From positions 70,585,092 to 70,649,091 of the forward strand of contig OX578282.1 in NCBI GenBank assembly GCA_951217055.1: a stretch of 64,000 nt of DNA, in the 5' to 3' direction. Of this stretch, positions 1 through 64,000 are shown one piece after another. How positions within the stretch are numbered: the first letter of the stretch is position 1; every line of letters begins with the position of its first letter. The translations under genes and the position numbers were made by a program. The notes below the pieces were generated by a model. The model was not told the DNA's origin and did not search any database. It saw only the letters and a program-made list of their open reading frames with translations. The stretch comes from Gerris lacustris (taxonomy: Eukaryota; Arthropoda; Insecta; Hemiptera; Gerridae).

Positions 1-67
1 GTTATTTTCTGTGCATATAACTAATAAAATAAATGTTTTAAAATAATGTCTTGTGTGTTATCTCTTC

Positions 68-1765
68 CTACCCTTGCAAAGATACTATTTTAGTAGAGAT
101 GACGTAATACCCTATGACCTTGGAAAGGTAGCCGAAACGTGGTAGCCGAAAGTACAGTAACCCTCCTTTCTTACCTATATGAGGAAAGTAGCATTTTTTT
201 AACTCTGTTAAACCAAAAACCTTGGGTAATTTTGATAAAGCCATTGGAAAAAAATTTAAACTATCGATAAACCGTACATTACCAATACTCATTAAAACTA
301 GTTTAGTACCTCTTGTGATTAGTTCAGGTGTGAGATCGGTTTTTGTTAACATATAATTTAACATGAATTGGTGATCGAACCCACCCGCGTTATGTCCTAT
401 AACAATGACCTTTTTAAACTTTTTTCTAATATTTATAATATGGTGAAGAAACGGTGTTATTACATCACTTGATTTTACAACCTGTAACCTCAAACCGCAT
501 TTTTTACATATTTTTTTATCTGAGTCGATACAGCTGTCACAACATTGTTTAAAAACACACAAGTTTGGTTCATGTAGAAGTCCGTCTTTAAAGGGTGTCT
601 CCTGTCTTGTCTCCAGGTCGTAGAAAACAAAGAGTAGATCGTCATATCTAGGTTTTCCGTCACAGATCTGCATAAAGCATAGATGTCCTTTCGGTTGATG
701 TTTCTTACATATTTTGCAGAAAATCTCGTCACAAGTATGTTTTCGGTCTCTTCTTACAACCCGTAGACATGTTTCGCATCGTCTTATTTCAGAACAGATG
801 CTGGTTTTGTGGTTTTCGTGACATTTTTCTCCGCGGAAGAATCTGTTACAACTCTCACATTTTAATTGTTTGTCCTGAGGACATTTTGGCGCTTGTTGAC
901 AGCATGGGCAGGTACCTCCGCAACGGTGTTCATTTTTGTGTTCGTACGGTACGAAACATGTCTCACAAAAATAGCTGCACACAAAGGTGGATGTAAGAGA
1001 TGTTATGGTGTTGTAATGGCCTTCATGGTACAAGATATTTAATCTTGGGCTATCGCCGTGTCCTTGAAAAATAACATCCCGACCTTTGCTACCGTATTGG
1101 TAAACAATTATTCTGTACTCCTTGAGATAGTTCTGGAATAATTCGAGCTCAGCTATTCCGGCACCCTCTTCAGGTATTCGCACATCTGAGGCCTCAAGGA
1201 GTTGGTGAGTCCTCGTGGTCTGCTTCTTCCCAACATCACGCCTTATTTTTTCGTAATCTGGGTCTTTGGTCACGTGGGCTATGGCTACCACGAGAGCTCT
1301 CGGCAGGCAGAGGTTGTCGAGATTGTTTATAACAACCACACCTTTACGCTGACGACATTCCTCGGTAAAGGTATTGTACGAACGTACTCTACCTTTTCCT
1401 GCCGGCATACGGACCGTCGTTGTTCTTAGGCAGAACTCTTCCACGTCCAGAGAGGTAGAGTTCGACTGGTAGATTCCCTCGATGGTCTTCCAGAGCGCTT
1501 CTAGGGTGACATCAAATGCTTTTTGGAAATTCATCCAACCCTCTCCTCTACTGTAGTCTTTGGAACAAAACGAGAAACCGACCTGATCGTCTGGTAAAAC
1601 ATCTTCCGTGCTCTGTTGGACAATCTCTTTCACAGCGTCTTTCATCCACGTTACAGGTTCTACATCTTGAGGCGGCTGGTTGATTTTAAAATCGATCGTC
1701 CTACCTGTAAGACCGAAACGACGCACTTTCTTTAAAATGTCTTTCACGATAATAAACTTTTCCAT
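68..1765 (-). CDS. Family B DNA polymerase of virus/Polinton type, N-terminal exon with OTU-like region (partial)
   Basis: The frame opens with an ATG at 1765. Residues about 145-255 contain DNLCLPRALVVAIA and later NILYHEGHYNTI, an Asp-x-x-Cys and a His arranged as in OTU-type cysteine proteases, which are known at the N-terminus of Polinton/adintovirus-like polymerases. Residues about 263-375 are Cys/His-rich with several CxxC pairs and probably bind zinc. FYDLET near residue 384 fits 3'-5' exonuclease motif I, and HNAGGFDHQF near 460 fits motif II. The polymerase palm is absent. At 175/174 the sequence reads as a good splice donor (exon ...ATAG, then GTAAGA) immediately after the family's FPH motif, so residues beyond it are probably intron and the gene continues leftward out of the window. 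Virus or transposon origin is inferred from family membership. Both exonuclease motifs keep their acidic residues, so this exon looks intact. Confidence 0.85.
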   Translation of the reverse strand: MEKFIIVKDILKKVRRFGLTGRTIDFKINQPPQDVEPVTWMKDAVKEIVQQSTEDVLPDDQVGFSFCSKDYSRGEGWMNFQKAFDVTLEALWKTIEGIYQSNSTSLDVEEFCLRTTTVRMPAGKGRVRSYNTFTEECRQRKGVVVINNLDNLCLPRALVVAIAHVTKDPDYEKIRRDVGKKQTTRTHQLLEASDVRIPEEGAGIAELELFQNYLKEYRIIVYQYGSKGRDVIFQGHGDSPRLNILYHEGHYNTITSLTSTFVCSYFCETCFVPYEHKNEHRCGGTCPCCQQAPKCPQDKQLKCESCNRFFRGEKCHENHKTSICSEIRRCETCLRVVRRDRKHTCDEIFCKICKKHQPKGHLCFMQICDGKPRYDDLLFVFYDLETRQETPFKDGLLHEPNLCVFKQCCDSCIDSDKKICKKCGLRLQVVKSSDVITPFLHHIINIRKKFKKVIVIGHNAGGFDHQFMLNYMLTKTDLTPELITRGTKLVLMSIGNVRFIDSLNFFPMALSKLPKVFGLTELKKCYFPHIGKKGGLLYFRLPRFGYLSKVIGYYVISTKIVSLQG

Positions 1766-1824
1766 TTTACTGGTAATTATCTATAGCGGAAGCACTGATG
1801 TGTACGGTAGCTGTATTCACGTAA

Positions 1825-1859
1825 GAATGACGATTTATCGCGGTTTGCTCCTTTTTATA
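1825..1859 (-). promoter_or_regulatory. TATA box and initiator of the left PolB gene
   Basis: On the minus strand TATAAAAAG spans 1859-1851 and the initiator TCATTC spans 1830-1825. The distance from the first T of the TATA box to the initiator A is 31 nt, the usual RNA polymerase II spacing. The predicted start site near 1828 lies about 63 nt upstream of the ATG at 1765. The same geometry is seen at two other virus-like genes in this window (57345-57380 and 61169-61202). Confidence 0.65.
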
Positions 1860-1930
1860 CCTGTGTCCTTGAACGATATTGCACCTAGTTGTGTGTTACC
1901 GGACAGAGTTCCACCGTTTCAGACGTGTGG

Positions 1931-2135
1931 TTTATCTTCTCCCAGCTTATCTTTCTTGATTTACACGTTAGAATTACCGTAGAACGTTATCTACATCCTG
2001 TGGTCTGTCTGCCGTTTCAAGTCTGTGGTTTATCTTCTCCCAGCTTATCTTTCTTGATTTACACGTTAGAATTACCGTAGAACGTTATCTACATCCTGTG
2101 GTTTGTCTACCGTTTCAAGTCTGTGGTTATTCATA
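1931..2135. repeat. 98-bp tandem repeat, about two copies plus a partial third
   Basis: A unit starting TTTATCTTCTCCCAGC at 1931 recurs at 2029. The two copies are almost identical, and a third copy breaks down after about ten bases near 2127. The repeat sits upstream of the PolB core promoter. The same frame read on the plus strand gives short open frames ending in the same residues, which are repeat artefacts. Confidence 0.85.
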
Positions 2136-2880
2136 TTGTAGTATACCTTTTATTAATTTATAGCTCAGAATTCGTCTAGAGTATTATCTACATCCTGTCC
2201 CCCTTCTGACCACTTCCTGTCGATAATTTTAATATTCTTTGTTCTAAATATCGTTTTATTATTTTAAAATTTTAATTAATCTCAGTTCGTTAATCAAGTT
2301 TTAATGATCATTACACTGTCCATTTACTATATGAAAAGATTTTTCGTTACGAACCCTTTTAGTATTACTAAAAAATCATACTCACTTCTCTGGTATTCGA
2401 ACTCATGATCTCGCCCATGATTTTAAATTCCATGCATTATTATGATGGTTTTATCTTTGGAATGTCTAGACAGGCGTATAGTAGAAAATTCTTTTTTAGT
2501 GTAAATGAGTTGATAACGATATAGTAAAGGATGTTGATAAATTTTAACTCTCGTATTCTAGAATACGATATAAAATTAAATATTTGACAGCTGACTGTTT
2601 TCAGTTATATACTTGTAATAAAATATCTTTAGAAATACGTTATCTATGTTTAGTCAGCTAAACAGAGGTGTGATACCTGAAAACCAGACATGTGTAGATG
2701 TAACCAATATTGGGGCAAATATACTGGTAACATAAACAGATGTAAAGTCTGTAGGATGTTAGATAAAACCGTCATAGATAAAATTCCGTTACAAATTATT
2801 TTAGAACATCACTATGTGTTTATACAACGTTTAAATTTAGGTTAACCTTACTATTATTTGACGCCGCCTATCACATAGGT
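2136..2880. other. No gene seen; possible tRNA-derived SINE relic
   Basis: AT-rich and without a supported reading frame. Around 2385-2450 the minus strand contains AGTTCGAATACC, close to a tRNA B-box, followed by T-rich sequence. The T-stem does not pair well and no acceptor stem is visible, so at most this is a tRNA-derived SINE remnant. Confidence 0.3.
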
Positions 2881-3690
2881 ACATTAAGAGGTATCGGTGG
2901 TGGGGATGTAACATCTTACAGATTATTTTAAAAGAGGACAGGGGGATACGAACATCTTGCAAGTGGTGGGGGGATACACGTTGTACGTGGTGGGGATACC
3001 GTGTACACATACACGTAGACGAGGGACGTGGGTCTCAGGAAGGTAGACTTGGCTACGGTGGTCAGGGGGCGTGGTTTAGGTAGACGTAGACGAGGTACGT
3101 GGAGGGGACACCCGTGTACACAGGGTAACATCTTACAAGTGGAGGTGGGGCATGCACACAGATGTGGACGGGATGTAACATCTTACAGATTATTTTAAAA
3201 GAGGCAGTTAAACACCAGCTGCAGCTGATGCTATTATTTACGTTTTTAGATTAATCTGGTTTTACAACCACCGATTACTGTTAGTTGTTTACACCAACTA
3301 TCGTTCGTTGTTTACATTCCTTAGATGATGTTACAAATATCCGTGTATACCCCCTCCTCTCTCAGTATGCATCGAGACACCGACTGTGCAGGATCTGCCG
3401 GTAAGTATAGTGGGGGGTATACGAGAGCTATCGGTGGTGGGGATGAGGACAGATAAGAGGATGTGACATCTTGCAGATACACGTTGTACGTGGTGGGGAT
3501 ACACATACATCTTAACGTGGTCAGGGGGCTGAATACTTACACTCGTGCACGTAGACGAGGGACACCTGTGTAACACAAGTGGAGGGGGGCGTAGACGACA
3601 CCTGTGTAACACAAGTGGGCGTGGCTTAAAGACAGACGAGGGACTCAGGTGAGGGGGCGTGGCTAGACTCATGACCTTGAACTCAAGTGT
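2881..3690. repeat. G-rich field of shuffled short repeats
   Basis: The plus strand is unusually G-rich for this window. Shared modules include ACATCTTACAGATTATTTTA at about 2909 and 3180, GTACGTGGTGGGGATAC at about 2984 and 3487, GTAGACGAGG at about 3015, 3084 and 3550, TGTGTAACACAAGTGG at about 3568 and 3604, and GGGCGTGG boxes at about 3066, 3618 and 3656. Modules recur in different orders rather than as one period. The minus-strand open frames here are proline-rich by-products of composition. The field could be a terminal or regulatory region of the neighbouring virus-like element; that is inference. Confidence 0.6.
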
Positions 3691-3756
3691 CGGGAGAGGT
3701 AAAAAGGAGGAGGAGTGGGGGTGGACTCAGGTACCGGTATAACTACTTACCTTTTT

Positions 3757-4525
3757 TGAATTTCATAGGATCGGGCTAAAACTCATATGGTATTTAGTAC
3801 TTTATAGTAGTAAAGTGTACATGAAAGGAAAATATTAAATTTATTAACATGCCGGGTACATGAGGGGTACAAAGTTGTGTACCTCTGTTTAAGAAAAGGT
3901 AAAAATAGTAGCTGGCCGGCCGTGTTTGATATCGTTGGAAAGCCCTTAAAACGTACTTTAAAAAAATACAAATGTTTATCGAAAAAAGTCACGTTTCAGA
4001 CACTTTTGAACGATAAATGGTTTTTCGGGCTCTCAAAAAGTCCGAGGTGAGTCCACTGTTGACCACTTTGCTCCTAAGATTATTCTGTGACAAGATTGTC
4101 CTTTTAGAACCTAATTTAGTATAATATTGAACAACCCAAGATGGACATTTAATTTAAGTACTTTTAGTACTTTTGGTACAAAAGGTACTTAAAGTCTGGG
4201 CACTGTGCAGATTAAATTTTTGTGTTTTGTAAAGGTATCTTTATGTAGGCATTTAGTAGGCCTATTGAGGCCTTATAATGCGGTTGCACTGACAAAAATT
4301 ATTTCTGTACATAAAAGGGTACTTTTGGTACCGGTTTGTCGAAATACGCAAAAATACTCTATTTTTTATTTGTTTTACTGTACTGTTTTTGCTTTTCATA
4401 GGATCGGGCTGAAACTCATATGGTACTTACTACTTTATAGAAGTAAAGTGTGCGCGAAAGAAGAACCTTAAAGTTATTACTGTACCCCTGGGGTACATAG
4501 TTGTGTACCTCTGTTTTAGAAATAG
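3757..4525. repeat. Pair of diverged direct repeats about 630 bp apart
   Basis: The segment around 3760-3850 (CATAGGATCGGGCT, AACTCATATGGTA, AGTAAAGTGT) recurs around 4395-4490 with scattered changes. A shared GTACCTCTGTTT tract follows each copy (about 3877 and 4505). No protein is supported between them. The copies look like remnants of one older repeat family. Confidence 0.6.
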
Positions 4526-5046
4526 TACTTACTTCCTTACTGCACACTATTTTGAACCTAAGCTCAAAACCCGATTTGTTATTTTAACGAGCGAGGTCTA
4601 CTGTTCACAGAACTACTAGTATTATCTGGTTCCAAATTCGGCCTGCCTCTCCTCCATATGTGTATATTTGCATGTGTGCGTATGGTATAGGCGGGAACAG
4701 GTTTTTGAATAAAAATTGTTAAAACTCAACTAAAAAACAAATATATATTATACATAATATATAATACATATAAAAGAAAAACATTGACCGGGAAAAGGTT
4801 TTAATTCAAATGAATAAGAGAAAAACAAAAAACATCTGTTTGTATTAGCCAAAGAATATGAGAAATATAAGATATACGAGAGCGACAAGGTAATATTATA
4901 AGATGTGCATTAACTAAGTAAAAATTCTTAATTTATTATTATGCGAGACCGAGAGAGAGAAAAGGAAATATTCTATGTGTTAAAATGCAAAAGAAAATAA
5001 AAAAAAGAGAAGGCCGTTAAAATAATATGCTAGCGTGAGAAAGAAA
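4526..5046. other. No gene seen
   Basis: AT-rich sequence with no supported frame, RNA gene or transposon end. It leads into the TA microsatellite. Confidence 0.5.
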
Positions 5047-5047
5047 C

Positions 5048-5130
<83 letters not shown>
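5047..5130. repeat. (TA)n microsatellite
   Basis: An almost uninterrupted run of alternating T and A for about 80 bp. The length is likely to be unstable and assembly-sensitive. Confidence 0.95.
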
Positions 5131-6666
5131 GTTTAGAGCTACTTAAGAGCTCAGATATATACTTTTATTTTCAAGCCTAGTTAAGGACTCATAGTCCGTG
5201 AGTTCTTATCTAGGCTTCAAAAAGTTATATATCGGATATATTATTGACGAGATTCTCTTGCATTTTTTCCGGACTAACTTGATGAGCTCCTATAATATCC
5301 TTTAGCCCTGGTCCTATCTATAGCCCCTGCACCTCACCTACCAGGATGGTTGGTTTAGCCGTGGACAAAATAAACACGCTGTCAGGTAGTGTTGTAGCCG
5401 TCACAGGTTCAGTTTTTCGGCTTAGGCCAGTATGTGGATGGGTCACCAGATGACGTTATCAAATTTTGAGTGAGGTGTCAAATTGGAGGTATTTAATAAA
5501 TAATTGTGACCGATATGCCCGTAGGGCTATCGAAATTTTATTATTTTTTTGATATCTTGAACGGTTTAGGAGATACGGGGGCGGGAAGGATAACTAGTTT
5601 ATATTTCATAAATGTTATCCAAGAAACGCGCTAATGTCAAGTAAAAAATTTTTATTAATACTTCTGATAAATATAACATTCGGGTATGATGTATATTAAA
5701 ATTTAATAATGTTTTTTTGGGGGCGGGGGCGGCATGGGGCAGTATTTACAGTTTCCTTGTTATAAGACAATAAATAAAACCACGATGTCGCCCCTAAGCG
5801 GGGGTGCACGTAAAAAAAAAGTTCTCGTTACCGGCTATGGACCTCTGCGGGATCTACAAAAGCCTTGAAAAAAAATTAAAATTTTTCAATTATTTCAAAA
5901 GTTATACGAAAAAACGTGATAAAAAAATGCCCTTTTTGACCGTATACGATTTCCTATTGAAAATAAACCCATTTCCCGGAAAATTTCCCGGCAGATAGAA
6001 TGTTTCCTTAAAAATACACTATAATTTTAACAAATTCCAGAAACTGCATGTCTCTACGACAAACACACCCATCAGTACAAAAATCCAAAAAACACCCTAT
6101 TTCGCCCTTTAAGGCCGATTTCCACCCTTAAGGAGTGGTTTAAAACTGCTTAGACACAATGTTTGTTCAAGCGATTTTTAAGGTTCCTAACCGATTTTGA
6201 CATTACCAACTCAACATTTTTCCGAAAATCAAGAGTCGGGGTATAATTATTTCTTTGTTTTTTTGCCGTGGCGCCTTAAAATAAAGTAGATTTTTACCCC
6301 CCCTCCCCTTCGACGGGCAATGAAGTTGCGTTCCCCCCCCCCCCCCCCCCCCACATCACAGCTCGGTCTCCTCCCTCGCAAAGACAGTCGATTTACAAAA
6401 ATTAAGAGAGAGACAGACACACAGACGAAATGCCAAACGGTCGAGTTAAAACGGAGACCTCGCTACGCTCGGTCAATTAAATAGGACATTTCAATTTGAA
6501 TTCGAAAATTGACCCGCGCAAAATTAAAGAATAATTATTACAAATTATTCAAACGCTTATTTATACTTAACCAGTGTGATCACGCTTTGGTTTTATTCTT
6601 AACTTAGATTCCAACACTACAAACATAATGTGTGTTTATTTTAACAGCCCATTATCCTCTTTTTTT
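5131..6666. other. No gene seen; homopolymer tracts
   Basis: No supported reading frame. A C-run lies at 6333-6352. Phrases such as TTTTGAGTGAGGTGTCAAATT near 5465 resemble the inner repeat of the adjacent element at 6667-7354, so part of this stretch is probably older copies of that family. Confidence 0.45.
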
Positions 6667-7354
6667 AGGGTTTCGTTGGTAAAACCAAAAAAAAAAAAAA
6701 CCCTTATAGTTTCGTTCCTGTGTCCGTCTGTCACTCTGTACGGTTCCAATAACTTTTGAACCAAAAGAGATAAAAACGTGAAACTTTCAAGTATAAAAGA
6801 TCGTTTTGACGCGCACACAGGAAAAATATAGCGAATTCAATATTATCAGCTGTTCAAATTCAAAATGGCGGATAATTCACGTCGCGAAAAATGTTTTTTT
6901 TTTTAAATTTTGAGTGGGGAATCAAATGAAAGGTACTGAAGAGTAGAATAGAAATATATATACATCTTAGGGGTAGTGCTTAATTTTCAACGCCATTTTG
7001 TCAAAAACATCGAAATTTTGCGTGTCCCCCCCCCCCCAAAATCGTATTTCCGCTATTACTAAAAATATAGAAAAATATGCAAAATGTGTGGTCTGCTAGG
7101 CCATAGAAAAAATAAGATTAGCAATTTGATCTGATTTACTGGAAATCCAAGATGGCGGATAATTCATGTCACCCGATTTTTTTTTTTTTTAATTTTGAGT
7201 GGGGTATCAAATGAAAGGTATTGAAGAGTAGATTTCAAAAATTTATAACCCTTGGTGTTAACATTTAATTTTGCGCGTCATTTTGTCAAAAAATAATCAC
7301 AACTTTTCTCCCCTCCCCTTACTAATTTTGTGTTCACAATACCAACGAAACCCT
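6667..7354. mobile_element. Non-autonomous DNA element with perfect 14-bp terminal inverted repeats
   Basis: AGGGTTTCGTTGGT at 6667-6680 is exactly inverted at 7341-7354. Just inside the left end is a run ending ACCCTTATAGTTTCGTT and a GTCCGTCTGTC stretch. This layout resembles the widespread insect repeats that begin AGGGTTCCGT. The interior holds two diverged copies of a roughly 280-bp unit (GGCGGATAATTCA at about 6868 and 7152; GAGTGGGG(A/T)ATCAAATGAAAGGTA at about 6912 and 7197). There is no transposase. Target duplication is unclear because both ends lie in T/A runs. Confidence 0.7.
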
Positions 7355-8158
7355 TTTTACGTGAGATTCACGCCTTACCAATTTTTTTACTAAATCTTCC
7401 CTTATAATATATAATATTATCTTTGACTTTTAATGTAGACCCCTGTACTACTTTAAAACAAACAAATACAAAACAGATTGAGAACTATTATAAACAACTA
7501 ATGTCACCTGCTAAACAAAACTATAAATTAATAAAAGCAGAGAAATAAAAAATTATACAGATATGTATAAAATGATATATCTACTATACAATTTAGATCA
7601 CTTAAAGTTTTATAAAATTAGAAAAACCTATGTATTTTTTATTTAATACACACAAGTGTGTAGTAGATTCTTATTAAAAATATCCAATATATATATATTA
7701 AATATGTATAGAACGCTAATTTTGTAGATCTATATTATTTGTTTTTTTCTTTTTTGGTTTTTAGACACAGGCTTATATTTTGCCTAAAACAATATTCCTA
7801 AATTTACCTCTTAATTCAATATCTCTTAACTCCAAAGCATGTGTCTCCAATATATCCTAACCCAATATTCCTAATTGTGTCTGTAATTAAATGTGTGTGT
7901 GTATATACGTACTTTTAACCTTTTTTAAAAAAATAAATAAATAAATAAACTTATAAATAATCTGCATATATAATAACCCCCATGTCTTTATAAAAGAATT
8001 CGAGCTGTATGATTTATTTAATTAAATTATTATTATTTTAAAATCAATTGAATCTTTATTTATTCCCTACTTACAAAATAAGTCAGTTGATCAGTTTGTT
8101 GAAAAATGATTAACAAATATAAACAAGAGATAAAAAACTAAACATGGTTCGAAACAGG
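7355..8158. other. No gene seen
   Basis: Very AT-rich, with ATAA and TA short repeats around 7690 and 7930. No supported frame or transposon end was seen. Confidence 0.5.
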
Positions 8159-8160
8159 TA

Positions 8161-10068
8161 GTACAGTCAATCTGTCGTGATAAGAGGCAGTCTGCGGAAA
8201 AAATTCGAGGATTTTTTTTTTGCGGGGATCCTTTGGAACACATGAGAAAAGCTTAACTTCAACTTTTCGGGAACATCCGGTTGCGGAAGTACGGGGTACG
8301 GGGTACAAAAGTCACAAAAAGTATATACCCTTCATGATGCATGTCGTTGGAAAGCTCTTTAAGAGTACAGTAATTTTTGTTATATACACTTTTGTCATAT
8401 CTTCATTAAAGAAGTGGGTAATATGAAAAAACGGAAAAAATAAAAAATTATAAATGTACTGTAACTTTGTGCAGCAAAAATTCAAGACTACATTCTTTTT
8501 GCGTAAATCACTTGGGGCACGTGAGAAAAGCTTAACTCCAACTTTTCGGGAACATCCGGACGGCGGAAGTACGGGGTACGAGGTACAAAAGTCGAAAATG
8601 TATATAACCTTTATGATGCATGTTGTTGGAAAGCTCTTTAAGAGTACATTAATTTTCGTTACATACACTTTTGTCATATTTTCATTTTTGAGAGGGGTAA
8701 ATTAAAAAAACAGGGAAAAAAAGCTGCCGTGATAAAAGTCAAAATTCAAGGGAACTTTTTTTTTCATGAATCGCTTGGGGTATATAAGAACAGGTTAACT
8801 CCAATTTTGTGGGACCCTCCGAAAGGTGGATGGGAAACTCATCTTTTGTTCGCGTTTATCTCAAGTATTTATTATTTTTCTGACTCCAGTTCCGCTTTTT
8901 TGCCGGTTGATCGTCCGCTGATGAATTTCCTGCTGATTCTGCTTCACTCCCTAAGGTACTTTTTTCATGTTTGCTAGTTGACATTGATGGTAGAAGTTCG
9001 ACTTGGGAGGGCAAGTCAAATTCAGTATCCTCAAGGAAATCTTCTTCAGCATCTGCGAGAGGTACGTTGCTGCAATTTTCTCCGCCGCAGTGTTTGCAAG
9101 CAACTGACCATGGGAAACCCGCCTTTCTGCAACCGCAAGCTGCACCACAATTATTTATTTTACAGCCGCAGGCAATCAGTTTCATGAGTCTTTCCTGTGC
9201 GGGATCTAGCTCCGTTGACACAGGTTCCAGTCCTCGGGCAGTTTTGTTCCACCTCCCGCTAGGGTCAAAGTGATTTTCCACATTACCCCCATCTTATATG
9301 AAGATATGACAAAAGTGTATATATCAAAAATTACTATACTGTTAAAGAGCTTTCCAACGACATTCATCATAAATGGTATATACATTTTCAACTTTTGTAT
9401 GTCGGATGTTCCCGAAAAGTTGGATTTAAGCTTTTCTAATGTGCCCCAAGCGATTTGCAAAAAAATGTAGCCTCGAATTTTTGCTGCACAAATTTACTGT
9501 TCATTTATAAATTTTTTTCTTGTTTTTCCATATTACTCCCCTCTTAAATGAAGATATGACAAAAGTGTATATAACCAAAAATTACTGTACTCTTAAAGAG
9601 CATTCCAACGACATGCATCATGAAGGGTATATACTTTTTTACTTTTGTACCCCGTACTTCCGCCGCGCCGTCCGGATGTTCCCGAAAAGTTGGAGTTAAG
9701 CATTTCTCATGTGCTCCAAATGAGTCAGGAAAAAAAATATATATAGTCTCGAATATTTGTGGCACAATTTACAGATTTACTGTTTATTTATTTTTATTTC
9801 CCCTTGTTTTTCCTTTTTACCCCTCTCAATAATGAAAATATGACAAAAGTGTAAATAACAAAAATTACTGTACTCTTAAAGAGCTTTCCAACGACATGCA
9901 TCATGAAGGATATATACTTTTTGTGACTTTTGTACCCCGTACTCCGTACTTCCGCAACCGGATGTTCCCGAAAAGTTGAAGTTAAGCTTTTCTCATGTGT
10001 CCCAAACGATCCTCGCAAAAAAAATCATCCTCGAATTTTTTCCGCACAAATTTACAGATTGACTGTAC
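8161..10068. mobile_element. TA-flanked fold-back element with multi-unit inverted arms
   Basis: GTACAGTCAATCTGT at 8161-8175 is exactly inverted at 10054-10068, and TA lies directly outside both ends (8159-8160 and 10069-10070), as expected for a Tc1/mariner-type target duplication. Each arm is built of two to three related units of about 260 bp with shared blocks (GAAAAGCTTAACT, CTTTTCGGGAACATCCGG, GGGGTACAAAAGTC, TTGGAAAGCTCTTTAAGAGTAC). The left arm units are direct and the right arm units are inverted. The unique centre, about 8830-9275, carries a cysteine-motif coding fragment. No transposase is present, so mobility would need a partner. Confidence 0.85.
8856..9281 (-). pseudogene. Captured C-terminal fragment with CXC-like cysteine motif
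   Basis: The minus-strand frame of 141 codons contains LDPAQERLMKLIACGCKINN, followed by spaced Cys residues in the pattern CGC..NNCGAACGCRKAG, then ACKHCGGENCSN, and an acidic and Ser-rich tail. This resembles the tesmin/TSO1-like cysteine motif found at the C-terminus of many uncharacterised insect proteins. The family resemblance is from memory. The frame begins at the boundary with the fold-back arm and has no visible upstream exon or promoter, so it is best read as a host or transposon gene fragment trapped in the centre of the element. Expression is uncertain. Confidence 0.6.
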
Positions 10069-10070
10069 TA

Positions 10071-13000
10071 AGGTTGTAGTACTATTTTATACTTATTCAA
10101 TATATCCCTGTGGTAAACTAGATTTTTTTTTGTTGTATTATACAGATGACAGATCTAATAATATATATATGTATAATTTGTTTTAACTATATCCCCATAA
10201 TATTAATTTAGAGCAGCGGCAATGCACAATTCGATACACAGGATTTAGAGTCTAGTAATTGTAATTGCAATGTGCAATTTATTATTAATTAATTCTAAAT
10301 AGTAATAGAGTTTTTCCATTTTATCTATATATTATTAATTGTGTCTGTAATTAATTTGTGTGCTATAGTAAATTTATTATTATATTATATCTGTAGGCTT
10401 ACAATTACAACACGTTTTAATTAGAACTTTTCGTAACTACTACATACAATATTTTAGGTCATACATGTGTAATTTAATGTATTAAAATGGATAAGTATAC
10501 GCACACTACTTACAGTTGATTTACTATTTATGCTTATCCTGGTATATATATTAGTCCAGTAAAATTAGACCAAAACAAAGCCGTGCCTCCGATAAATTCA
10601 GACAAAGCTGGAAATCGTTTTAATCCACTTGTGGCATCCCAAATAACAGTAGTATGAGTTTGCGACGGTTTCTGAGGCGAGCTAAACTTTTGGGAGCCAA
10701 AAAAACTGCGTACTTTTGGAACTTTTCTCAGTATTTGGCTTATATCATCTTAAGGGTGCATCGAACAGAAAATTGTGTTCTTACCAATATTATAAAACAA
10801 TAAATTCTGCGTCGAATGCGTTTTTTAACATTAAATTACACTTAGCGGTTTGGTCAGAATCGGCAGTCAAAAAAGGCCAATTTTATAATTTTACCTGAAA
10901 AGTGTGTTATGCTCAGTTTTATACGCCTGATATCAAAAATGGTTATTCCAAATAAAAAATGTGAAATAACTAAAGTTGCAGAGCTACATATGCGTTCAGA
11001 GCACTGATATTTTTTTTAAAATTTATTTATGCTTAAGGGGATGCTCGCGAGGGGGGCAGTTTTTGACCTGAGCTCCCCCACCCCAAACAGTCAGTAATGC
11101 ATAAACTATGGAAGGGGTCACGTCGCTGCGGTTCTACACATATTTATAAAACATCGCGATCCTAGACCAAGTGAAGGGTGTACGACTACAATGGAGGGGG
11201 AAGGGAAGGATGTTACTTGTCACTCTAGTGGAAACCCCAGACACTATTTATACAATCTACTTTATAAAAAAAAGCCCGCTTTTTTCAAATCAACTTCCTC
11301 ATAGTTTTACAATCCACAATAATAGAAGAGAAGAGTTTATTTATCGATAATATAGCATAGCATAGCAATAGGTAAATACAAACGTTTCTCCTTGGTTAGT
11401 GACCGTCAGTAATGTATATAGTATAATCCCGATATATCGTATCGTCAAAGGGTCGAAGGAAAAATATTTATGATATATCGAGATGTTCACTAAATCGCGG
11501 GATTATGAATATATGAAGGATACTGTCAAGGGACTGGCTATTATATTCGATACATCGGGATATATGATATAACGGGATACGATATATCTATATACACATT
11601 CTAACGTACTTCCAGACGGGCTAGAAACTTGAAATTTGGCAGACAATGGTTTTAGCATGTAACCGCATAGTGGATGAGAACACAATAGTATAAGAAGTAA
11701 AATGCCCTGCTTCTTGCCAAAACATGACCATAACCCCAAAGAAATTACATGCTTACAAAAAATAAAACAATAAATAAAAACAAAACTAATGCTATCAATT
11801 ATTATTTTTTTAATAAAATATACAGGGTGTTTCGTGCAAGCAAATATGCATACACAGAAAAAGGCTGATTCTAAAATCAAGTTTGTGAAAAAAAAATATT
11901 CTTTATTTATCCTTATTCGACTTTATTTCTCGAGGTGTAATTTTAGATTTTTTTAAAGTACTTAAAATTCATTTTAATTATCAACCCACAATCCTTGATC
12001 TTTAGTTAAGCTAATAACTTGTAATATAGGGGGGGGGGGGGGGGGGGGACTGGGCCAATTCGTAAGGTTTGAAACGATATAACAATTGCCATAATTGGTC
12101 TTTTTTTCTCCAAAATCCATGATATTTTAAAACTCGACATTTTTTTTTCGAAAAAGAAGTTATGAAATTTTATTTTTAGCCTATATTTTTATATTTATTT
12201 TAAATATTGAAAACCGCGTCCTTATATTGCTATTTTAGTTATTGTAATAGTATATTTTGTAATATACCCAAAGTATTTAAAAAGTATTTAAAAACTATAC
12301 TTTTGAGTAATAGGTCGAATTTTAAAACTTTTATGTTCTCATTACTTACTTGGAGTGACGGATCTAAGCTTTACGGTGGCCGGGGGCAAGGATGTTGTTA
12401 TTTAAAAGTAATATAACCAAATTAGGCAACTCAGACTATCATTCTCATGAACGAGTATAAAATAAACAACTTACATCGGTAGAATCGTATTTAAATGGAC
12501 ATTATAAATTTTTTTTAACCAAAATCGTCGGAACTAAAACGTCAAATATTATTTGACAATACTATTGATCGAGTTCAGCTTATGAAGCTGTTTGTCAAAT
12601 TTCATTAAAATCGGTCCAGTAGTTTAGGCTCCACACTTTTTAAAAACCACATATTTGGACTCAAGGGACCTCAAAACGTGTAAATCAATTGTAGCAGGCA
12701 TGATTTTGGTATTTTTCCCCAAATTGATTATTCTGGTTTGAATCTTCGTTATTGAGATTCATGTTGTGTTCTTCTATTTTACTAGGAGTTACCGATGAAG
12801 GAATCCTTCATTTTATATAGATCACACAGTTTTGTGATTAATCAGAATACCACATTTTATTATTTAACAAAAATTAACATTTAATTATTTTTTATAAATT
12901 TATGTAATATCAAGTCATTTGTCATACTTGCTACACCATCAAAATCGAATTTTCGCTCCATCACAATATTTACTTTCTTTATCTTCGATTCTTTCTTTTA

Positions 13001-13267
13001 ATATAAGAAAGTAAAATAAAATAAAGTACTGTTGGAACGCCGAGTGATATTCTCACAAATTAAAATTCCCTATTATTAAACATTATTTTTAACATTAGTT
13101 GATACATTTTTAGAAAATAATGAACCTTTTCTATTATTTTAGTCCATTTTTGCTATCAACGTAATATTTTAAAACCCATGATGCCTTACTAGTTTTAAGC
13201 AGTACAGTAATCTTTAGCTGTATATGTATTGTAAATATTGATAGTGCGGGTTCTACCTAACGGGTCG
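10071..13267. other. Gene-free stretch with repeat relics
   Basis: No reading frame is convincing. Points seen: a G-run near 12031-12048; sequence around 12580-12640 (AAATTTCATTAAAATCGGTC) of the type common in insect repeat relics; a patch of GATATATCG-like words around 11425-11590. No transposon ends could be paired. Confidence 0.5.
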
Positions 13268-13541
13268 GTTACTTAGGATTATAAAAAGTGGAAGGATGAA
13301 AGAATGGGATTACTTACCTATGGGTGGTGGTGGTGGTGATTGACATTAGAGCGTTGGAATGGGTTAAACCCATTATTTTTAAAGAACTGTAATCTTTCAT
13401 GGAAAATTGTAAATACTTATAAATATTGGCGGAAAAATAATCTCATCAAGAGTTTATCCCATTCCAAGCTAAGGTCAATCACCACCGTTAGGTAAGTAAT
13501 CTAATTCCTTCGTCCTTTCGCTTTTTATAATCCTAAGTTAC
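13268..13541. mobile_element. Small fold-back MITE-like element
   Basis: The left arm at about 13268-13365 (TTACTTAGGATTATAAAAAG, GATTACTTACCTA, GGTGGTGATTGAC, TTGGAATGGG) is inverted at about 13458-13541. The spacer is about 95 bp. A GGT microsatellite expands the left arm only. No target duplication is evident. Confidence 0.65.
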
Positions 13542-14326
13542 TGAACGCTGATCTATAACTCAAAAACCACGTTTACCTGCACCACCCTTGTCCATGTCCA
13601 CCCAATATTTTTTTTTATACTATTGAATTTCTTTGAATAATATATACCTATTAGATAAGTTTTGTAAACGCCATTAGTTTAATTTTTTTGATTTATTTAA
13701 TCAGATAAAATATGATTACTTTTTTGTTGATATTTTCATCACAAGGTGAAATCAACTTCTAGGCCAAATTTAATGTTTCTAGCTGATCCGGAAGTATGTT
13801 AGACTTAGTGTAAGTGAGTCAGTGATACTTAGAGCTGTATAACTTCATATAATAAAAATTAAGGAATCTATGACTACGCACTATTTACCAACACATAAGT
13901 TCTGAATTATGCTTCTCTTTTTCTTGGGTATTAAATTTGGTACAATTTGTGTTGTGCATATAATAATTGTAATAATTGGTATGTGTTCTGTTTTAATTTT
14001 ACAATAGATACCAGTATGTTATTAAAAATACTATTACTATTATCTAATACAATTATATTTTAATTAAATAAATTGTTGTAACTCTATTTTTGCTCCTAAT
14101 ATTGTATTTTGCTGATAGAGATGGACTCTAAAATAAATTATTATTACCGCGGCAATTAGATTAATTGTAGCAAGTCAAAGACATTTCCAAGAAACTAAAT
14201 TTTCTTATTTGTATTTTCTTTCATTAGAGAGGTAAACGATTAATAATTCTAAATGTTAGAATTACTGAATTACGAGTCAAGATGTTTAGAAACAGAAATA
14301 ATGCGTGCGTCGGTCATACGTTTATA
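13542..14326. other. No gene seen
   Basis: AT-rich DNA with short A/T runs only; no frame or repeat structure stands out. Confidence 0.5.
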
Positions 14327-14577
14327 TTGTAGAGCAGCGGACCCCAACACTGGGTCGCGGGCATTAGGTACCGGCCGCACAGAATCTTTAAAATTTTTCT
14401 TTTTTTTTTATTGAATATCAGTCTAAATGTTGAATTGCTAAGGCGAAGAAACCTTTTACCATTTGATATAGAAATTATCAGTTGAATCAAGTTTTTTATA
14501 ATAATTATTTTTTATTAAAAAAGGATTTTTGTTCGAAAATAAATATTTTAGTTTACAGAAATGTTGATTATTCATTT

Positions 14578-15178
14578 ATGAACAACATAGTCTAGGAGAT
14601 AGCGTGTAAAAAAGTGTCTGCCTAACATCAAGCTAGAATTTTGTATACAAGTCAATCTTTTAGCGCCTTTTAAGAATATGTGGTCGGCTAGATTCGACTG
14701 CGGGACATAGCTTGGCAATAGGCATTTGAAATAAACAAAATGGTGGAGAGCGGCCATGTCTCGCCAATTATGGTGGACAGTATGATTTTCATGATCCTGA
14801 TTACAGAACTAGTTAGTAGACCAAAAATCAAGTCGATATTTTTTTGACGCTTGATAGGTTAGTTATTTAAATATTACTAAAAATCAACGTGGTCACCTGT
14901 CAAGGGACAAACTAACATCAACTTGATTTTTGGTCTACTAACTAATTCTGTACTCAGGATCATGAAAATCACATTGTCCACCATAATTGGTGAGACATGG
15001 CCGCTCTCCATCGGTTTGATTTTTTCAAACGCCTATTGCCAAGCTATGTCTCGCAGACGAACTTAGCCGACCACATATTCTTAAAAGGCGCTGAAAGACT
15101 GACTTTTATACAAAATTCTAGCTTGATGTTAGTCAGACACTTTTTTGCACGCTATCTCCTGGACTAACAGGTTGTTTA
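14578..15178. mobile_element. Fold-back element nested in the outer hAT
   Basis: The arm at 14578-14855 (AGGAGATAGCGTG, TAGCTTGGCAATAGGC, GACCAAAAATCAAGT) is inverted at about 14918-15178, with a spacer of about 60 bp. The arms are clearly similar but carry scattered substitutions and small indels. No protein is encoded; the minus-strand frame at 14572-14757 is part of an arm. Confidence 0.8.
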
Positions 15179-15190
15179 TTGTCTGTAGAT

Positions 15191-15891
15191 CAGGGCCGTA
15201 ACTATACCCCCGGGGCAACCGGGGCAGTGCCCCGGGGCCCCCGGTCCTGGGGGCCCCCGATCCTACGACTCTATTTGAATTTCAATGGGCAAAACGAAAT
15301 AATATGAATTTTAAAAGCCATTTATAAAAAAAATTCGTTTCAGGAAAGAATAATTATGGACTATTATTAAACGGCTTTTGAAACTATAGGGGGCCCCTAG
15401 ACATTTACAGAAAAAGATTCAATATTTTTACTCACCAGGGGCCCCATGACAAACGTAGTTCACCAGTAAGTTTTTTGAGGACTATTACACAGTGAACTGA
15501 CAAGAAACTCTGACGCTTACTCAATATATTGTTCACCTTCATCAGAGTTTTTTCCTTACACAACTGTTACGAAGAGATCGTATAAGTTATATATATATTT
15601 ATGTAGTAGCTAACTAAAGTAACCAGGAGGTAGGTGAGAATTTAGCTATAGAATAGAGGCTAAATTAGAAATTTTCGATTTTGGGTCATGTGCAAAATAA
15701 AATATTATAGATGTGGGTACATTTGACCTCTAGAATGCATTAAATTATATTTTGGTTTTTCAAACAATTTCCGGGGGAGGACCCCCGAACCCCCCTTTTT
15801 CTGGGGGGGGGGGAGGGTATCTCCTCGACACCACGAAGGGCCCCCAGAATAATCTTGCCCCAGGGCCCCCAAAATTGTAGTTACGGCCCTG
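15191..15891. mobile_element. Young hAT MITE with perfect 8-bp target duplication
   Basis: The terminal repeat CAGGGCCGTAACTA starts at 15191 and is inverted as TAGTTACGGCCCTG ending at 15891. Both flanks carry CTGTAGAT (15183-15190 and 15892-15899), an exact 8-bp target duplication diagnostic of hAT transposition. The ends are rich in G/C runs (GGGGCCCCC blocks). It is 701 bp and non-coding. Confidence 0.93.
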
Positions 15892-16045
15892 CTGTAGATG
15901 TTTGCATTTGACATACACTGCCGATGATTTATAATTATATTACGTTATTAACGATTATCGAGCAAATGAAGGCCGGTCCTAAAACATTTTGTCTTGGTCT
16001 TAGATAAAGCCGGTCCGTGGCGCAAAAAAGACCCGGGGACCGCTG

Positions 16046-17978
16046 CTATAGAGGAAAGAGAAAGGTTATACATATTATTATCTAGTGTCAAGTGTAGAGT
16101 GTAGAGTAGCATATTACACGACTAATGGAGAAGTGGAAGGGTGGGGATGACAGTCCGGACACCTGGAGCTCGTGAGTCACGGAGGAGGTTACATCTGTGT
16201 ATGTATATTCTTGTTAATATGAGTAAATGACGTCACGCCAAAATTTTAAAACTTGGCCCAAATTTGCGGCCAAACTACTTATCCGAATCGCTTCAAATTT
16301 GGTATACGTGATATTTAGACCCTTTTACATATGCCTCTAGATTTAGATTTTTTTCCACCAAGTATAAAAGTAGGGTTTAAAACGTGAAATCGAAAAAAGT
16401 AAATCTAGAGGCATATCTAGAATGTTAAGAAGATTAAGTGTGCAAAATTTCAAGTCTCTAAGACAAATGGGTGAGGCGCAATGTGTGGCCAAAGATTTCT
16501 CCCCTGAAAGCAGGGCCTTAAGCATAGATACATGCAGTGGCGCACCCAGGATTTATTTTTGGGAGGGGCACAGATTAAAAAAAATAAGGGGGGGGATGTA
16601 ATGTGGGCTTAGCATAATCACAGACAATTAACCAGTCTGGTTTTCTTTGTTCTTAAATTACTTCATATCAAGGGCGGAACCAGCCAATTTTAAAGGGGGG
16701 CTGGGCTCTCTTTTAGGGGGTCCGGGGGCAAAATTATTATAGTTTACGTTACTTGAAAATGTCTTTGTAGCCTATTCTAAGCGCATCTAAAATGTTATTA
16801 GTTATTATATATAAATAAAAGTTTTTTTAAGATCGGGACATGAAGACCGGGGTATTTTATTTAAACAAAATTATATACATACTAATAATACTTTATTATT
16901 AAAAGTTGTACATTATACATTATTTTAGAAATATTTAGTTATGTGAATTAACAAAAAAAAAAAAAACGTACGCCAAATGTTTTGAGTTTAACAGAAATTA
17001 GCTGATAGTATTAGGTTAAAAATAAACATAGTAGGGTATATAATAGTACAGTCAACAAAAAATAGTCTTCCTTGCGAAAGGTCGGGTATCTGCAATTTTT
17101 AAAACCTTATTCTATAATTGAACCAGTTTCCAAATTCATTAATATTAATTATTCGATAATTAAAAACTATTCTAATGACTTCTACTAACTATTCTAATTA
17201 AATTTAATTAATATATTAAATTAAAACTTTAGATTAAAATAAAAACCCTTAAAACAAGAAAAATTTATTAAAAACTTGATTTAAAAATGTTATATTGTAA
17301 CCTTTCATTCAAAATAAACAATGGATAATAGTCGAAAAGAAATTCGTCCCACTAAAAAGTTCTGACCATGCGCAGTCGTAATTTCATGCAGATTTTTCCA
17401 AGTTCAATAGACGACACTTTTTTAACCAGGAGCTCCATCCCTATTTTATAGATCCTTAACCTAAACGGGTTGATAACTTAACTTACTTCTATTCTTTTTC
17501 TTCATCTTCTTTTTAAACACCAAAAAAAAAAGTCGTGCAAAACTCGGTATATAATTGCTTATTTATTTATTTTTTTCACTATTACTTTAACATGTACTGC
17601 GAAATTGCATACTTAAATTTTACGTTTTGGCTTGGGGGGGGGGGGCACGTCTTTTGAAACGCCAAAAAAAAAAAAAAATGTCGGGCTAAACTAGGTATAT
17701 AATTACTTATTTATTTATTTTACTATCACAACACTATTACTTTAACACGTACTGCGGAATTGCATAAATTAAGGTTTGAGGTCTGGCTTTGGGGGGGGGG
17801 GGGGGGGGCACGTGCCCCCATTATGCATCAGTGACGTAACTCTCAACTAAAATTTTAAATTTTAAGCCGAAAAGAAAAATAATAGTTATTTATATAAATT
17901 TAAAGCATTTTATATTTGAATAAAAAGAAATCAATTAAATAAGTTAATTTGATTACGAGATATTCAATATTGAAGTTT
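16046..17978. other. No gene seen; decayed hAT-like ends
   Basis: CAGTGGCGCACCCAGG at about 16534 and GGGCGGAACCAGCC at about 16672 resemble left ends of hAT MITEs. GGGGGGGCACG blocks at about 17640 and 17800 resemble their GC-rich interiors, each followed or preceded by a related TTACTTATTTATTTATTT segment (about 17560 and 17702). Ends cannot be paired with confidence. There is no gene. Confidence 0.4.
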
Positions 17979-18171
17979 CGTATAAAAGTTTTTTTTTTTT
18001 TTTTTTTTTTTTTAATTTTACATATATATTACTTGCAATGTCATTTTGCTATAAGTAATAAGGATAACAATATGATTGAGTGACATGGATTTTCATGAGA
18101 GGAGAGGCTACACAGTGGTAGTACTCCTGTCGTGCGTGACATTAATCTACTTCATCGGTTGAGGTTGTGAA

Positions 18172-20064
18172 CTATAGTAGCAAGTCACGAGGCCAATGCC
18201 TCTTCAGCCGACGGGGTGGTTGATCAGGGATATGAAGGGATGCCATGGATTTGACTAAAGGATTAGGATGGTGATTTAAGGTTTCATGGAAATGTTTATA
18301 ACGGGTAGAAGCGAGGTCATGAACAAAAGGAATTTTTAGGTCGTGGTGAATTGTAAGGTTAGAAACGTATGGTGGGGAATTGGTGATTTTTCGAAGGATC
18401 TTTGATTGAAGGGATTTGAGTCTATAAGAATTTGAGCGCTTGGTGCAACCCCAGAGCTCAATTCCATTGGTCCAAATGGGTTTAAGGATTGAATTATAAA
18501 TAAGGATATTGTTATAAAGGGATAGGTGGGATCTTTGGTCAAGAAGTCGCAAGAGCAGTTTGTATCGTCTGTTAGTCTCCGTACGTTTAGTTTTGGTGTG
18601 TTGAGCCCAAGTCAATCGTCGATCAAGGTGTAGTCCTAGATATCTTACGGAAGAGGATTGTGGGATCACTGCTTGGTTGAGGATGACTGGAGGACAAGTT
18701 GAATGTCTGAGAGTAAAAGTGACATGGACACTTTTCTGCTCATTAATTTGTATCCTCCATTTCCTCAACCAAGGTTCAAGAAGGATAAGGTGGTTTTGGA
18801 TGTTGGTTGCTGCTATATTAGGGTCGTGGGAGGAGGAAAATATACATTTGTCATCAGCAAAGGTAGCTATTTCGGTACTTGGATGTTGGGGAATATCAGA
18901 TGTATAAAAGGAGTACAGCAAAGGACCTAGAATACTTCCTTGTTGTACACCAGCAAGTATAGGACTCGTAGGTGAGCGAGAAGAGCCACAGCTTACATGG
19001 AAGTGTCTTTCATGGAGATAGGATTTGAGGATAAGGTAGTAGGTAAAGGGAAGGACGCCCTTTAGTTTCCACAGAAGACCCTGGTGCCAAATCCTGTCAA
19101 AGGCCTGGGCCTCGTCTAGGAAGACACCAGTGCTGTACTGTTTCCGCTCAAGGGAGGACGAGATGGAGTCTACAATGCGATGACACTGTTGGATGGTGGA
19201 ATGTTGGGTGCGGAAGCCAAACTGATGATTGGGTAGGATATTGGATGACTGGAATATTTTTGAGATACGTCTTAAAATGAGTTTTTCTAGGATTTTGCCG
19301 AAGATTGGAAGAAGGCTAATTGGACGATAGGATGTGACAAGGTGGTGTGGTTTATTAGGTTTAGGGAACATTTTGACAATACTATATTTCCATAGGTAAG
19401 GAAAATATATTGTGCGGAGTACAGCATTGTAAATATAAGTTAAAAGGATGATGGATTTTTTTGGAAGTTGTTGAATTATTGTGGAGGTGATGAGATCATA
19501 GCCAGGACTTTTATTTTTTGGTAAATGCTTTATTAAGTATTTTACGTCGGATGGGTTAAATGCTTTGGGAGGAGGTGAGAGTTGTAAGGGAGAATCAAGG
19601 TCTTCTAGGATAAAATTTGCGTGTTGAAGGTCAACTATGTCCGGATGGGGTTTAAAAAGATTAGAGAGGTGAAGGGAAAAATGGTTGGCTCTTTCTTTGT
19701 GGGATTTAGACCAAGTATTGTCACTTTTGAGGAGAGGAGAAGAAATGCTTTTGAAGGAAAGGATCCGTTTGGTTGCAGTCCAGAGTGATATGTCTTTAGT
19801 CGTCAGTTGGTTAGTATGTTCTTCAAAAGTTTTACTTTTATAGTCTCTAAGAGCGGTCTTAAGTTGTCTTGTTAGTCTGTTATACAGTTTTTTGTCAGTT
19901 AGAAGTCGAGATCTTTGCCATTTAGCTCTAGCGTGGCGTCTTTCCGTGATTAGTAAGCGAAGTGAGGTTGGAATGATTTCTGATTTATCTTTTTTTTTCT
20001 TCGAGTTCTTGAAGTGGCGTCCCAGACACAGCGTTGAATTGTCTCCGTAAATTCCATCACACAT
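18172..20064 (-). CDS. LINE ORF2, reverse transcriptase part
   Basis: The open frame encodes RT with YRPISLLPIFGKILEKLIL, FGFRTQHST, FLDEAQAFD (catalytic Asp), AGVQQGSILGP and FADD (catalytic Asp pair), in the usual Jockey order. It ends in a Jockey-type C-terminal region and is followed by a short 3' UTR of about 160 bp and the poly(A) tail. It is in a different frame from the endonuclease half; the shift falls in or near the T-run at about 19989-19997 (A-run on the coding strand). It primes cDNA synthesis at the nicked target. The RT itself looks intact. Confidence 0.9.
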   Translation of the reverse strand: MCDGIYGDNSTLCLGRHFKNSKKKKDKSEIIPTSLRLLITERRHARAKWQRSRLLTDKKLYNRLTRQLKTALRDYKSKTFEEHTNQLTTKDISLWTATKRILSFKSISSPLLKSDNTWSKSHKERANHFSLHLSNLFKPHPDIVDLQHANFILEDLDSPLQLSPPPKAFNPSDVKYLIKHLPKNKSPGYDLITSTIIQQLPKKSIILLTYIYNAVLRTIYFPYLWKYSIVKMFPKPNKPHHLVTSYRPISLLPIFGKILEKLILRRISKIFQSSNILPNHQFGFRTQHSTIQQCHRIVDSISSSLERKQYSTGVFLDEAQAFDRIWHQGLLWKLKGVLPFTYYLILKSYLHERHFHVSCGSSRSPTSPILAGVQQGSILGPLLYSFYTSDIPQHPSTEIATFADDKCIFSSSHDPNIAATNIQNHLILLEPWLRKWRIQINEQKSVHVTFTLRHSTCPPVILNQAVIPQSSSVRYLGLHLDRRLTWAQHTKTKRTETNRRYKLLLRLLDQRSHLSLYNNILIYNSILKPIWTNGIELWGCTKRSNSYRLKSLQSKILRKITNSPPYVSNLTIHHDLKIPFVHDLASTRYKHFHETLNHHPNPLVKSMASLHIPDQPPRRLKRHWPRDLLL

Positions 20065-20873
20065 GCGTCGATGTCTTGAGGAGTTTTAAGTGAAATGTTT
20101 AAGTTAGTACGTTCGTCAATTTGTTGTCTAAAGTGGTCCCAGTCAATAGGTCCGGTGATGAGAGTAGGAGGAGGAGAGTTCAGGATAGGGTTTGTATCTA
20201 ATACAAGGAGTACTGGGCTATGATCTGAGGATAATTCTGGTAAGACTTTAAGGTGAGGATGGTGGGTTCTGAGAGGAGATGTAACAAAAAAATCCAAGAT
20301 ATCTGGGAGTTTATTTGTGGAGTTGGGATAGTAGGTGTATTCACGAGGGGTAAGGACGCGGTAAGGAGTGGTTCTAAGGGTATTAAGGAGTCTTGATCCT
20401 CGAGGATTACTAGTACGACACCCCCATTGTGGATGTTTTGCATTATAATCCCCTCCGGCAAGAAAATTAGGACCAAAAGAGTTAAAGAGGGAAAGGAAGT
20501 CTTGAGAGGATATATTTTGACTGGGAGGACAATAAATAGAAGAAATAGCGTAATTAAAGGGAGAGGAGTCAAGAGATATAGTTGTACACTGTATGGCTTC
20601 CGTAGGAATGGTAGGGATAAGGTGATGAGAGAGAGAATTTCTTACCAGTATTGCACTGCCTCCACGTGCCGTATCGTCTGGGTGGTCTGTTCTGTACGTC
20701 CTGTAGTCACGTATGTAGAAGTAGGATCGTGAAGTAAAGTGAGTTTCCGTTATGAGGGCAACGTCGATTCTTCTGTCGTGTAGAAGTATGTCAAGTTCGT
20801 TTCTGTGTTGAGTCACACCGTCGGCGTTCCACAAAAGGATAACAAGGGATTGCTGGGTAGGTTGAGGATTCAT
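19950..20873 (-). CDS. LINE ORF2, endonuclease part
   Basis: The ATG at 20873 overlaps the predicted ORF1 stop as ATGA, a coupling often seen in Jockey elements. The product is an AP-endonuclease-like domain: LLWNADGV near the start, ALITETHF (catalytic Glu), YCPPSQN, GGDYNAKHPQWG (Asp, Asn) and SDHSPVLLVL (Asp-His). After about residue 280 the frame departs from the family and stops at 19950, because the sequence shifts frame into the RT reading frame near 19990. The shift lies in a homopolymer, so it could be a mutation or a sequencing error. Confidence 0.88.
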   Translation of the reverse strand: MNPQPTQQSLVILLWNADGVTQHRNELDILLHDRRIDVALITETHFTSRSYFYIRDYRTYRTDHPDDTARGGSAILVRNSLSHHLIPTIPTEAIQCTTISLDSSPFNYAISSIYCPPSQNISSQDFLSLFNSFGPNFLAGGDYNAKHPQWGCRTSNPRGSRLLNTLRTTPYRVLTPREYTYYPNSTNKLPDILDFFVTSPLRTHHPHLKVLPELSSDHSPVLLVLDTNPILNSPPPTLITGPIDWDHFRQQIDERTNLNISLKTPQDIDACVMEFTETIQRCVWDATSRTRRKKKINQKSFQPHFAY

Positions 20874-22352
20874 TTAGGGATGTGGGCGAGAAGTATTGAT
20901 GTTACATGGGTTAATAGATTTATTAGGGGCGTGATAGCGGCTTGGAGTTGTATAAGGAAGGATGATAAGGCTGTGGTTAGAGCATTAGTTAAGGATGTGA
21001 CTAGGTCATTGGTTAATGATGGAGGAGGAATGTAGGCTGAAGAGGGTAAGCGAGGTGAGCTACATTCAGAGGATACATTTTTGGCAGCATTTGCATAGGA
21101 TAAACCTTGGGTAACCTCTCGTGTGATGGCGTTGTTCTCGGCATGATTTTCTTGAATAGAAGATGAAGGAGGTGCAGGTGGATGTCCTGTAGAGGGTTTG
21201 TTGTGAAGGTTGGATGTCGGTAAAGCTGGTCCGGTGTGAAGGTTATAAGATGGCTGATGTGATTGTGGTTCGTTGGGGGCGTTAATTGTTCATACTACTG
21301 GTGGTTTTTTTTTGTGGTTCTTAATTTATTTTGTAGTTGGACGTGTACCTGACATCCTCTGTAGCTTGCTGGGTGTTTACCACCGCACAGCGCGCATTTT
21401 GGATCTTCTTCCTGTTTCTTTGTACATACGTCAGTGGCGTGGTTTCCAGCACATTTGACGCATTTTGCTGGGTGGTTGCAGTGGTTCTTACTGTGGCCAA
21501 ACTGCTGACACCTCTTGCACTGTATGATTTCATTTGTTCTGTGAGGTTCTTCAACTTTTATCTTACAATAATATAGTTCAGTCAGTTGAAATATGTTTTT
21601 ATTTGTCGGGCTCGGTTCCAAATCTACGAAGAACAAGGGGAGATAGTTTTTAGTTTCACTCCCGCGACGTTTTTTACTTGAAAACCTTTTGTTTCCAGCT
21701 CAAATTTAATTATGTTGGTAGGAGTAGTGGGGTGTAAGTGTCGTATAACGACTCGGTATGATTTTTCTTGTTTGAGTTGGTGGGTATGAAAAGAGATGTT
21801 GCGGTCCCTTAAATAGTGAACTGCTTTTTTATAATTGTCCGGAGCTTTGGGGAAAATGGCAACATCGGAAGTGCGGTATTTGTAAGTGAATGTTGAGGGT
21901 CCTAGTTCTGTAGTTAGTGCTGTCAATAATCTGTCAATATTTATTACGCCTGAGATGTATAAAGGTGGAGGTTTTGGCATGGTTGTTTCTTCTTCAGTAT
22001 TAGAGAGAGCAGAGATAGGGTTGGCAGTTTCAAAATTACGGGATATTGAAGTGCCGCTGATAGAGGGAATTGGCTGGACCGGTACCGCATCCGTGTGTTG
22101 CGGGTCGACCGGAGGCTCTGAAACCGAGAGACTATCTCGTGAGGTAGAGGGGGACAGCTCGAGTCGAGCCGGCTTCTTGGGTTGGCTACCTGGAACGGGC
22201 GAGTCCGCAGAGGGTCGCCGTCTCTTCTTTTTATTTCGGGGTTTGCCCCCACCCACCATACCGGGGAGTGATGAACGTTTGTTAGTAAACAAAGATTTAC
22301 CTTGAGTACGAGGAGATATCTTGATAAGGGGCCGTCCAGATAACCCTTTCAT
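20870..22352 (-). pseudogene. LINE ORF1 (gag-like, zinc knuckle), frameshifted
   Basis: The ATG at 22352 opens a frame with a basic and Ser/Pro-rich N-terminus and a region from about residue 130 resembling the domain preceding the knuckles in Jockey gag. The frame shifts near 21630 into one carrying CKRCQQFGHSKNHC, CVKCAGNHATDVC and CALCGGKHPASYRGC, three Cys/His knuckles for nucleic-acid binding. This frame stops at 21295 beside an A-run. A third frame, with one internal stop near 21285, continues to the ATGA overlap with ORF2. At least two shifts and a stop make this copy inactive. Confidence 0.85.
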
Positions 22353-22581
22353 AAAACTCCACTACTATAATAAAATAAAAACGTCTTCGGAAAAATATTA
22401 TTTACAGAAAAATTATAATAGATCTTCACTAGATTTTTACGTATATAAAAAAGAAAATTAAAAGAAACAAACTTGTCAAAAAACAAAAGATAATAATGCA
22501 CTTTTAATAGGTTAAAAATGAGAAAGAGTGAGAGCGCGATGTGAACGTGACCGAGTCTAAATCAACACTCCGTATAAAAGT

Positions 22582-24477
22582 AAAAGAGGTTTTTCTCAAA
22601 ACTGTGTTTTTTGAGTTACGTCACTAAGGTTCTCAGCAGGCGAATATATTAATATAGCAATAGCATTGTCGCATTGAATTACTTTTGTTGATTATTTACC
22701 GGAAGCTTTTCTTTTTAATTAAGTAAATTTGACTTAGCGCTAAATATTTCCTGATTGTGAATTGTGCTCATATAGGAGGGGATATTCAAGTGAATTAATA
22801 GATATATGTACAAATAAAACTTCACTGTAGTATTTTACTTTTTATTTATCATATTAAATTCTTAGACACTGTGTAGAGTACACGGCCTTATATGAATACT
22901 ACAGCTGCAACCTCTTCACTCGATTTTTAATTTAAACATATGACTTAATAATGCATGCTTAGTTAGGCGTCTAAATTAAATAACACCCTGAACCTTTGTG
23001 ATATTTAAACACCTTCGATCTCAAGTAGACTAAAATGTATTAAAATGAATTAATACATAATATTAGATTGTATAATTATACAGTGTATTGGAAATAACAA
23101 AGTTACAACATTAAGTGTCTCCTAACTGATAACGACAAAACAAGATAAGATAATGCTAGAGCGTTAAATCAATCATCTGACTTCGCAATCGTATGATATT
23201 TAATTTGGATTTTTTCCCCCTTATTGAAACAGGATAATTTTAACACAAACCATTTTTACCTGAAATGTTTTTTTTATTTATATAACAGGAAAACTATTTT
23301 AACAAAAATCTTATACACTTAGATAACATTTTAACTAAAAAGAAAAAAAAATTGTCCGAGAAAAATTCACTTTTTCACTCAAATCTGTTTTATATTGGCA
23401 TGATTCGAATACTGAATAAACAGGTCATGTGTGTGCTTGGCAGCACACAGCGAGGGTCCGTAGGCCACACTGTATAGTGTTTAACTGTAAAGTGTATAAA
23501 CAGTGGTTTTTTTTAAATGCTAAAAAGCTTACTTTGAACCATTCTAAGGGTCTAATATTCTCAAAACACATTCTGATAAAGTATTTTTTTGCCACTGAAC
23601 CGGACTACAACCATATAAATACATCGAAAAGACCATACCTAATTATAAAAAAACGTATTTTGTCAATAAAAAATAAAATAATATTTTTTTCGAAATTTCC
23701 AAAAAGTGGTATCTTTACTTTTGGTCGAAGAAAGTTCAGAAATTTTTTCAGATTTTTTGCACTTCACATAAGCGAGATGGAGGAGGGGGGGGGGGGGGGC
23801 ACGTTTCACACCCACTTCAAACTTGCCTACGCTCGCCCTATCAAAGTTATATATAAAGAATTATATATTTTTGTAATCAGCTCGACGTACCCTTTCATAT
23901 GATACCCCTCACGGTGTCGAAAAAAAAATAAAAAAAATTTAACCCTTAAGTTATCTTACCCTAATTTTTTTGAAAAATATTTTTTTTAAGTCGCTATATT
24001 TTTAAAATATGTGGGTCGGTACAAGACATATACATGCCAAATTTCAAAGTGATCGGACGAAAGGTGTAGCCGTGAGAGAACGCGAGAGGACGGACGGACA
24101 GACACACGCAGGAAAATATAAGGGTCCTTGGTTTTGCCTACGGACCCTAAAAAGAATAGTCAATAGTCTGTCAATTAGTGTGGCACATAGCTTGCTATTT
24201 TGTATGCTTTAATGAATTTGTTCTTTTACAACATACTGGTATTGTATTATTGTCAAATATATATTTAATTTTTCCCTCGTTTATAAATCTGTTAAAACTG
24301 ATTTTATTTATTTTTTATATAACTTAAATATTTTAATTGATACAATTTGTTAAACTTAAATACGTTCTTTAAATTTGTACAAGTGATTTGTTCTTCTTAT
24401 ATGGGTACTACTATAATACCACAGGTACTTCTATATTACCAACAGATACTACTTTAACAATTTTATTTACCTATTTA
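22582..24477. other. No gene seen; repeat relic around 24010-24160
   Basis: No supported frame. The segment with GGACGGACGGACAGACACACG and GGACCCTAAAAA (about 24090-24152) is the type of tail found in widespread insect repeats. A G-run near 23786-23799 precedes it. The open frame at 23429-23902 has no recognisable domain and spans repeat-like sequence. Confidence 0.45.
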
Positions 24478-24529
24478 CTACAACTATTTTATTTACCTGA
24501 CCGAACCCCCAAGTTGAGAGAAGGAGCCT

Positions 24530-24599
<70 letters not shown>

Positions 24600-24799
24600 C
24601 ACTGCCGTGAGCTCTAGCTTGGCAGCGCGAGAGGAACTTGGTATAAAATACAAAACAATTACGAAGACTGATAATCCGTTTATTTATTGTAAAAGAATTT
24701 GTTACAACGGGTAATTATAAAACGACAATGACTTTAACGTAATAAATAAAAGAAATGAATAATAAAAATAAACTAAATAAATTAGATGTGACAGCCCAC

Positions 24800-24888
<89 letters not shown>

Positions 24889-25020
24889 ATATATTTTATT
24901 TACCTATTTACTACAACTATTTTATTTACCTGACCGAACCCCCAAGTTGAGTGAAGGAGCCTTAAATATATATATATGTATGTATGTATATACATAAACT
25001 TATATATCTATATATATAAT
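24478..25020. repeat. Duplicated segment carrying two long (AT)n microsatellites
   Basis: TTACCTGACCGAACCCCCAA and flanks at about 24464-24535 recur at about 24891-24966, each followed by (TA)n. Long alternating AT runs lie at about 24533-24597 and 24803-24874, the latter passing into GT repeats. The Ile-Tyr-rich frames across them are microsatellite artefacts. Confidence 0.9.
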
Positions 25021-25029
25021 TTTAATCTA

Positions 25030-26840
25030 TATATATAAAAGTCAACGTATGTGTGTGTGTGTGTGTGTTTGTTCTTTATACAAATCTACAGTTTTAGCCC
25101 GATTTTGATGCAAATTTGCACACTTGACCTTCAAAGCAAGGAAAAAATCAAGGTCAACATGAATTTTCGAAATTTAAATTTTGGTACACAGGGGTACGGG
25201 GTACAAGTAATGAATACGGGGTCAAAGTAATGAATACCCTTCATGATGCATATCGTTGAAAAGCTCTTTAAGAGTACAGTAATTGTTGTTATGTACACTT
25301 TTGTCATATTTTCATTTAGGAGGGGGGTAAAATGGAAAAATATAGCTATATCTTATTTGTTCTTTATACAAATCTACAGTTTTAGTCCGATCTCAATGAA
25401 AATTTGCACACTTGATCTTCAAAGCAAGGGGAAAATCAAGGTCTACATGCATTTTCGAAATTTAAATTTTGGTACACGGGGGTACGGGGTACAAGTAACG
25501 AATACGGGGTCAAAGTAATGAATACCCTACGTGATGCATATCGTTGAAAAGCTCTTTAATTTTACAGTAATTGTTGTTATGTGTAGTTTTGTCATATTTT
25601 CATTTAGGAGGGGGGTAAAATGGAAAATATAACTATATCTATATATAGAAAGAAGAGTATCTATGGTAAAATGGAAAATATAACTATATCTATATATAGA
25701 AAGAAGAGTATCTATATAAGAGAATGTCTTTTATACAAATATACAGTTTTATCCCAATTTGATGCATTTTTACACTCTCTTTCATCCAAACAAGGTGAAG
25801 GTCACTGCGTAAATGATTTTCCGAAATTAAAATTTTGGTACACAGAGGTACGGGGTACAAATGTCAAAGTAATGGATACCCTTCATGATGCATATCGTTG
25901 GAAAGCTCTTTAAGAGTACATTAATTGTTGTTAAGTACGTTTTTGTCATATTTTCATTTAGGAGGGGGGTAAAATGGAAATGTATATCTATATCTATAAA
26001 AGTCAACGTATGTGTGAATGTGTTTATGTTCTTTATACAAATCAACAGTTCTAATTCGATCTCGATGAAATTTGCTCACTTGACCTTCAAAGCAAGGGGA
26101 AGATCTCTGTCTACATGAATGTTCGAAATTAAATTTTTGGTACACAGGGGTACGGGGTACAAATGTCTAAGTTGAAAACCCTTCATGATGCATACTGTTG
26201 AAAAGCTCTCTAAGAGTACAGTAATTGTTTTTACGTGCATTTAGAGGGGTAAATGGAAAAATATATCTAAAAGTCAACGTATGTGTGTATGTCCTTTATA
26301 CAAATCCATAGTTTTAGTCCGATCTCGATAAAAAAAATTCACACTTGACCTTCAAAGGAAGAAAAAATCAGTGTCTACATGAATTTTCGAAATTTAAATT
26401 TTGGTACAAAGGGGTACGGTGTAAAAATGTCAAAGTAATGGATTCCCTTCATATCATGCATATCGTTGAAAAGCACTTTAAGAGAAAAGTAATTGTTGTT
26501 ATGTACAATTTTATTTAGGAGGGGGTAAATTGGAAATTTATTGCTATATATATATAAAAATCAACGTATGTGGTGTGGGTGTATGTTCTTTATACAAATC
26601 TACAGTTTTAGTTCGATGTCGATAAAAATTTGGCCACTTGAACTTCAAAGCAAGGGGAAAATGAACGCCTACATGAATTTTGGAAATTTAAATTTGGCAC
26701 ACAAGGGTACGGTACAAGTAATGAATACGGGGTCAATGTAATGAATACCATTGATGATGCAAAAGCTCTTTAAGAGTAGAGTAATAGTTTTTATGTATTG
26801 TTTTGTCATATTTTACTTTAGGGGGGGGGGGGGGGGGGGG
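25030..26840. repeat. Tandem satellite of about 290-bp units, about six copies
   Basis: CTTTATACAAATC-like starts fall at about 25074, 25371, 25729, 26031, 26292 and 26588. Each unit carries CACTTGACCTTCAAAGCAAG, a GGGGTACGGGGTACAA block, CTTCATGATGCATATCGTTG, AAAGCTCTTTAAGAGTACAG, TTTTGTCATATTTTCATTTA and a GGGGGGTAAAATGG block. The second half of the unit matches the arms of the fold-back element at 8161-10068. The array ends in a G-run near 26821. Confidence 0.88.
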
Positions 26841-27876
26841 ATTTAGGATCTTTAAAATTAGCTTATCAAAAAGGAGGGGGTATAGAAATAGGTGGGAGAG
26901 ATAGAATCTAGATATTCTTTCATTTCAACATGTGGCCGCCGTATTGAATTATAAAATCGTCATCTTGGGTTTAATAACACTATTATCTCAGCTTCCAGTG
27001 GACCTAAAGATCTAAAAATTGGTACATAGACTCATTGTACCTAAAATTGAAAATTGAAGGTAATATAAAATTGAATAATTGAAAATTATAAAATAAAAAA
27101 ATCGAAGTTAAATTTATTATTATAAAAATTAATGGGTAAATTCTTTTTTAATTAAGAATATATTATACTGTTAAACAAAATGCATTTTCTAAATAATAAC
27201 TTCAAAGTAGATAAATGTAAAAAGTAAAGGGTAAAATTCATTTATAATGAAAAAACATATTATATGAAAAACATTAAAAAAACAGATGTTAATATACATA
27301 TATATATTTTTTATTTATTTATTTATTTCTTTTTTTTTTTTTTGGGTGCCGGACTATTTATGGTCATATACACCCCAGTGTAGTCTGTAATGTGGGGGGG
27401 TGAGAGTTTTTTTTATGTATGTTTAATAGACCACAAAAGAACAGTAACCTTAACCGATAACATAACGAATACAGCAACCTTCTTCAGAATCCAAACAAAG
27501 TTGAAAACCTATGTGCTCTAGTCAAGTCCTTATGATTATTTAATTATTTATGGTGTAGTTTTAATTTTTTTAGTATCTTTTGTTTTTATTTTTGTTACCT
27601 ATAAATATCTATAGATAAATCGGAGGACTCAATAATATAATACATATATAATACATTAAAATAGAAAGAATTGGACTGAGATGAAACAAAGAGGTATTCA
27701 ATTTCTTTAAAAAATATTTAAAAAATTAAAGACAAATATTAAAAATAGAACTAAATTGAATAAGAACCCTGTAAGCGAAACGTAAATAAGAAGTTTGTTT
27801 GGATTCTAGAGCGAACACAGTTGACGTACAGAGTTGCCAACATTACAAGCCCACTTCTGTCCTCTATTATTATATG

Positions 27877-27907
<31 letters not shown>

Positions 27908-29139
27908 AACACCTGTTAATATATTTATTTTAGATAAAATGTTTAAAAATAAGCATAAACAAACAATATACCTACTTTTACTAAAAATACGAAATTACGT
28001 AAGGATAAAGATATATTAATTATATTGTTTTAATTATTTTTTACACACAGTGCAAACTTCTAGACGGATAAGGAGCGCGCTGACCAGATCAGCGCGCTCC
28101 TTATCATAGTTACGTTATAAAACTATTCCGATGTGCAGCATCCCCGATAAATAAATATAAAGAAATACTTCTTGTGTCACATCCTGAGCAAAATGAAGGA
28201 AGGATATAGTTGATTTAATCTTACCAAATTAACTTTACTAAAACTAATTAGTAGTTAACTTCATCAAAATTACAATATTTGTAGCGTGCCCTCTTCGCAG
28301 AAGAAGCAAGCTTGCACCTTCCTCCGCAGCGCCGCGCCACCGTCTGCTCCTACCAACCAACACTTAACGCTCAATACCAGTACTTACTTTACTTGTGCCA
28401 ATATTATGTTTAAGTTTGTATATAAAAGTTTTATCAAGCTACATATTTATTTCTAGTTACATTATTTATTTGTTCTGATTTAATACAAGTTTCATAGAAG
28501 AAACAAACTTTTTACTCCAGTTAAATACCCCCCCCCCCCCCCCCCCCAATAATTTCATGGCGCACTGTGTACCCCCCTCATTGTAACCCCTGACATGAAC
28601 ATTGTTTTGGTGCTATTTTTTGCCTCACAATGAATTATTCCAAAGGTAAATTAATTACTGAGTCAGTGCTGGCAAGTCTCGCAGAAAATAGTTCTGAAGA
28701 AATAGAGGTTAAAATGAGTAAGAAAGATAACTACTGAATTGTTTTCCAACATTTTTTGAAATTTTATTTTATTTATTGTTACGCATAATCAACAAGGAGT
28801 ACATAAACAATTTTGCTACATCAACGTATTGATGTTATGGTACAGAGGACGTCAGCCGAGGGTAGTGGCCACCTTCTATTTCTACTATTTGTTTTCTATA
28901 ATTACAAGTAACTAATGATTATATCAATTATTCTCAATAACTACAAAATAAATAACAATAATTCGTACATAACTTATAATAATAACAAGTATATAACAAA
29001 TAATAACTAAATATATAAATATCTAAATACAGTTCTCTATAATTACAGAAAACCTTTGACTAGGACTAGATAATTAGTTAACGATTATTCATTGTTTAGG
29101 TGCATATTAACACTATAATATTTTATACTTTAACCTAGT
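26841..29139. other. No gene seen; homopolymers
   Basis: AT-rich DNA. An A-run lies at about 27868-27906 and a C-run at about 28528-28547. A short GC-rich patch at 28280-28370 and a hairpin at 28067-28105 stand out. No supported coding frame was seen. Confidence 0.45.
28067..28105. repeat. Perfect 17-bp GC-rich hairpin
   Basis: GATAAGGAGCGCGCTGA is exactly inverted after a 5-base CCAGA loop. The stem is far richer in G/C than its surroundings. It lacks a following T-run on either strand and is too short for a typical animal pre-miRNA. Function unknown. Confidence 0.85.
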
Positions 29140-29406
29140 ATCATCATACATGATCATCATCATCATCGCATATATATAGTGATCATCATCATCGTGTATC
29201 ATCATATATGATTATGATAATCATCGAAAAATCATCATCGTGTATTATCAAACATGATGATGACCATCTTGTATCATCATACATGATGATGATCATCGTG
29301 TATTATCAAAAATGATGATCATCATCGTGTATCATCATACATGATGATGATCATCGTGTATTATCAATCATGATGATCATCATCGTGTATCATCATACAT
29401 GATGTT
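29140..29406. repeat. Self-complementary ATC/GAT repeat cluster
   Basis: Alternating (ATC)n and (GAT)n blocks such as CATCATACATGATGATGATC and CATCGTGTAT(C/T)ATCA recur at roughly 60-bp intervals. Because ATC and GAT are complements, each unit can fold on itself. No coding frame. Confidence 0.8.
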
Positions 29407-30009
29407 AACCTTGCTAGAGAGGAGTAGAGAGCTTATGAATAATTTTAATAATCTTACTGGATAGTTCTACTATGTGAGACAAATGCGGAACTAATATGAA
29501 AATATAAAAATTAACTTATAACATTAAAATATTAATAGACAATTGAAAACAACAGATATTTAATAACATAATTTACAAAACAATAATTTAAGGTAACTAA
29601 TAATTTTAAGCACACATAGTTTAATATTTCTAAATAATAATAATAAATATCGTTTTAATTTTAACCTAAATTACAACAATTTAAAATTTATTTACTTGCT
29701 ATTGTATTACTTCATTGTTTAATAAAACATATTTACAACAATTGAGTTCAGTAAAAAAAAAAAAAATAGAACCGTATATATATGAGTTTGACATAAATGC
29801 TTTTCTGACAGCAATAAAGAAGATAAATTATTAAGTAGTACTTTTTACGCGTTATTATTACACAATCTTGATGTAAATAGTTATTTATGTAACTAGGCAG
29901 CAAAATGGAATTTTACTGACGAGTGATTAGATTAGCCTCCGAGCCGAAGGCGAGGACAGGCTATGATAATTAACTGCCGAGGCAGGTATTATGACACGAC
30001 ACTGTCGTG

Positions 30010-30480
30010 TCATAATATATCTTGAACATCCTCCCGGCCCTTTTGTTGCTGACCATCTTCTCTCAATTCCATTTTATAGAGCCTTTGGATTGGTCTAGTA
30101 CTGGTGCCGTTTTTTGTCTTCAGCACTGCAACCCGACAGACTCCATCTCTCCCGGGGATTAATTCCAAAATTCGACCCAGAAGCCACTCTATCCTTTTAT
30201 GGTCATTTTCAATTAACACCACTTCGCCGACTCTCAGTTGGGTGTTCTTCTTTGTTCCTGGCCGGTCAATCAACTGGCCAAGATATTCTTTTCGAAATCT
30301 TCCCCTTAACGACTCTCAGTTGGGTGTTCTTCTTTGTTCCTGGCCGGTCAATCAACTGGCCAAGATATTCTTTTCGAAATCTTCCCCTTAATGATTCCTT
30401 TAATTCTTGCACATACTTCATCCTTATACGCAATCTTGATGCCTCTGACAATTCTCCCTCCGGAAATCGAAATTCTCCAT
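30010..30480 (-). pseudogene. BEL/Pao integrase C-terminal tail, inverted copy
   Basis: The minus-strand frames encode the tail typical of BEL/Pao integrases (DUF5641-like): GEVVLIENDHKRIEWLLGRI, then a Gly-Arg-rich linker, a conserved RPIQRLYKME segment and DVQDIL at the end. The 82-bp duplication (repeats starting at 30229 and 30311) is not a multiple of three and breaks the frame. It is a mirror of 31688-32160. Confidence 0.85.
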
Positions 30481-30482
30481 GG

Positions 30483-30795
30483 ATAAAAGTTTAATATTAC
30501 TTAATGATTTATCTGTCCACCATAATAACCTCATTACGTCTCTATCTTCAGGATGAACGTCTATCATTTGAAATGCCTTCCTTATATCTGCTGTAAAGGC
30601 AACTTTCTTCTCCCGGAATCTCAATAATAACTCAGGTATTTTCTGGATATAGCTTTCCCCCTTCTCTAAACATTCATTTAATGAGGGTTGTTTACCTACT
30701 TTACAACTGGCATCAAAGACGGGCCGCACTGGTGTAGTTAGACTCTCTGGTTTAAAAACTGGTCTGTGAGGAAGATAATGATACAGAGATTTGGA
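30483..30795 (-). pseudogene. BEL/Pao reverse transcriptase fragment
   Basis: The minus-strand frame includes YLPHRPVFKPES, VRPVFDAS and FTADIRKAFQMIDVHPEDRD, the opening of a BEL/Pao RT with the first catalytic Asp. It fuses abruptly to the integrase tail at 30482. The gag-protease-RT frame at 32439-34658 stops just where this fragment begins, so the two may be separated parts of one element. Confidence 0.85.
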
Positions 30796-30842
30796 TAATA
30801 AAGCAAGTCCAGAAAGAAGCCTTCCCAGATCATAATAAATTA

Positions 30843-32160
30843 GTGGTACCAGGAGTTATCGATAAACAAGGTATCGTGAGAGTGAAGACAAGAATTATTA
30901 TGAGAGAAGACTTACTTAATTTCAAATATCCAATTTTATTACCTAAATCCCATCCAGTAGTACAAAAATTAATCCAGGAAACTCATGAAAAGAGCGGTCA
31001 TGCAGGAGTTGGTACACTTGTCAGTTTATTGAGAGAACGAATGTGGATTCTACAGTGTCGGCGTTCTGTCAAAAAGATAGTTGATCGTTGTGTAAGATGT
31101 CGTAGATTCAAGGCTAAGGCAACAATTGTAGAAATTGCTCCATTACCAAAGGATAGAGTAACAGATGCTGAGGTTTTTCAGATAGTGGGAGTAGATTTAG
31201 CTGGACCTCTACACCTGAAACATGGAGGCAAGGTATGGGTTGTCATTTTCACTTGTGCAGTATATCGAGCAGTTTATCTAGACATTGTAACATCTTTGAA
31301 AACTGAGTCATTCATACAGGTCATGAAGAGATTCATCCAGCAATATCGGCGACCAGAGGTGGTATACAGCGATAATGGGACACATTTTGTAGGAGCAGAC
31401 AATTTTTTTAGGAAGAACATAAATACCAAAATTATACCACCACTGCAACCAATAAATTGGAAGTTCAACCCCCCCTCAGCAGCTTGGTGGGGAGGGATGT
31501 GGGAGAGATTGATACGTACGATGAAAGACATAATGAAGAGAATGATCGGAAAGGCAATACTGAAGAAGCAAGAACTTGAAATAATCATAAAGGAAGTTGA
31601 AAGAATTATGAATAGCAGACCTCTGACCACACAATCTGAAGATCCTGAAGAATTAACTGCTCTAACACCAATGCATTTTCTAAAGGTCCATGGAGAATTT
31701 CGATTTCCGGAGGGAGAATTGTCAGAGGCATCAAGATTGCGTATAAGGATGAAGTATGTGCAAGAATTAAAGGAATCATTAAGGGGAAGATTTCGAAAAG
31801 AATATCTTGGCCAGTTGATTGACCGGCCAGGAACAAAGAAGAACACCCAACTGAGAGTCGTTAAGGGGAAGATTTCGAAAAGAATATCTTGGCCAGTTGA
31901 TTGACCGGCCAGGAACAAAGAAGAACACCCAACTGAGAGTCGGCGAAGTGGTGTTAATTGAAAATGACCATAAAAGGATAGAGTGGCTTCTGGGTCGAAT
32001 TTTGGAATTAATCCCCGGGAGAGATGGAGTCTGTCGGGTTGCAGTGCTGAAGACAAAAAACGGCACCTGTACTAGACCAATCCAAAGGCTCTATAAAATG
32101 GAATTGAGAGAAGATGGTCAGCAACAAAAGGGCCGGGAGGATGTTCAAGATATATTATGA
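30843..32160 (+). pseudogene. BEL/Pao integrase
   Basis: The frame 30843-31904 encodes the zinc-binding H..H..C..C region (HEKSGHAG to CVRCRRFK), then a retroviral-type DDE core: VGVDLAGPL (first Asp), YSDNGTHFVGA (second Asp) and NPPSAAWWGGMWERLIRTMK (catalytic Glu). The DUF5641-like tail follows but is interrupted by an 82-bp tandem duplication at about 31783-31945, after which the true tail continues in another frame from 31897 to 32160. The catalytic residues are intact; the product is truncated. The left end of the frame is open and fused to inverted RT sequence, so the real start is lost. Confidence 0.88.
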
Positions 32161-32167
32161 CACGACA

Positions 32168-32378
32168 GTGTCGTGTCATAATATATAAAAAATAATGTTT
32201 ATTAATTTTGGATTTTGTAAAAAGAAAGTGTTTAATGTTCAAATACAGTTTATGAGTGATATAGTTAACCAAGTATAGTAAGTTATTATATCTAAAGTAA
32301 TATTAATATCAGAGAAGAAACCGACGCAAAGGGTATTTGTGTACTGTGTTTCTAAAATCGTGGTGACCCCTAGTGAAA
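32168..32378 (+). mobile_element. Probable BEL/Pao LTR and primer-binding site
   Basis: Between the integrase stop (32158-32160) and the next gag ATG (32439) there is room for one LTR. It could start TGTCGTGTCATAATATATAA at 32168, which includes a TATA-like box. TGGTGACCCC at 32361-32370 starts with the TGG expected of a tRNA primer-binding site. A matching second LTR was not found, so the boundaries are tentative. Confidence 0.45.
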
Positions 32379-32438
32379 ACAGCAGTAAAGTACAAGGTAT
32401 AAATCAATTCTTTTTCAGTTTCATTATTAGTTAAAATC

Positions 32439-34658
32439 ATGGATCAATTGAAAATGAGAAGGAAGGTGTGTAGAAGCCAGGCTACTAGGATCTATAATGC
32501 AGTTAATATCTTGATTGGTCAAGAAAATCCCGACATCAATATTATTAGAACTGACGTAAACCATCTTCAAATCATACATGACAATTTAGACGAACTTGAC
32601 AAAAATATAGCAGAGTTGTTATACCTAGAAAATTCGACTTTTGAAGTATTAGATAAAGAAGCAACTGAAGTAAATGACTACAAACGAAAACTATTACTGG
32701 TAAGACAAAAATTGCAGGATATGGAATTATGTTCTGATGCTTCCAAGCAAATTCCTATCACCAATAACAATGTTTCGAATGAAAAAAGAAATTTCAAATT
32801 ACCGAAAATTCAACTAAAAACATTTTCAGGAGACTTAAAAGACTGGTTAGGCTTTTGGTCACAATTTGAAAAAATTCACAACGACAATTCATTACACGAC
32901 AGCGACAAAATGCAATATTTAATTATGGCTATGGAACCAGGGAGTGAAGCAAGAGAGATTGTTGAGAGCTACCCACAGACTGGAGGAAATTATCCTCTAG
33001 CTATTGAAGCTCTTAAAGAACGTTACGGCGACGAAGATTTACTCCTACAAGTATATGTTAGAGAATTGTTAAAACTAGTCATCACTAATGCAACAACGGA
33101 AGATAAATTACCCATACAGCACTTGTATTTGAAAATCGAATCGCATTTAAGATCACTCAAAACTTTAAATCTGTCTCAAGCAGATCCAGATACTTGGATT
33201 TATCCATTAGTAGAATCCAGTGTTCCTGAAGAAATTCTTCTAGCCTGGCAGAGAAGCACGAGTACCATTAGTCAACCAACCAAGACATCAAGAGTAGACA
33301 GCTTGATGACATTCCTAAAAAGTGAAGTCCAGATACAACAGAAAATCAGACTTGCGCAATCTGGATTTGAAGGAAAATTATCGGTTCACACAACATCCAA
33401 TGATAAGAAGAAAATAAAGAAAGAAAGGGAACCCACACTATCAAATTTTCAAGTCACGGAAGCTAAGGAGTGTATATTTTGCGGTAAAAATCATGAAGCT
33501 AAAGACTACATAATAGCACAGAAGATGACAATGCAACAGAAGAAAAATAAGTTGAAAGAAAAACGATGTTGTATGTTATGTTTCAAACCCAAACACATAG
33601 CTAGACAATGTAGAGCCTTTATAAAATGTGTCATATGTTCGAAAAGGCATAATGCGCTAATGTGTCCAGAACGTGAGATTAAGTCAGATAATTCTCCAAG
33701 AGAAACTGCAACAAATATTAAACTTGACACTGTTGCTGTTGGTGTGACAAAAGAAAGGAATAAAAATGTTGTACTACAAACATTAATGGTTGAAATAAAC
33801 AATAATGGTAAAACTAGGATGGTACGAGCATTTCTGGATAGCGGTTCGCAAAGGTCATACATTTTAAAAGAAGTTGCATCAGATCTAGGATTAAACCCTA
33901 TTGCAGAAGAGAGAGTAATACATTCACTTTTTGGAGGAGCTACTACAGGTAGTATCAATCATGATATTTTTTCAGTGAGACTCCAAAGGCCTGGAGGAGG
34001 GTATCATTGTGATGTTAAGCTAAGAAGTCAAAATAGTATTTCTAAATCGATACCAAAGATTAGAAGAGAAAAAATGTTAATGAAGGAATTAAAGGATCAT
34101 AAAATTTGGGTTTCAGATGTAGGTGAAAGTACTCCAGAAGTTGAAGTCCTATTAGGAGCGGACTTTTATGCTAAGTTGTTAACAGGAAAAATCATACACC
34201 TAAGTAAAGGAATTACGGCATTAGAAACATATTTAGGTTGGACGCTTTTAGGTGGAGGTGAGCATAGCAGTACATCAATGATAGCATATAATATAGATAT
34301 GTCAGTCTCAGATAAGGAAGTAGCGAAACTTTGGGATCTTGAAGTTATAGGTGTTAGGGACCCAATCGAAGTAAAATCAATGGTGGAGAAAGAAGCAGAG
34401 GTGAAAAAAGAATTTTTTGAAGCTTTAGAAAGGAAAGAGGATGGCAGATACATAGTTAGATTACCCTGGAAGAAGGGACATCCTCAGTTACCAACAAATA
34501 AAGAAATAGCGGTGAAGAGGCTTCAATCGGCAACTAGAAAACTTTTATCAGCAGATAATTTCGAATTGTATGGGAACATTTTTCAGAATTGGTTAAACGA
34601 AAATTTTATAGAAGAAGTCACGGAAGAATCTCAAGGTACAATGGTTCATTACTGCTAA
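32439..34658 (+). CDS. BEL/Pao gag-protease with start of reverse transcriptase
   Basis: The ATG at 32439 opens a 739-codon frame. A coiled-coil-like N-terminus is followed by a gag domain (FKLPKIQLKTFSGDLKDWLG, DUF1759-like, residues about 127-280), Cys/His knuckles around residues 347-410 (CIFCGKNHEAKDY, CCMLCFKPKHIARQC, CVICSKRHNALMC), an aspartic protease with AFLDSGSQRSYI near residue 465 and VLLGADFY near 570, and the linker into RT (LGWTLLGGG, RYIVRLPWKKGHPQLP). It stops soon after FIEEVTEES, just before the YLPHRPV motif. The frame is otherwise uninterrupted, so the insertion seems fairly young. Confidence 0.9.
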   Translation: MDQLKMRRKVCRSQATRIYNAVNILIGQENPDINIIRTDVNHLQIIHDNLDELDKNIAELLYLENSTFEVLDKEATEVNDYKRKLLLVRQKLQDMELCSDASKQIPITNNNVSNEKRNFKLPKIQLKTFSGDLKDWLGFWSQFEKIHNDNSLHDSDKMQYLIMAMEPGSEAREIVESYPQTGGNYPLAIEALKERYGDEDLLLQVYVRELLKLVITNATTEDKLPIQHLYLKIESHLRSLKTLNLSQADPDTWIYPLVESSVPEEILLAWQRSTSTISQPTKTSRVDSLMTFLKSEVQIQQKIRLAQSGFEGKLSVHTTSNDKKKIKKEREPTLSNFQVTEAKECIFCGKNHEAKDYIIAQKMTMQQKKNKLKEKRCCMLCFKPKHIARQCRAFIKCVICSKRHNALMCPEREIKSDNSPRETATNIKLDTVAVGVTKERNKNVVLQTLMVEINNNGKTRMVRAFLDSGSQRSYILKEVASDLGLNPIAEERVIHSLFGGATTGSINHDIFSVRLQRPGGGYHCDVKLRSQNSISKSIPKIRREKMLMKELKDHKIWVSDVGESTPEVEVLLGADFYAKLLTGKIIHLSKGITALETYLGWTLLGGGEHSSTSMIAYNIDMSVSDKEVAKLWDLEVIGVRDPIEVKSMVEKEAEVKKEFFEALERKEDGRYIVRLPWKKGHPQLPTNKEIAVKRLQSATRKLLSADNFELYGNIFQNWLNENFIEEVTEESQGTMVHYC

Positions 34659-34659
34659 C

Positions 34660-35884
34660 TATTTATGTTGTTGAAGCTTATGAGATGCCTTTGTTTGGGT
34701 TCTCATGGACGCCAACAAAGCAAAATTAAAGAAGATGCTCTTGAGGCATTCTTCAATAAGAGGGAAGAACTTGCATTCGAGGATAGCATTTTATTATGAC
34801 AAGGTCGCATAGTCGTGCCAACGCGTTTGAGGGAACCCATCCTTCATATGTTACACAGGTCACCCCGGTATTTCCGCTAAATCAATTGTGTGCAACAATC
34901 AAATTGTTGCAAAATTTCAGAACAGATTGAGAACTTTGTGAAGTTTTGTGCTCCTTGCCAAAAGGCACTGAAGCGCCTTTGTATTCATGGTCAATGCCGG
35001 AAGAACCATGGTCGAGACTGCACGTTGACTACGCTGGCCCTATTGAAGGGTTTTACTGGTTGGTGGTTATTGAAGCACTTAGCAAGTGGTTAGAAATTTT
35101 ACCAACCAAGGTTGCCACCTCATGTAGAACAATCGATCTTTTACGAACCCTTTTCGCTCTGTTTGGAATTCCGAGGACAATAGTCACCGATAATGGTCCG
35201 CAGTTCACCAGCTTTGATTTCGAGCAGTTTTACAGAGGAAATAATACGAAACATATAAAGTGACACCATACCACCCTAATACAAAAAGGCTGGCGGAGAG
35301 GGTGGTAAGAACATTCGAGGAACGTTTCTCAGCGTCTAGACCAGAAGATAGAAACATAAGATTTGCCCAGGTGCTACTTGCTTACAGGAATAGTATACAA
35401 ACAACAACTGGCAGAAGCCCTGCTGAGCTACATTTAGGGAGACGAATCAGGACAAGAATAGATTTGCTAAAACCATCTCTGGATAGCAGGGTTGACCAGG
35501 AAAGAACTAAAAAAAAAAATGTATAATGAACAGCACGAAAGAGAAAGAGTTTCATAAAGGTAAACATCTGGGTGGTCAATAGAGGAGGAAAGGGATATAA
35601 TATGGAAGGAATCGTAATTTCTGGAACAGGTTTTTTATCATATAGAGTGTTACCCCATACACGGTCAAAATGTTTGCCCAAACATTTTGACCACATATGT
35701 GGCTGCTTGATGTTTGCGCAAAATGTTAGATCGTGTATGGGGAAGAAGTCTTTAGTAGACGGAGAAGAAAAAAGGTACTGAGCTGACCAAATAAGAGCAA
35801 GACATCAAGGATTAGTGATTCCTGAAAATGCCACCAGCTAGTAATGCTGTACTAGGAGGCTCGTACAAGAGGGGAGAGATTTAA
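34660..35884 (+). pseudogene. Ty3/gypsy integrase remnant
   Basis: Pieces in several frames match gypsy-type integrase: LREPILHMLH, CAPCQKA, WSRLHVDYAGPIEGFYWLVV (first catalytic Asp), GIPRTIVTDNGPQF (second Asp), TPYHPNTKRLAERVVRTFEE (normally N-G-x-A-E-R) and AYRNSIQTTTGRSPAELHLG. Frameshifts near 34950, 34980 and 35262 and stops near 34797 and 34880 break it. It directly follows the truncated BEL frame. Confidence 0.85.
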
Positions 35885-36020
35885 TGTATTTATATCATTG
35901 TCTTTATAAACTATGTCATTTCAGTTATATGTCGTAACGTTATCATTATTGTTTTGAGTTTAAAAATAAAGTCGTGAGTAAATGGCTATCCAGGCACGAG
36001 TATTAATTCATATCTTACAG
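35866..36020 (+). mobile_element. Candidate gypsy polypurine tract and 3' LTR
   Basis: AAGAGGGGAGAGA at about 35867-35879 is a plausible polypurine tract. The following segment TGTATTTATATC (about 35885) to ATCTTACA (about 36020) begins TG and ends CA and contains AATAAAG near 35967. No 5' partner was seen. Sequence matching the TPR gene begins near 36041, only 20 bp beyond. Confidence 0.4.
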
Positions 36021-36085
36021 TTTCTATTGAATCTTGTATAAATGAACCATACGCAATAGCCATGTTATTTATTGTCCCCGTCACT

Positions 36086-39000
36086 TCAATATGATTGTCC
36101 TACGTAATGATTCTTTTTAATCACTAAAGCCTGTTCTAACAACTCTTTTTCTTTTAACGGATCACCTAATGAACCATAAGCAATAGCTAGGTTATTTAAT
36201 GTCCTCACAACTTCAATATGATTGTCCCCGTAATGTTTCTTTTTAATTTCTACAGCCTGTTCTAACAACTCTTTTTGTTTTAATGGATCACCTAATAAAC
36301 CATAGGCATTACCTAGGTTATTTAATGTCCTCGCCACTTCAATATGATTGTCAGCATAATGTTTCACTTGAATCTCTAATACCCGTTCCAACAACTCTTT
36401 TTGTTTTAATAGATCACCTAATGAACCATACGCATTACCCAGGTTATTTAATGTACTCGCCACTTCAATATGATTGTCCCCGAAATGTTTCTTTAGAATC
36501 TCTAAAGCCTGTTCTAACAACTCTTTCTGTTTTAATGGATCGCCTAATGAACCATACCCATTAGCTAGGTTAGCTAATATTGCTGCCACTTCAATATCAA
36601 TGCTACCATAATGTTTCTTTGCAATCTCTAAAGCCTGTTCTAACAACTCTTTGTGTTTTCTTAGACTACCTAATGAGCCATACGCCTTACTTAGGTTAGT
36701 CAATGTCTCCGCCACTTTAATATGATTGTCACCGTAATGTTTCTTTTGCATCTCTAAAACCCGTTCTAACAACTCTTTTTCTTTTAATGGTACACCTAAT
36801 GAACCATACACATTACCTAGGATACGTAATGTTGCTGCCACTTCAATATGATTGTCACCGTAATATTTCTTTTGAATCTCTAAAGCCTGTTCTAACAACT
36901 CTATTTGTTCTAATGGATCCCCTAATGTACCACACGCGTTAGCTAGGTTAGCTAATGTTGCTGCCACTTCAATATGATGGTCACCATAATGTTTCTTTTT
37001 AATCTTTAAAGCCTGTTCTAGCAACTCTTTTTGTTTTAATGGTTCCCCTAATGGACCATACGCAATACCTAGGTTAACTAAAATCATCGCTACATCAGTA
37101 TGATTATGATTGTCACCGTAATGTTTTTTTGCAATCTCTAAAGCCTGTTCCAACAACTCTTTTTGTTTTCTTAGATTACCTAATGAGCCATGCGCATTAC
37201 TTAGGTTAGTCAATGTCCCCGCCACTTCAATATGATTGGAAGCGAAATGTTTCTTTTGAATCTCTAAAGCCCGTTCTAACAACTCTTTTTTTTTTAATGG
37301 ATCACCTAAAGAACCACACGCATTACCTAAGTTAGCTAATGTTGCTGCAATTTCAATATGATTGTCACCGTAATGTTTCTTTTGAATCTCTAAAGCCTGT
37401 TCTAACAACTCTTTTTGTTTTAATGGATCCCCTAATGAACCATACGAATTAGCTATGTAATAAAATGTCACCGCCACTTCTATATGAATTTTACCGTAAT
37501 GTATCTTTGCAATCTCTAAAGCCCGTTTTAACAACTCTTTTTGTTTTAATGGATCACCTAATGAACCATACGCATTAGCTAGGTTATTTAATGTCCTTGC
37601 CACTTCAATATGATAGTCACCGTAATTTTTCATTCTAATCTCTAAAGCCTGTTCTAACAACTCTATCTGTTTTAATGGATCACCTAATGAACCATACGCA
37701 TTACCTGTCTCAGCTAATGTTACTGCCACTTCAATATGATTGTCACCGTAATGTTTCTTTTCAATCTCTAAAGCCCGTTCTAACAACTCTTTTTGTTTTA
37801 ATGTATCACCTAATGAACCATACGCATTAGCTTGGTTATATAATGTCCTCGCCACTTTAATATTATTGTCACCGTAATGTTTCTTTTTAATCTCTAAAGC
37901 CTGTTCTAAGAACTCTATCTGCTTTAAAGGATCACCTAATGAACCATACGCATTACCTGTCTCAGCTAATGTTACTGCCACTTCAATATGATTGTCCCCG
38001 TAATGTTTCTTTTCAATCTCTAGAGCCCGTTCTAACAACTCTTTTTGTTTTAATGGTACACTTAATGAACCATATGCATTACCTAGGTTATGTAATGTTG
38101 CCGCCAATTCAATATGATTTTCACCGTAATGATTCTTTTGAATGTCTAGGGCCCGTTCTAACATTTCTTTTTGTTTTAATGGATCCCCTAATGAACCACA
38201 CGCATTACCTAGGTTATGTAATGTGTTTGCAATTTCTATATGATCGTCACCGTAATATTTCTTTTTAATCTTTAAAGCCCGTTGTAACAACTGTTTTTGA
38301 TTTAATGGTTTACCTAATTCGCCATACACATTACCTAGGTCATTTAATATCTCCGCCATTTTTATATGATTGTCACCATAATGTTTCTTTTGAATCTGTA
38401 AGGCCCGTTCTAACAACTCTTTTTCTTTAAATGGTTTACCTAATAAACCATACGCATTACCTAAGTTAGCTAATGTTGTAGCCATTTTAATATGATTGTC
38501 ACCGTAATGTTTCTTTTGAATCTCTAAAGCCTGTTCTAACAACTCTTTTTGTTTTAATGAATCACCTAATGAACCATACGCATTAGCTAGGTTGTGTAAT
38601 GTCCTTGCCACTTTTATATTATTGTAACCGTAATGTTTCTTTTTAATCTCTAAAGCCCTTTCTAACAACTCTTTTTCATTTAATGAATCACCTAAAGCAT
38701 TATATCCTTGAGACATGAATGGCTCTAATTTAATTAGGTTGGATTCAGCTATATTTTTATAATCGGAATATATTAGTGAACAATTATCCATATATGATAA
38801 AAATGTTTCTGAATGAGTTAGTATCTGGCGTAATAATGTATTGTTTGGGTTTTTATTAACATTTTTAAAATATGTTATTAATATCGCCAAAGCATCGGTA
38901 CAGGTTTGCTGTTCTTTTCTTTGATCTTTTAAAATAATTCTTGTAACCTGCTGCAGCAGTCGGTGAATGTTAATTTGTGATTTTTCTTTTCCTGAATTAA

Positions 39001-40936
39001 CTAGTGAATACTGTCTTAGTAGTTGTATGATTGACCCCAGCATTTCTTTATCACCTTTTATCAGTTGTAGTTCTAATAACATTTCCACTGGAATATTATC
39101 AGGAGCTAGTAAAGCAATTATATCTAATATCTGACTGGCCTGCTCTCCATATTCCTTATTTCCTTTTATTTTATCAATGGTGATTTTCATAATAGTGAAT
39201 GAACTTTTAGTGTACGAATCTCTACTATCTTCTGGAAACTCAAAATCAAGTAGATTCTTCGTTTCTTGATCGTATCTTTGGATGTAGTCAATAATTTTAA
39301 ATTCAGACCCTACATTTAATAATGCAGCATTCTTTACTTTGATGTATGCCACTGCTTGCTGTAATGCTAGGGGGAAATACTGAAGTGTCTCTGCCAATCT
39401 TTTAACGTCAGGGTGTTGCGACGAATCTGCAATATTCAGTTCCCTTGTTACAAAATCCAAAGCTTCTCTTTCTGTAAACACGTCTAAGACTATCAGTGGA
39501 GTTTCTCCCCAACTCTGGTTTCGAGAAGTAATTAAGACTTTCGGTGAGTTATTTCCTTGGGGTAGATTATACGACGGTAAGAAATTCATTATACCAATTG
39601 TTTCACTCCGTAATTTCTCTGCATTATCAAATATAAACAGACATTTCCTTCCGGTAAAGAAGTTTAAAACGTCCTTTACGACATATTGAATATCCCTTTT
39701 ATCAACAGAAATACTTAGGTGATTTGTAGCAAGTTCTTTAAATGAATTTTCGGTTGTTTCACGAGTTTCTGAGTCGATCCAAATAATGTTTTGGTATTCT
39801 TGGCCGAACTCTAATATATATTTCCTCACTAACTCGGTTTTACCGATTCCGCCCATTCCGCTGAGTGAGACCTGCTGGCATATTAGAGCAGTTTCTTCTG
39901 TATTTAACAAATCGTGCATTTTCTTTAACGTTTCTTCTCTCCCGACGAAAGATTCTATTGGTTTTCGAACATTAAAATTAAAACAATTGCTGATTTCTTT
40001 TTTTATCTCGGCGAAGAGTGCAATCCCGTCTTCCCGGGTGAGAAAATGCACTTGCTCGCCTTTTAGCCAATTAGTCATCCATTCATGGAAGCGATAGTAA
40101 ACGTTGTTGGCGTCGATGAAATTAAATTCATCCCTCAAATCATGCTTAATTATTATCGACAACAATGCCTCGTTGGGTTGATCTACAGCAAATATTAGAC
40201 TGTCGAAATATTGTTTTATTTCCTCTTCTAAATCTCCGTGCAATATAAGTTTCAAAGATTCCCATTGTCGAATCTGTTGTTCGGAAGCATTTTTATTTGA
40301 ATTGAAGTTTCCCTTTTTCATTATCTCTTGTATCAGGATTTCCTTGAAGTACGGTTTCAAGATGGTGACGATGTTGGAATCGTAGTGAAACTTGTACCTC
40401 ACACCTTTGTCTTTGAAGAAGTGGTAGTAGTCATCGACCAACTCAACGAAGACTTCATTACAATAAGACACGACTTTCTTGAGGTTCCTCTCATTTTCAT
40501 TGGTGTAACCTGGGTCCAACCAGAAATTTGTATTAGTGCAGAGAATGACGTTTTTTAGTACACAGCCGCCGAAGTCAGGATTATTCTTGATCTTCAGAAA
40601 AGAAATGAAATACTTAGCTAAATTAAAATCACCTACTCTTCCTCTGTTGTTCCTCTGGATCAAATCTTCCCCTTTGATTCGTTCAAAACCATCCTTTTGT
40701 TTGGCTATTATCAGGACAAGTTCATTGGTATCGTTATTCCGGATGACTACGTCATCAAATTTATCCGCCGCCTTGATTCCCGACGCTAAAATAAAGTCGT
40801 AGCCTCTATAAAGGGCTCTCATTAGAGACAGCATGAGGAATTTCACCTGATAATCGTAACCGCGAATTCGAGGCTGCCCGGAGCCGATAAACGTTTCATT
40901 CATTTTAGTTGTTTTTCCTATATTTGTTTCGTTCAT
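36086..40936 (-). CDS. NB-ARC/TPR STAND protein with nuclease-like N-terminus (NLR-like)
   Basis: The ATG at 40936 gives about 1616 residues in one exon. Residues 1-330: an animal-specific domain whose start (RGYDYQVKFLMLSLMRAL, then FDDVV and LIIAKQK) resembles DUF4297/PD-(D/E)XK-type regions; the usual Gln of the Q-x-K motif appears to be Ile, so catalysis is doubtful. Residues about 335-560: NB-ARC with Walker A SGMGGIGKTELV, Walker B CLFIFDNAE, sensor-like VLITSRN and FPLALQQA. Residues 560-740: helical/winged-helix part with an IHRLLQQV motif in place of MHD. Residues about 746-1616: 20 full and one partial 42-residue kinesin-light-chain-type TPRs (LGDPLKQKELLEQALEI, KKHYGDNHIEVA). Known relatives oligomerise on ligand sensing; the ligand here is unknown. 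An indel near 36105 puts the 21st repeat out of frame; repeat homology continues to about 36041 and then meets gypsy sequence. The gene is intronless. Confidence 0.88.
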   Translation of the reverse strand: MNETNIGKTTKMNETFIGSGQPRIRGYDYQVKFLMLSLMRALYRGYDFILASGIKAADKFDDVVIRNNDTNELVLIIAKQKDGFERIKGEDLIQRNNRGRVGDFNLAKYFISFLKIKNNPDFGGCVLKNVILCTNTNFWLDPGYTNENERNLKKVVSYCNEVFVELVDDYYHFFKDKGVRYKFHYDSNIVTILKPYFKEILIQEIMKKGNFNSNKNASEQQIRQWESLKLILHGDLEEEIKQYFDSLIFAVDQPNEALLSIIIKHDLRDEFNFIDANNVYYRFHEWMTNWLKGEQVHFLTREDGIALFAEIKKEISNCFNFNVRKPIESFVGREETLKKMHDLLNTEETALICQQVSLSGMGGIGKTELVRKYILEFGQEYQNIIWIDSETRETTENSFKELATNHLSISVDKRDIQYVVKDVLNFFTGRKCLFIFDNAEKLRSETIGIMNFLPSYNLPQGNNSPKVLITSRNQSWGETPLIVLDVFTEREALDFVTRELNIADSSQHPDVKRLAETLQYFPLALQQAVAYIKVKNAALLNVGSEFKIIDYIQRYDQETKNLLDFEFPEDSRDSYTKSSFTIMKITIDKIKGNKEYGEQASQILDIIALLAPDNIPVEMLLELQLIKGDKEMLGSIIQLLRQYSLVNSGKEKSQINIHRLLQQVTRIILKDQRKEQQTCTDALAILITYFKNVNKNPNNTLLRQILTHSETFLSYMDNCSLIYSDYKNIAESNLIKLEPFMSQGYNALGDSLNEKELLERALEIKKKHYGYNNIKVARTLHNLANAYGSLGDSLKQKELLEQALEIQKKHYGDNHIKMATTLANLGNAYGLLGKPFKEKELLERALQIQKKHYGDNHIKMAEILNDLGNVYGELGKPLNQKQLLQRALKIKKKYYGDDHIEIANTLHNLGNACGSLGDPLKQKEMLERALDIQKNHYGENHIELAATLHNLGNAYGSLSVPLKQKELLERALEIEKKHYGDNHIEVAVTLAETGNAYGSLGDPLKQIEFLEQALEIKKKHYGDNNIKVARTLYNQANAYGSLGDTLKQKELLERALEIEKKHYGDNHIEVAVTLAETGNAYGSLGDPLKQIELLEQALEIRMKNYGDYHIEVARTLNNLANAYGSLGDPLKQKELLKRALEIAKIHYGKIHIEVAVTFYYIANSYGSLGDPLKQKELLEQALEIQKKHYGDNHIEIAATLANLGNACGSLGDPLKKKELLERALEIQKKHFASNHIEVAGTLTNLSNAHGSLGNLRKQKELLEQALEIAKKHYGDNHNHTDVAMILVNLGIAYGPLGEPLKQKELLEQALKIKKKHYGDHHIEVAATLANLANACGTLGDPLEQIELLEQALEIQKKYYGDNHIEVAATLRILGNVYGSLGVPLKEKELLERVLEMQKKHYGDNHIKVAETLTNLSKAYGSLGSLRKHKELLEQALEIAKKHYGSIDIEVAAILANLANGYGSLGDPLKQKELLEQALEILKKHFGDNHIEVASTLNNLGNAYGSLGDLLKQKELLERVLEIQVKHYADNHIEVARTLNNLGNAYGLLGDPLKQKELLEQAVEIKKKHYGDNHIEVVRTLNNLAIAYGSLGDPLKEKELLEQALVIKKNHYVGQSY

Positions 40937-41258
40937 ATTTCTAATCAATATCTCACCGATTTATTCGTTAAGTATTAATTATAAAGAAAATAAACTAACA
41001 AATTAATATTTACAACTTGATTTTGATTTCAAGTAAATATGAATTTAGTTATAATAATTAACATTCGTGTCTAAATAACAATAAAAACCTGTTATAAACC
41101 CTAGTAACTTTTTTCTTTACTCTCTTAGGTTGGCAATTATTAATATTTCGCTTAGGTCAATACTGTCACAAAACCTGTCATGTAAATCTCTATATTAAAA
41201 CCAAGTTCCGTGTCTGTCTGATGTACACTATATTCTAGTGTTAAGGATGCAGATATTC
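40937..41258 (-). promoter_or_regulatory. Upstream region of the NLR-like gene
   Basis: A 320-bp AT-rich stretch between the start codon and the minisatellite. TATAATTAATAC lies about 50 nt upstream of the ATG on the minus strand (near 40980), but I see no clear TCA-type initiator at the usual distance. It differs in this from the virus-like genes of the window. Confidence 0.3.
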
Positions 41259-41688
41259 AAGGAAGAAGTTTCATCTAATATATTTGTTGGCTGAACTAGG
41301 TGAGGAAGAAGTTTCATCTAATATATTTGTTGGCTGAACTAGGCGAGGAAGAAGTTTCATCTAATATATTTGTTGGCTGAACTAGGCGAGGAAGAAGTTT
41401 CATCTAATATATTTGTTGGCTGAACTAGGCGAGGATGAAGTTTCATCTAATATATTTGTTGGCTGAACTAGGCGAGGAAGAAGTTTCATCTAATATATTT
41501 GTTGGCTGAACTAGGCGAGGAAGAAGTTTCATCTAATATATTTGTTGGCTGAACTAGGCGAGGAAGAAGTTTCATCTAATATATTTGTTGGCTGAACTAG
41601 GCGAGGAAGAAGTTTCATCTAATATATTTGTTGGCTGAACTAGGCGAGGATGAAGTTTCATCTAATATATTTGTTGGCTGAACTAGGC
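41259..41688. repeat. 43-bp minisatellite, ten copies
   Basis: The unit begins GAGGAAGAAGTTTCATCTAA and ends GGCTGAACTAGGC. Ten near-identical tandem copies start at 41259 and continue every 43 bp, and an eleventh breaks off at 41699. Differences are few (GTGAGG versus GCGAGG, GATG versus GAAG). It lies upstream of the NLR-like gene. The period is not a multiple of three, so it is not coding. Confidence 0.95.
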
Positions 41689-43005
41689 GAGGAAGAAGTG
41701 GCGGCGACACAGAAGCTGGAGTCAGGATTGTGATGCGAGGGTTTGCTGCCTTGTAATCAGTCCAATCACTTCAAACTCTTAACGTTTTTTGCCACTGCTC
41801 TAAAAAAAGAATAACAAATTGGTAAAATAAATAACATTATATTATGTAATATAAATAACAATATAAACATTAATATATAGATTTGTCAAACATCAGTTAT
41901 TAAAGAATTTTTGTTTTTTAAACCCTTTTTTTGTTTGTTTGTTTGTTTGTTTGTTTGTTTGTTTGTTTGTTTGTCGGTTTCTGTTCTCTTTTGTCTGAGG
42001 TTACAATCCTTGGAGGAATAATTAGCCCTCTTCCAGTCATCCAATCCAACTGAAACCTTCCACATGGGCTTTGTACCAAGACAGATCAAATTAATTAATT
42101 AATTAATTGAAATAAATTTAAATCATAATTGATCAATTATAATTTAATTAATTAAAATTTAATTAATATTAATTATAAATTACTTATTAAATTAAAACAG
42201 TCTGGCAATTAGTGTGGCACATAGCTTCCTCGCTTCTATTTAGTTTACTTTAATGATTTCATGCTTTTACAACCTATTTTTATTTTTTTTTTTTTTTTAA
42301 TCTGTCAAAATTGTTTTGATATTTTATCTGAATTAAAGTATCAATTTAACAAAACTTAATGAGCGCAGATGGTTTAAATTAATCTGGGGCTATCTGCGGT
42401 CTACGTTTAACTAACCATCAATATTTTATAAAAAACAGATGAGTGCTTTTAAAGATATACGTGTAAATACATCTATGTTGAAGTATGTATGACTGTATGA
42501 CACAAATAGCAGCGGAAGATTGAAACTCATATGAGACCAACATTGGGCTTATTATGACCTACCATCCAAATTTCATAAAAATAGGACGAGTAGTTTTTAA
42601 GATATGGTGGTTTGCAAAAATTGAACGACAGACAGACAGTCAGACAGACAGACTGACAGACATGGACCCAAATATGTTCCCTGATGTGTGAAACGGAATT
42701 TTTGACATTTTAGACATGAAAATGGTTTGTTTATCAGAATGATCACATAGTTTCCCTTACCTTAGGTAAGATCGAAAACAACATAAATATAAATGTGTTT
42801 TTTTAAAAAAAAAAAAACTTAATTACAAGCAATTTATTACTTTCTATTAATTAATCAATAATAAATATATTAATTAACAAATAATCTTGCCGATGGATCA
42901 CAAATTTATAAATATACACAACCAAAATGAATTTATAAAAACAACTGTGTTCTTATGTACCAGTATTATTTTGATTGGCTTTAAAGCTCATATGATTTTT
43001 TGAAC
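41689..43005. other. No gene seen; simple repeats
   Basis: (GTTT)n at about 41934-41975, (TTAA)n near 42088-42110 and a CAGA-type run at about 42627-42662 followed by CATGGACCCAAATATG. No coding frame is supported. Confidence 0.55.
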
Positions 43006-44360
43006 GAGCGTAGTGAGTTCTTTATTTCAGAGACTTGGGCTTCGAAAAGTTTGTTTGTTTGTTTGTCCAACGATAACTGGCGTAAAAATTGATCGATTTG
43101 AACGAAATTTGGCGCACAGGTGCTTCTAACAATTTTTCATAACTGTATAGTTTTTGGAAATTCCAAACTAAACATTTCCAAGGTGGCGGCCAATATGGCG
43201 GACCACTAAAAAAAAAAGTTTTAGCCAGCATAATGTGTTATACATCGTTTTGAAGGTCTTTAAGAGAAGGAAAGGAATATGTAACTAATAAAATTTCACA
43301 CTTCATATTTTTAAGATGGTAGCCAATATGGCGGACGACTAAAAATGTATTTTATCTCCAATAGGGGGAAAAAAGTTATGATTTTGAAATAGTTTAGAGG
43401 GACTAAAACAGGTCTTTTCATCCCTGAATTTAAAAAGTTAGGAGAAAAAGTAAAAGAAGGGCAAAAAAGTAAAGATTGCAACTTAATTATTTTATAAATA
43501 GTATAAAATGGGCAAATGTAATGAAGTTGTTAAAATCAGGTTGGCGGCACTGCTCTTTTTTTGACCATGTTTATCATTGATTCATTGTTTATAACCTGCA
43601 TCTAAATAACCTTCTATTGGAGTTTAATTCCAATTCTTATTTGTTTTTAATATTGCATCTCTTATATCTGCTATTAAATGTGCTAATAATTATTGTTATT
43701 TATTAAAATAATAAATAAAAACTGTGCAATGGACGAAAATGTGTATTTTCTTCCTACTGGAGATAAAATATTGTATGTACCTCGTGAGTAAAGTGCCATT
43801 ATTCCCCTCGCGATAATTATCTCCCTCGGCTGCGCCTCGGGAACTAATCAGAGTTATACCCTCGGCTTCGCCTCGGGATTTAGGGACCATGGTTCCTTCG
43901 GCTTCGCCTCAAGAACCAACATTTCCTCTCAGGGAATAATGGCTTACTTTACTAGGTGCATAAATAACTATTTAGTCAGCATGATGTGTTATACATCGTT
44001 TTAAAGGCCTTTAAGAGGAGGAAAATAGAAAATAATATGCAACTAATAAAATTTTACACTTCATATTTTCAAGATGGCGGCCAATATGGCGGGCGACTAT
44101 AAACAAAAAGTTTTTAGTCAGTATGACATGTTACACGTCAATTTAAAGAGCTTGAAGTATAAGAAAGGAATATCTAAGTATTAAAAATTTCACACTTCAT
44201 ATTTCCAAGATGGCGGCCAATATGGTGGACGACTATTAAAAGAAATGTAATCTGCATGGCATTTTATACATTGATCTAAAGGTCTATAGAAGTAAAAAAA
44301 GAGTAAATATAACTATTAAAATTTCACTCTATATATTTCCAAACAATTGTAGATAATTAT
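43006..44360. repeat. Composite repeat block 1: leader plus ATGGCGGC units
   Basis: The leader has a GAAC...GTTC hairpin motif at about 43002-43020, a (GTTT)n tract and CCAACGATAACTGGCG. Units of roughly 150 bp follow, each with AAGATGGCGGCCAATATGG, GCATAATGTGTTATACATCG and AAAGGTCTTTAAGAG-like blocks (starts at about 43178, 43315, 44072, 44210). A separate GC-rich patch at 43805-43915 repeats CTCGGCTTCGCCTCGGG three times with changes. Confidence 0.85.
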
Positions 44361-44399
44361 TATTTAATATAATTATTGCATACTAAGCAGTTTAAACAG

Positions 44400-45400
44400 G
44401 AAATTTAGTTAAACGTTATTTAATAGAGGTATTGCAGGCTCGCTATGATCGCACGTTTATACACGAGTTGTAATAATGTTATTGTTGGCTCGCCCTGTAT
44501 AGACAGCATTTAAAATTAGTTTTCATTTAACTGATTTATTGCAGGTTCGCTAAGCTCACCAGTTAATTTAGCATTTCTGGATAATATGAGCCGTATAAAC
44601 TTGCCTGCAACAAATGCATAACTTAAGATTTTGTTCAAAAACTGTATAAACAGGCGAGCATAGCGAGCCTTCTTTAATTTTAATAAATAATGATTATATA
44701 TAAAAACTGTATAAACAGGCGAAGGTATAGTGAGCCTGCATTTATTATATTAAATAATGATTACGTACTAATACTGTATAAACAGGCGAGCGTAGCGAGC
44801 CTACGATAACTTTATTTAATAAATATATACTACAAATTCTGAATCAAACAGGCGAGCGCAGTGAGCCTTCTTTAATTTTATTAAATAATTACTATATTTA
44901 CTGTATAAACAGGCGAGCATAGCGAGCCTTCTTTAATTTGATTAAATAATTACTATACTTAGTATAGAAACAGATGAGCGTAGCGAGCCTACAATAACTC
45001 TATTTAATAAATATTTACTACATATGCTGAACAACAGGCGAGCGTAGCGAGCCAACAATAACTATTTATTAAATCTTTACTAAAAATGCTGAATCAACAG
45101 GCAAGCGTAGCGAGCCTACAATAACTCTATTTAATAAATATTTACTACAAATGCTGAATCAACAGGCAAGCGTAGCGAGCCTACAATAACTCTATTTAAT
45201 AAATATTTACTACAAATGCTGAATCAACAGGCAAGCGTAGCGAGCCTTCTTTAATTTTATATTAAATAATTACTATATTTACTGTATAAACAGGCGAGCA
45301 TAGCGAGCCTTGCATTAATCGTATTAAATAATGATTACTTACAAATATTGTATAAATATTTAGAGCCTGAGTTAATATTATTAAATAAAGATAATGGACA
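44400..45400. repeat. Array of GAGCGNAGCGA hairpin monomers, block 1
   Basis: At least a dozen monomers of about 60-75 bp. The motif has arms CAGGC and GCCTG around the core GAGCGNAGCGA, with AT-rich linkers such as TTTAATAAATATTTACTACA and TTAAATAATTACTATA. The first few, near 44440-44550, are degenerate or in the opposite orientation. No coding frame. Confidence 0.88.
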
Positions 45401-45404
45401 AAAT

Positions 45405-46200
45405 AATTGAACGAGCGGAGTGAGTTCTTCATATCATAGACTTGGGCTTTGAAAAGTTTGTGTGTTTGTATGTTTGTTTGTCCAACGATAACTGGCGCAA
45501 AACTTGATCGATTTGCACGAAATTCGGCACATAGATGCTTCTTAGCATTTGTGAGAACTGTATAGTTTTTGGAAATTCCAAACTAAACATTTCCAAGATG
45601 GCGGCCAATATAGCGGACGGCTAAAATTAAAAGTTTTAGTCAGCATAATGAGTTATACATCATTTTATAGGTCCTTAAGAGAAGTTAAAGAATATGTAAT
45701 TAATAAAATATCACACATCATATTTCCAAGATGGCGGCCAATATGGCGGACGACTAAAATAAAAAGTATTAATCAGCATAATGTGTTATACATCGTTTTA
45801 AAGGTCTTTATGAGAAGGAATAGAATATGTAACGAATTAAATTCCACACTTTATATTTACAAGATGGCAGCCAATAAGACGGACGACTAAACAAAAAGTT
45901 TTTAGTCAGTATGGCATGTTTATACATAATTTTTAAGGGCTTAAAGTCTAGAAAAGGAATATCTATCAATTATAATTTCACACATTATATTTTCAAAATG
46001 GCGGCAAAGATAACGAATACTAAGAAAAATTTTAGTCTGCATGACATGTTATACATCCTTTTAAAGTAGGAAAAGTGTAAGTAACTAGTAAAATATTTAT
46101 TTTAATAAAAATGGTGGCCTGTATGATGGGCAACTAAAGAAAAAGTTTTAGTTAGCATATGTTATACATCGTTTAACAGGTATTTCAAAATATATATATA
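45405..46200. repeat. Composite repeat block 2: leader plus ATGGCGGC units
   Basis: The same leader as at 43006 (GAACGAGCGGAGTGAGTTC, TTTGTTTGTCCAACGATAAC) followed by about five units with AAGATGGCGGCCAATA and CAGCATAATG(A/T)GTTATACATC. Divergence rises toward the end of the block. Confidence 0.85.
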
Positions 46201-46204
46201 TATA

Positions 46205-46745
46205 TACAAAACGCTGGTATAAACAGGCGAGCTTAGCGAGGCTGCAGTAAATTTATTAAAGTAACAATACTGTATAAAAAGGCAAAAACAGCGAGCCTGC
46301 AATAATATTATTGAATAAAGATTACGTAGAAATGCTGTATAAGCAGGAAAGCGTAGTGAGCCTGTAATAAAAAAATATATTTACTGCAAATGTTGTAGAA
46401 ACAGGCGAGCGTAGTGAGCCTGCAATAATTTTTATTAAAGAAAATATTTACTACAAATGCTGTAGTAACATCGAGCGTAGTGAGCCTGTTATAACTTTAT
46501 GAAATAAATATTAAGTACTAATGCAGTATAAACATATAAATGCATTTAATCATTAACTAAAGATTATGAAAAAATACTTCTACAACAGGGGAGCGTAGCG
46601 AGCCTGCAATCACTCTAATATATAACTATTTATTACAAATGCAATATAAACAGGCGAGCGCAGCGAGCCTGATTTAATTTCATTAAGAAAAATTATGAAA
46701 AAATACTTCTACAACAGGCGAGCGAAGCGAGCCTGCAATCATTTT
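46205..46745. repeat. Array of GAGCGNAGCGA hairpin monomers, block 2
   Basis: About eight monomers with the same arms and core, many with single changes (GCGTAGTGAGCC, AAAGCGTAGTGAG). AT-rich linkers. No gene. Confidence 0.85.
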
Positions 46746-46747
46746 AT

Positions 46748-47570
46748 TTTTGAACGAGCGCAGTGAGTTCTTCATTACAGAGACTTGGGATTTGAAAAGT
46801 TTGTGTGTTTGTTTGTGTGTTTGTTTGTTTGTGTGTTTGTGTGTTTGTTTGTCTAACGATAACTGGAGTAAAAATTGATAAATTTCAACGAAATTTGGCA
46901 CATATATGCATCGCAGCATTTGTGAGAAGTGTATAGTTCTTGGAAATTCCTCAACCAATATTTTCAAGATGGCGCCCAATGTGGCGGACGACAAAAAAAG
47001 AAAGTTTTAGTCAGCATAATGTGTTATACATCGTTTTAAAGATCTTTAAGAGGAGGAAAAGAATATGTATAATACATTTTCACATTTAATATTTTCAAGA
47101 TGGCGGCCAATATGGCGGACGACTATAAAAAAAAGTTTTAGCCAGCATAATGTGTTACACATAGTTTTAAAGGTCTTTAAGAGATGAAAAGGAATATGTA
47201 TTTAATAAAATTTCTCAGTTCATATTTTCAAGATGGCGGCCAATATGGCGGACGACTAAAATAAAAAGTTATATCCAGCATAATGTGTTATACATCGTTT
47301 TAAAGGCCTTTAAGAGGAGGATAAGAATATGTAACTAATAAAATTTTACACTTAATATTTTCAAGATGGCGGTCAATATGGCGGACGACTAAACAAACAG
47401 TTTTTAGTCAGTATGACATGTTATACATCAATTTAAAGCTGTTGAAGTCTAGAAAAGGAATATCCAACTATTCAAATTTCAAACATAATATTTTTAAAAT
47501 GGCGGCCAATATAAAGAAAACAAAAAAAAGTTTTACATATAATAACATGTTATAATAAAAAGGAATTTTA
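46748..47570. repeat. Composite repeat block 3: leader plus ATGGCGGC units
   Basis: The third copy of leader and units. The leader contains GAACGAGCGCAGTGAGTTC and (GTTT/GTGT)n, and about five units with AAGATGGCGGCCAATATGG and GGACGACTAAA follow. The segment is better preserved than block 2. Confidence 0.85.
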
Positions 47571-47599
47571 AAGGCTACAGATTATGTACTAATACTGTA

Positions 47600-50500
47600 T
47601 AAAAAGGCGAGCACAGCGAGCTGGCATTCATTTTATTATATAATTATTATGTACAAATACTTTTACAACAGGTGAGCGTAGTGAGCCTGCAATAATATTA
47701 TTAAATAAAGATTATGCAGGAATGCTTTTATAACAGGCGAGCGTAGCGAGCCTGCATTAATATTATTAATATTATTGCTCGCTGCGCTCGCCTGTTATAA
47801 AAGTCATTTAATCATTTTAATAAAGTTATTTAATCATTTTATTAAATAAAATATTTACTACAAATGTATGCTGTATGAACAGGCGAGCGCAGCGAGCCTG
47901 CAATAATATTATTAAATAAAGATTATGTAGAAATACTGTATAAACAGGCGAGCATAGCGAGCCTGCATTAATATTACTTTTATAACAGGCGAGCGCAGCG
48001 AGCCTGCAATAATATTATTTAATAAAGATTATGTAGAAATACTGTATAAACAGGTGAGCGTAAAGAGCCTGCATTAATATTATTAAATAAAGATTATGCA
48101 GAAATGCTGTTTTAACAGGCGAGCGCAGCGAGCCTGCAATAATATTATTAAATAAAGATTATGCAGAAATGCTTTTATAACAGGCGAGCGTAGCGAGCCT
48201 GCATTAATATTATTAAATAAAGATTATGCAGAAAATGCTTTTATAACAGGCGAGCGTAGCGAGCCTGCATTAATATTATTAAATAAAGATTATGTAGAAA
48301 TGCCGTATAAACAGGCGAGCGTAGCGAGCCTGTATTAATATTACTTTTATAACAGTCGAGCGTAGTGAGCCTGCAATCATTTTATTAAATAAAATATTTA
48401 CTACAAATGTATGCTGTATGAACAGGCAAGCGCAGCGAGCCTGCAATAATATTATTTAATAAAGATTATGTAGAAATACTGTATAAACAGGCGAGCGTAG
48501 CGAGCCTGCATTAATATTACTTTTATAACAGGCGAGCGCAGCGAGCCTGCAATAATATTATTTAATAAAGATTATGTAGAAATACTGTATAAACAGGTGA
48601 GCGTAAAGAGCCTGCATTAATATTATTAAATAAAGATTATGCAGAAATGCTGTTTTAACAGGCGAGCGCAGCGAGCCTGCAATAATATTATTAAATAAAG
48701 ATTATGTAGAAATACTGTATAAACAGGCGAGCATAGCGAGCCTGCATTAATATTACTTTTATAACAGGCGAGCGCAGCGAGCCTGCAATAATATTATTTA
48801 ATAAAGATTATGTAGAAATACTGTATAAACAGGTGAGCGTAAAGAGCCTGCATTAATATTATTAAATAAAGATTATGCAGAAATGCTGTTTTAACAGGCG
48901 AGCGCAGCGAGCCTGCAATAATATTATTAAATAAAGATTATGCAGAAATGCTTTTATAACAGGCGAGCGTAGCGAGCCTGCATTAATATTATTAAATAAA
49001 GATTATGCAGAAATGCTTTTATAACAGGCGAGCGTAGCGAGCCTGCATTAATATTATTAAATAAAGATTATGTAGAAATGCCGTATAAACAGGCGAGCGT
49101 AGCGAGCCTGTATTAATATTACTTTTATAACAGTCGAGCGTAGTGAGCCTGCAATCATTTTATTAAATAAAATATTTACTACAAATGTATGCTGTATGAA
49201 CAGGCGAGCGCAGCGAGCCTGCAATAATATTATTAAATAAAGATTATGTAGAAATACTGTATAAACAGGCGAGCATAGCGAGCCTGCATTAATATTACTT
49301 TTATAACAGGCGAGCGCAGCGAGCCTGCAATAATATTATTTAATAAAGATTATGTAGAAATACTGTATAAACAGGTGAGCGTAAAGAGCCTGCATTAATA
49401 TTATTAAATAAAGATTATGCAGAAATGCTGTTTTAACAGGCGAGCGCAGCGAGCCTGCAATAATATTATTAAATAAAGATTATGCAGAAATGCTTTTATA
49501 ACAGGCGAGCGTAGCGAGCCTGCATTAATATTATTAAATAAAGATTATGCAGAAATGCTTTTATAACAGGCGAGCGTAGCGAGCCTGCATTAATATTATT
49601 AAATAAAGATTATGTAGAAATGCCGTATAAACAGGCGAGCGTAGCGAGCCTGTATTAATATTACTTTTATAACAGTCGAGCGTAGTGAGCCTGCAATCAT
49701 TTTATTAAATAAAATATTTACTACAAATGTATGCTGTATGAACAGGCAAGCGCAGCGAGCCTGCTATAATATTATTTAATAAAGATTATGTAGAAATACT
49801 GTATAAACAGGCGAGCGTAGCGAGCCTGCATTAATATTACTTTTATAACAGGCGAGCGCAGCGAGCCTGCAATAATATTATTTAATAAAGATTATGTAGA
49901 AATACTGTATAAACAGGTGAGCGTAAAGAGCCTGCATTAATATTATTAAATAAAGATTATGCAGAAATGCTGTTTTAACAGGCGAGCGCAGCGAGCCTGC
50001 AATAATATTATTAAATAAAGATTATGCAGAAATGCTTTTATAACAGGCGAGCGTAGCGAGCCTGCATTAATATTATTAAATAAAGATTATGCAGAAATGC
50101 TTTTATAACAGGCGAGCGTAGCGAGCCTGCATTAATATTATTAAATAAAGATTATGTAGAAATGCCGTATAAACAGGCGAGCGTAGCGAGCCTGTATTAA
50201 TATTACTTTTATAACAGTCGAGCGTAGTGAGCCTGCAATCATTTTATTAAATAAAATATTTACTACAAATGTATGCTGTATGAACAGGCAAGCGCAGCGA
50301 GCCTGCAATAATATTATTTAATAAAGATTATGTAGAAATACTGTATAAACAGGTGAGCGTAAAGAGCCTGCATTAATATTATTAAATAAAGATTATGCAG
50401 AAATGCTGTTTTAACAGGCGAGCGCAGCGAGCCTGCAATAATATTAATAAATAAAGATTATGTAGAAATACTGTATAAACAGGCGAGCATAGCGAGCCTG

Positions 50501-52065
50501 CATTAATATTACTTTTATAACAGGCGAGCGCAGCGAGCCTGCAATAATATTATTTAATAAAGATTATGTAGAAATACTGTATAAACAGGTGAGCGTAAAG
50601 AGCCTGCATTAATATTATTAAATAAAGATTATGCAGAAATGCTGTTTTAACAGGCGAGCGCAGCGAGCCTGCAATAATATTATTAAATAAAGATTATGCA
50701 GAAATGCTTTTATAACAGGCGAGCGTAGCGAGCCTGCATTAATATTATTAAATAACGATTATGCAGAAATGCTTTTATAACAGGCGAGCGTAGCGAGCCT
50801 GCATTAATATTATTAAATAAAGATTATGTAGAAATGCCGTATAAACAGGCGAGCGTAGCGAGCCTGTATTAATATTACTTTTATAACAGTCGAGCGTAGT
50901 GAGCCTGCAATCATTTTATTAAATAAAATATTTACTACAAATGTATGCTGTATGAACAGGCGAGCGCAGCGAGCCTGCAATAATATTATTAAATAAAGAT
51001 TATGTAGAAATACTGTATAAACAGGCGAGCATAGCGAGCCTGCATTAATATTACTTTTATAACAGGCGAGCGCAGCGAGCCTGCAATAATATTATTTAAT
51101 AAAGATTATGTAGAAATACTGTATAAACAGGTGAGCGTAAAGAGCCTGCATTAATATTATTAAATAAAGATTATGCAGAAATGCTGTTTTAACAGGCGAG
51201 CGCAGCGAGCCTGCAATAATATTATTAAATAATGATTATGCAGAAATGCTTTTATAACAGGCGAGCGTAGCGAGCCTGCATTAATATTATTAAATAAAGA
51301 TTATGCAGAAATGCTTTTATAACAGGCGAGCGTAGCGAGCCTGCATTAATATTATTAAATAAAGATTATGTAGAAATGCCGTATAAACAGGCGAGCGTAG
51401 CGAGCCTGTATTAATATTACTTTTATAACAGTCGAGCGTAGTGAGCCTGCAATCATTTTATTAAATAAAATATTTACTACAAATGTATGCTGTATGAACA
51501 GGCAAGCGCAGCGAGCCTGCAATAATATTATTTAATAAAGATTATGTAGAAATACTGTATAAACAGGCGAGCGTAGCGAGCCTGCATTAATATTACATTT
51601 ATAACAGGCGAGCGTAGTGAGCCTGCAATCATTTTATTAAATAAAATATTTACTACAAATGCATGCTATATAACGTTATTAAATTAAGATTATGTGAAAT
51701 GTTGTATAAACCGGCGAGTGTAGCGAGCCTGCATTTATATTATTAAATAAATATTACGTACAAATGTTGTATAACCAGGCGAGCGCAGCGAGCCTGCAAT
51801 AATTTTTATTAAATAAAGATAATGTAAAAATGCTATATAAACAGGTGAGCGCAGCGAACCCGCAATATTTTTATTAAATAAATATTATATAGAAATGCGG
51901 TATAAATTGGCGAGTGTAGCGAGCATGTATTACTATTATTAAATAAATATTAGTTACAAGCGCTATATAACCAGGCGAGCGTAGCGAGCCTGCATTAATA
52001 TTATTAAATAAAGATTTTATAGGTAAAAACTGGTGAGCGTGGTGAGCCTTTAATGACTTTATTAA
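47600..52065. repeat. Higher-order satellite of hairpin monomers (542-bp HOR)
   Basis: About 75 monomers, each with arms CAGGC and GCCTG around GAGCG(T/C)AGCGA, separated by AATATTATTAAATAAAGATT and related linkers. The marker variant CAGTCGAGCGTAGTGAGCC recurs at 48353, 49131, 49673, 50215, 50887 and 51429, spaced 778, 542, 542, 672 and 542 bp. The 542-bp unit holds nine monomers of about 41 or 65-69 bp; the longer spacings contain extra monomers. Copies are nearly identical within the HOR, while the edges (before 47850 and after 51650) are degenerate, the pattern of unequal exchange. One monomer near 47776 is inverted. Confidence 0.92.
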
Positions 52066-52071
52066 ATATGG

Positions 52072-53036
52072 ATTATGTACGGATGAAAGGAAAACAGTTT
52101 AGCTCCTGTGAACTTGCGAATTTATACGAAATTTAATTCGGCTCACATCATCTCGGTCCTATAATATGACGATTAAAGAGCATGATATACCATACATTGT
52201 TTTAAAAGGCTTTATGAGTAGCAAAGTTTTTCAACAAATGTGACCGAGATGAGGGTGTTAAAAAGTAAGCTTATTCTTATTGCTGTTTTTCGTAAAATGA
52301 TTTTAAACCTGTTTTCAGGTTGAATAAGAATGTGTTAGGTTTTCACCGAAAAATTATCCTGGTAGCAATATTGAGAACATAGTATGGGTGATGTACTCAT
52401 AAGACCTCAATCTATGCGAGTTCTTTATGCACCGCATCACTAGTATAAATATTTATTACAAATGATGTAGCAACAGGCGAGTGTAGCGAGCCTGTAATAA
52501 CTTTATGTAATAAATATCAAGTACAAATGCAGTATATACAGGCAAGCCTAGCGAGCCTGCAATCATTTTATAATATAAATATTTACTAGTGATGTGGTGC
52601 ATAAAGAACTCGCGTAGATTGTGGTCTTATATCACCCATACTATGTTCTCAATTTTGCTACCAGGATAATTTTTAGGTGAAAACCTATCATTCTCTTATT
52701 CTTATTCAACCTGAAAAGAGCTTTAAAATGATTTTACGTAACACAGCATATATAAGAATAAGCTTACTTTTTAACACCCTCATCTCGGTCACATTTGTTT
52801 AGAAAACATTTGTAGCAATAGTTACATTCATTTGATACTCATACTCATAAAGCCTTAAAACAATGTACGGCGTGTCATGCGTAATACAATCTTCCTCTTT
52901 AATCGTCTTTATTATTGGCCCAATTCTAAAATTTAAAAATGTCAAACAACCGAGATGCTGTGAGCCGAATTTAATTTCGTATAAATTCTCCAGTTCTCGG
53001 TAGCTAAAACCGTTTTACTTTTATCCGTACATAATC
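52072..53036. repeat. Large inverted repeat interrupting the hairpin satellite
   Basis: The arm from GATTATGTACGGATGAAAGG (about 52071) to about 52460 is inverted from about 52580 to CCGTACATAATC (about 53035). Shared blocks include CGAAATTTAATTCGGCTCAC, ACATTTG/CAAATGTGACCGAGATGAG, AATAAGCTTACTTTTTAACA and TGCATAAAGAACTCGCG. The spacer of about 120 bp contains hairpin monomers. No coding frame. It marks the switch from forward to reverse monomer orientation. Confidence 0.85.
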
Positions 53037-53039
53037 TTC

Positions 53040-53345
53040 ATTTAATTAAATGATTGCGGCTCGCTACGCTCGCCTGGTAATGCAGCATTAGTACATAATA
53101 TTTATTAAATAATATTATTGCAGGCTCGCTACGCTCGCCTGTTGTAAACGTATTTCTTCATAATCATTATGTAATAATATAAATGCTCTGGCTCGCTACG
53201 CTCGCCTGGTAATACAGCATTAGTACATAATATTTATTTAATAATATTAATGCAGGCTCGCTACGCTCGCCTGTTGTAAACGTATTTTTTCATAATCTTT
53301 ATGTAATAATATTAATGTTCTGGCTCGCTACGCTCGCCTGGTAAT
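53040..53345 (-). repeat. Hairpin monomers in reverse orientation
   Basis: About five monomers read GGCTCGCTACGCTCGCC on the plus strand, the complement of the main array, alternating two linkers (GGTAATACAGCATTAGTACA and GTTGTAAACGTATTT). Confidence 0.88.
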
Positions 53346-53826
53346 ACAGCATTAGTACATAATATTTATTTAATAATATTAGTAGAGAAAAAAAGATGAC
53401 TCAAAAGTGGGGAGCAGGGAGCAATGTCGTCACGCCAAAGCCTCCCCCGCCTCCACTGCCTCCGGCTCATAAATCGTACAAGAACACTCCAAGGTCACCG
53501 ATTTAGGGTCAAATTTAGGTGCCGCCTCCAATTAGGGTCAAATTTAGGTGCCGCCTCCACTTCCTCTTGCTCCTAAATCGTACAAGTACACGTCAAGGTC
53601 AACTACTATATTTTGAGGCTCGCGGTCCGACAAAGATCATGACAAGGTCACCTATTATATTTAATTTACTCGGAAAATTCATCCAACCGTGAAGTGTGAG
53701 AAATTATAATTATAACACCGATTTAAAAATAGCTCTTACAATGATAATATAGGATAATTAAATACAAAAAATGGAAGGAATATGATTAAACAAAGTCAAA
53801 TAAATATATGAAGAAATAAACAATAC
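53346..53826. other. No gene seen; short GC-rich repeats
   Basis: GCCTCC-rich segment with TTAGGGTCAAATTTAGGTGC given twice (about 53502 and 53525) and AAATCGTACAAG(A/T)ACAC twice (about 53470 and 53575), followed by AAGGTCA words. It might be a regulatory or end region of the adjacent virus-like locus; that is a guess. Confidence 0.4.
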
Positions 53827-54233
53827 CTATTCTTCTATCGGTGTCTCCCTTGTCCTCACGAATTGAACCGCGACGACTCCATCATCAGTCAGTGATGTAT
53901 GTACCATATAGTCAGGATTCAAATTGTAGTTCCTTATATATTCAGGTGAGAATATGGCTCTTAGCCTATATGGTAAACATACATCCACTAACAGTGAATA
54001 TGACTCGAGCGGGTCCAATGTCGCTACTAAATTAATTCCCCGATATTCCAGCTTACACACGAAGTATAATACATCTAAAAGAATATAAAAATAAAATTGT
54101 TAATTGTGTATGTATGTGTTTAGGTATCAATTCCGAAGGAGTAAAGTGTATAGTATATTTATAAAAGTTACCTAGTTCTAAATCGTCGATAGTTAGGATA
54201 TCTTCATCTTGCTCTGGAGATGAATCCATCATA
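53827..54233 (-). CDS. Small protein related to the one at 60645-61135 (two exons, splice model unresolved)
   Basis: Exon 2 (from about 54074 to 53827) follows a good acceptor, TTCTTTTAG, and encodes LVATLDPLESYSLLVDVCLP, then FSPEYIRNYNLNP and an acidic end. A candidate first exon at 54233-54172 starts ATGATG, encodes an acidic peptide (SPEQDEDIL) and ends at AG/GTAACT. Its phase (2) does not match the acceptor (needs 1), so there is a missing mini-exon, an indel or a wrong exon. The spacing VATL, VCLP, F-SPE-I-YN-NP matches the paralogue at 60645. Such short proteins recur near PolB-type elements in arthropods, by my recollection, and an OB-fold DNA-binding role is conceivable but not shown. 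Confidence 0.55.
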
Positions 54234-54239
54234 AAGTGT

Positions 54240-54936
54240 TGGTCCTGACTAATTCGATAATTTTGAAAATGAAAATGTGTTACCTCAAAATAATATTCAT
54301 TGAGGTAGGTGGGGCGAAAGATTATATCTTAAAAGCAGGAAACCTCTAACTGCAAAGTTACTCACGCATACAAAAGTCGAAAATACAAAATCAGACACGC
54401 AAAGTTACTCGTGCATACGAAAGTGAAAATGTAATCCTAAGATAATTATTATACTGTTATATCCTATGATAAATATTATACTTTTAGAATGATAAAAACG
54501 AAATATCCTTTATTGTATGCAACTAAAATAAAAATATTGCAACTCTTATAATCACATTACATCTGTAGATTTCTAATTCACACTCTTTTCGTTTGACTGG
54601 GCAATATAATATTATAATATTATGAAGATAAAGGGAAAGTTATTAATAATGTAGATTGAACAACTCAGTTTGATAATCTGCGAATTTCACAAAGTAAAAA
54701 ATAAGGCTGACTGCGAAACTTACAAAAATCAAAAATGTAAGACATACATGAGAATGTATTACAATGTTCCTTACCAAATATCTAACGCCAATAACAAACA
54801 ATAGGATAATCATAATACGCGGAAAGTTAGTGAGGTAATCTGTTCGGGTATGTATTATGTCAAACCACCCTAAAATTGATTACAAAAGTGGTGTAATAGG
54901 TAACGTTTAATGTTTTGAGAAAATTTACTATAGACA
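54240..54936. other. Divergent intergenic region; no further gene seen
   Basis: AT-rich DNA between the minus-strand small gene and the fold-back element. GCAAAGTTACTC occurs twice (about 54352, 54398). No other supported feature. Confidence 0.45.
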
Positions 54937-57308
54937 TTAGGGTGTTTCATTTTTCCAAAGGTGGGATTTTCATATGACTTTACTTACGCCCCGAGTCTAA
55001 GTGGTGTAAAAGATATATACGACAAATTTCATGAAGATTGGATAATATTTAGAGGTTGCACACTTTGATCAGTTTTGTAATAGTAGGCAAAAAATACGGT
55101 TTTTCAATATTAAATATTTTTATTGGGAAAACTAGAAATCAAATACTTAAAAAAAATATATAACTAGAAGCTAAGATTAGTAGGTAATATTATAGGAAAA
55201 TATTATATTATATTAATTAATTTTGAACGATGCAATATTTTCTTTTGTTCGCTTGGTGACGACTTTTCTGTGATGCTTGACTATCTCAACAAGAATTGTT
55301 TTTGATTTTCGTCCATGGGTGTTTCGCTGGACTTTTTTATCAGATCAACTCCGCTTTCTGCAGTATCATTGACCACCTTAAGAGCATGTACCAAGGAGCA
55401 TGCTTCTTAGAGAATCGTAGTGGATCCCAAACAATTCAACGAAATTTTTGGTTTTAGTAGTAACGAAATGGCTTAGGTCTTTTCCTTCAAAAACTAGGTT
55501 TTAAACGATCCTCTAATCGTTTCATTTCCTTTTTCTTTGCAGGTTTGGTTTCTAAATTTTTATTCATATTTTCTTTATCTGCCTGAGTAATACGTTCGTC
55601 AAAAATCCAATCCTGCATTTGTTTTTGATGGATACCAAATAGTTTCTTAGCAGCTGTGAGAGCACTTTATTTAAAGTCTGCATCTGGGAAAGAGCTCAAA
55701 AGCTCCAGTATGTCCAAATCATTGTTTGAAGCCCATCGACTTACAACTGACTCGTGCCAAAAGCTAACATATATGAGGCTGACAAAATGGTCAACCCGTT
55801 TCATTTCTTAAAATTCTGTAAAGCGGTTTTCCGTATCTCCAGCCGTTTACAAATAAAAGTAAATGGCAAACAAAATTGAAGAGACACTTTGAAAATCCTC
55901 CTCATTTGGTCTTACATTGGGATAGTAAACTCTTTCCTTTAGATATATGACGCCTATGGGAGTGTCAAAACATTGGAAGATAGAGTTTCAGCTCTAGTGA
56001 CTGGCAATGATTGTGAGCATTCGCTTGGCTTACCTGTTGCCCTGAAAGAAAATAGTTATTCGGGAAGTGAACTGAGTTAATGCTACTTGAAAATATCATT
56101 GGTATATGTTTAGATACTACAGCTTCTATTTCAGGACTAAATCAAGGAGCATGTACCAGAATTAATGGGGAATTTGGACGAATATAGTTGTGGTTGGTTT
56201 GCCGTCACTCACCCATGAACTAACATCTAAAGGAGTGTTGTAGCATACCATTTACTGGTCCTGATATCCAGATTTTTCGTAAGTCTGTGGGCTTCATTGG
56301 ATAAGAAGTCATATAAGACAATGCTGGATAAAGAAATTACCATTCAACGCTTTCTAGAAGAATAACGAGTGAGAATGATAACTACATGCAAAATGTCCTT
56401 AAACAATTGAATATTCCTCAACAATAATTTAAAGGAATGAAACGGGTTGACCATTTTGTCAGCCTCATACATGTTCGCTTATGGCACGAGTCTGTTGTAA
56501 GTCGATAAAAAATTATTTGGATATGCTGGAGCTTTTGAGCTCTTTCCCAGATGCAGACTTTAAATAAAGTGCTCTCACAGCTGCTAAGAAACTATTTGGT
56601 ATCCACCAGAAACAAATGCAGGATTGGATTTTTGACGAATGTATTACTCAGGCAGATAAAAAAAATATGAATAAAAATTTAGAAACCAAACCTGCAAAGA
56701 AAAAGGAAATGAAACGATTAGAGGATCGTTTAAAACCTAGTTTTTGAAGGAAAAGACCTAAGCCATTTCGTTACTACTAAAACCAAAAATTTCGTTGAAT
56801 TGTTTGGGATCCACTACGATTCTCTAAGAAGCATGCTCCTTGGTACATGCTTTTAAGGTGGTCAATGATACTGCAGAAAGCGGAGTTGATCTGATAAAAA
56901 AGTCCAACGAAACACCCATGGACGAAAATCAAAAACAATTCTTGTTGAGATAGTCAAGCATCACAGAAAAGTCGTCACCAAGCGAACAAAAGAAAATATT
57001 GCATCGTTCAATATAAATTAATATAATATAATATTTACCTTTAATATTACCTACCAATCTTAGCTTCTAGTTATATATTTTTTTTAAGTATTTGATTTCT
57101 AGTTTTTCCAATAAAAATATTTAATATTGAAAAACCGTATTTTTTGCCTACTTTTACAAAACTGATCAAAGTGTGCCACCTCTAAATATTATCCAATCTT
57201 CATGAAATTTTTCATATATATCTTTTACACCACTTAGACTCGGGGCGTAAGCAAAGTCTGCATTTTTTTCAAATTTTATTTTTTGCCTTACAAAATGAAA
57301 CACCCTAA
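54937..57308. mobile_element. 2.37-kb fold-back element with TTAGGGTGTTTC ends
   Basis: TTAGGGTGTTTCATTTT starts at 54937 and is inverted to end at 57308. TAGACA lies directly outside both ends (54931-54936 and 57309-57314), a probable 6-bp target duplication. Arms of about 900 bp (54937-55840 and 56430-57308) surround a unique centre of about 590 bp. The arms carry a decayed coding-like stretch; read forward in the right arm, about 56570-56746 encodes a Lys-rich end (AAKKLFGIHQKQMQDWIFDE, KKKEMKRLEDRLKPSF) and then stops. There is no intact transposase. It is inserted about 37 bp upstream of the TATA box of the zinc-finger gene. Confidence 0.85.
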
Positions 57309-57344
57309 TAGACATGTTGAAAGAATAGAGATAAAGAAAAATCG

Positions 57345-57380
57345 TATAAAAAGCGTAGAAATTTACTGTAGACTCAGTTC
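57345..57380 (+). promoter_or_regulatory. TATA box and initiator of the zinc-finger/PolB gene
   Basis: TATAAAAAG at 57345-57353 and TCAGTTC at 57374-57380, with the initiator A at 57376, 31 nt from the first T of the TATA box. TCAGTT is the classical arthropod initiator. The predicted 5' UTR is 35 nt up to the ATG at 57411. Confidence 0.75.
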
Positions 57381-57410
57381 AATTTGAACATCAGTGGTAA
57401 ACACTTCAAA

Positions 57411-57493
57411 ATGAATACTCTACCTTCTACCTCATTTGCATCTACCTCAACGCAGTCTAGCAGTACTGATACCATTTCACCTTTACCGACAAG
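57411..57493 (+). CDS. First coding exon of the zinc-finger/PolB gene
   Basis: The ATG at 57411 follows the core promoter directly. The exon codes for 27 Ser/Thr-rich residues and ends ACAAG/GTATTT, phase 2. The next acceptor in the matching phase is at 61833/61834, after a long T-run and TTGCAG, where the frame of the zinc-finger exon needs exactly the one base supplied. Short Ser/Thr-rich leaders before the finger region are usual in this family. The 4.3-kb intron holds repeats, a LINE and an antisense gene. The splice is a prediction. Confidence 0.65.
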
Positions 57494-57559
57494 GTATTTA
57501 TAACATTTTTAGAAAATAAACTGTTTATTAATAATTTTTAACTATATTGGTCAAGAAAA

Positions 57560-58430
57560 CAAGTTTAAAATAGGCTTTATATTGAATACAAATAAATCAA
57601 AACAATAATTATTCGATCGTATGCATCATGTTAAGACATTCTAAATAATACTATTTAATATGTCTTATTTTATCGTATACATAGAACCTATATATCAAAT
57701 TAAAACATAATAAATCGTATATAGAGATATAGTTTATTCGAATATTATTACTATGCTTCCATCATATAAAGAAAGGGAACAGAATATTTATAACATTAAT
57801 CAAATATATATACAATTCGCATATAATCCTATATATCAAATTAAAACTTAATCCAAATGTTAAAACAATGATTACTTATTAAATCGTATATAAAGATATA
57901 GTTTATTCAAATATTATTACTACGCTTCCATCATTTAAAGAAAGGGAACAGGATTCCTATATCATTAATCAAGCATAGTAATAATATATTCGATTTAACT
58001 ATAACTCTATATACAATACAATAAGGAATCATAGTTATAGTATTATTGGGATTGTGTTAGTTTGATATATAAGTTTATATGTGAAATATATATATATATA
58101 TATATATATATGAATAATGTTATAGGAATCCAGTTCCCTTTCTTTATAAGTTGGAAGCATAGTAATAATATATTCGAATAAACTATAACTCTATATCTTC
58201 CAACTTATAAAGAAAGGGAACAGGATTCCTATAATATTAATCCAATATATATTATATATATATACAATTCATATATAAACTTATATATCAAACTAACACA
58301 ATCCCAATAATACTATAACTATGAAACCTTATTATATCGTATATAGAGATTAGTTATTTCGAATATATTATTACTACGCTTCCGACCTATAAAGAAAGGG
58401 AACTGGATTTTTTCGAATATATAAGGTAAT
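57560..58430. repeat. Cluster of direct and inverted AT-rich repeats
   Basis: A unit with ATAAAGAAAGGGAACAGGAT and TCGTATATAGAGATATAG recurs direct at about 57712-57785, 57885-57960, 58195-58235 and 58335-58405, and inverted at about 58115-58185. A second pair (CTAACACAATCCCAATAATA) is inverted between about 58040 and 58295. It lies inside the predicted intron. No gene. Confidence 0.8.
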
Positions 58431-59066
58431 AACATAATAAATAATAATCTTTATTTCCGTTATTTTACAATTTCTCAAAAATTCAAGTATACAACAATAC
58501 TTCAATAACGAGAGCCCTCAATAGCAAATGCTAGAGCGAGGGCTCTGTCTATAAACTCTAGTACATATATATAAAATAATTTATTAAGCTAATTTAATGT
58601 TAGATATGTTTCATCAATTACAAAAAAAAAAAATAAAATAAAATATAAATAAAAAAAATAAATAAATAAATAAATAAAAATAAAAAGTAAAAAATAAATA
58701 AAAAAATAAATCAAATAAAATAAAACTATGTATTCGTTGAAAAATAAATTTTGTTTAACTTTTTAATTAAATCTCAACCAACAAACAATTTGTATTTCTT
58801 TTTATTTTGAATTACATCATAAATTAAAAATAAATCTGTCATAAAAAATGATATGTAAGACAACTGTTTTAATGTTTTCTGTTTATAAACTAGAAAGTGA
58901 TAAATTGAATGATTAAAAGAAAAATGAGTTAGAAGTGTGTGTGAGCGAGGGTCAAAGGTATGCAGCATGTGTGTGTAGAGTCCCTTACTATAAGTCAATA
59001 TCATTTTATTACTAACTGCACAGGCAAAACAATAAAACAATATTAATTATGATTAAAAAATATTTT
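58431..59066. other. LINE 3' end region; no separate gene
   Basis: Minus-strand 3' sequence of the LINE at 59067. An A-rich tract of AAATAAAT words lies at 58620-58730 on the plus strand (T-rich on the coding strand). A GAGGGCTCT inverted pair flanks about 58508-58545. The open frame at 58774-59040 has no domain. Confidence 0.45.
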
Positions 59067-60490
59067 TCAGGTATTAATCTTATAGCTGAAAAATTCCTCA
59101 ACTTGATTTTTTATGTACTTTTTAATATTTACTTTGTAAAGTTCAAAATCAGTAATTTTCCTAATTTTTAGCGGTAGGTCGTTGAAATATTTTGGGCCTA
59201 AAAACTGGAGATATTGTTGTTTTTTTGTAGTCCGACAGCGCGGAAGTTTGACTGAGAAATCATATTTAGAGCGTGTACTGTACTGATGGTTTAATCTAGT
59301 TTTTTCTAGCTTAAAAAATTGCATAAGAACTGATTTTTTGAAGAGAAGTTCTAAAGGTACTGTTTTAAAATCTGAGAAGCTCAGCTCAGAGGAATATACG
59401 ACAGGTTTACCTAGACATATCTTTATTATACGTTTCTGCAAAATGTATATTTGATCGATTTTATTTTTAGCAGCGGATCCATAGACTACCAGACCATAGT
59501 TAATTAGAGACTCTGTAAGTGCAAAATAAACCATACGGAGATGGCTTAAAAAAAGAAATTTCTTGAGTATCTTGTAACTATATATGGTTTTTCTTATTAT
59601 ATTTGAGAGGCTAGAAATATGATGTTCCCAACTTAAATATTTATCTATATAGACACCCAAATATTTCATACTATTGACTTTATCTATCGTTGATAATTTT
59701 AATTGTTTGTTACTCGATGAATTTTCAGGAGATGGACAAGTTCTAAAAGTTAAATTGAGGTTACTCGGAGGCTCCCCCCTTTGGTCATAAGCAAAAGCGA
59801 CGTATTTAGTTTTACTAATATTTAGGCTCAGATAGTTCAGATGTAACCATTCTGCAATTTGTTCCATTCCTACAGAGGCTTTCTGATAAACTGACGACCA
59901 ATTAGGACCACGGAAAACAAGGCATGAATCATCACAATATGAAATTATATCATCGATACTATTAATAGAAAGTAAATCATTGATATAGCAGGAAAATATG
60001 AGTGGGGATATATTTGTTCCCTGAGGTGTACCGTGTACTACTTCAAGGGGATCACTGAGAACCCCGTTACATTTTACCATCTGTCTTCTATTTGCTAAGT
60101 AACTAGCGAAAAGATCGTACGCGATGCCTCTAATACCCAGATCGTATATTTTTTTTAGGAGCACCGTATGGCTTACAGAGTCGAAAGCTTTTTTAATATC
60201 AAGGAAAATTGCAAGACATTTTTCATCGTTATCTAAAGCATCTGTAATATTATTCACAAGCCTGACAATTGCGTCAGATGTACTCCTACCGGTTCTGAAG
60301 CCATACTGTCTATCCGAGATTATTTTGTGTTTTTCTAGAAATTCGGTTAATCTTACTTTGATGCATTTTTCAAGTAATTTAGATAGATTAGATATTACGG
60401 ATATAGGACGATAGTTTGAAGGATCGCACTTTTCGCCCGATTTAAATAGTGGAGTTACCACTGCTATTTTATATGCTTGGGATTTTTTTT
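59067..60490 (-). pseudogene. 5'-truncated non-LTR retrotransposon, reverse transcriptase
   Basis: The open frame codes for most of an RT: AYKIAVVTPLFKSGEK, NYRPISVISNLSKLLEKCI, FLDIKKAFDSVSH (first catalytic Asp), HGTPQGTNISPL and SYCDDSCLVF (YxDD-type box, here CDD), then a C-terminal region ending KINT. The fingers before NYRPIS and the whole endonuclease are missing; element sequence ends near 60490 in T-rich DNA, as is common for 5' truncation. It looks closer to CR1/L2-type RTs than to the Jockey copy at 18172; the clade is tentative. The RT frame itself is uninterrupted. Confidence 0.85.
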
Positions 60491-60644
60491 ATCTATAATT
60501 AAAAATATTACTTATAAATAAAAGGGTATAATTGGACACAACAATAAATAAAGAACTAAAATAATTGTAATTAAAATGATTTTATTAAAAAGTTTACAAG
60601 AATAATCATTTGTCTTTTATAGTAAACTGTTTTGCTCGACAAGA

Positions 60645-61135
60645 TTATACATTATTGTCATCTTCTAAAGACACCTCCTGAAATTCTAGTACAAAAGATG
60701 CACCTCGCATCCCTTTGTAGACAAGTTGTAGGTGCGGGTTATTATTATACCCAGCAATTGTTTCGGGTGATAACTCCGCCAAGTATCGACGGGGTAGAAA
60801 CACGTCGAACGGTGTTTCGTCGATTAGAGTGGCAACAATCGAGGGACCATGCTGGCCAGTCTGTATGTACACGAACTGCGAGATGAAGTATGATTGATCT
60901 ATGAACAAATTATAAGCAAAAGCTGTATGGAAAAATATTAATGATAACGAGATCCCATATAGATCTTTTCCGGTATAATAAGTTAACTGCAATAAATATA
61001 ATAGGTATAATATTTTTGAGTTAAAAAAAAAAAAAAAAATTGAATTAAAGTAAATAACTTACCTATAACAAGTTCTCTAATGGACCTTCTAGGTCTTGTG
61101 GCCAAATAGTTGAGTGCAGCTGCAAGTCTGGACAT
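60645..61135 (-). CDS. Small two-exon protein, paralogue of 53827, possible OB-fold DNA-binding protein
   Basis: Exon 1 spans 61135-61063 (24 codons plus one base, ending ATAG/GTAAGT) and exon 2 spans 60922-60645 (acceptor TTTCCATACAG); phases agree, giving about 116 residues. A nearer-looking acceptor at 60988 would put the frame out. The N-terminus is basic (ATRPRRSIREL); the body has QHGPSIVATLID, DVFLPRRYLAELSPETI, NNNPHLQLVYKG and VLEF; the C-terminus is acidic (EDDN). The alternation of beta-like segments and the FLP-R motif suggest a nucleic-acid-binding fold, recalled for small proteins linked to PolB elements, but this is inference. It lies antisense within the intron of the zinc-finger/PolB gene and has its own promoter. 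Confidence 0.7.
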
Positions 61136-61168
61136 GATAGTTTTAGTTAGTGTGTGTTAACTGAAAAC

Positions 61169-61202
61169 TAATGAAAAGAACGAAGTGTTGTTTGCTTATA
61201 TA
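61169..61202 (-). promoter_or_regulatory. TATA box and initiator of the small gene at 60645
   Basis: On the minus strand TATATAAG spans 61202-61195 and TCATTA spans 61174-61169, with the initiator A at 61172, 30 nt from the first T of the TATA box. The ATG is 37 nt further at 61135. A second TCAGTT lies 10 nt downstream and is too far from the TATA box. Confidence 0.65.
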
Positions 61203-61833
61203 CAGTTTTGCTTATACGTACTCAGGGACTTAGGATGCTATCAAGGAAACATGTGAACCTTGTCGAAATCTGATGATGCAGGCAGGTGGGTTAGTGGGTA
61301 ACCTTTATGTTTTCGAGAACAGATCATGCATGTGTAAAATTTCAAGATTATATTAAATATTTCCTAATTGATTTGATCAGATAGTAAACCGATGCCATTC
61401 CATACAGAAACAATGTTAATGATATTCTTAACGTGAGTTAATTGATTATTTCGATTTTCCTAACGTGAAAATCAGATAATAAAGTCATATGCTGGTAATT
61501 GTAATTAAATAATACTAAAGTGTCTGAAATAAAGAAATGTTAATACTATCCTTGTAACACATGTGAATAGAATTAAATCATATTATAATAATGTAGATAC
61601 GATTAGCGCGAACGCAATGGTGCAAAGTAGCGAATGTATAAAGTACGATTGATCTGAGACAAAAAATATTAACATAAGAAATATAATTGCAAATTATTTT
61701 ATAGGTTTCAAACAATATGATATTAGCAAAATGAATTAATATATTTAATAAAAAATATGAATACATATTTGTTTGTATCAATAACCGATTGAATGTGTTT
61801 TGGTATTTTTTTTTTTTTTTTTTTTTCTTGCAG
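61203..61833. other. Intron sequence, no gene seen
   Basis: AT-rich. It ends in a T-run of about 20 bases and TTGCAG at 61826-61833, a strong splice acceptor for the zinc-finger exon. The open frames here on the minus strand are low in complexity. Confidence 0.55.
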
Positions 61834-62785
61834 AAACCAAGCCGGACTCGTCTGTGAAAAATGTTTAAAGAAGTTCACTTTAAAACGAAACCTCACTCGC
61901 CATTTGAAAACTATTTGCATGCAGGAAAAGACCTTGCAATGTGATAAATGTAAGAAAAAAATAGGAAATAGAAAAGACAAGTTCCAACTTCACGTATCAA
62001 CCTGCAAAGGTCGTAAAAATGTTTGCAAGCAATGTAATGTTGCATTCCCTTCTAAACTACTCTTGTGTAGGCATAAAAAATCATGTAAAAAAATTGATTA
62101 TCGATCTCTAAGAGCGAAAGTTAACCGCGTTTCACTCCCTGTTGACGAAGAGAGTGGAATTAAAATACTTCAAAGCGCATTTAATAAACATCTTATAACG
62201 TACATAATTCCCAACAAAGAGGGCGCTAATAATTTAAAATCATATTTCTCCACTGCTCTCGATGTCATGAGAAAACAAATTGAAATCTTACTCAAAGACT
62301 GGTCAGCTGTTACACTTAATTTTGTTCTAGAATGCACGTATGAGCATTCTATTACAAAAGATAGTTTTGAAAGGAATTTCAAGACTAAAAGTGTAGCCGT
62401 GTATAATATGACCGATATAGATTCAATTTTACTCAAGGGAGTGGATAAAATTGAAAATGAAGTACAAACATATGAGGGCAGTCCTTCGGGCTTAAAGTTA
62501 AGTTCGATTGATAATATTGTGTTAAATGTGAGTAAATTTAACCCGTTAAAGTCGGCGTGCAATATACCTCTGCCGGAGTGGATAGTTAAAACACAATCGG
62601 TTGATCATACTATATATCCCGATAATGAAGACTGTTTTAGACAAGCAGTGTTGTCTCGTGTCCCTCATGGCAGAGTGTATGATTTCAGTGCTCTTACTTT
62701 TCCAACTGCATTGAAAGATATTCCAAAGTTTGAAAACGTGAATAAAGTGCGGGTCAATATATTTGCGCTCGATGAAAAAAAATAA
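61834..62785 (+). CDS. Zinc-finger exon of the C2H2/PolB gene, to a frame break
   Basis: After the acceptor the frame gives two or three C2H2-type fingers in the first 75 residues (CEKCLKKFTLKRNLTRHLKT, CDKCKKK...C, CKQCNVAFPSKLLLCRHKKSC), then a region of about 230 residues (LNFVLECTYEH, FNPLKSACNIPLPEWIVKT, DNEDCFRQAVLSR) known to precede family B polymerase domains in many arthropod and cnidarian genes. The frame stops at 62783-62785 immediately after an eight-A run at 62776-62783, and the family's sequence goes on in the next frame. I read the stop as a homopolymer indel (mutation or sequencing error). Confidence 0.82.
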
Positions 62786-64000
62786 ACTATATCCATATAA
62801 GGTTAGCGAGCTTAAAACAGACGAATATATTGACCTCCTCCTTTTAAGTGTAGACAATCATAACCACTTTGTTCGCGTTTTCAATTTTGACAGATTGGTT
62901 CGGTCACAAATAACAAAGAGACGAAATGCAATTGCAGTTTGTCGTAATTGCTTTACACACTTTGATAATCAATACGGGATGACAAAGGAGGAAAAGTTAA
63001 GATTGCACGGAAATGATTGCATAGAACAGCCGGCTAGAATGATTATGCCCGAAGGAGAAAAGTCCAAATTAAAATTTCCTAATGGGAAGAATCAAATTCG
63101 TGTACCTTTTGTCGGGTATTGTGATACCGAATCTCTTATCGTTCCTATTTCAACATGCGAGCCGCCGTCCCATGACTCTACTGGTAGACACTACCGGTCC
63201 TATACCAACAAAATACACGAGCATCAAATCATGTCCTTTGGTGTCTATGTCAAAAGTGACATACATACATCGGAGGAAGATGAAGATTTCAATAATATGA
63301 TAATCTATACGGGACGTGATGCGGCCAAAAAACTTATTTCTAGACTTGCTAGCATTGCAGCCAAGGTTCTCGGCTTTTATTCGCGTAATACCCCCATAAT
63401 TATGAGCGATCAAGATCAGCTGGCGCACGACTCTGCAATTACGTGTTATCTTTGTGGACTAGGATATCAGGATTTAAATTACGATAAAATTCGAGAACAT
63501 CGTCACATAACAGGAAGATATAGAGGTGCTGCTCACCGGAGTTGTAACCTAAATGCAAAAAAAATAGACTTCCTACCTGTGTACCTCCATTTCGGATCCG
63601 GGTATGACTTTAAATTTATTGTTCGTGAACTTGGTAACATCCGAGGGGAGATTAAAGTGCTTGCAGATACATCTGAAAGGTACATAACAGTGTCCAAACA
63701 GATTCTGTGTACACAAGGTCAAATTTGGATAAGATTTCTCGATTCATTTAGATTCCTACCTTCCAGTTTAGACGCTCTAGTAAAAACAATGACACCCGAT
63801 AGTTATAAGATTCTTCCAAAACTCTACGCTGGCAAGCAGCTAGAGTTGTTGTTGCGTAAGGGTCAGATGCCCTATGAGTACATGAGCGACTGGGAGAAAC
63901 TAGACGAGACCTCTTTGCCGCCGAGAGAGTCATTTTACAGTAGGCTAAATGAATCGGGCATAAGCGAGGACGAGTACAAGCACGCAGTTGAAGTATGGAA
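62786..64000 (+). CDS. Family B DNA polymerase, exonuclease part, running off the window
   Basis: The frame is open from the A-run at about 62780 to the last base without a stop. A CRNC...H zinc-binding segment (about 62940) precedes YCDTESL at about 63118, exonuclease motif I (Asp, Glu). A CYLCG...DKIREHRH...GRYRGAAHRSCNL segment at about 63436-63555 is the endonuclease-VII-like insert typical of this group. HFGSGYDFKFIVREL at about 63588-63632 fits exonuclease motif II, though the usual Asn after His is Phe. WIRFLDSFRFLPSSLDAL follows. The palm motifs would lie beyond 64000. This polymerase is of a different subfamily from the one at the left edge. Confidence 0.82.

Follow-up and report, generated by a model that had tools for sequence, protein, structure and literature searches.

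The minus strand of the window (the whole 64,000-nucleotide stretch of Gerris lacustris DNA that was analyzed) carries one open frame of 1616 aa (ATG at 40936, stop at 36086-36088), whose product joins an N-terminal nuclease-like module, a central NB-ARC switch, and a C-terminal TPR array. The identity of these parts (nuclease fold, switch, and TPR array) is well supported. Taken jointly, the evidence favors, at a probability we put at roughly 55%, an insect NLR-like STAND family built from a Cap4/DUF4297 nuclease effector, an NB-ARC switch, and a TPR sensor, which has moved more than once between arthropods and intracellular bacteria (Wolbachia, other Rickettsiales, and Rickettsiella) and in which the window copy is a nuclease-dead paralogue. 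The first-pass annotation, which had likened the domain order of the gene to that of antiviral STAND proteins of the Avs type, is partly supported.

Architecture of the window gene

The features of the gene and its flanks are collected in Table 1. The gene had first been described as intronless, which applies to the coding frame, open throughout, as the 5' untranslated region may still hold an intron. Openness of the frame is not due to chance: when neutral change without indels was simulated 300 times per distance, the frame survived in none of the runs at 0.05, 0.12, or 0.2 changes per site, the fewest stops being 4. The frame is not, however, the isolated survivor that the first-pass annotation saw in it, being one of 15 open copies in the genome. 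Array-like DNA extends ~45 bases past the stop, so that the last TPR unit is truncated by it, and an AATAAA lies within this DNA at 36068-36073. Single units of the upstream minisatellite match upstream of two C7 paralogues (blastn of upstream flanks), and the minisatellite is a possible 5' leader or promoter region.

Table 1. Features of the window gene and its flanks (positions in the window)
Feature	Position	Strand	Basis
Complete coding frame of 1616 aa without coding introns	36086..40936	-	Open frame; full-length match in own genome at C7:70621180-70626027
N-terminal module, residues 1-325: Cap4/DUF4297-like PD-(D/E)XK nuclease fold and helical tail	39962..40936	-	
Altered nuclease motif, residues 53-80: E53G, Q77I, H80Q; D61, D62, K79 kept	40697..40780	-	Alignments
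STAND switch, residues 326-759: NB-ARC, DUF7779, helical region; Walker A GMGGIGKT at 360, Walker B LFIFDNA, INIHRL	38660..39961	-	
TPR array, residues 755-1616: 20 full units, the 21st truncated	36089..38674	-	
Remnant of repeat DNA beyond stop codon	36041..36085	-	TRF array 36041-38695 and sequence reading
Minisatellite, 43-base unit, 10.2 copies, upstream of gene	41260..41699	.	TRF; blastn of upstream flanks

Eleven other frames of at least 150 aa lie in the window; eight were scanned, and seven of these have a Pfam match. Retroelement frames (RVT_1, endonuclease, integrase, and aspartyl protease) occur at 18172-20873, 30843-34658, 59067-60461, and 68-1765, the last with a weak match to DNA polymerase B. 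Large arrays of ~65-base units with CAGGCGAGCGTAGCGAGCCTG-like cores in common occupy 44636-53381.

For the N-terminus of the window protein, Pfam, PADLOC, and PDB sequence searches give no clear family match. Fold comparison, a check proposed at first annotation, does place the module, which clearly matches the Cap4/DUF4297-type PD-(D/E)XK nuclease fold; the 20 best-matching solved structures with the nuclease fold are defense proteins known from bacteria. In sequence, Pfam matches at E values up to 10 are scattered (PDDEXK_9 in a single member of the 16 searched, E = 0.19). PADLOC matches SAVED_PDDEXK in 8 of the 16 (best E = 0.0018), Csx1 in 2 (0.00064), PDC-M13A in 3 (0.0015), LmuA in 2 (0.0042), and HamA in 1 (0.0044), all weakly and in paralogues only, with no match in the N-terminus of the window copy. 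The best E value of the PDB profile search is 0.12. A PADLOC match of the full protein to REase_II (6.2e-8) was discarded, as it sits in the TPRs (residues 1354-1389).

Relatives share the motif F.LATEIEAA.KFDDVVF...QAKHK. Across 25 aligned sequences its D61, D62, and K79 never vary, and its E53, Q77, and H80 hardly ever do. The window copy instead reads FILASGIKAADKFDDVVI...IIAKQK. Wherever a compared row has a residue at the latter three positions it is the expected one (E53 in 19 of 19, Q77 in 20 of 20, and H80 in 20 of 20), and among the positions of residues 20-150 with at least 95% agreement in the 20 other rows, the window copy departs at exactly these three (E53G, Q77I, and H80Q). Beyond residue 150 it departs further, with E266D and D289N. 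Each of the other 14 host copies has 0 or 1 departure within residues 20-150, and the conserved D..(Q/E)xK(H) motif, altered in the window copy, is kept in 14 of the 15 host copies; c1_29.1 lacks the four-residue TEIE stretch. Loss of motif residues recurs, since the Dinoponera protein lacks one Asp and P0185 lacks the Gln. The catalytic role of such residues is taken from the known superfamily motif; by analogy, E53, Q77, and H80 would be catalytic, the window copy would miss residues expected to be needed by a working nuclease of Cap4/DUF4297 type, and it can probably no longer cut DNA. The nuclease effector first annotated here is thus confirmed as a fold but carries an altered motif in this copy.

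Within the switch, Pfam identifies NB-ARC at residues 335-518 (E = 2.5e-8) and DUF7779 at 597-673 (1e-9). The region has the makeup of an NB-ARC/Apaf-1-type STAND ATPase, namely, NB-ARC with Walker A and B, a winged helix with a conserved His, and an Apaf-1-like fold. Apaf-1 and plant NLRs top the 50 matches listed for the switch model; no Avs entry is among these 50, which excludes nothing. The window protein is not a classical animal NLR, a NACHT switch with LRRs, as Pfam finds neither NACHT nor LRR in it at E values up to 1.

The TPR array (TPR_12, E = 3.4e-119) comprises 20 full units, 19 of 42 aa and one of 44, and a truncated 21st, in agreement with the initial count of about 21. To call the units near-identical was too strong: mean identity among 19 of them is 66% in protein and 80% in DNA, units 6 and 8 being the closest pair (97% in DNA). 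When the best unit of any other copy is set against the window units, the mean of best is 64 to 79% in DNA, below the within-array mean; that the window units resemble each other more than they do units of other copies points to turnover within the array. Host copies carry 5 to 22 recognizable TPRs (210 in all), located with a profile built from the window copy that may miss far-diverged units.

Comparison of dN/dS between TPR units, also proposed at first annotation, gives 0.73 overall among the 19 window units. Nonsynonymous change between units, taken within each of 15 copies, peaks at unit positions 24, 27, 31, and 35 (of 42), corresponding in our alignment to TPR positions 2, 5, 9, and 13. 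Passages of Magliery and Regan (PMC1261162) give 2, 5, 9, 12, 13, 33, and 34 as the most variable TPR positions, on the concave face, and present such variation as a general TPR property. Those seven positions average 0.305 here against 0.153 at the remaining positions (p = 0.00035, 20,000 draws). Positions 2, 5, 9, and 13 (0.51, 0.44, 0.36, and 0.33) lie above the synonymous mean of 0.272, as do two positions off the list, unit positions 11 (0.32) and 21 (0.30), while 12, 33, and 34 are not elevated (0.18, 0.19, and 0.13). Overall, variation is concentrated on the TPR ligand face. The arms race that had been read into the repeats is not proven by this, concave-face variation being general in TPRs.

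The family in the host genome and its relatives

The host assembly spans 937 Mb in 69 contigs, with the window on a 73-Mb contig, and holds 42 matches to the window protein. Its insect character is borne out by 101 matches to the odorant-receptor family 7tm_6, which is matched in 0 of 14 control genomes. From the 42 matches, 15 full-length open copies of 1061-1731 aa, without coding introns, were extracted; they lie on C1, C2, C4, C7, and a small scaffold, C42, and all but c1_4.18 begin with an ATG where it is expected. The C42 copy and that at C1:148.46 Mb have upstream flanks 93% identical over 1.5 kb and may represent a single locus in two allelic forms, which would make possibly 14 loci rather than 15. 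Broken pieces are found at C2:5.05 Mb (two stretches, with 6 and 24 stops), C7:1.515 Mb (15 stops), and C2:8.385 Mb (4 stops). The family is expanded in the host genome and has relatives in Wolbachia and other arthropods. Upstream matches of >250 bases that reach the gene link close copies only (c42/c1_148, c7_72.092/c7_72.155, c1_6.43/c1_6.76, and window/c7_72.121). By blastn, distant copies share short upstream stretches, some inverted, that resemble dispersed repeats, with no flank block common to all copies; these matches are a hint only, because no shared block stood out clearly when five of the upstream flanks were aligned together.

Similar TPR arrays occur in two further open frames on C1, at 4.13 Mb (L017 496-3381, 961 aa) and 4.16 Mb (L020, 827 aa). 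The L017 protein has TPRs only, nuclease and NB-ARC being absent by eye, with a hydrophobic membrane-like stretch ahead of them; judged from sequence, both are possibly membrane-anchored TPR-only relatives.

Over 13 pairs of copies, dN/dS is 0.27-0.52 in the switch, where dS exceeds 0.4 for 7 of the 13, and 0.07-0.93 in residues 20-150. Between the window copy and its nearest copy, c7_72.121, the values are 0.34 in the switch and 0.93 in residues 20-150. The switch is constrained and the nuclease region of the window copy is nearly unconstrained relative to its nearest copy, a relaxation that also fits decay. When three further copies serve as outgroups, the changes private to the window copy and to c7_72.121 number 22 to 3 (residues 20-150), 14 to 3 (151-325), and 28 to 0 (326-750), so that the window lineage is fast overall, the nuclease included but not alone. 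The 28-to-0 count is pushed toward 0 because c7_72.121 and the outgroup c7_72.155 (C7 72.12 and 72.155 Mb) are nearly identical in the switch, with dS of 0.054 there as against 0.656 in the N-terminal part. This contrast is a sign of gene conversion, which blurs the rate estimates of the window and c7_72.121 lineages.

A protein search with residues 1-760 returned 80 proteins, Wolbachia first (45% identity over 97%, E down to 3.4e-181), and reveals homology over the N-terminus and switch to a Wolbachia/arthropod nuclease-NB-ARC-TPR family. A profile search returned 313 proteins; among the best 120 listed is Nasonia vitripennis LOC100678007, on a 28-Mb contig, with nuclease core, NB-ARC, TPRs, and ankyrins. 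In a 36-row tree the 15 host copies group as a single clade (100/100) whose inner branches are long, separate from a group of Nasonia, Dinoponera, and Temnothorax with Wolbachia of Tetranychus (100/100), and a single clade of the 18 insect rows is rejected (p-AU = 6.3e-7). Because these two insect clades are separate, genes would have crossed between bacteria and insects at least twice, in either direction, if record labels are right; the Temnothorax contig, of only 19 kb, bears on its label. The tree is unrooted and the link of the host clade to the other clades is weak (63/22), so that it fits transfer in either direction. On one Wolbachia contig (L036), the relative adjoins a frame that we take to be secA, and no phage gene was recognized there by eye.

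The nuclease core also accompanies another switch. Three open frames within 0.27 Mb on C3 (9442803-9704479) join it to NACHT (9.44, 9.64, and 9.70 Mb; 2134, 1595, and 1575 aa; NACHT at 35.5, 33.6, and 31.4 bits, cut-off 26.7). At C2:103.6 Mb a more remote core lies with a NACHT match slightly below that cut-off (26.4 bits), and C2:6002667-6063021 holds two more remote relatives (open frames of 1736 and 999 aa). With the C3:9.64 Mb protein as query, 73 proteins were retrieved. Among 74 proteins examined (69 new and five earlier insect ones), the core is present in 72 and the D..(Q/E)xK(H/N) pattern in 67, if P0200, whose match is doubtful, is counted; two Apolygus proteins (P0058 and P0088) found by full-length searches lack the core. 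Eighteen arthropod species are named on core-bearing proteins, covering an assassin bug, a mealybug, an adelgid, beetles/weevils, sawflies, ants, Nasonia, a fungus gnat, two Daphnia, and a millipede. Over the motif, Callosobruchus P0210 is almost the same as Wolbachia P0050, and it may stem from a recent insertion or from contamination. Beside the same module, OTU (PF02338) occurs in P0049, P0200, and P0217 and PF02902, presumably a C48-type peptidase, in P0230 and P0238. In genome contigs, 112 stretches yielded 4 loci. In viral contigs, 192 stretches fit a pattern, with 0 relatives by tblastn, and viral structures gave no match at E = 0.001.

Proposed working and alternative explanations

From analogy with Avs, Cap4, and apoptosome-type proteins (Apaf-1), we infer a putative immune role for the family. 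A foreign or danger ligand would be bound on the concave TPR face, the switch would swap ADP for ATP and then oligomerize, and the clustered nucleases would cut DNA, whereby a virus or symbiont would be stopped or the cell killed. As to the window copy, the lost Glu, Gln, and His, the nearly unconstrained nuclease region, and the constrained switch lead us to guess at a nuclease-dead paralogue that still senses and assembles, whether to regulate active copies or to serve as their decoy or partner. Its main rival, a copy decaying on its way to loss, we rank as less likely.

Alternatively, the genes could be passengers derived from symbionts: effector genes of the Wolbachia type that entered arthropod chromosomes again and again and were amplified after arrival without taking on a fixed role in immunity. 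The window copy would then be one of them in decay. Wolbachia proteins are indeed the closest named relatives, the 18 insect rows are not one clade, as several transfers would have it, broken pieces lie on C2 and C7, and motif residues are gone from the window copy and c1_29.1; because P0210 so nearly matches P0050 over the motif, some other arthropod labels may also conceal inserts or contaminants. Portions of a study of ants (PMC13320244) report 497 inferred transfers from bacteria, of which 245, all of Wolbachia origin, code for ankyrin proteins, with expression that did not follow conservation. Passengers would not be expected, however, to stay open in 15 long copies at the switch divergence seen here, when neutral runs never kept the frame, or to hold switch dN/dS at the low values of all 13 pairs, and a single host clade with long inner branches does not look like fresh imports. 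We regard this account as unlikely but not negligible.

Improbable, too, is an origin in insects followed by symbiont capture, with Wolbachia and others taking arthropod genes to interfere with or mimic host sensors and the sensor-nuclease biology otherwise unchanged: the core does occur in proteins labeled insect, Daphnia, and millipede, but the 20 best solved structures with the fold are defense proteins known from bacteria, and bacteria sit in several parts of a tree that, being unrooted, supports neither direction. In the available sections of PMC5062602, the N-terminal sequences of phage WO gwv_1093 are embedded among diverse arthropod homologues, and arthropod-to-phage transfer is argued by parsimony, the reverse being called plausible. 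Very improbable is a selfish or toxin-like gene, kin to large modular Wolbachia and Rickettsia toxins and aimed at sibling cells, sperm, or embryos instead of pathogens. PMC7750005 describes toxins of modular build that combine OTU, PD-(D/E)XK, and ankyrin parts, and some relatives here have OTU or PF02902 beside the module; yet no antidote-like partner was recognized in the 8 other long window frames scanned, the effector motif of the window copy is altered, and a sensor array with ligand-face diversity suits recognition better. We give almost no credence to a transposon-borne gene or an assembly artifact, since the gene sits within a contig of 73 Mb and has kin on C1, C2, C4, and C7, its protein has no mobile-element domain in Pfam, and long upstream matches reaching the gene are limited to close copies, even if the window is rich in retroelement frames and distant copies share short repeat-like flank stretches.

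Few NLRs are known from insects. More tentatively, and in our view less likely than not, arthropods might hold a standing Avs-like nuclease-sensor repertoire, with one Cap4-type module shuffled among NB-ARC-TPR, NB-ARC-TPR-ankyrin, and NACHT(-ankyrin) receptors, repeatedly exchanged with intracellular bacteria and featuring ligand faces under diversifying selection and nuclease-dead regulators or decoys, the window gene among them. On that reading, animals would possess DNA-cutting cell-autonomous immunity that works like a bacterial antiphage system. Were there such a widespread arthropod family, in which the nuclease fold of bacterial antiphage proteins is paired with NLR switches and quickly changing sensors, a direct route would run from bacterial antiviral defense to animal immunity via intracellular symbionts. 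It is a testable claim that canonical paralogues would cut DNA once assembled and that the nuclease-dead window copy would modulate them, and the insect and Wolbachia copies form a natural pair for studying the direction of gene flow between host and symbiont.

Comparison with known systems

Avs proteins are defined by an N-terminal effector, a central STAND, and a C-terminal repeat sensor, an order that the window protein shares. It differs from Avs3 and other Avs in having an NB-ARC/Apaf-1-like switch, an insect host, and, in the window copy, an altered effector motif, and no sequence-level kinship with these antiviral STAND proteins was found. The initial view of the gene as Avs-like rather than a classical animal NLR holds for domain order and the lack of NACHT and LRR in Pfam. 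The nucleases Cap4, LmuA, HerA-DUF4297, and HamA depend on cyclic nucleotides or on partner proteins that are SMC-like or helicases, whereas the nuclease of the window family shares one chain with an NB-ARC-TPR sensor. In passages of PMC8195603, REase effectors are named on bacterial STAND-type systems and not on arthropod proteins. Among the open-licence PMC papers listed, judged largely by titles and opening lines, we found no description of Cap4-type nuclease-STAND proteins in arthropods.

The TPR pattern of the window family is like that of fungal NB-ARC-TPR receptors, which, according to excerpts of PMC4986451, have TPRs modeled on kinesin light chain, internal conservation, change in repeat number, and diversifying sites on the concave face. 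Fungal NLRs of this type have other effector domains, and the fungal matches of the window gene are remote (Fusarium P0079, 23%, E = 6.4e-6).

The published neighbors, as far as extracts of the papers go, are gwv_1093 with its arthropod homologues (PMC5062602) and the Wolbachia ankyrin transfers to ants (PMC13320244). gwv_1093 is a TPR protein of the eukaryotic association module of phage WO, with ankyrin repeats as well and with N-terminal homologues in many arthropods, including Nasonia; its N-terminus is likely the same as the window-family nuclease. Wolbachia/Rickettsiales NB-ARC-TPR proteins (P0004, P0021, and L036), Nasonia LOC100678007, and Dinoponera LOC106740649 have the domain order of the window gene and clear sequence homology to it through nuclease, switch, and TPRs. 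The aligned Wolbachia rows and Nasonia keep the canonical D..QxKH, altered in the window copy, and the Nasonia and Dinoponera proteins carry extra ankyrin repeats, while the window copy has more TPRs than its Wolbachia and arthropod kin and belongs to a separate host clade.
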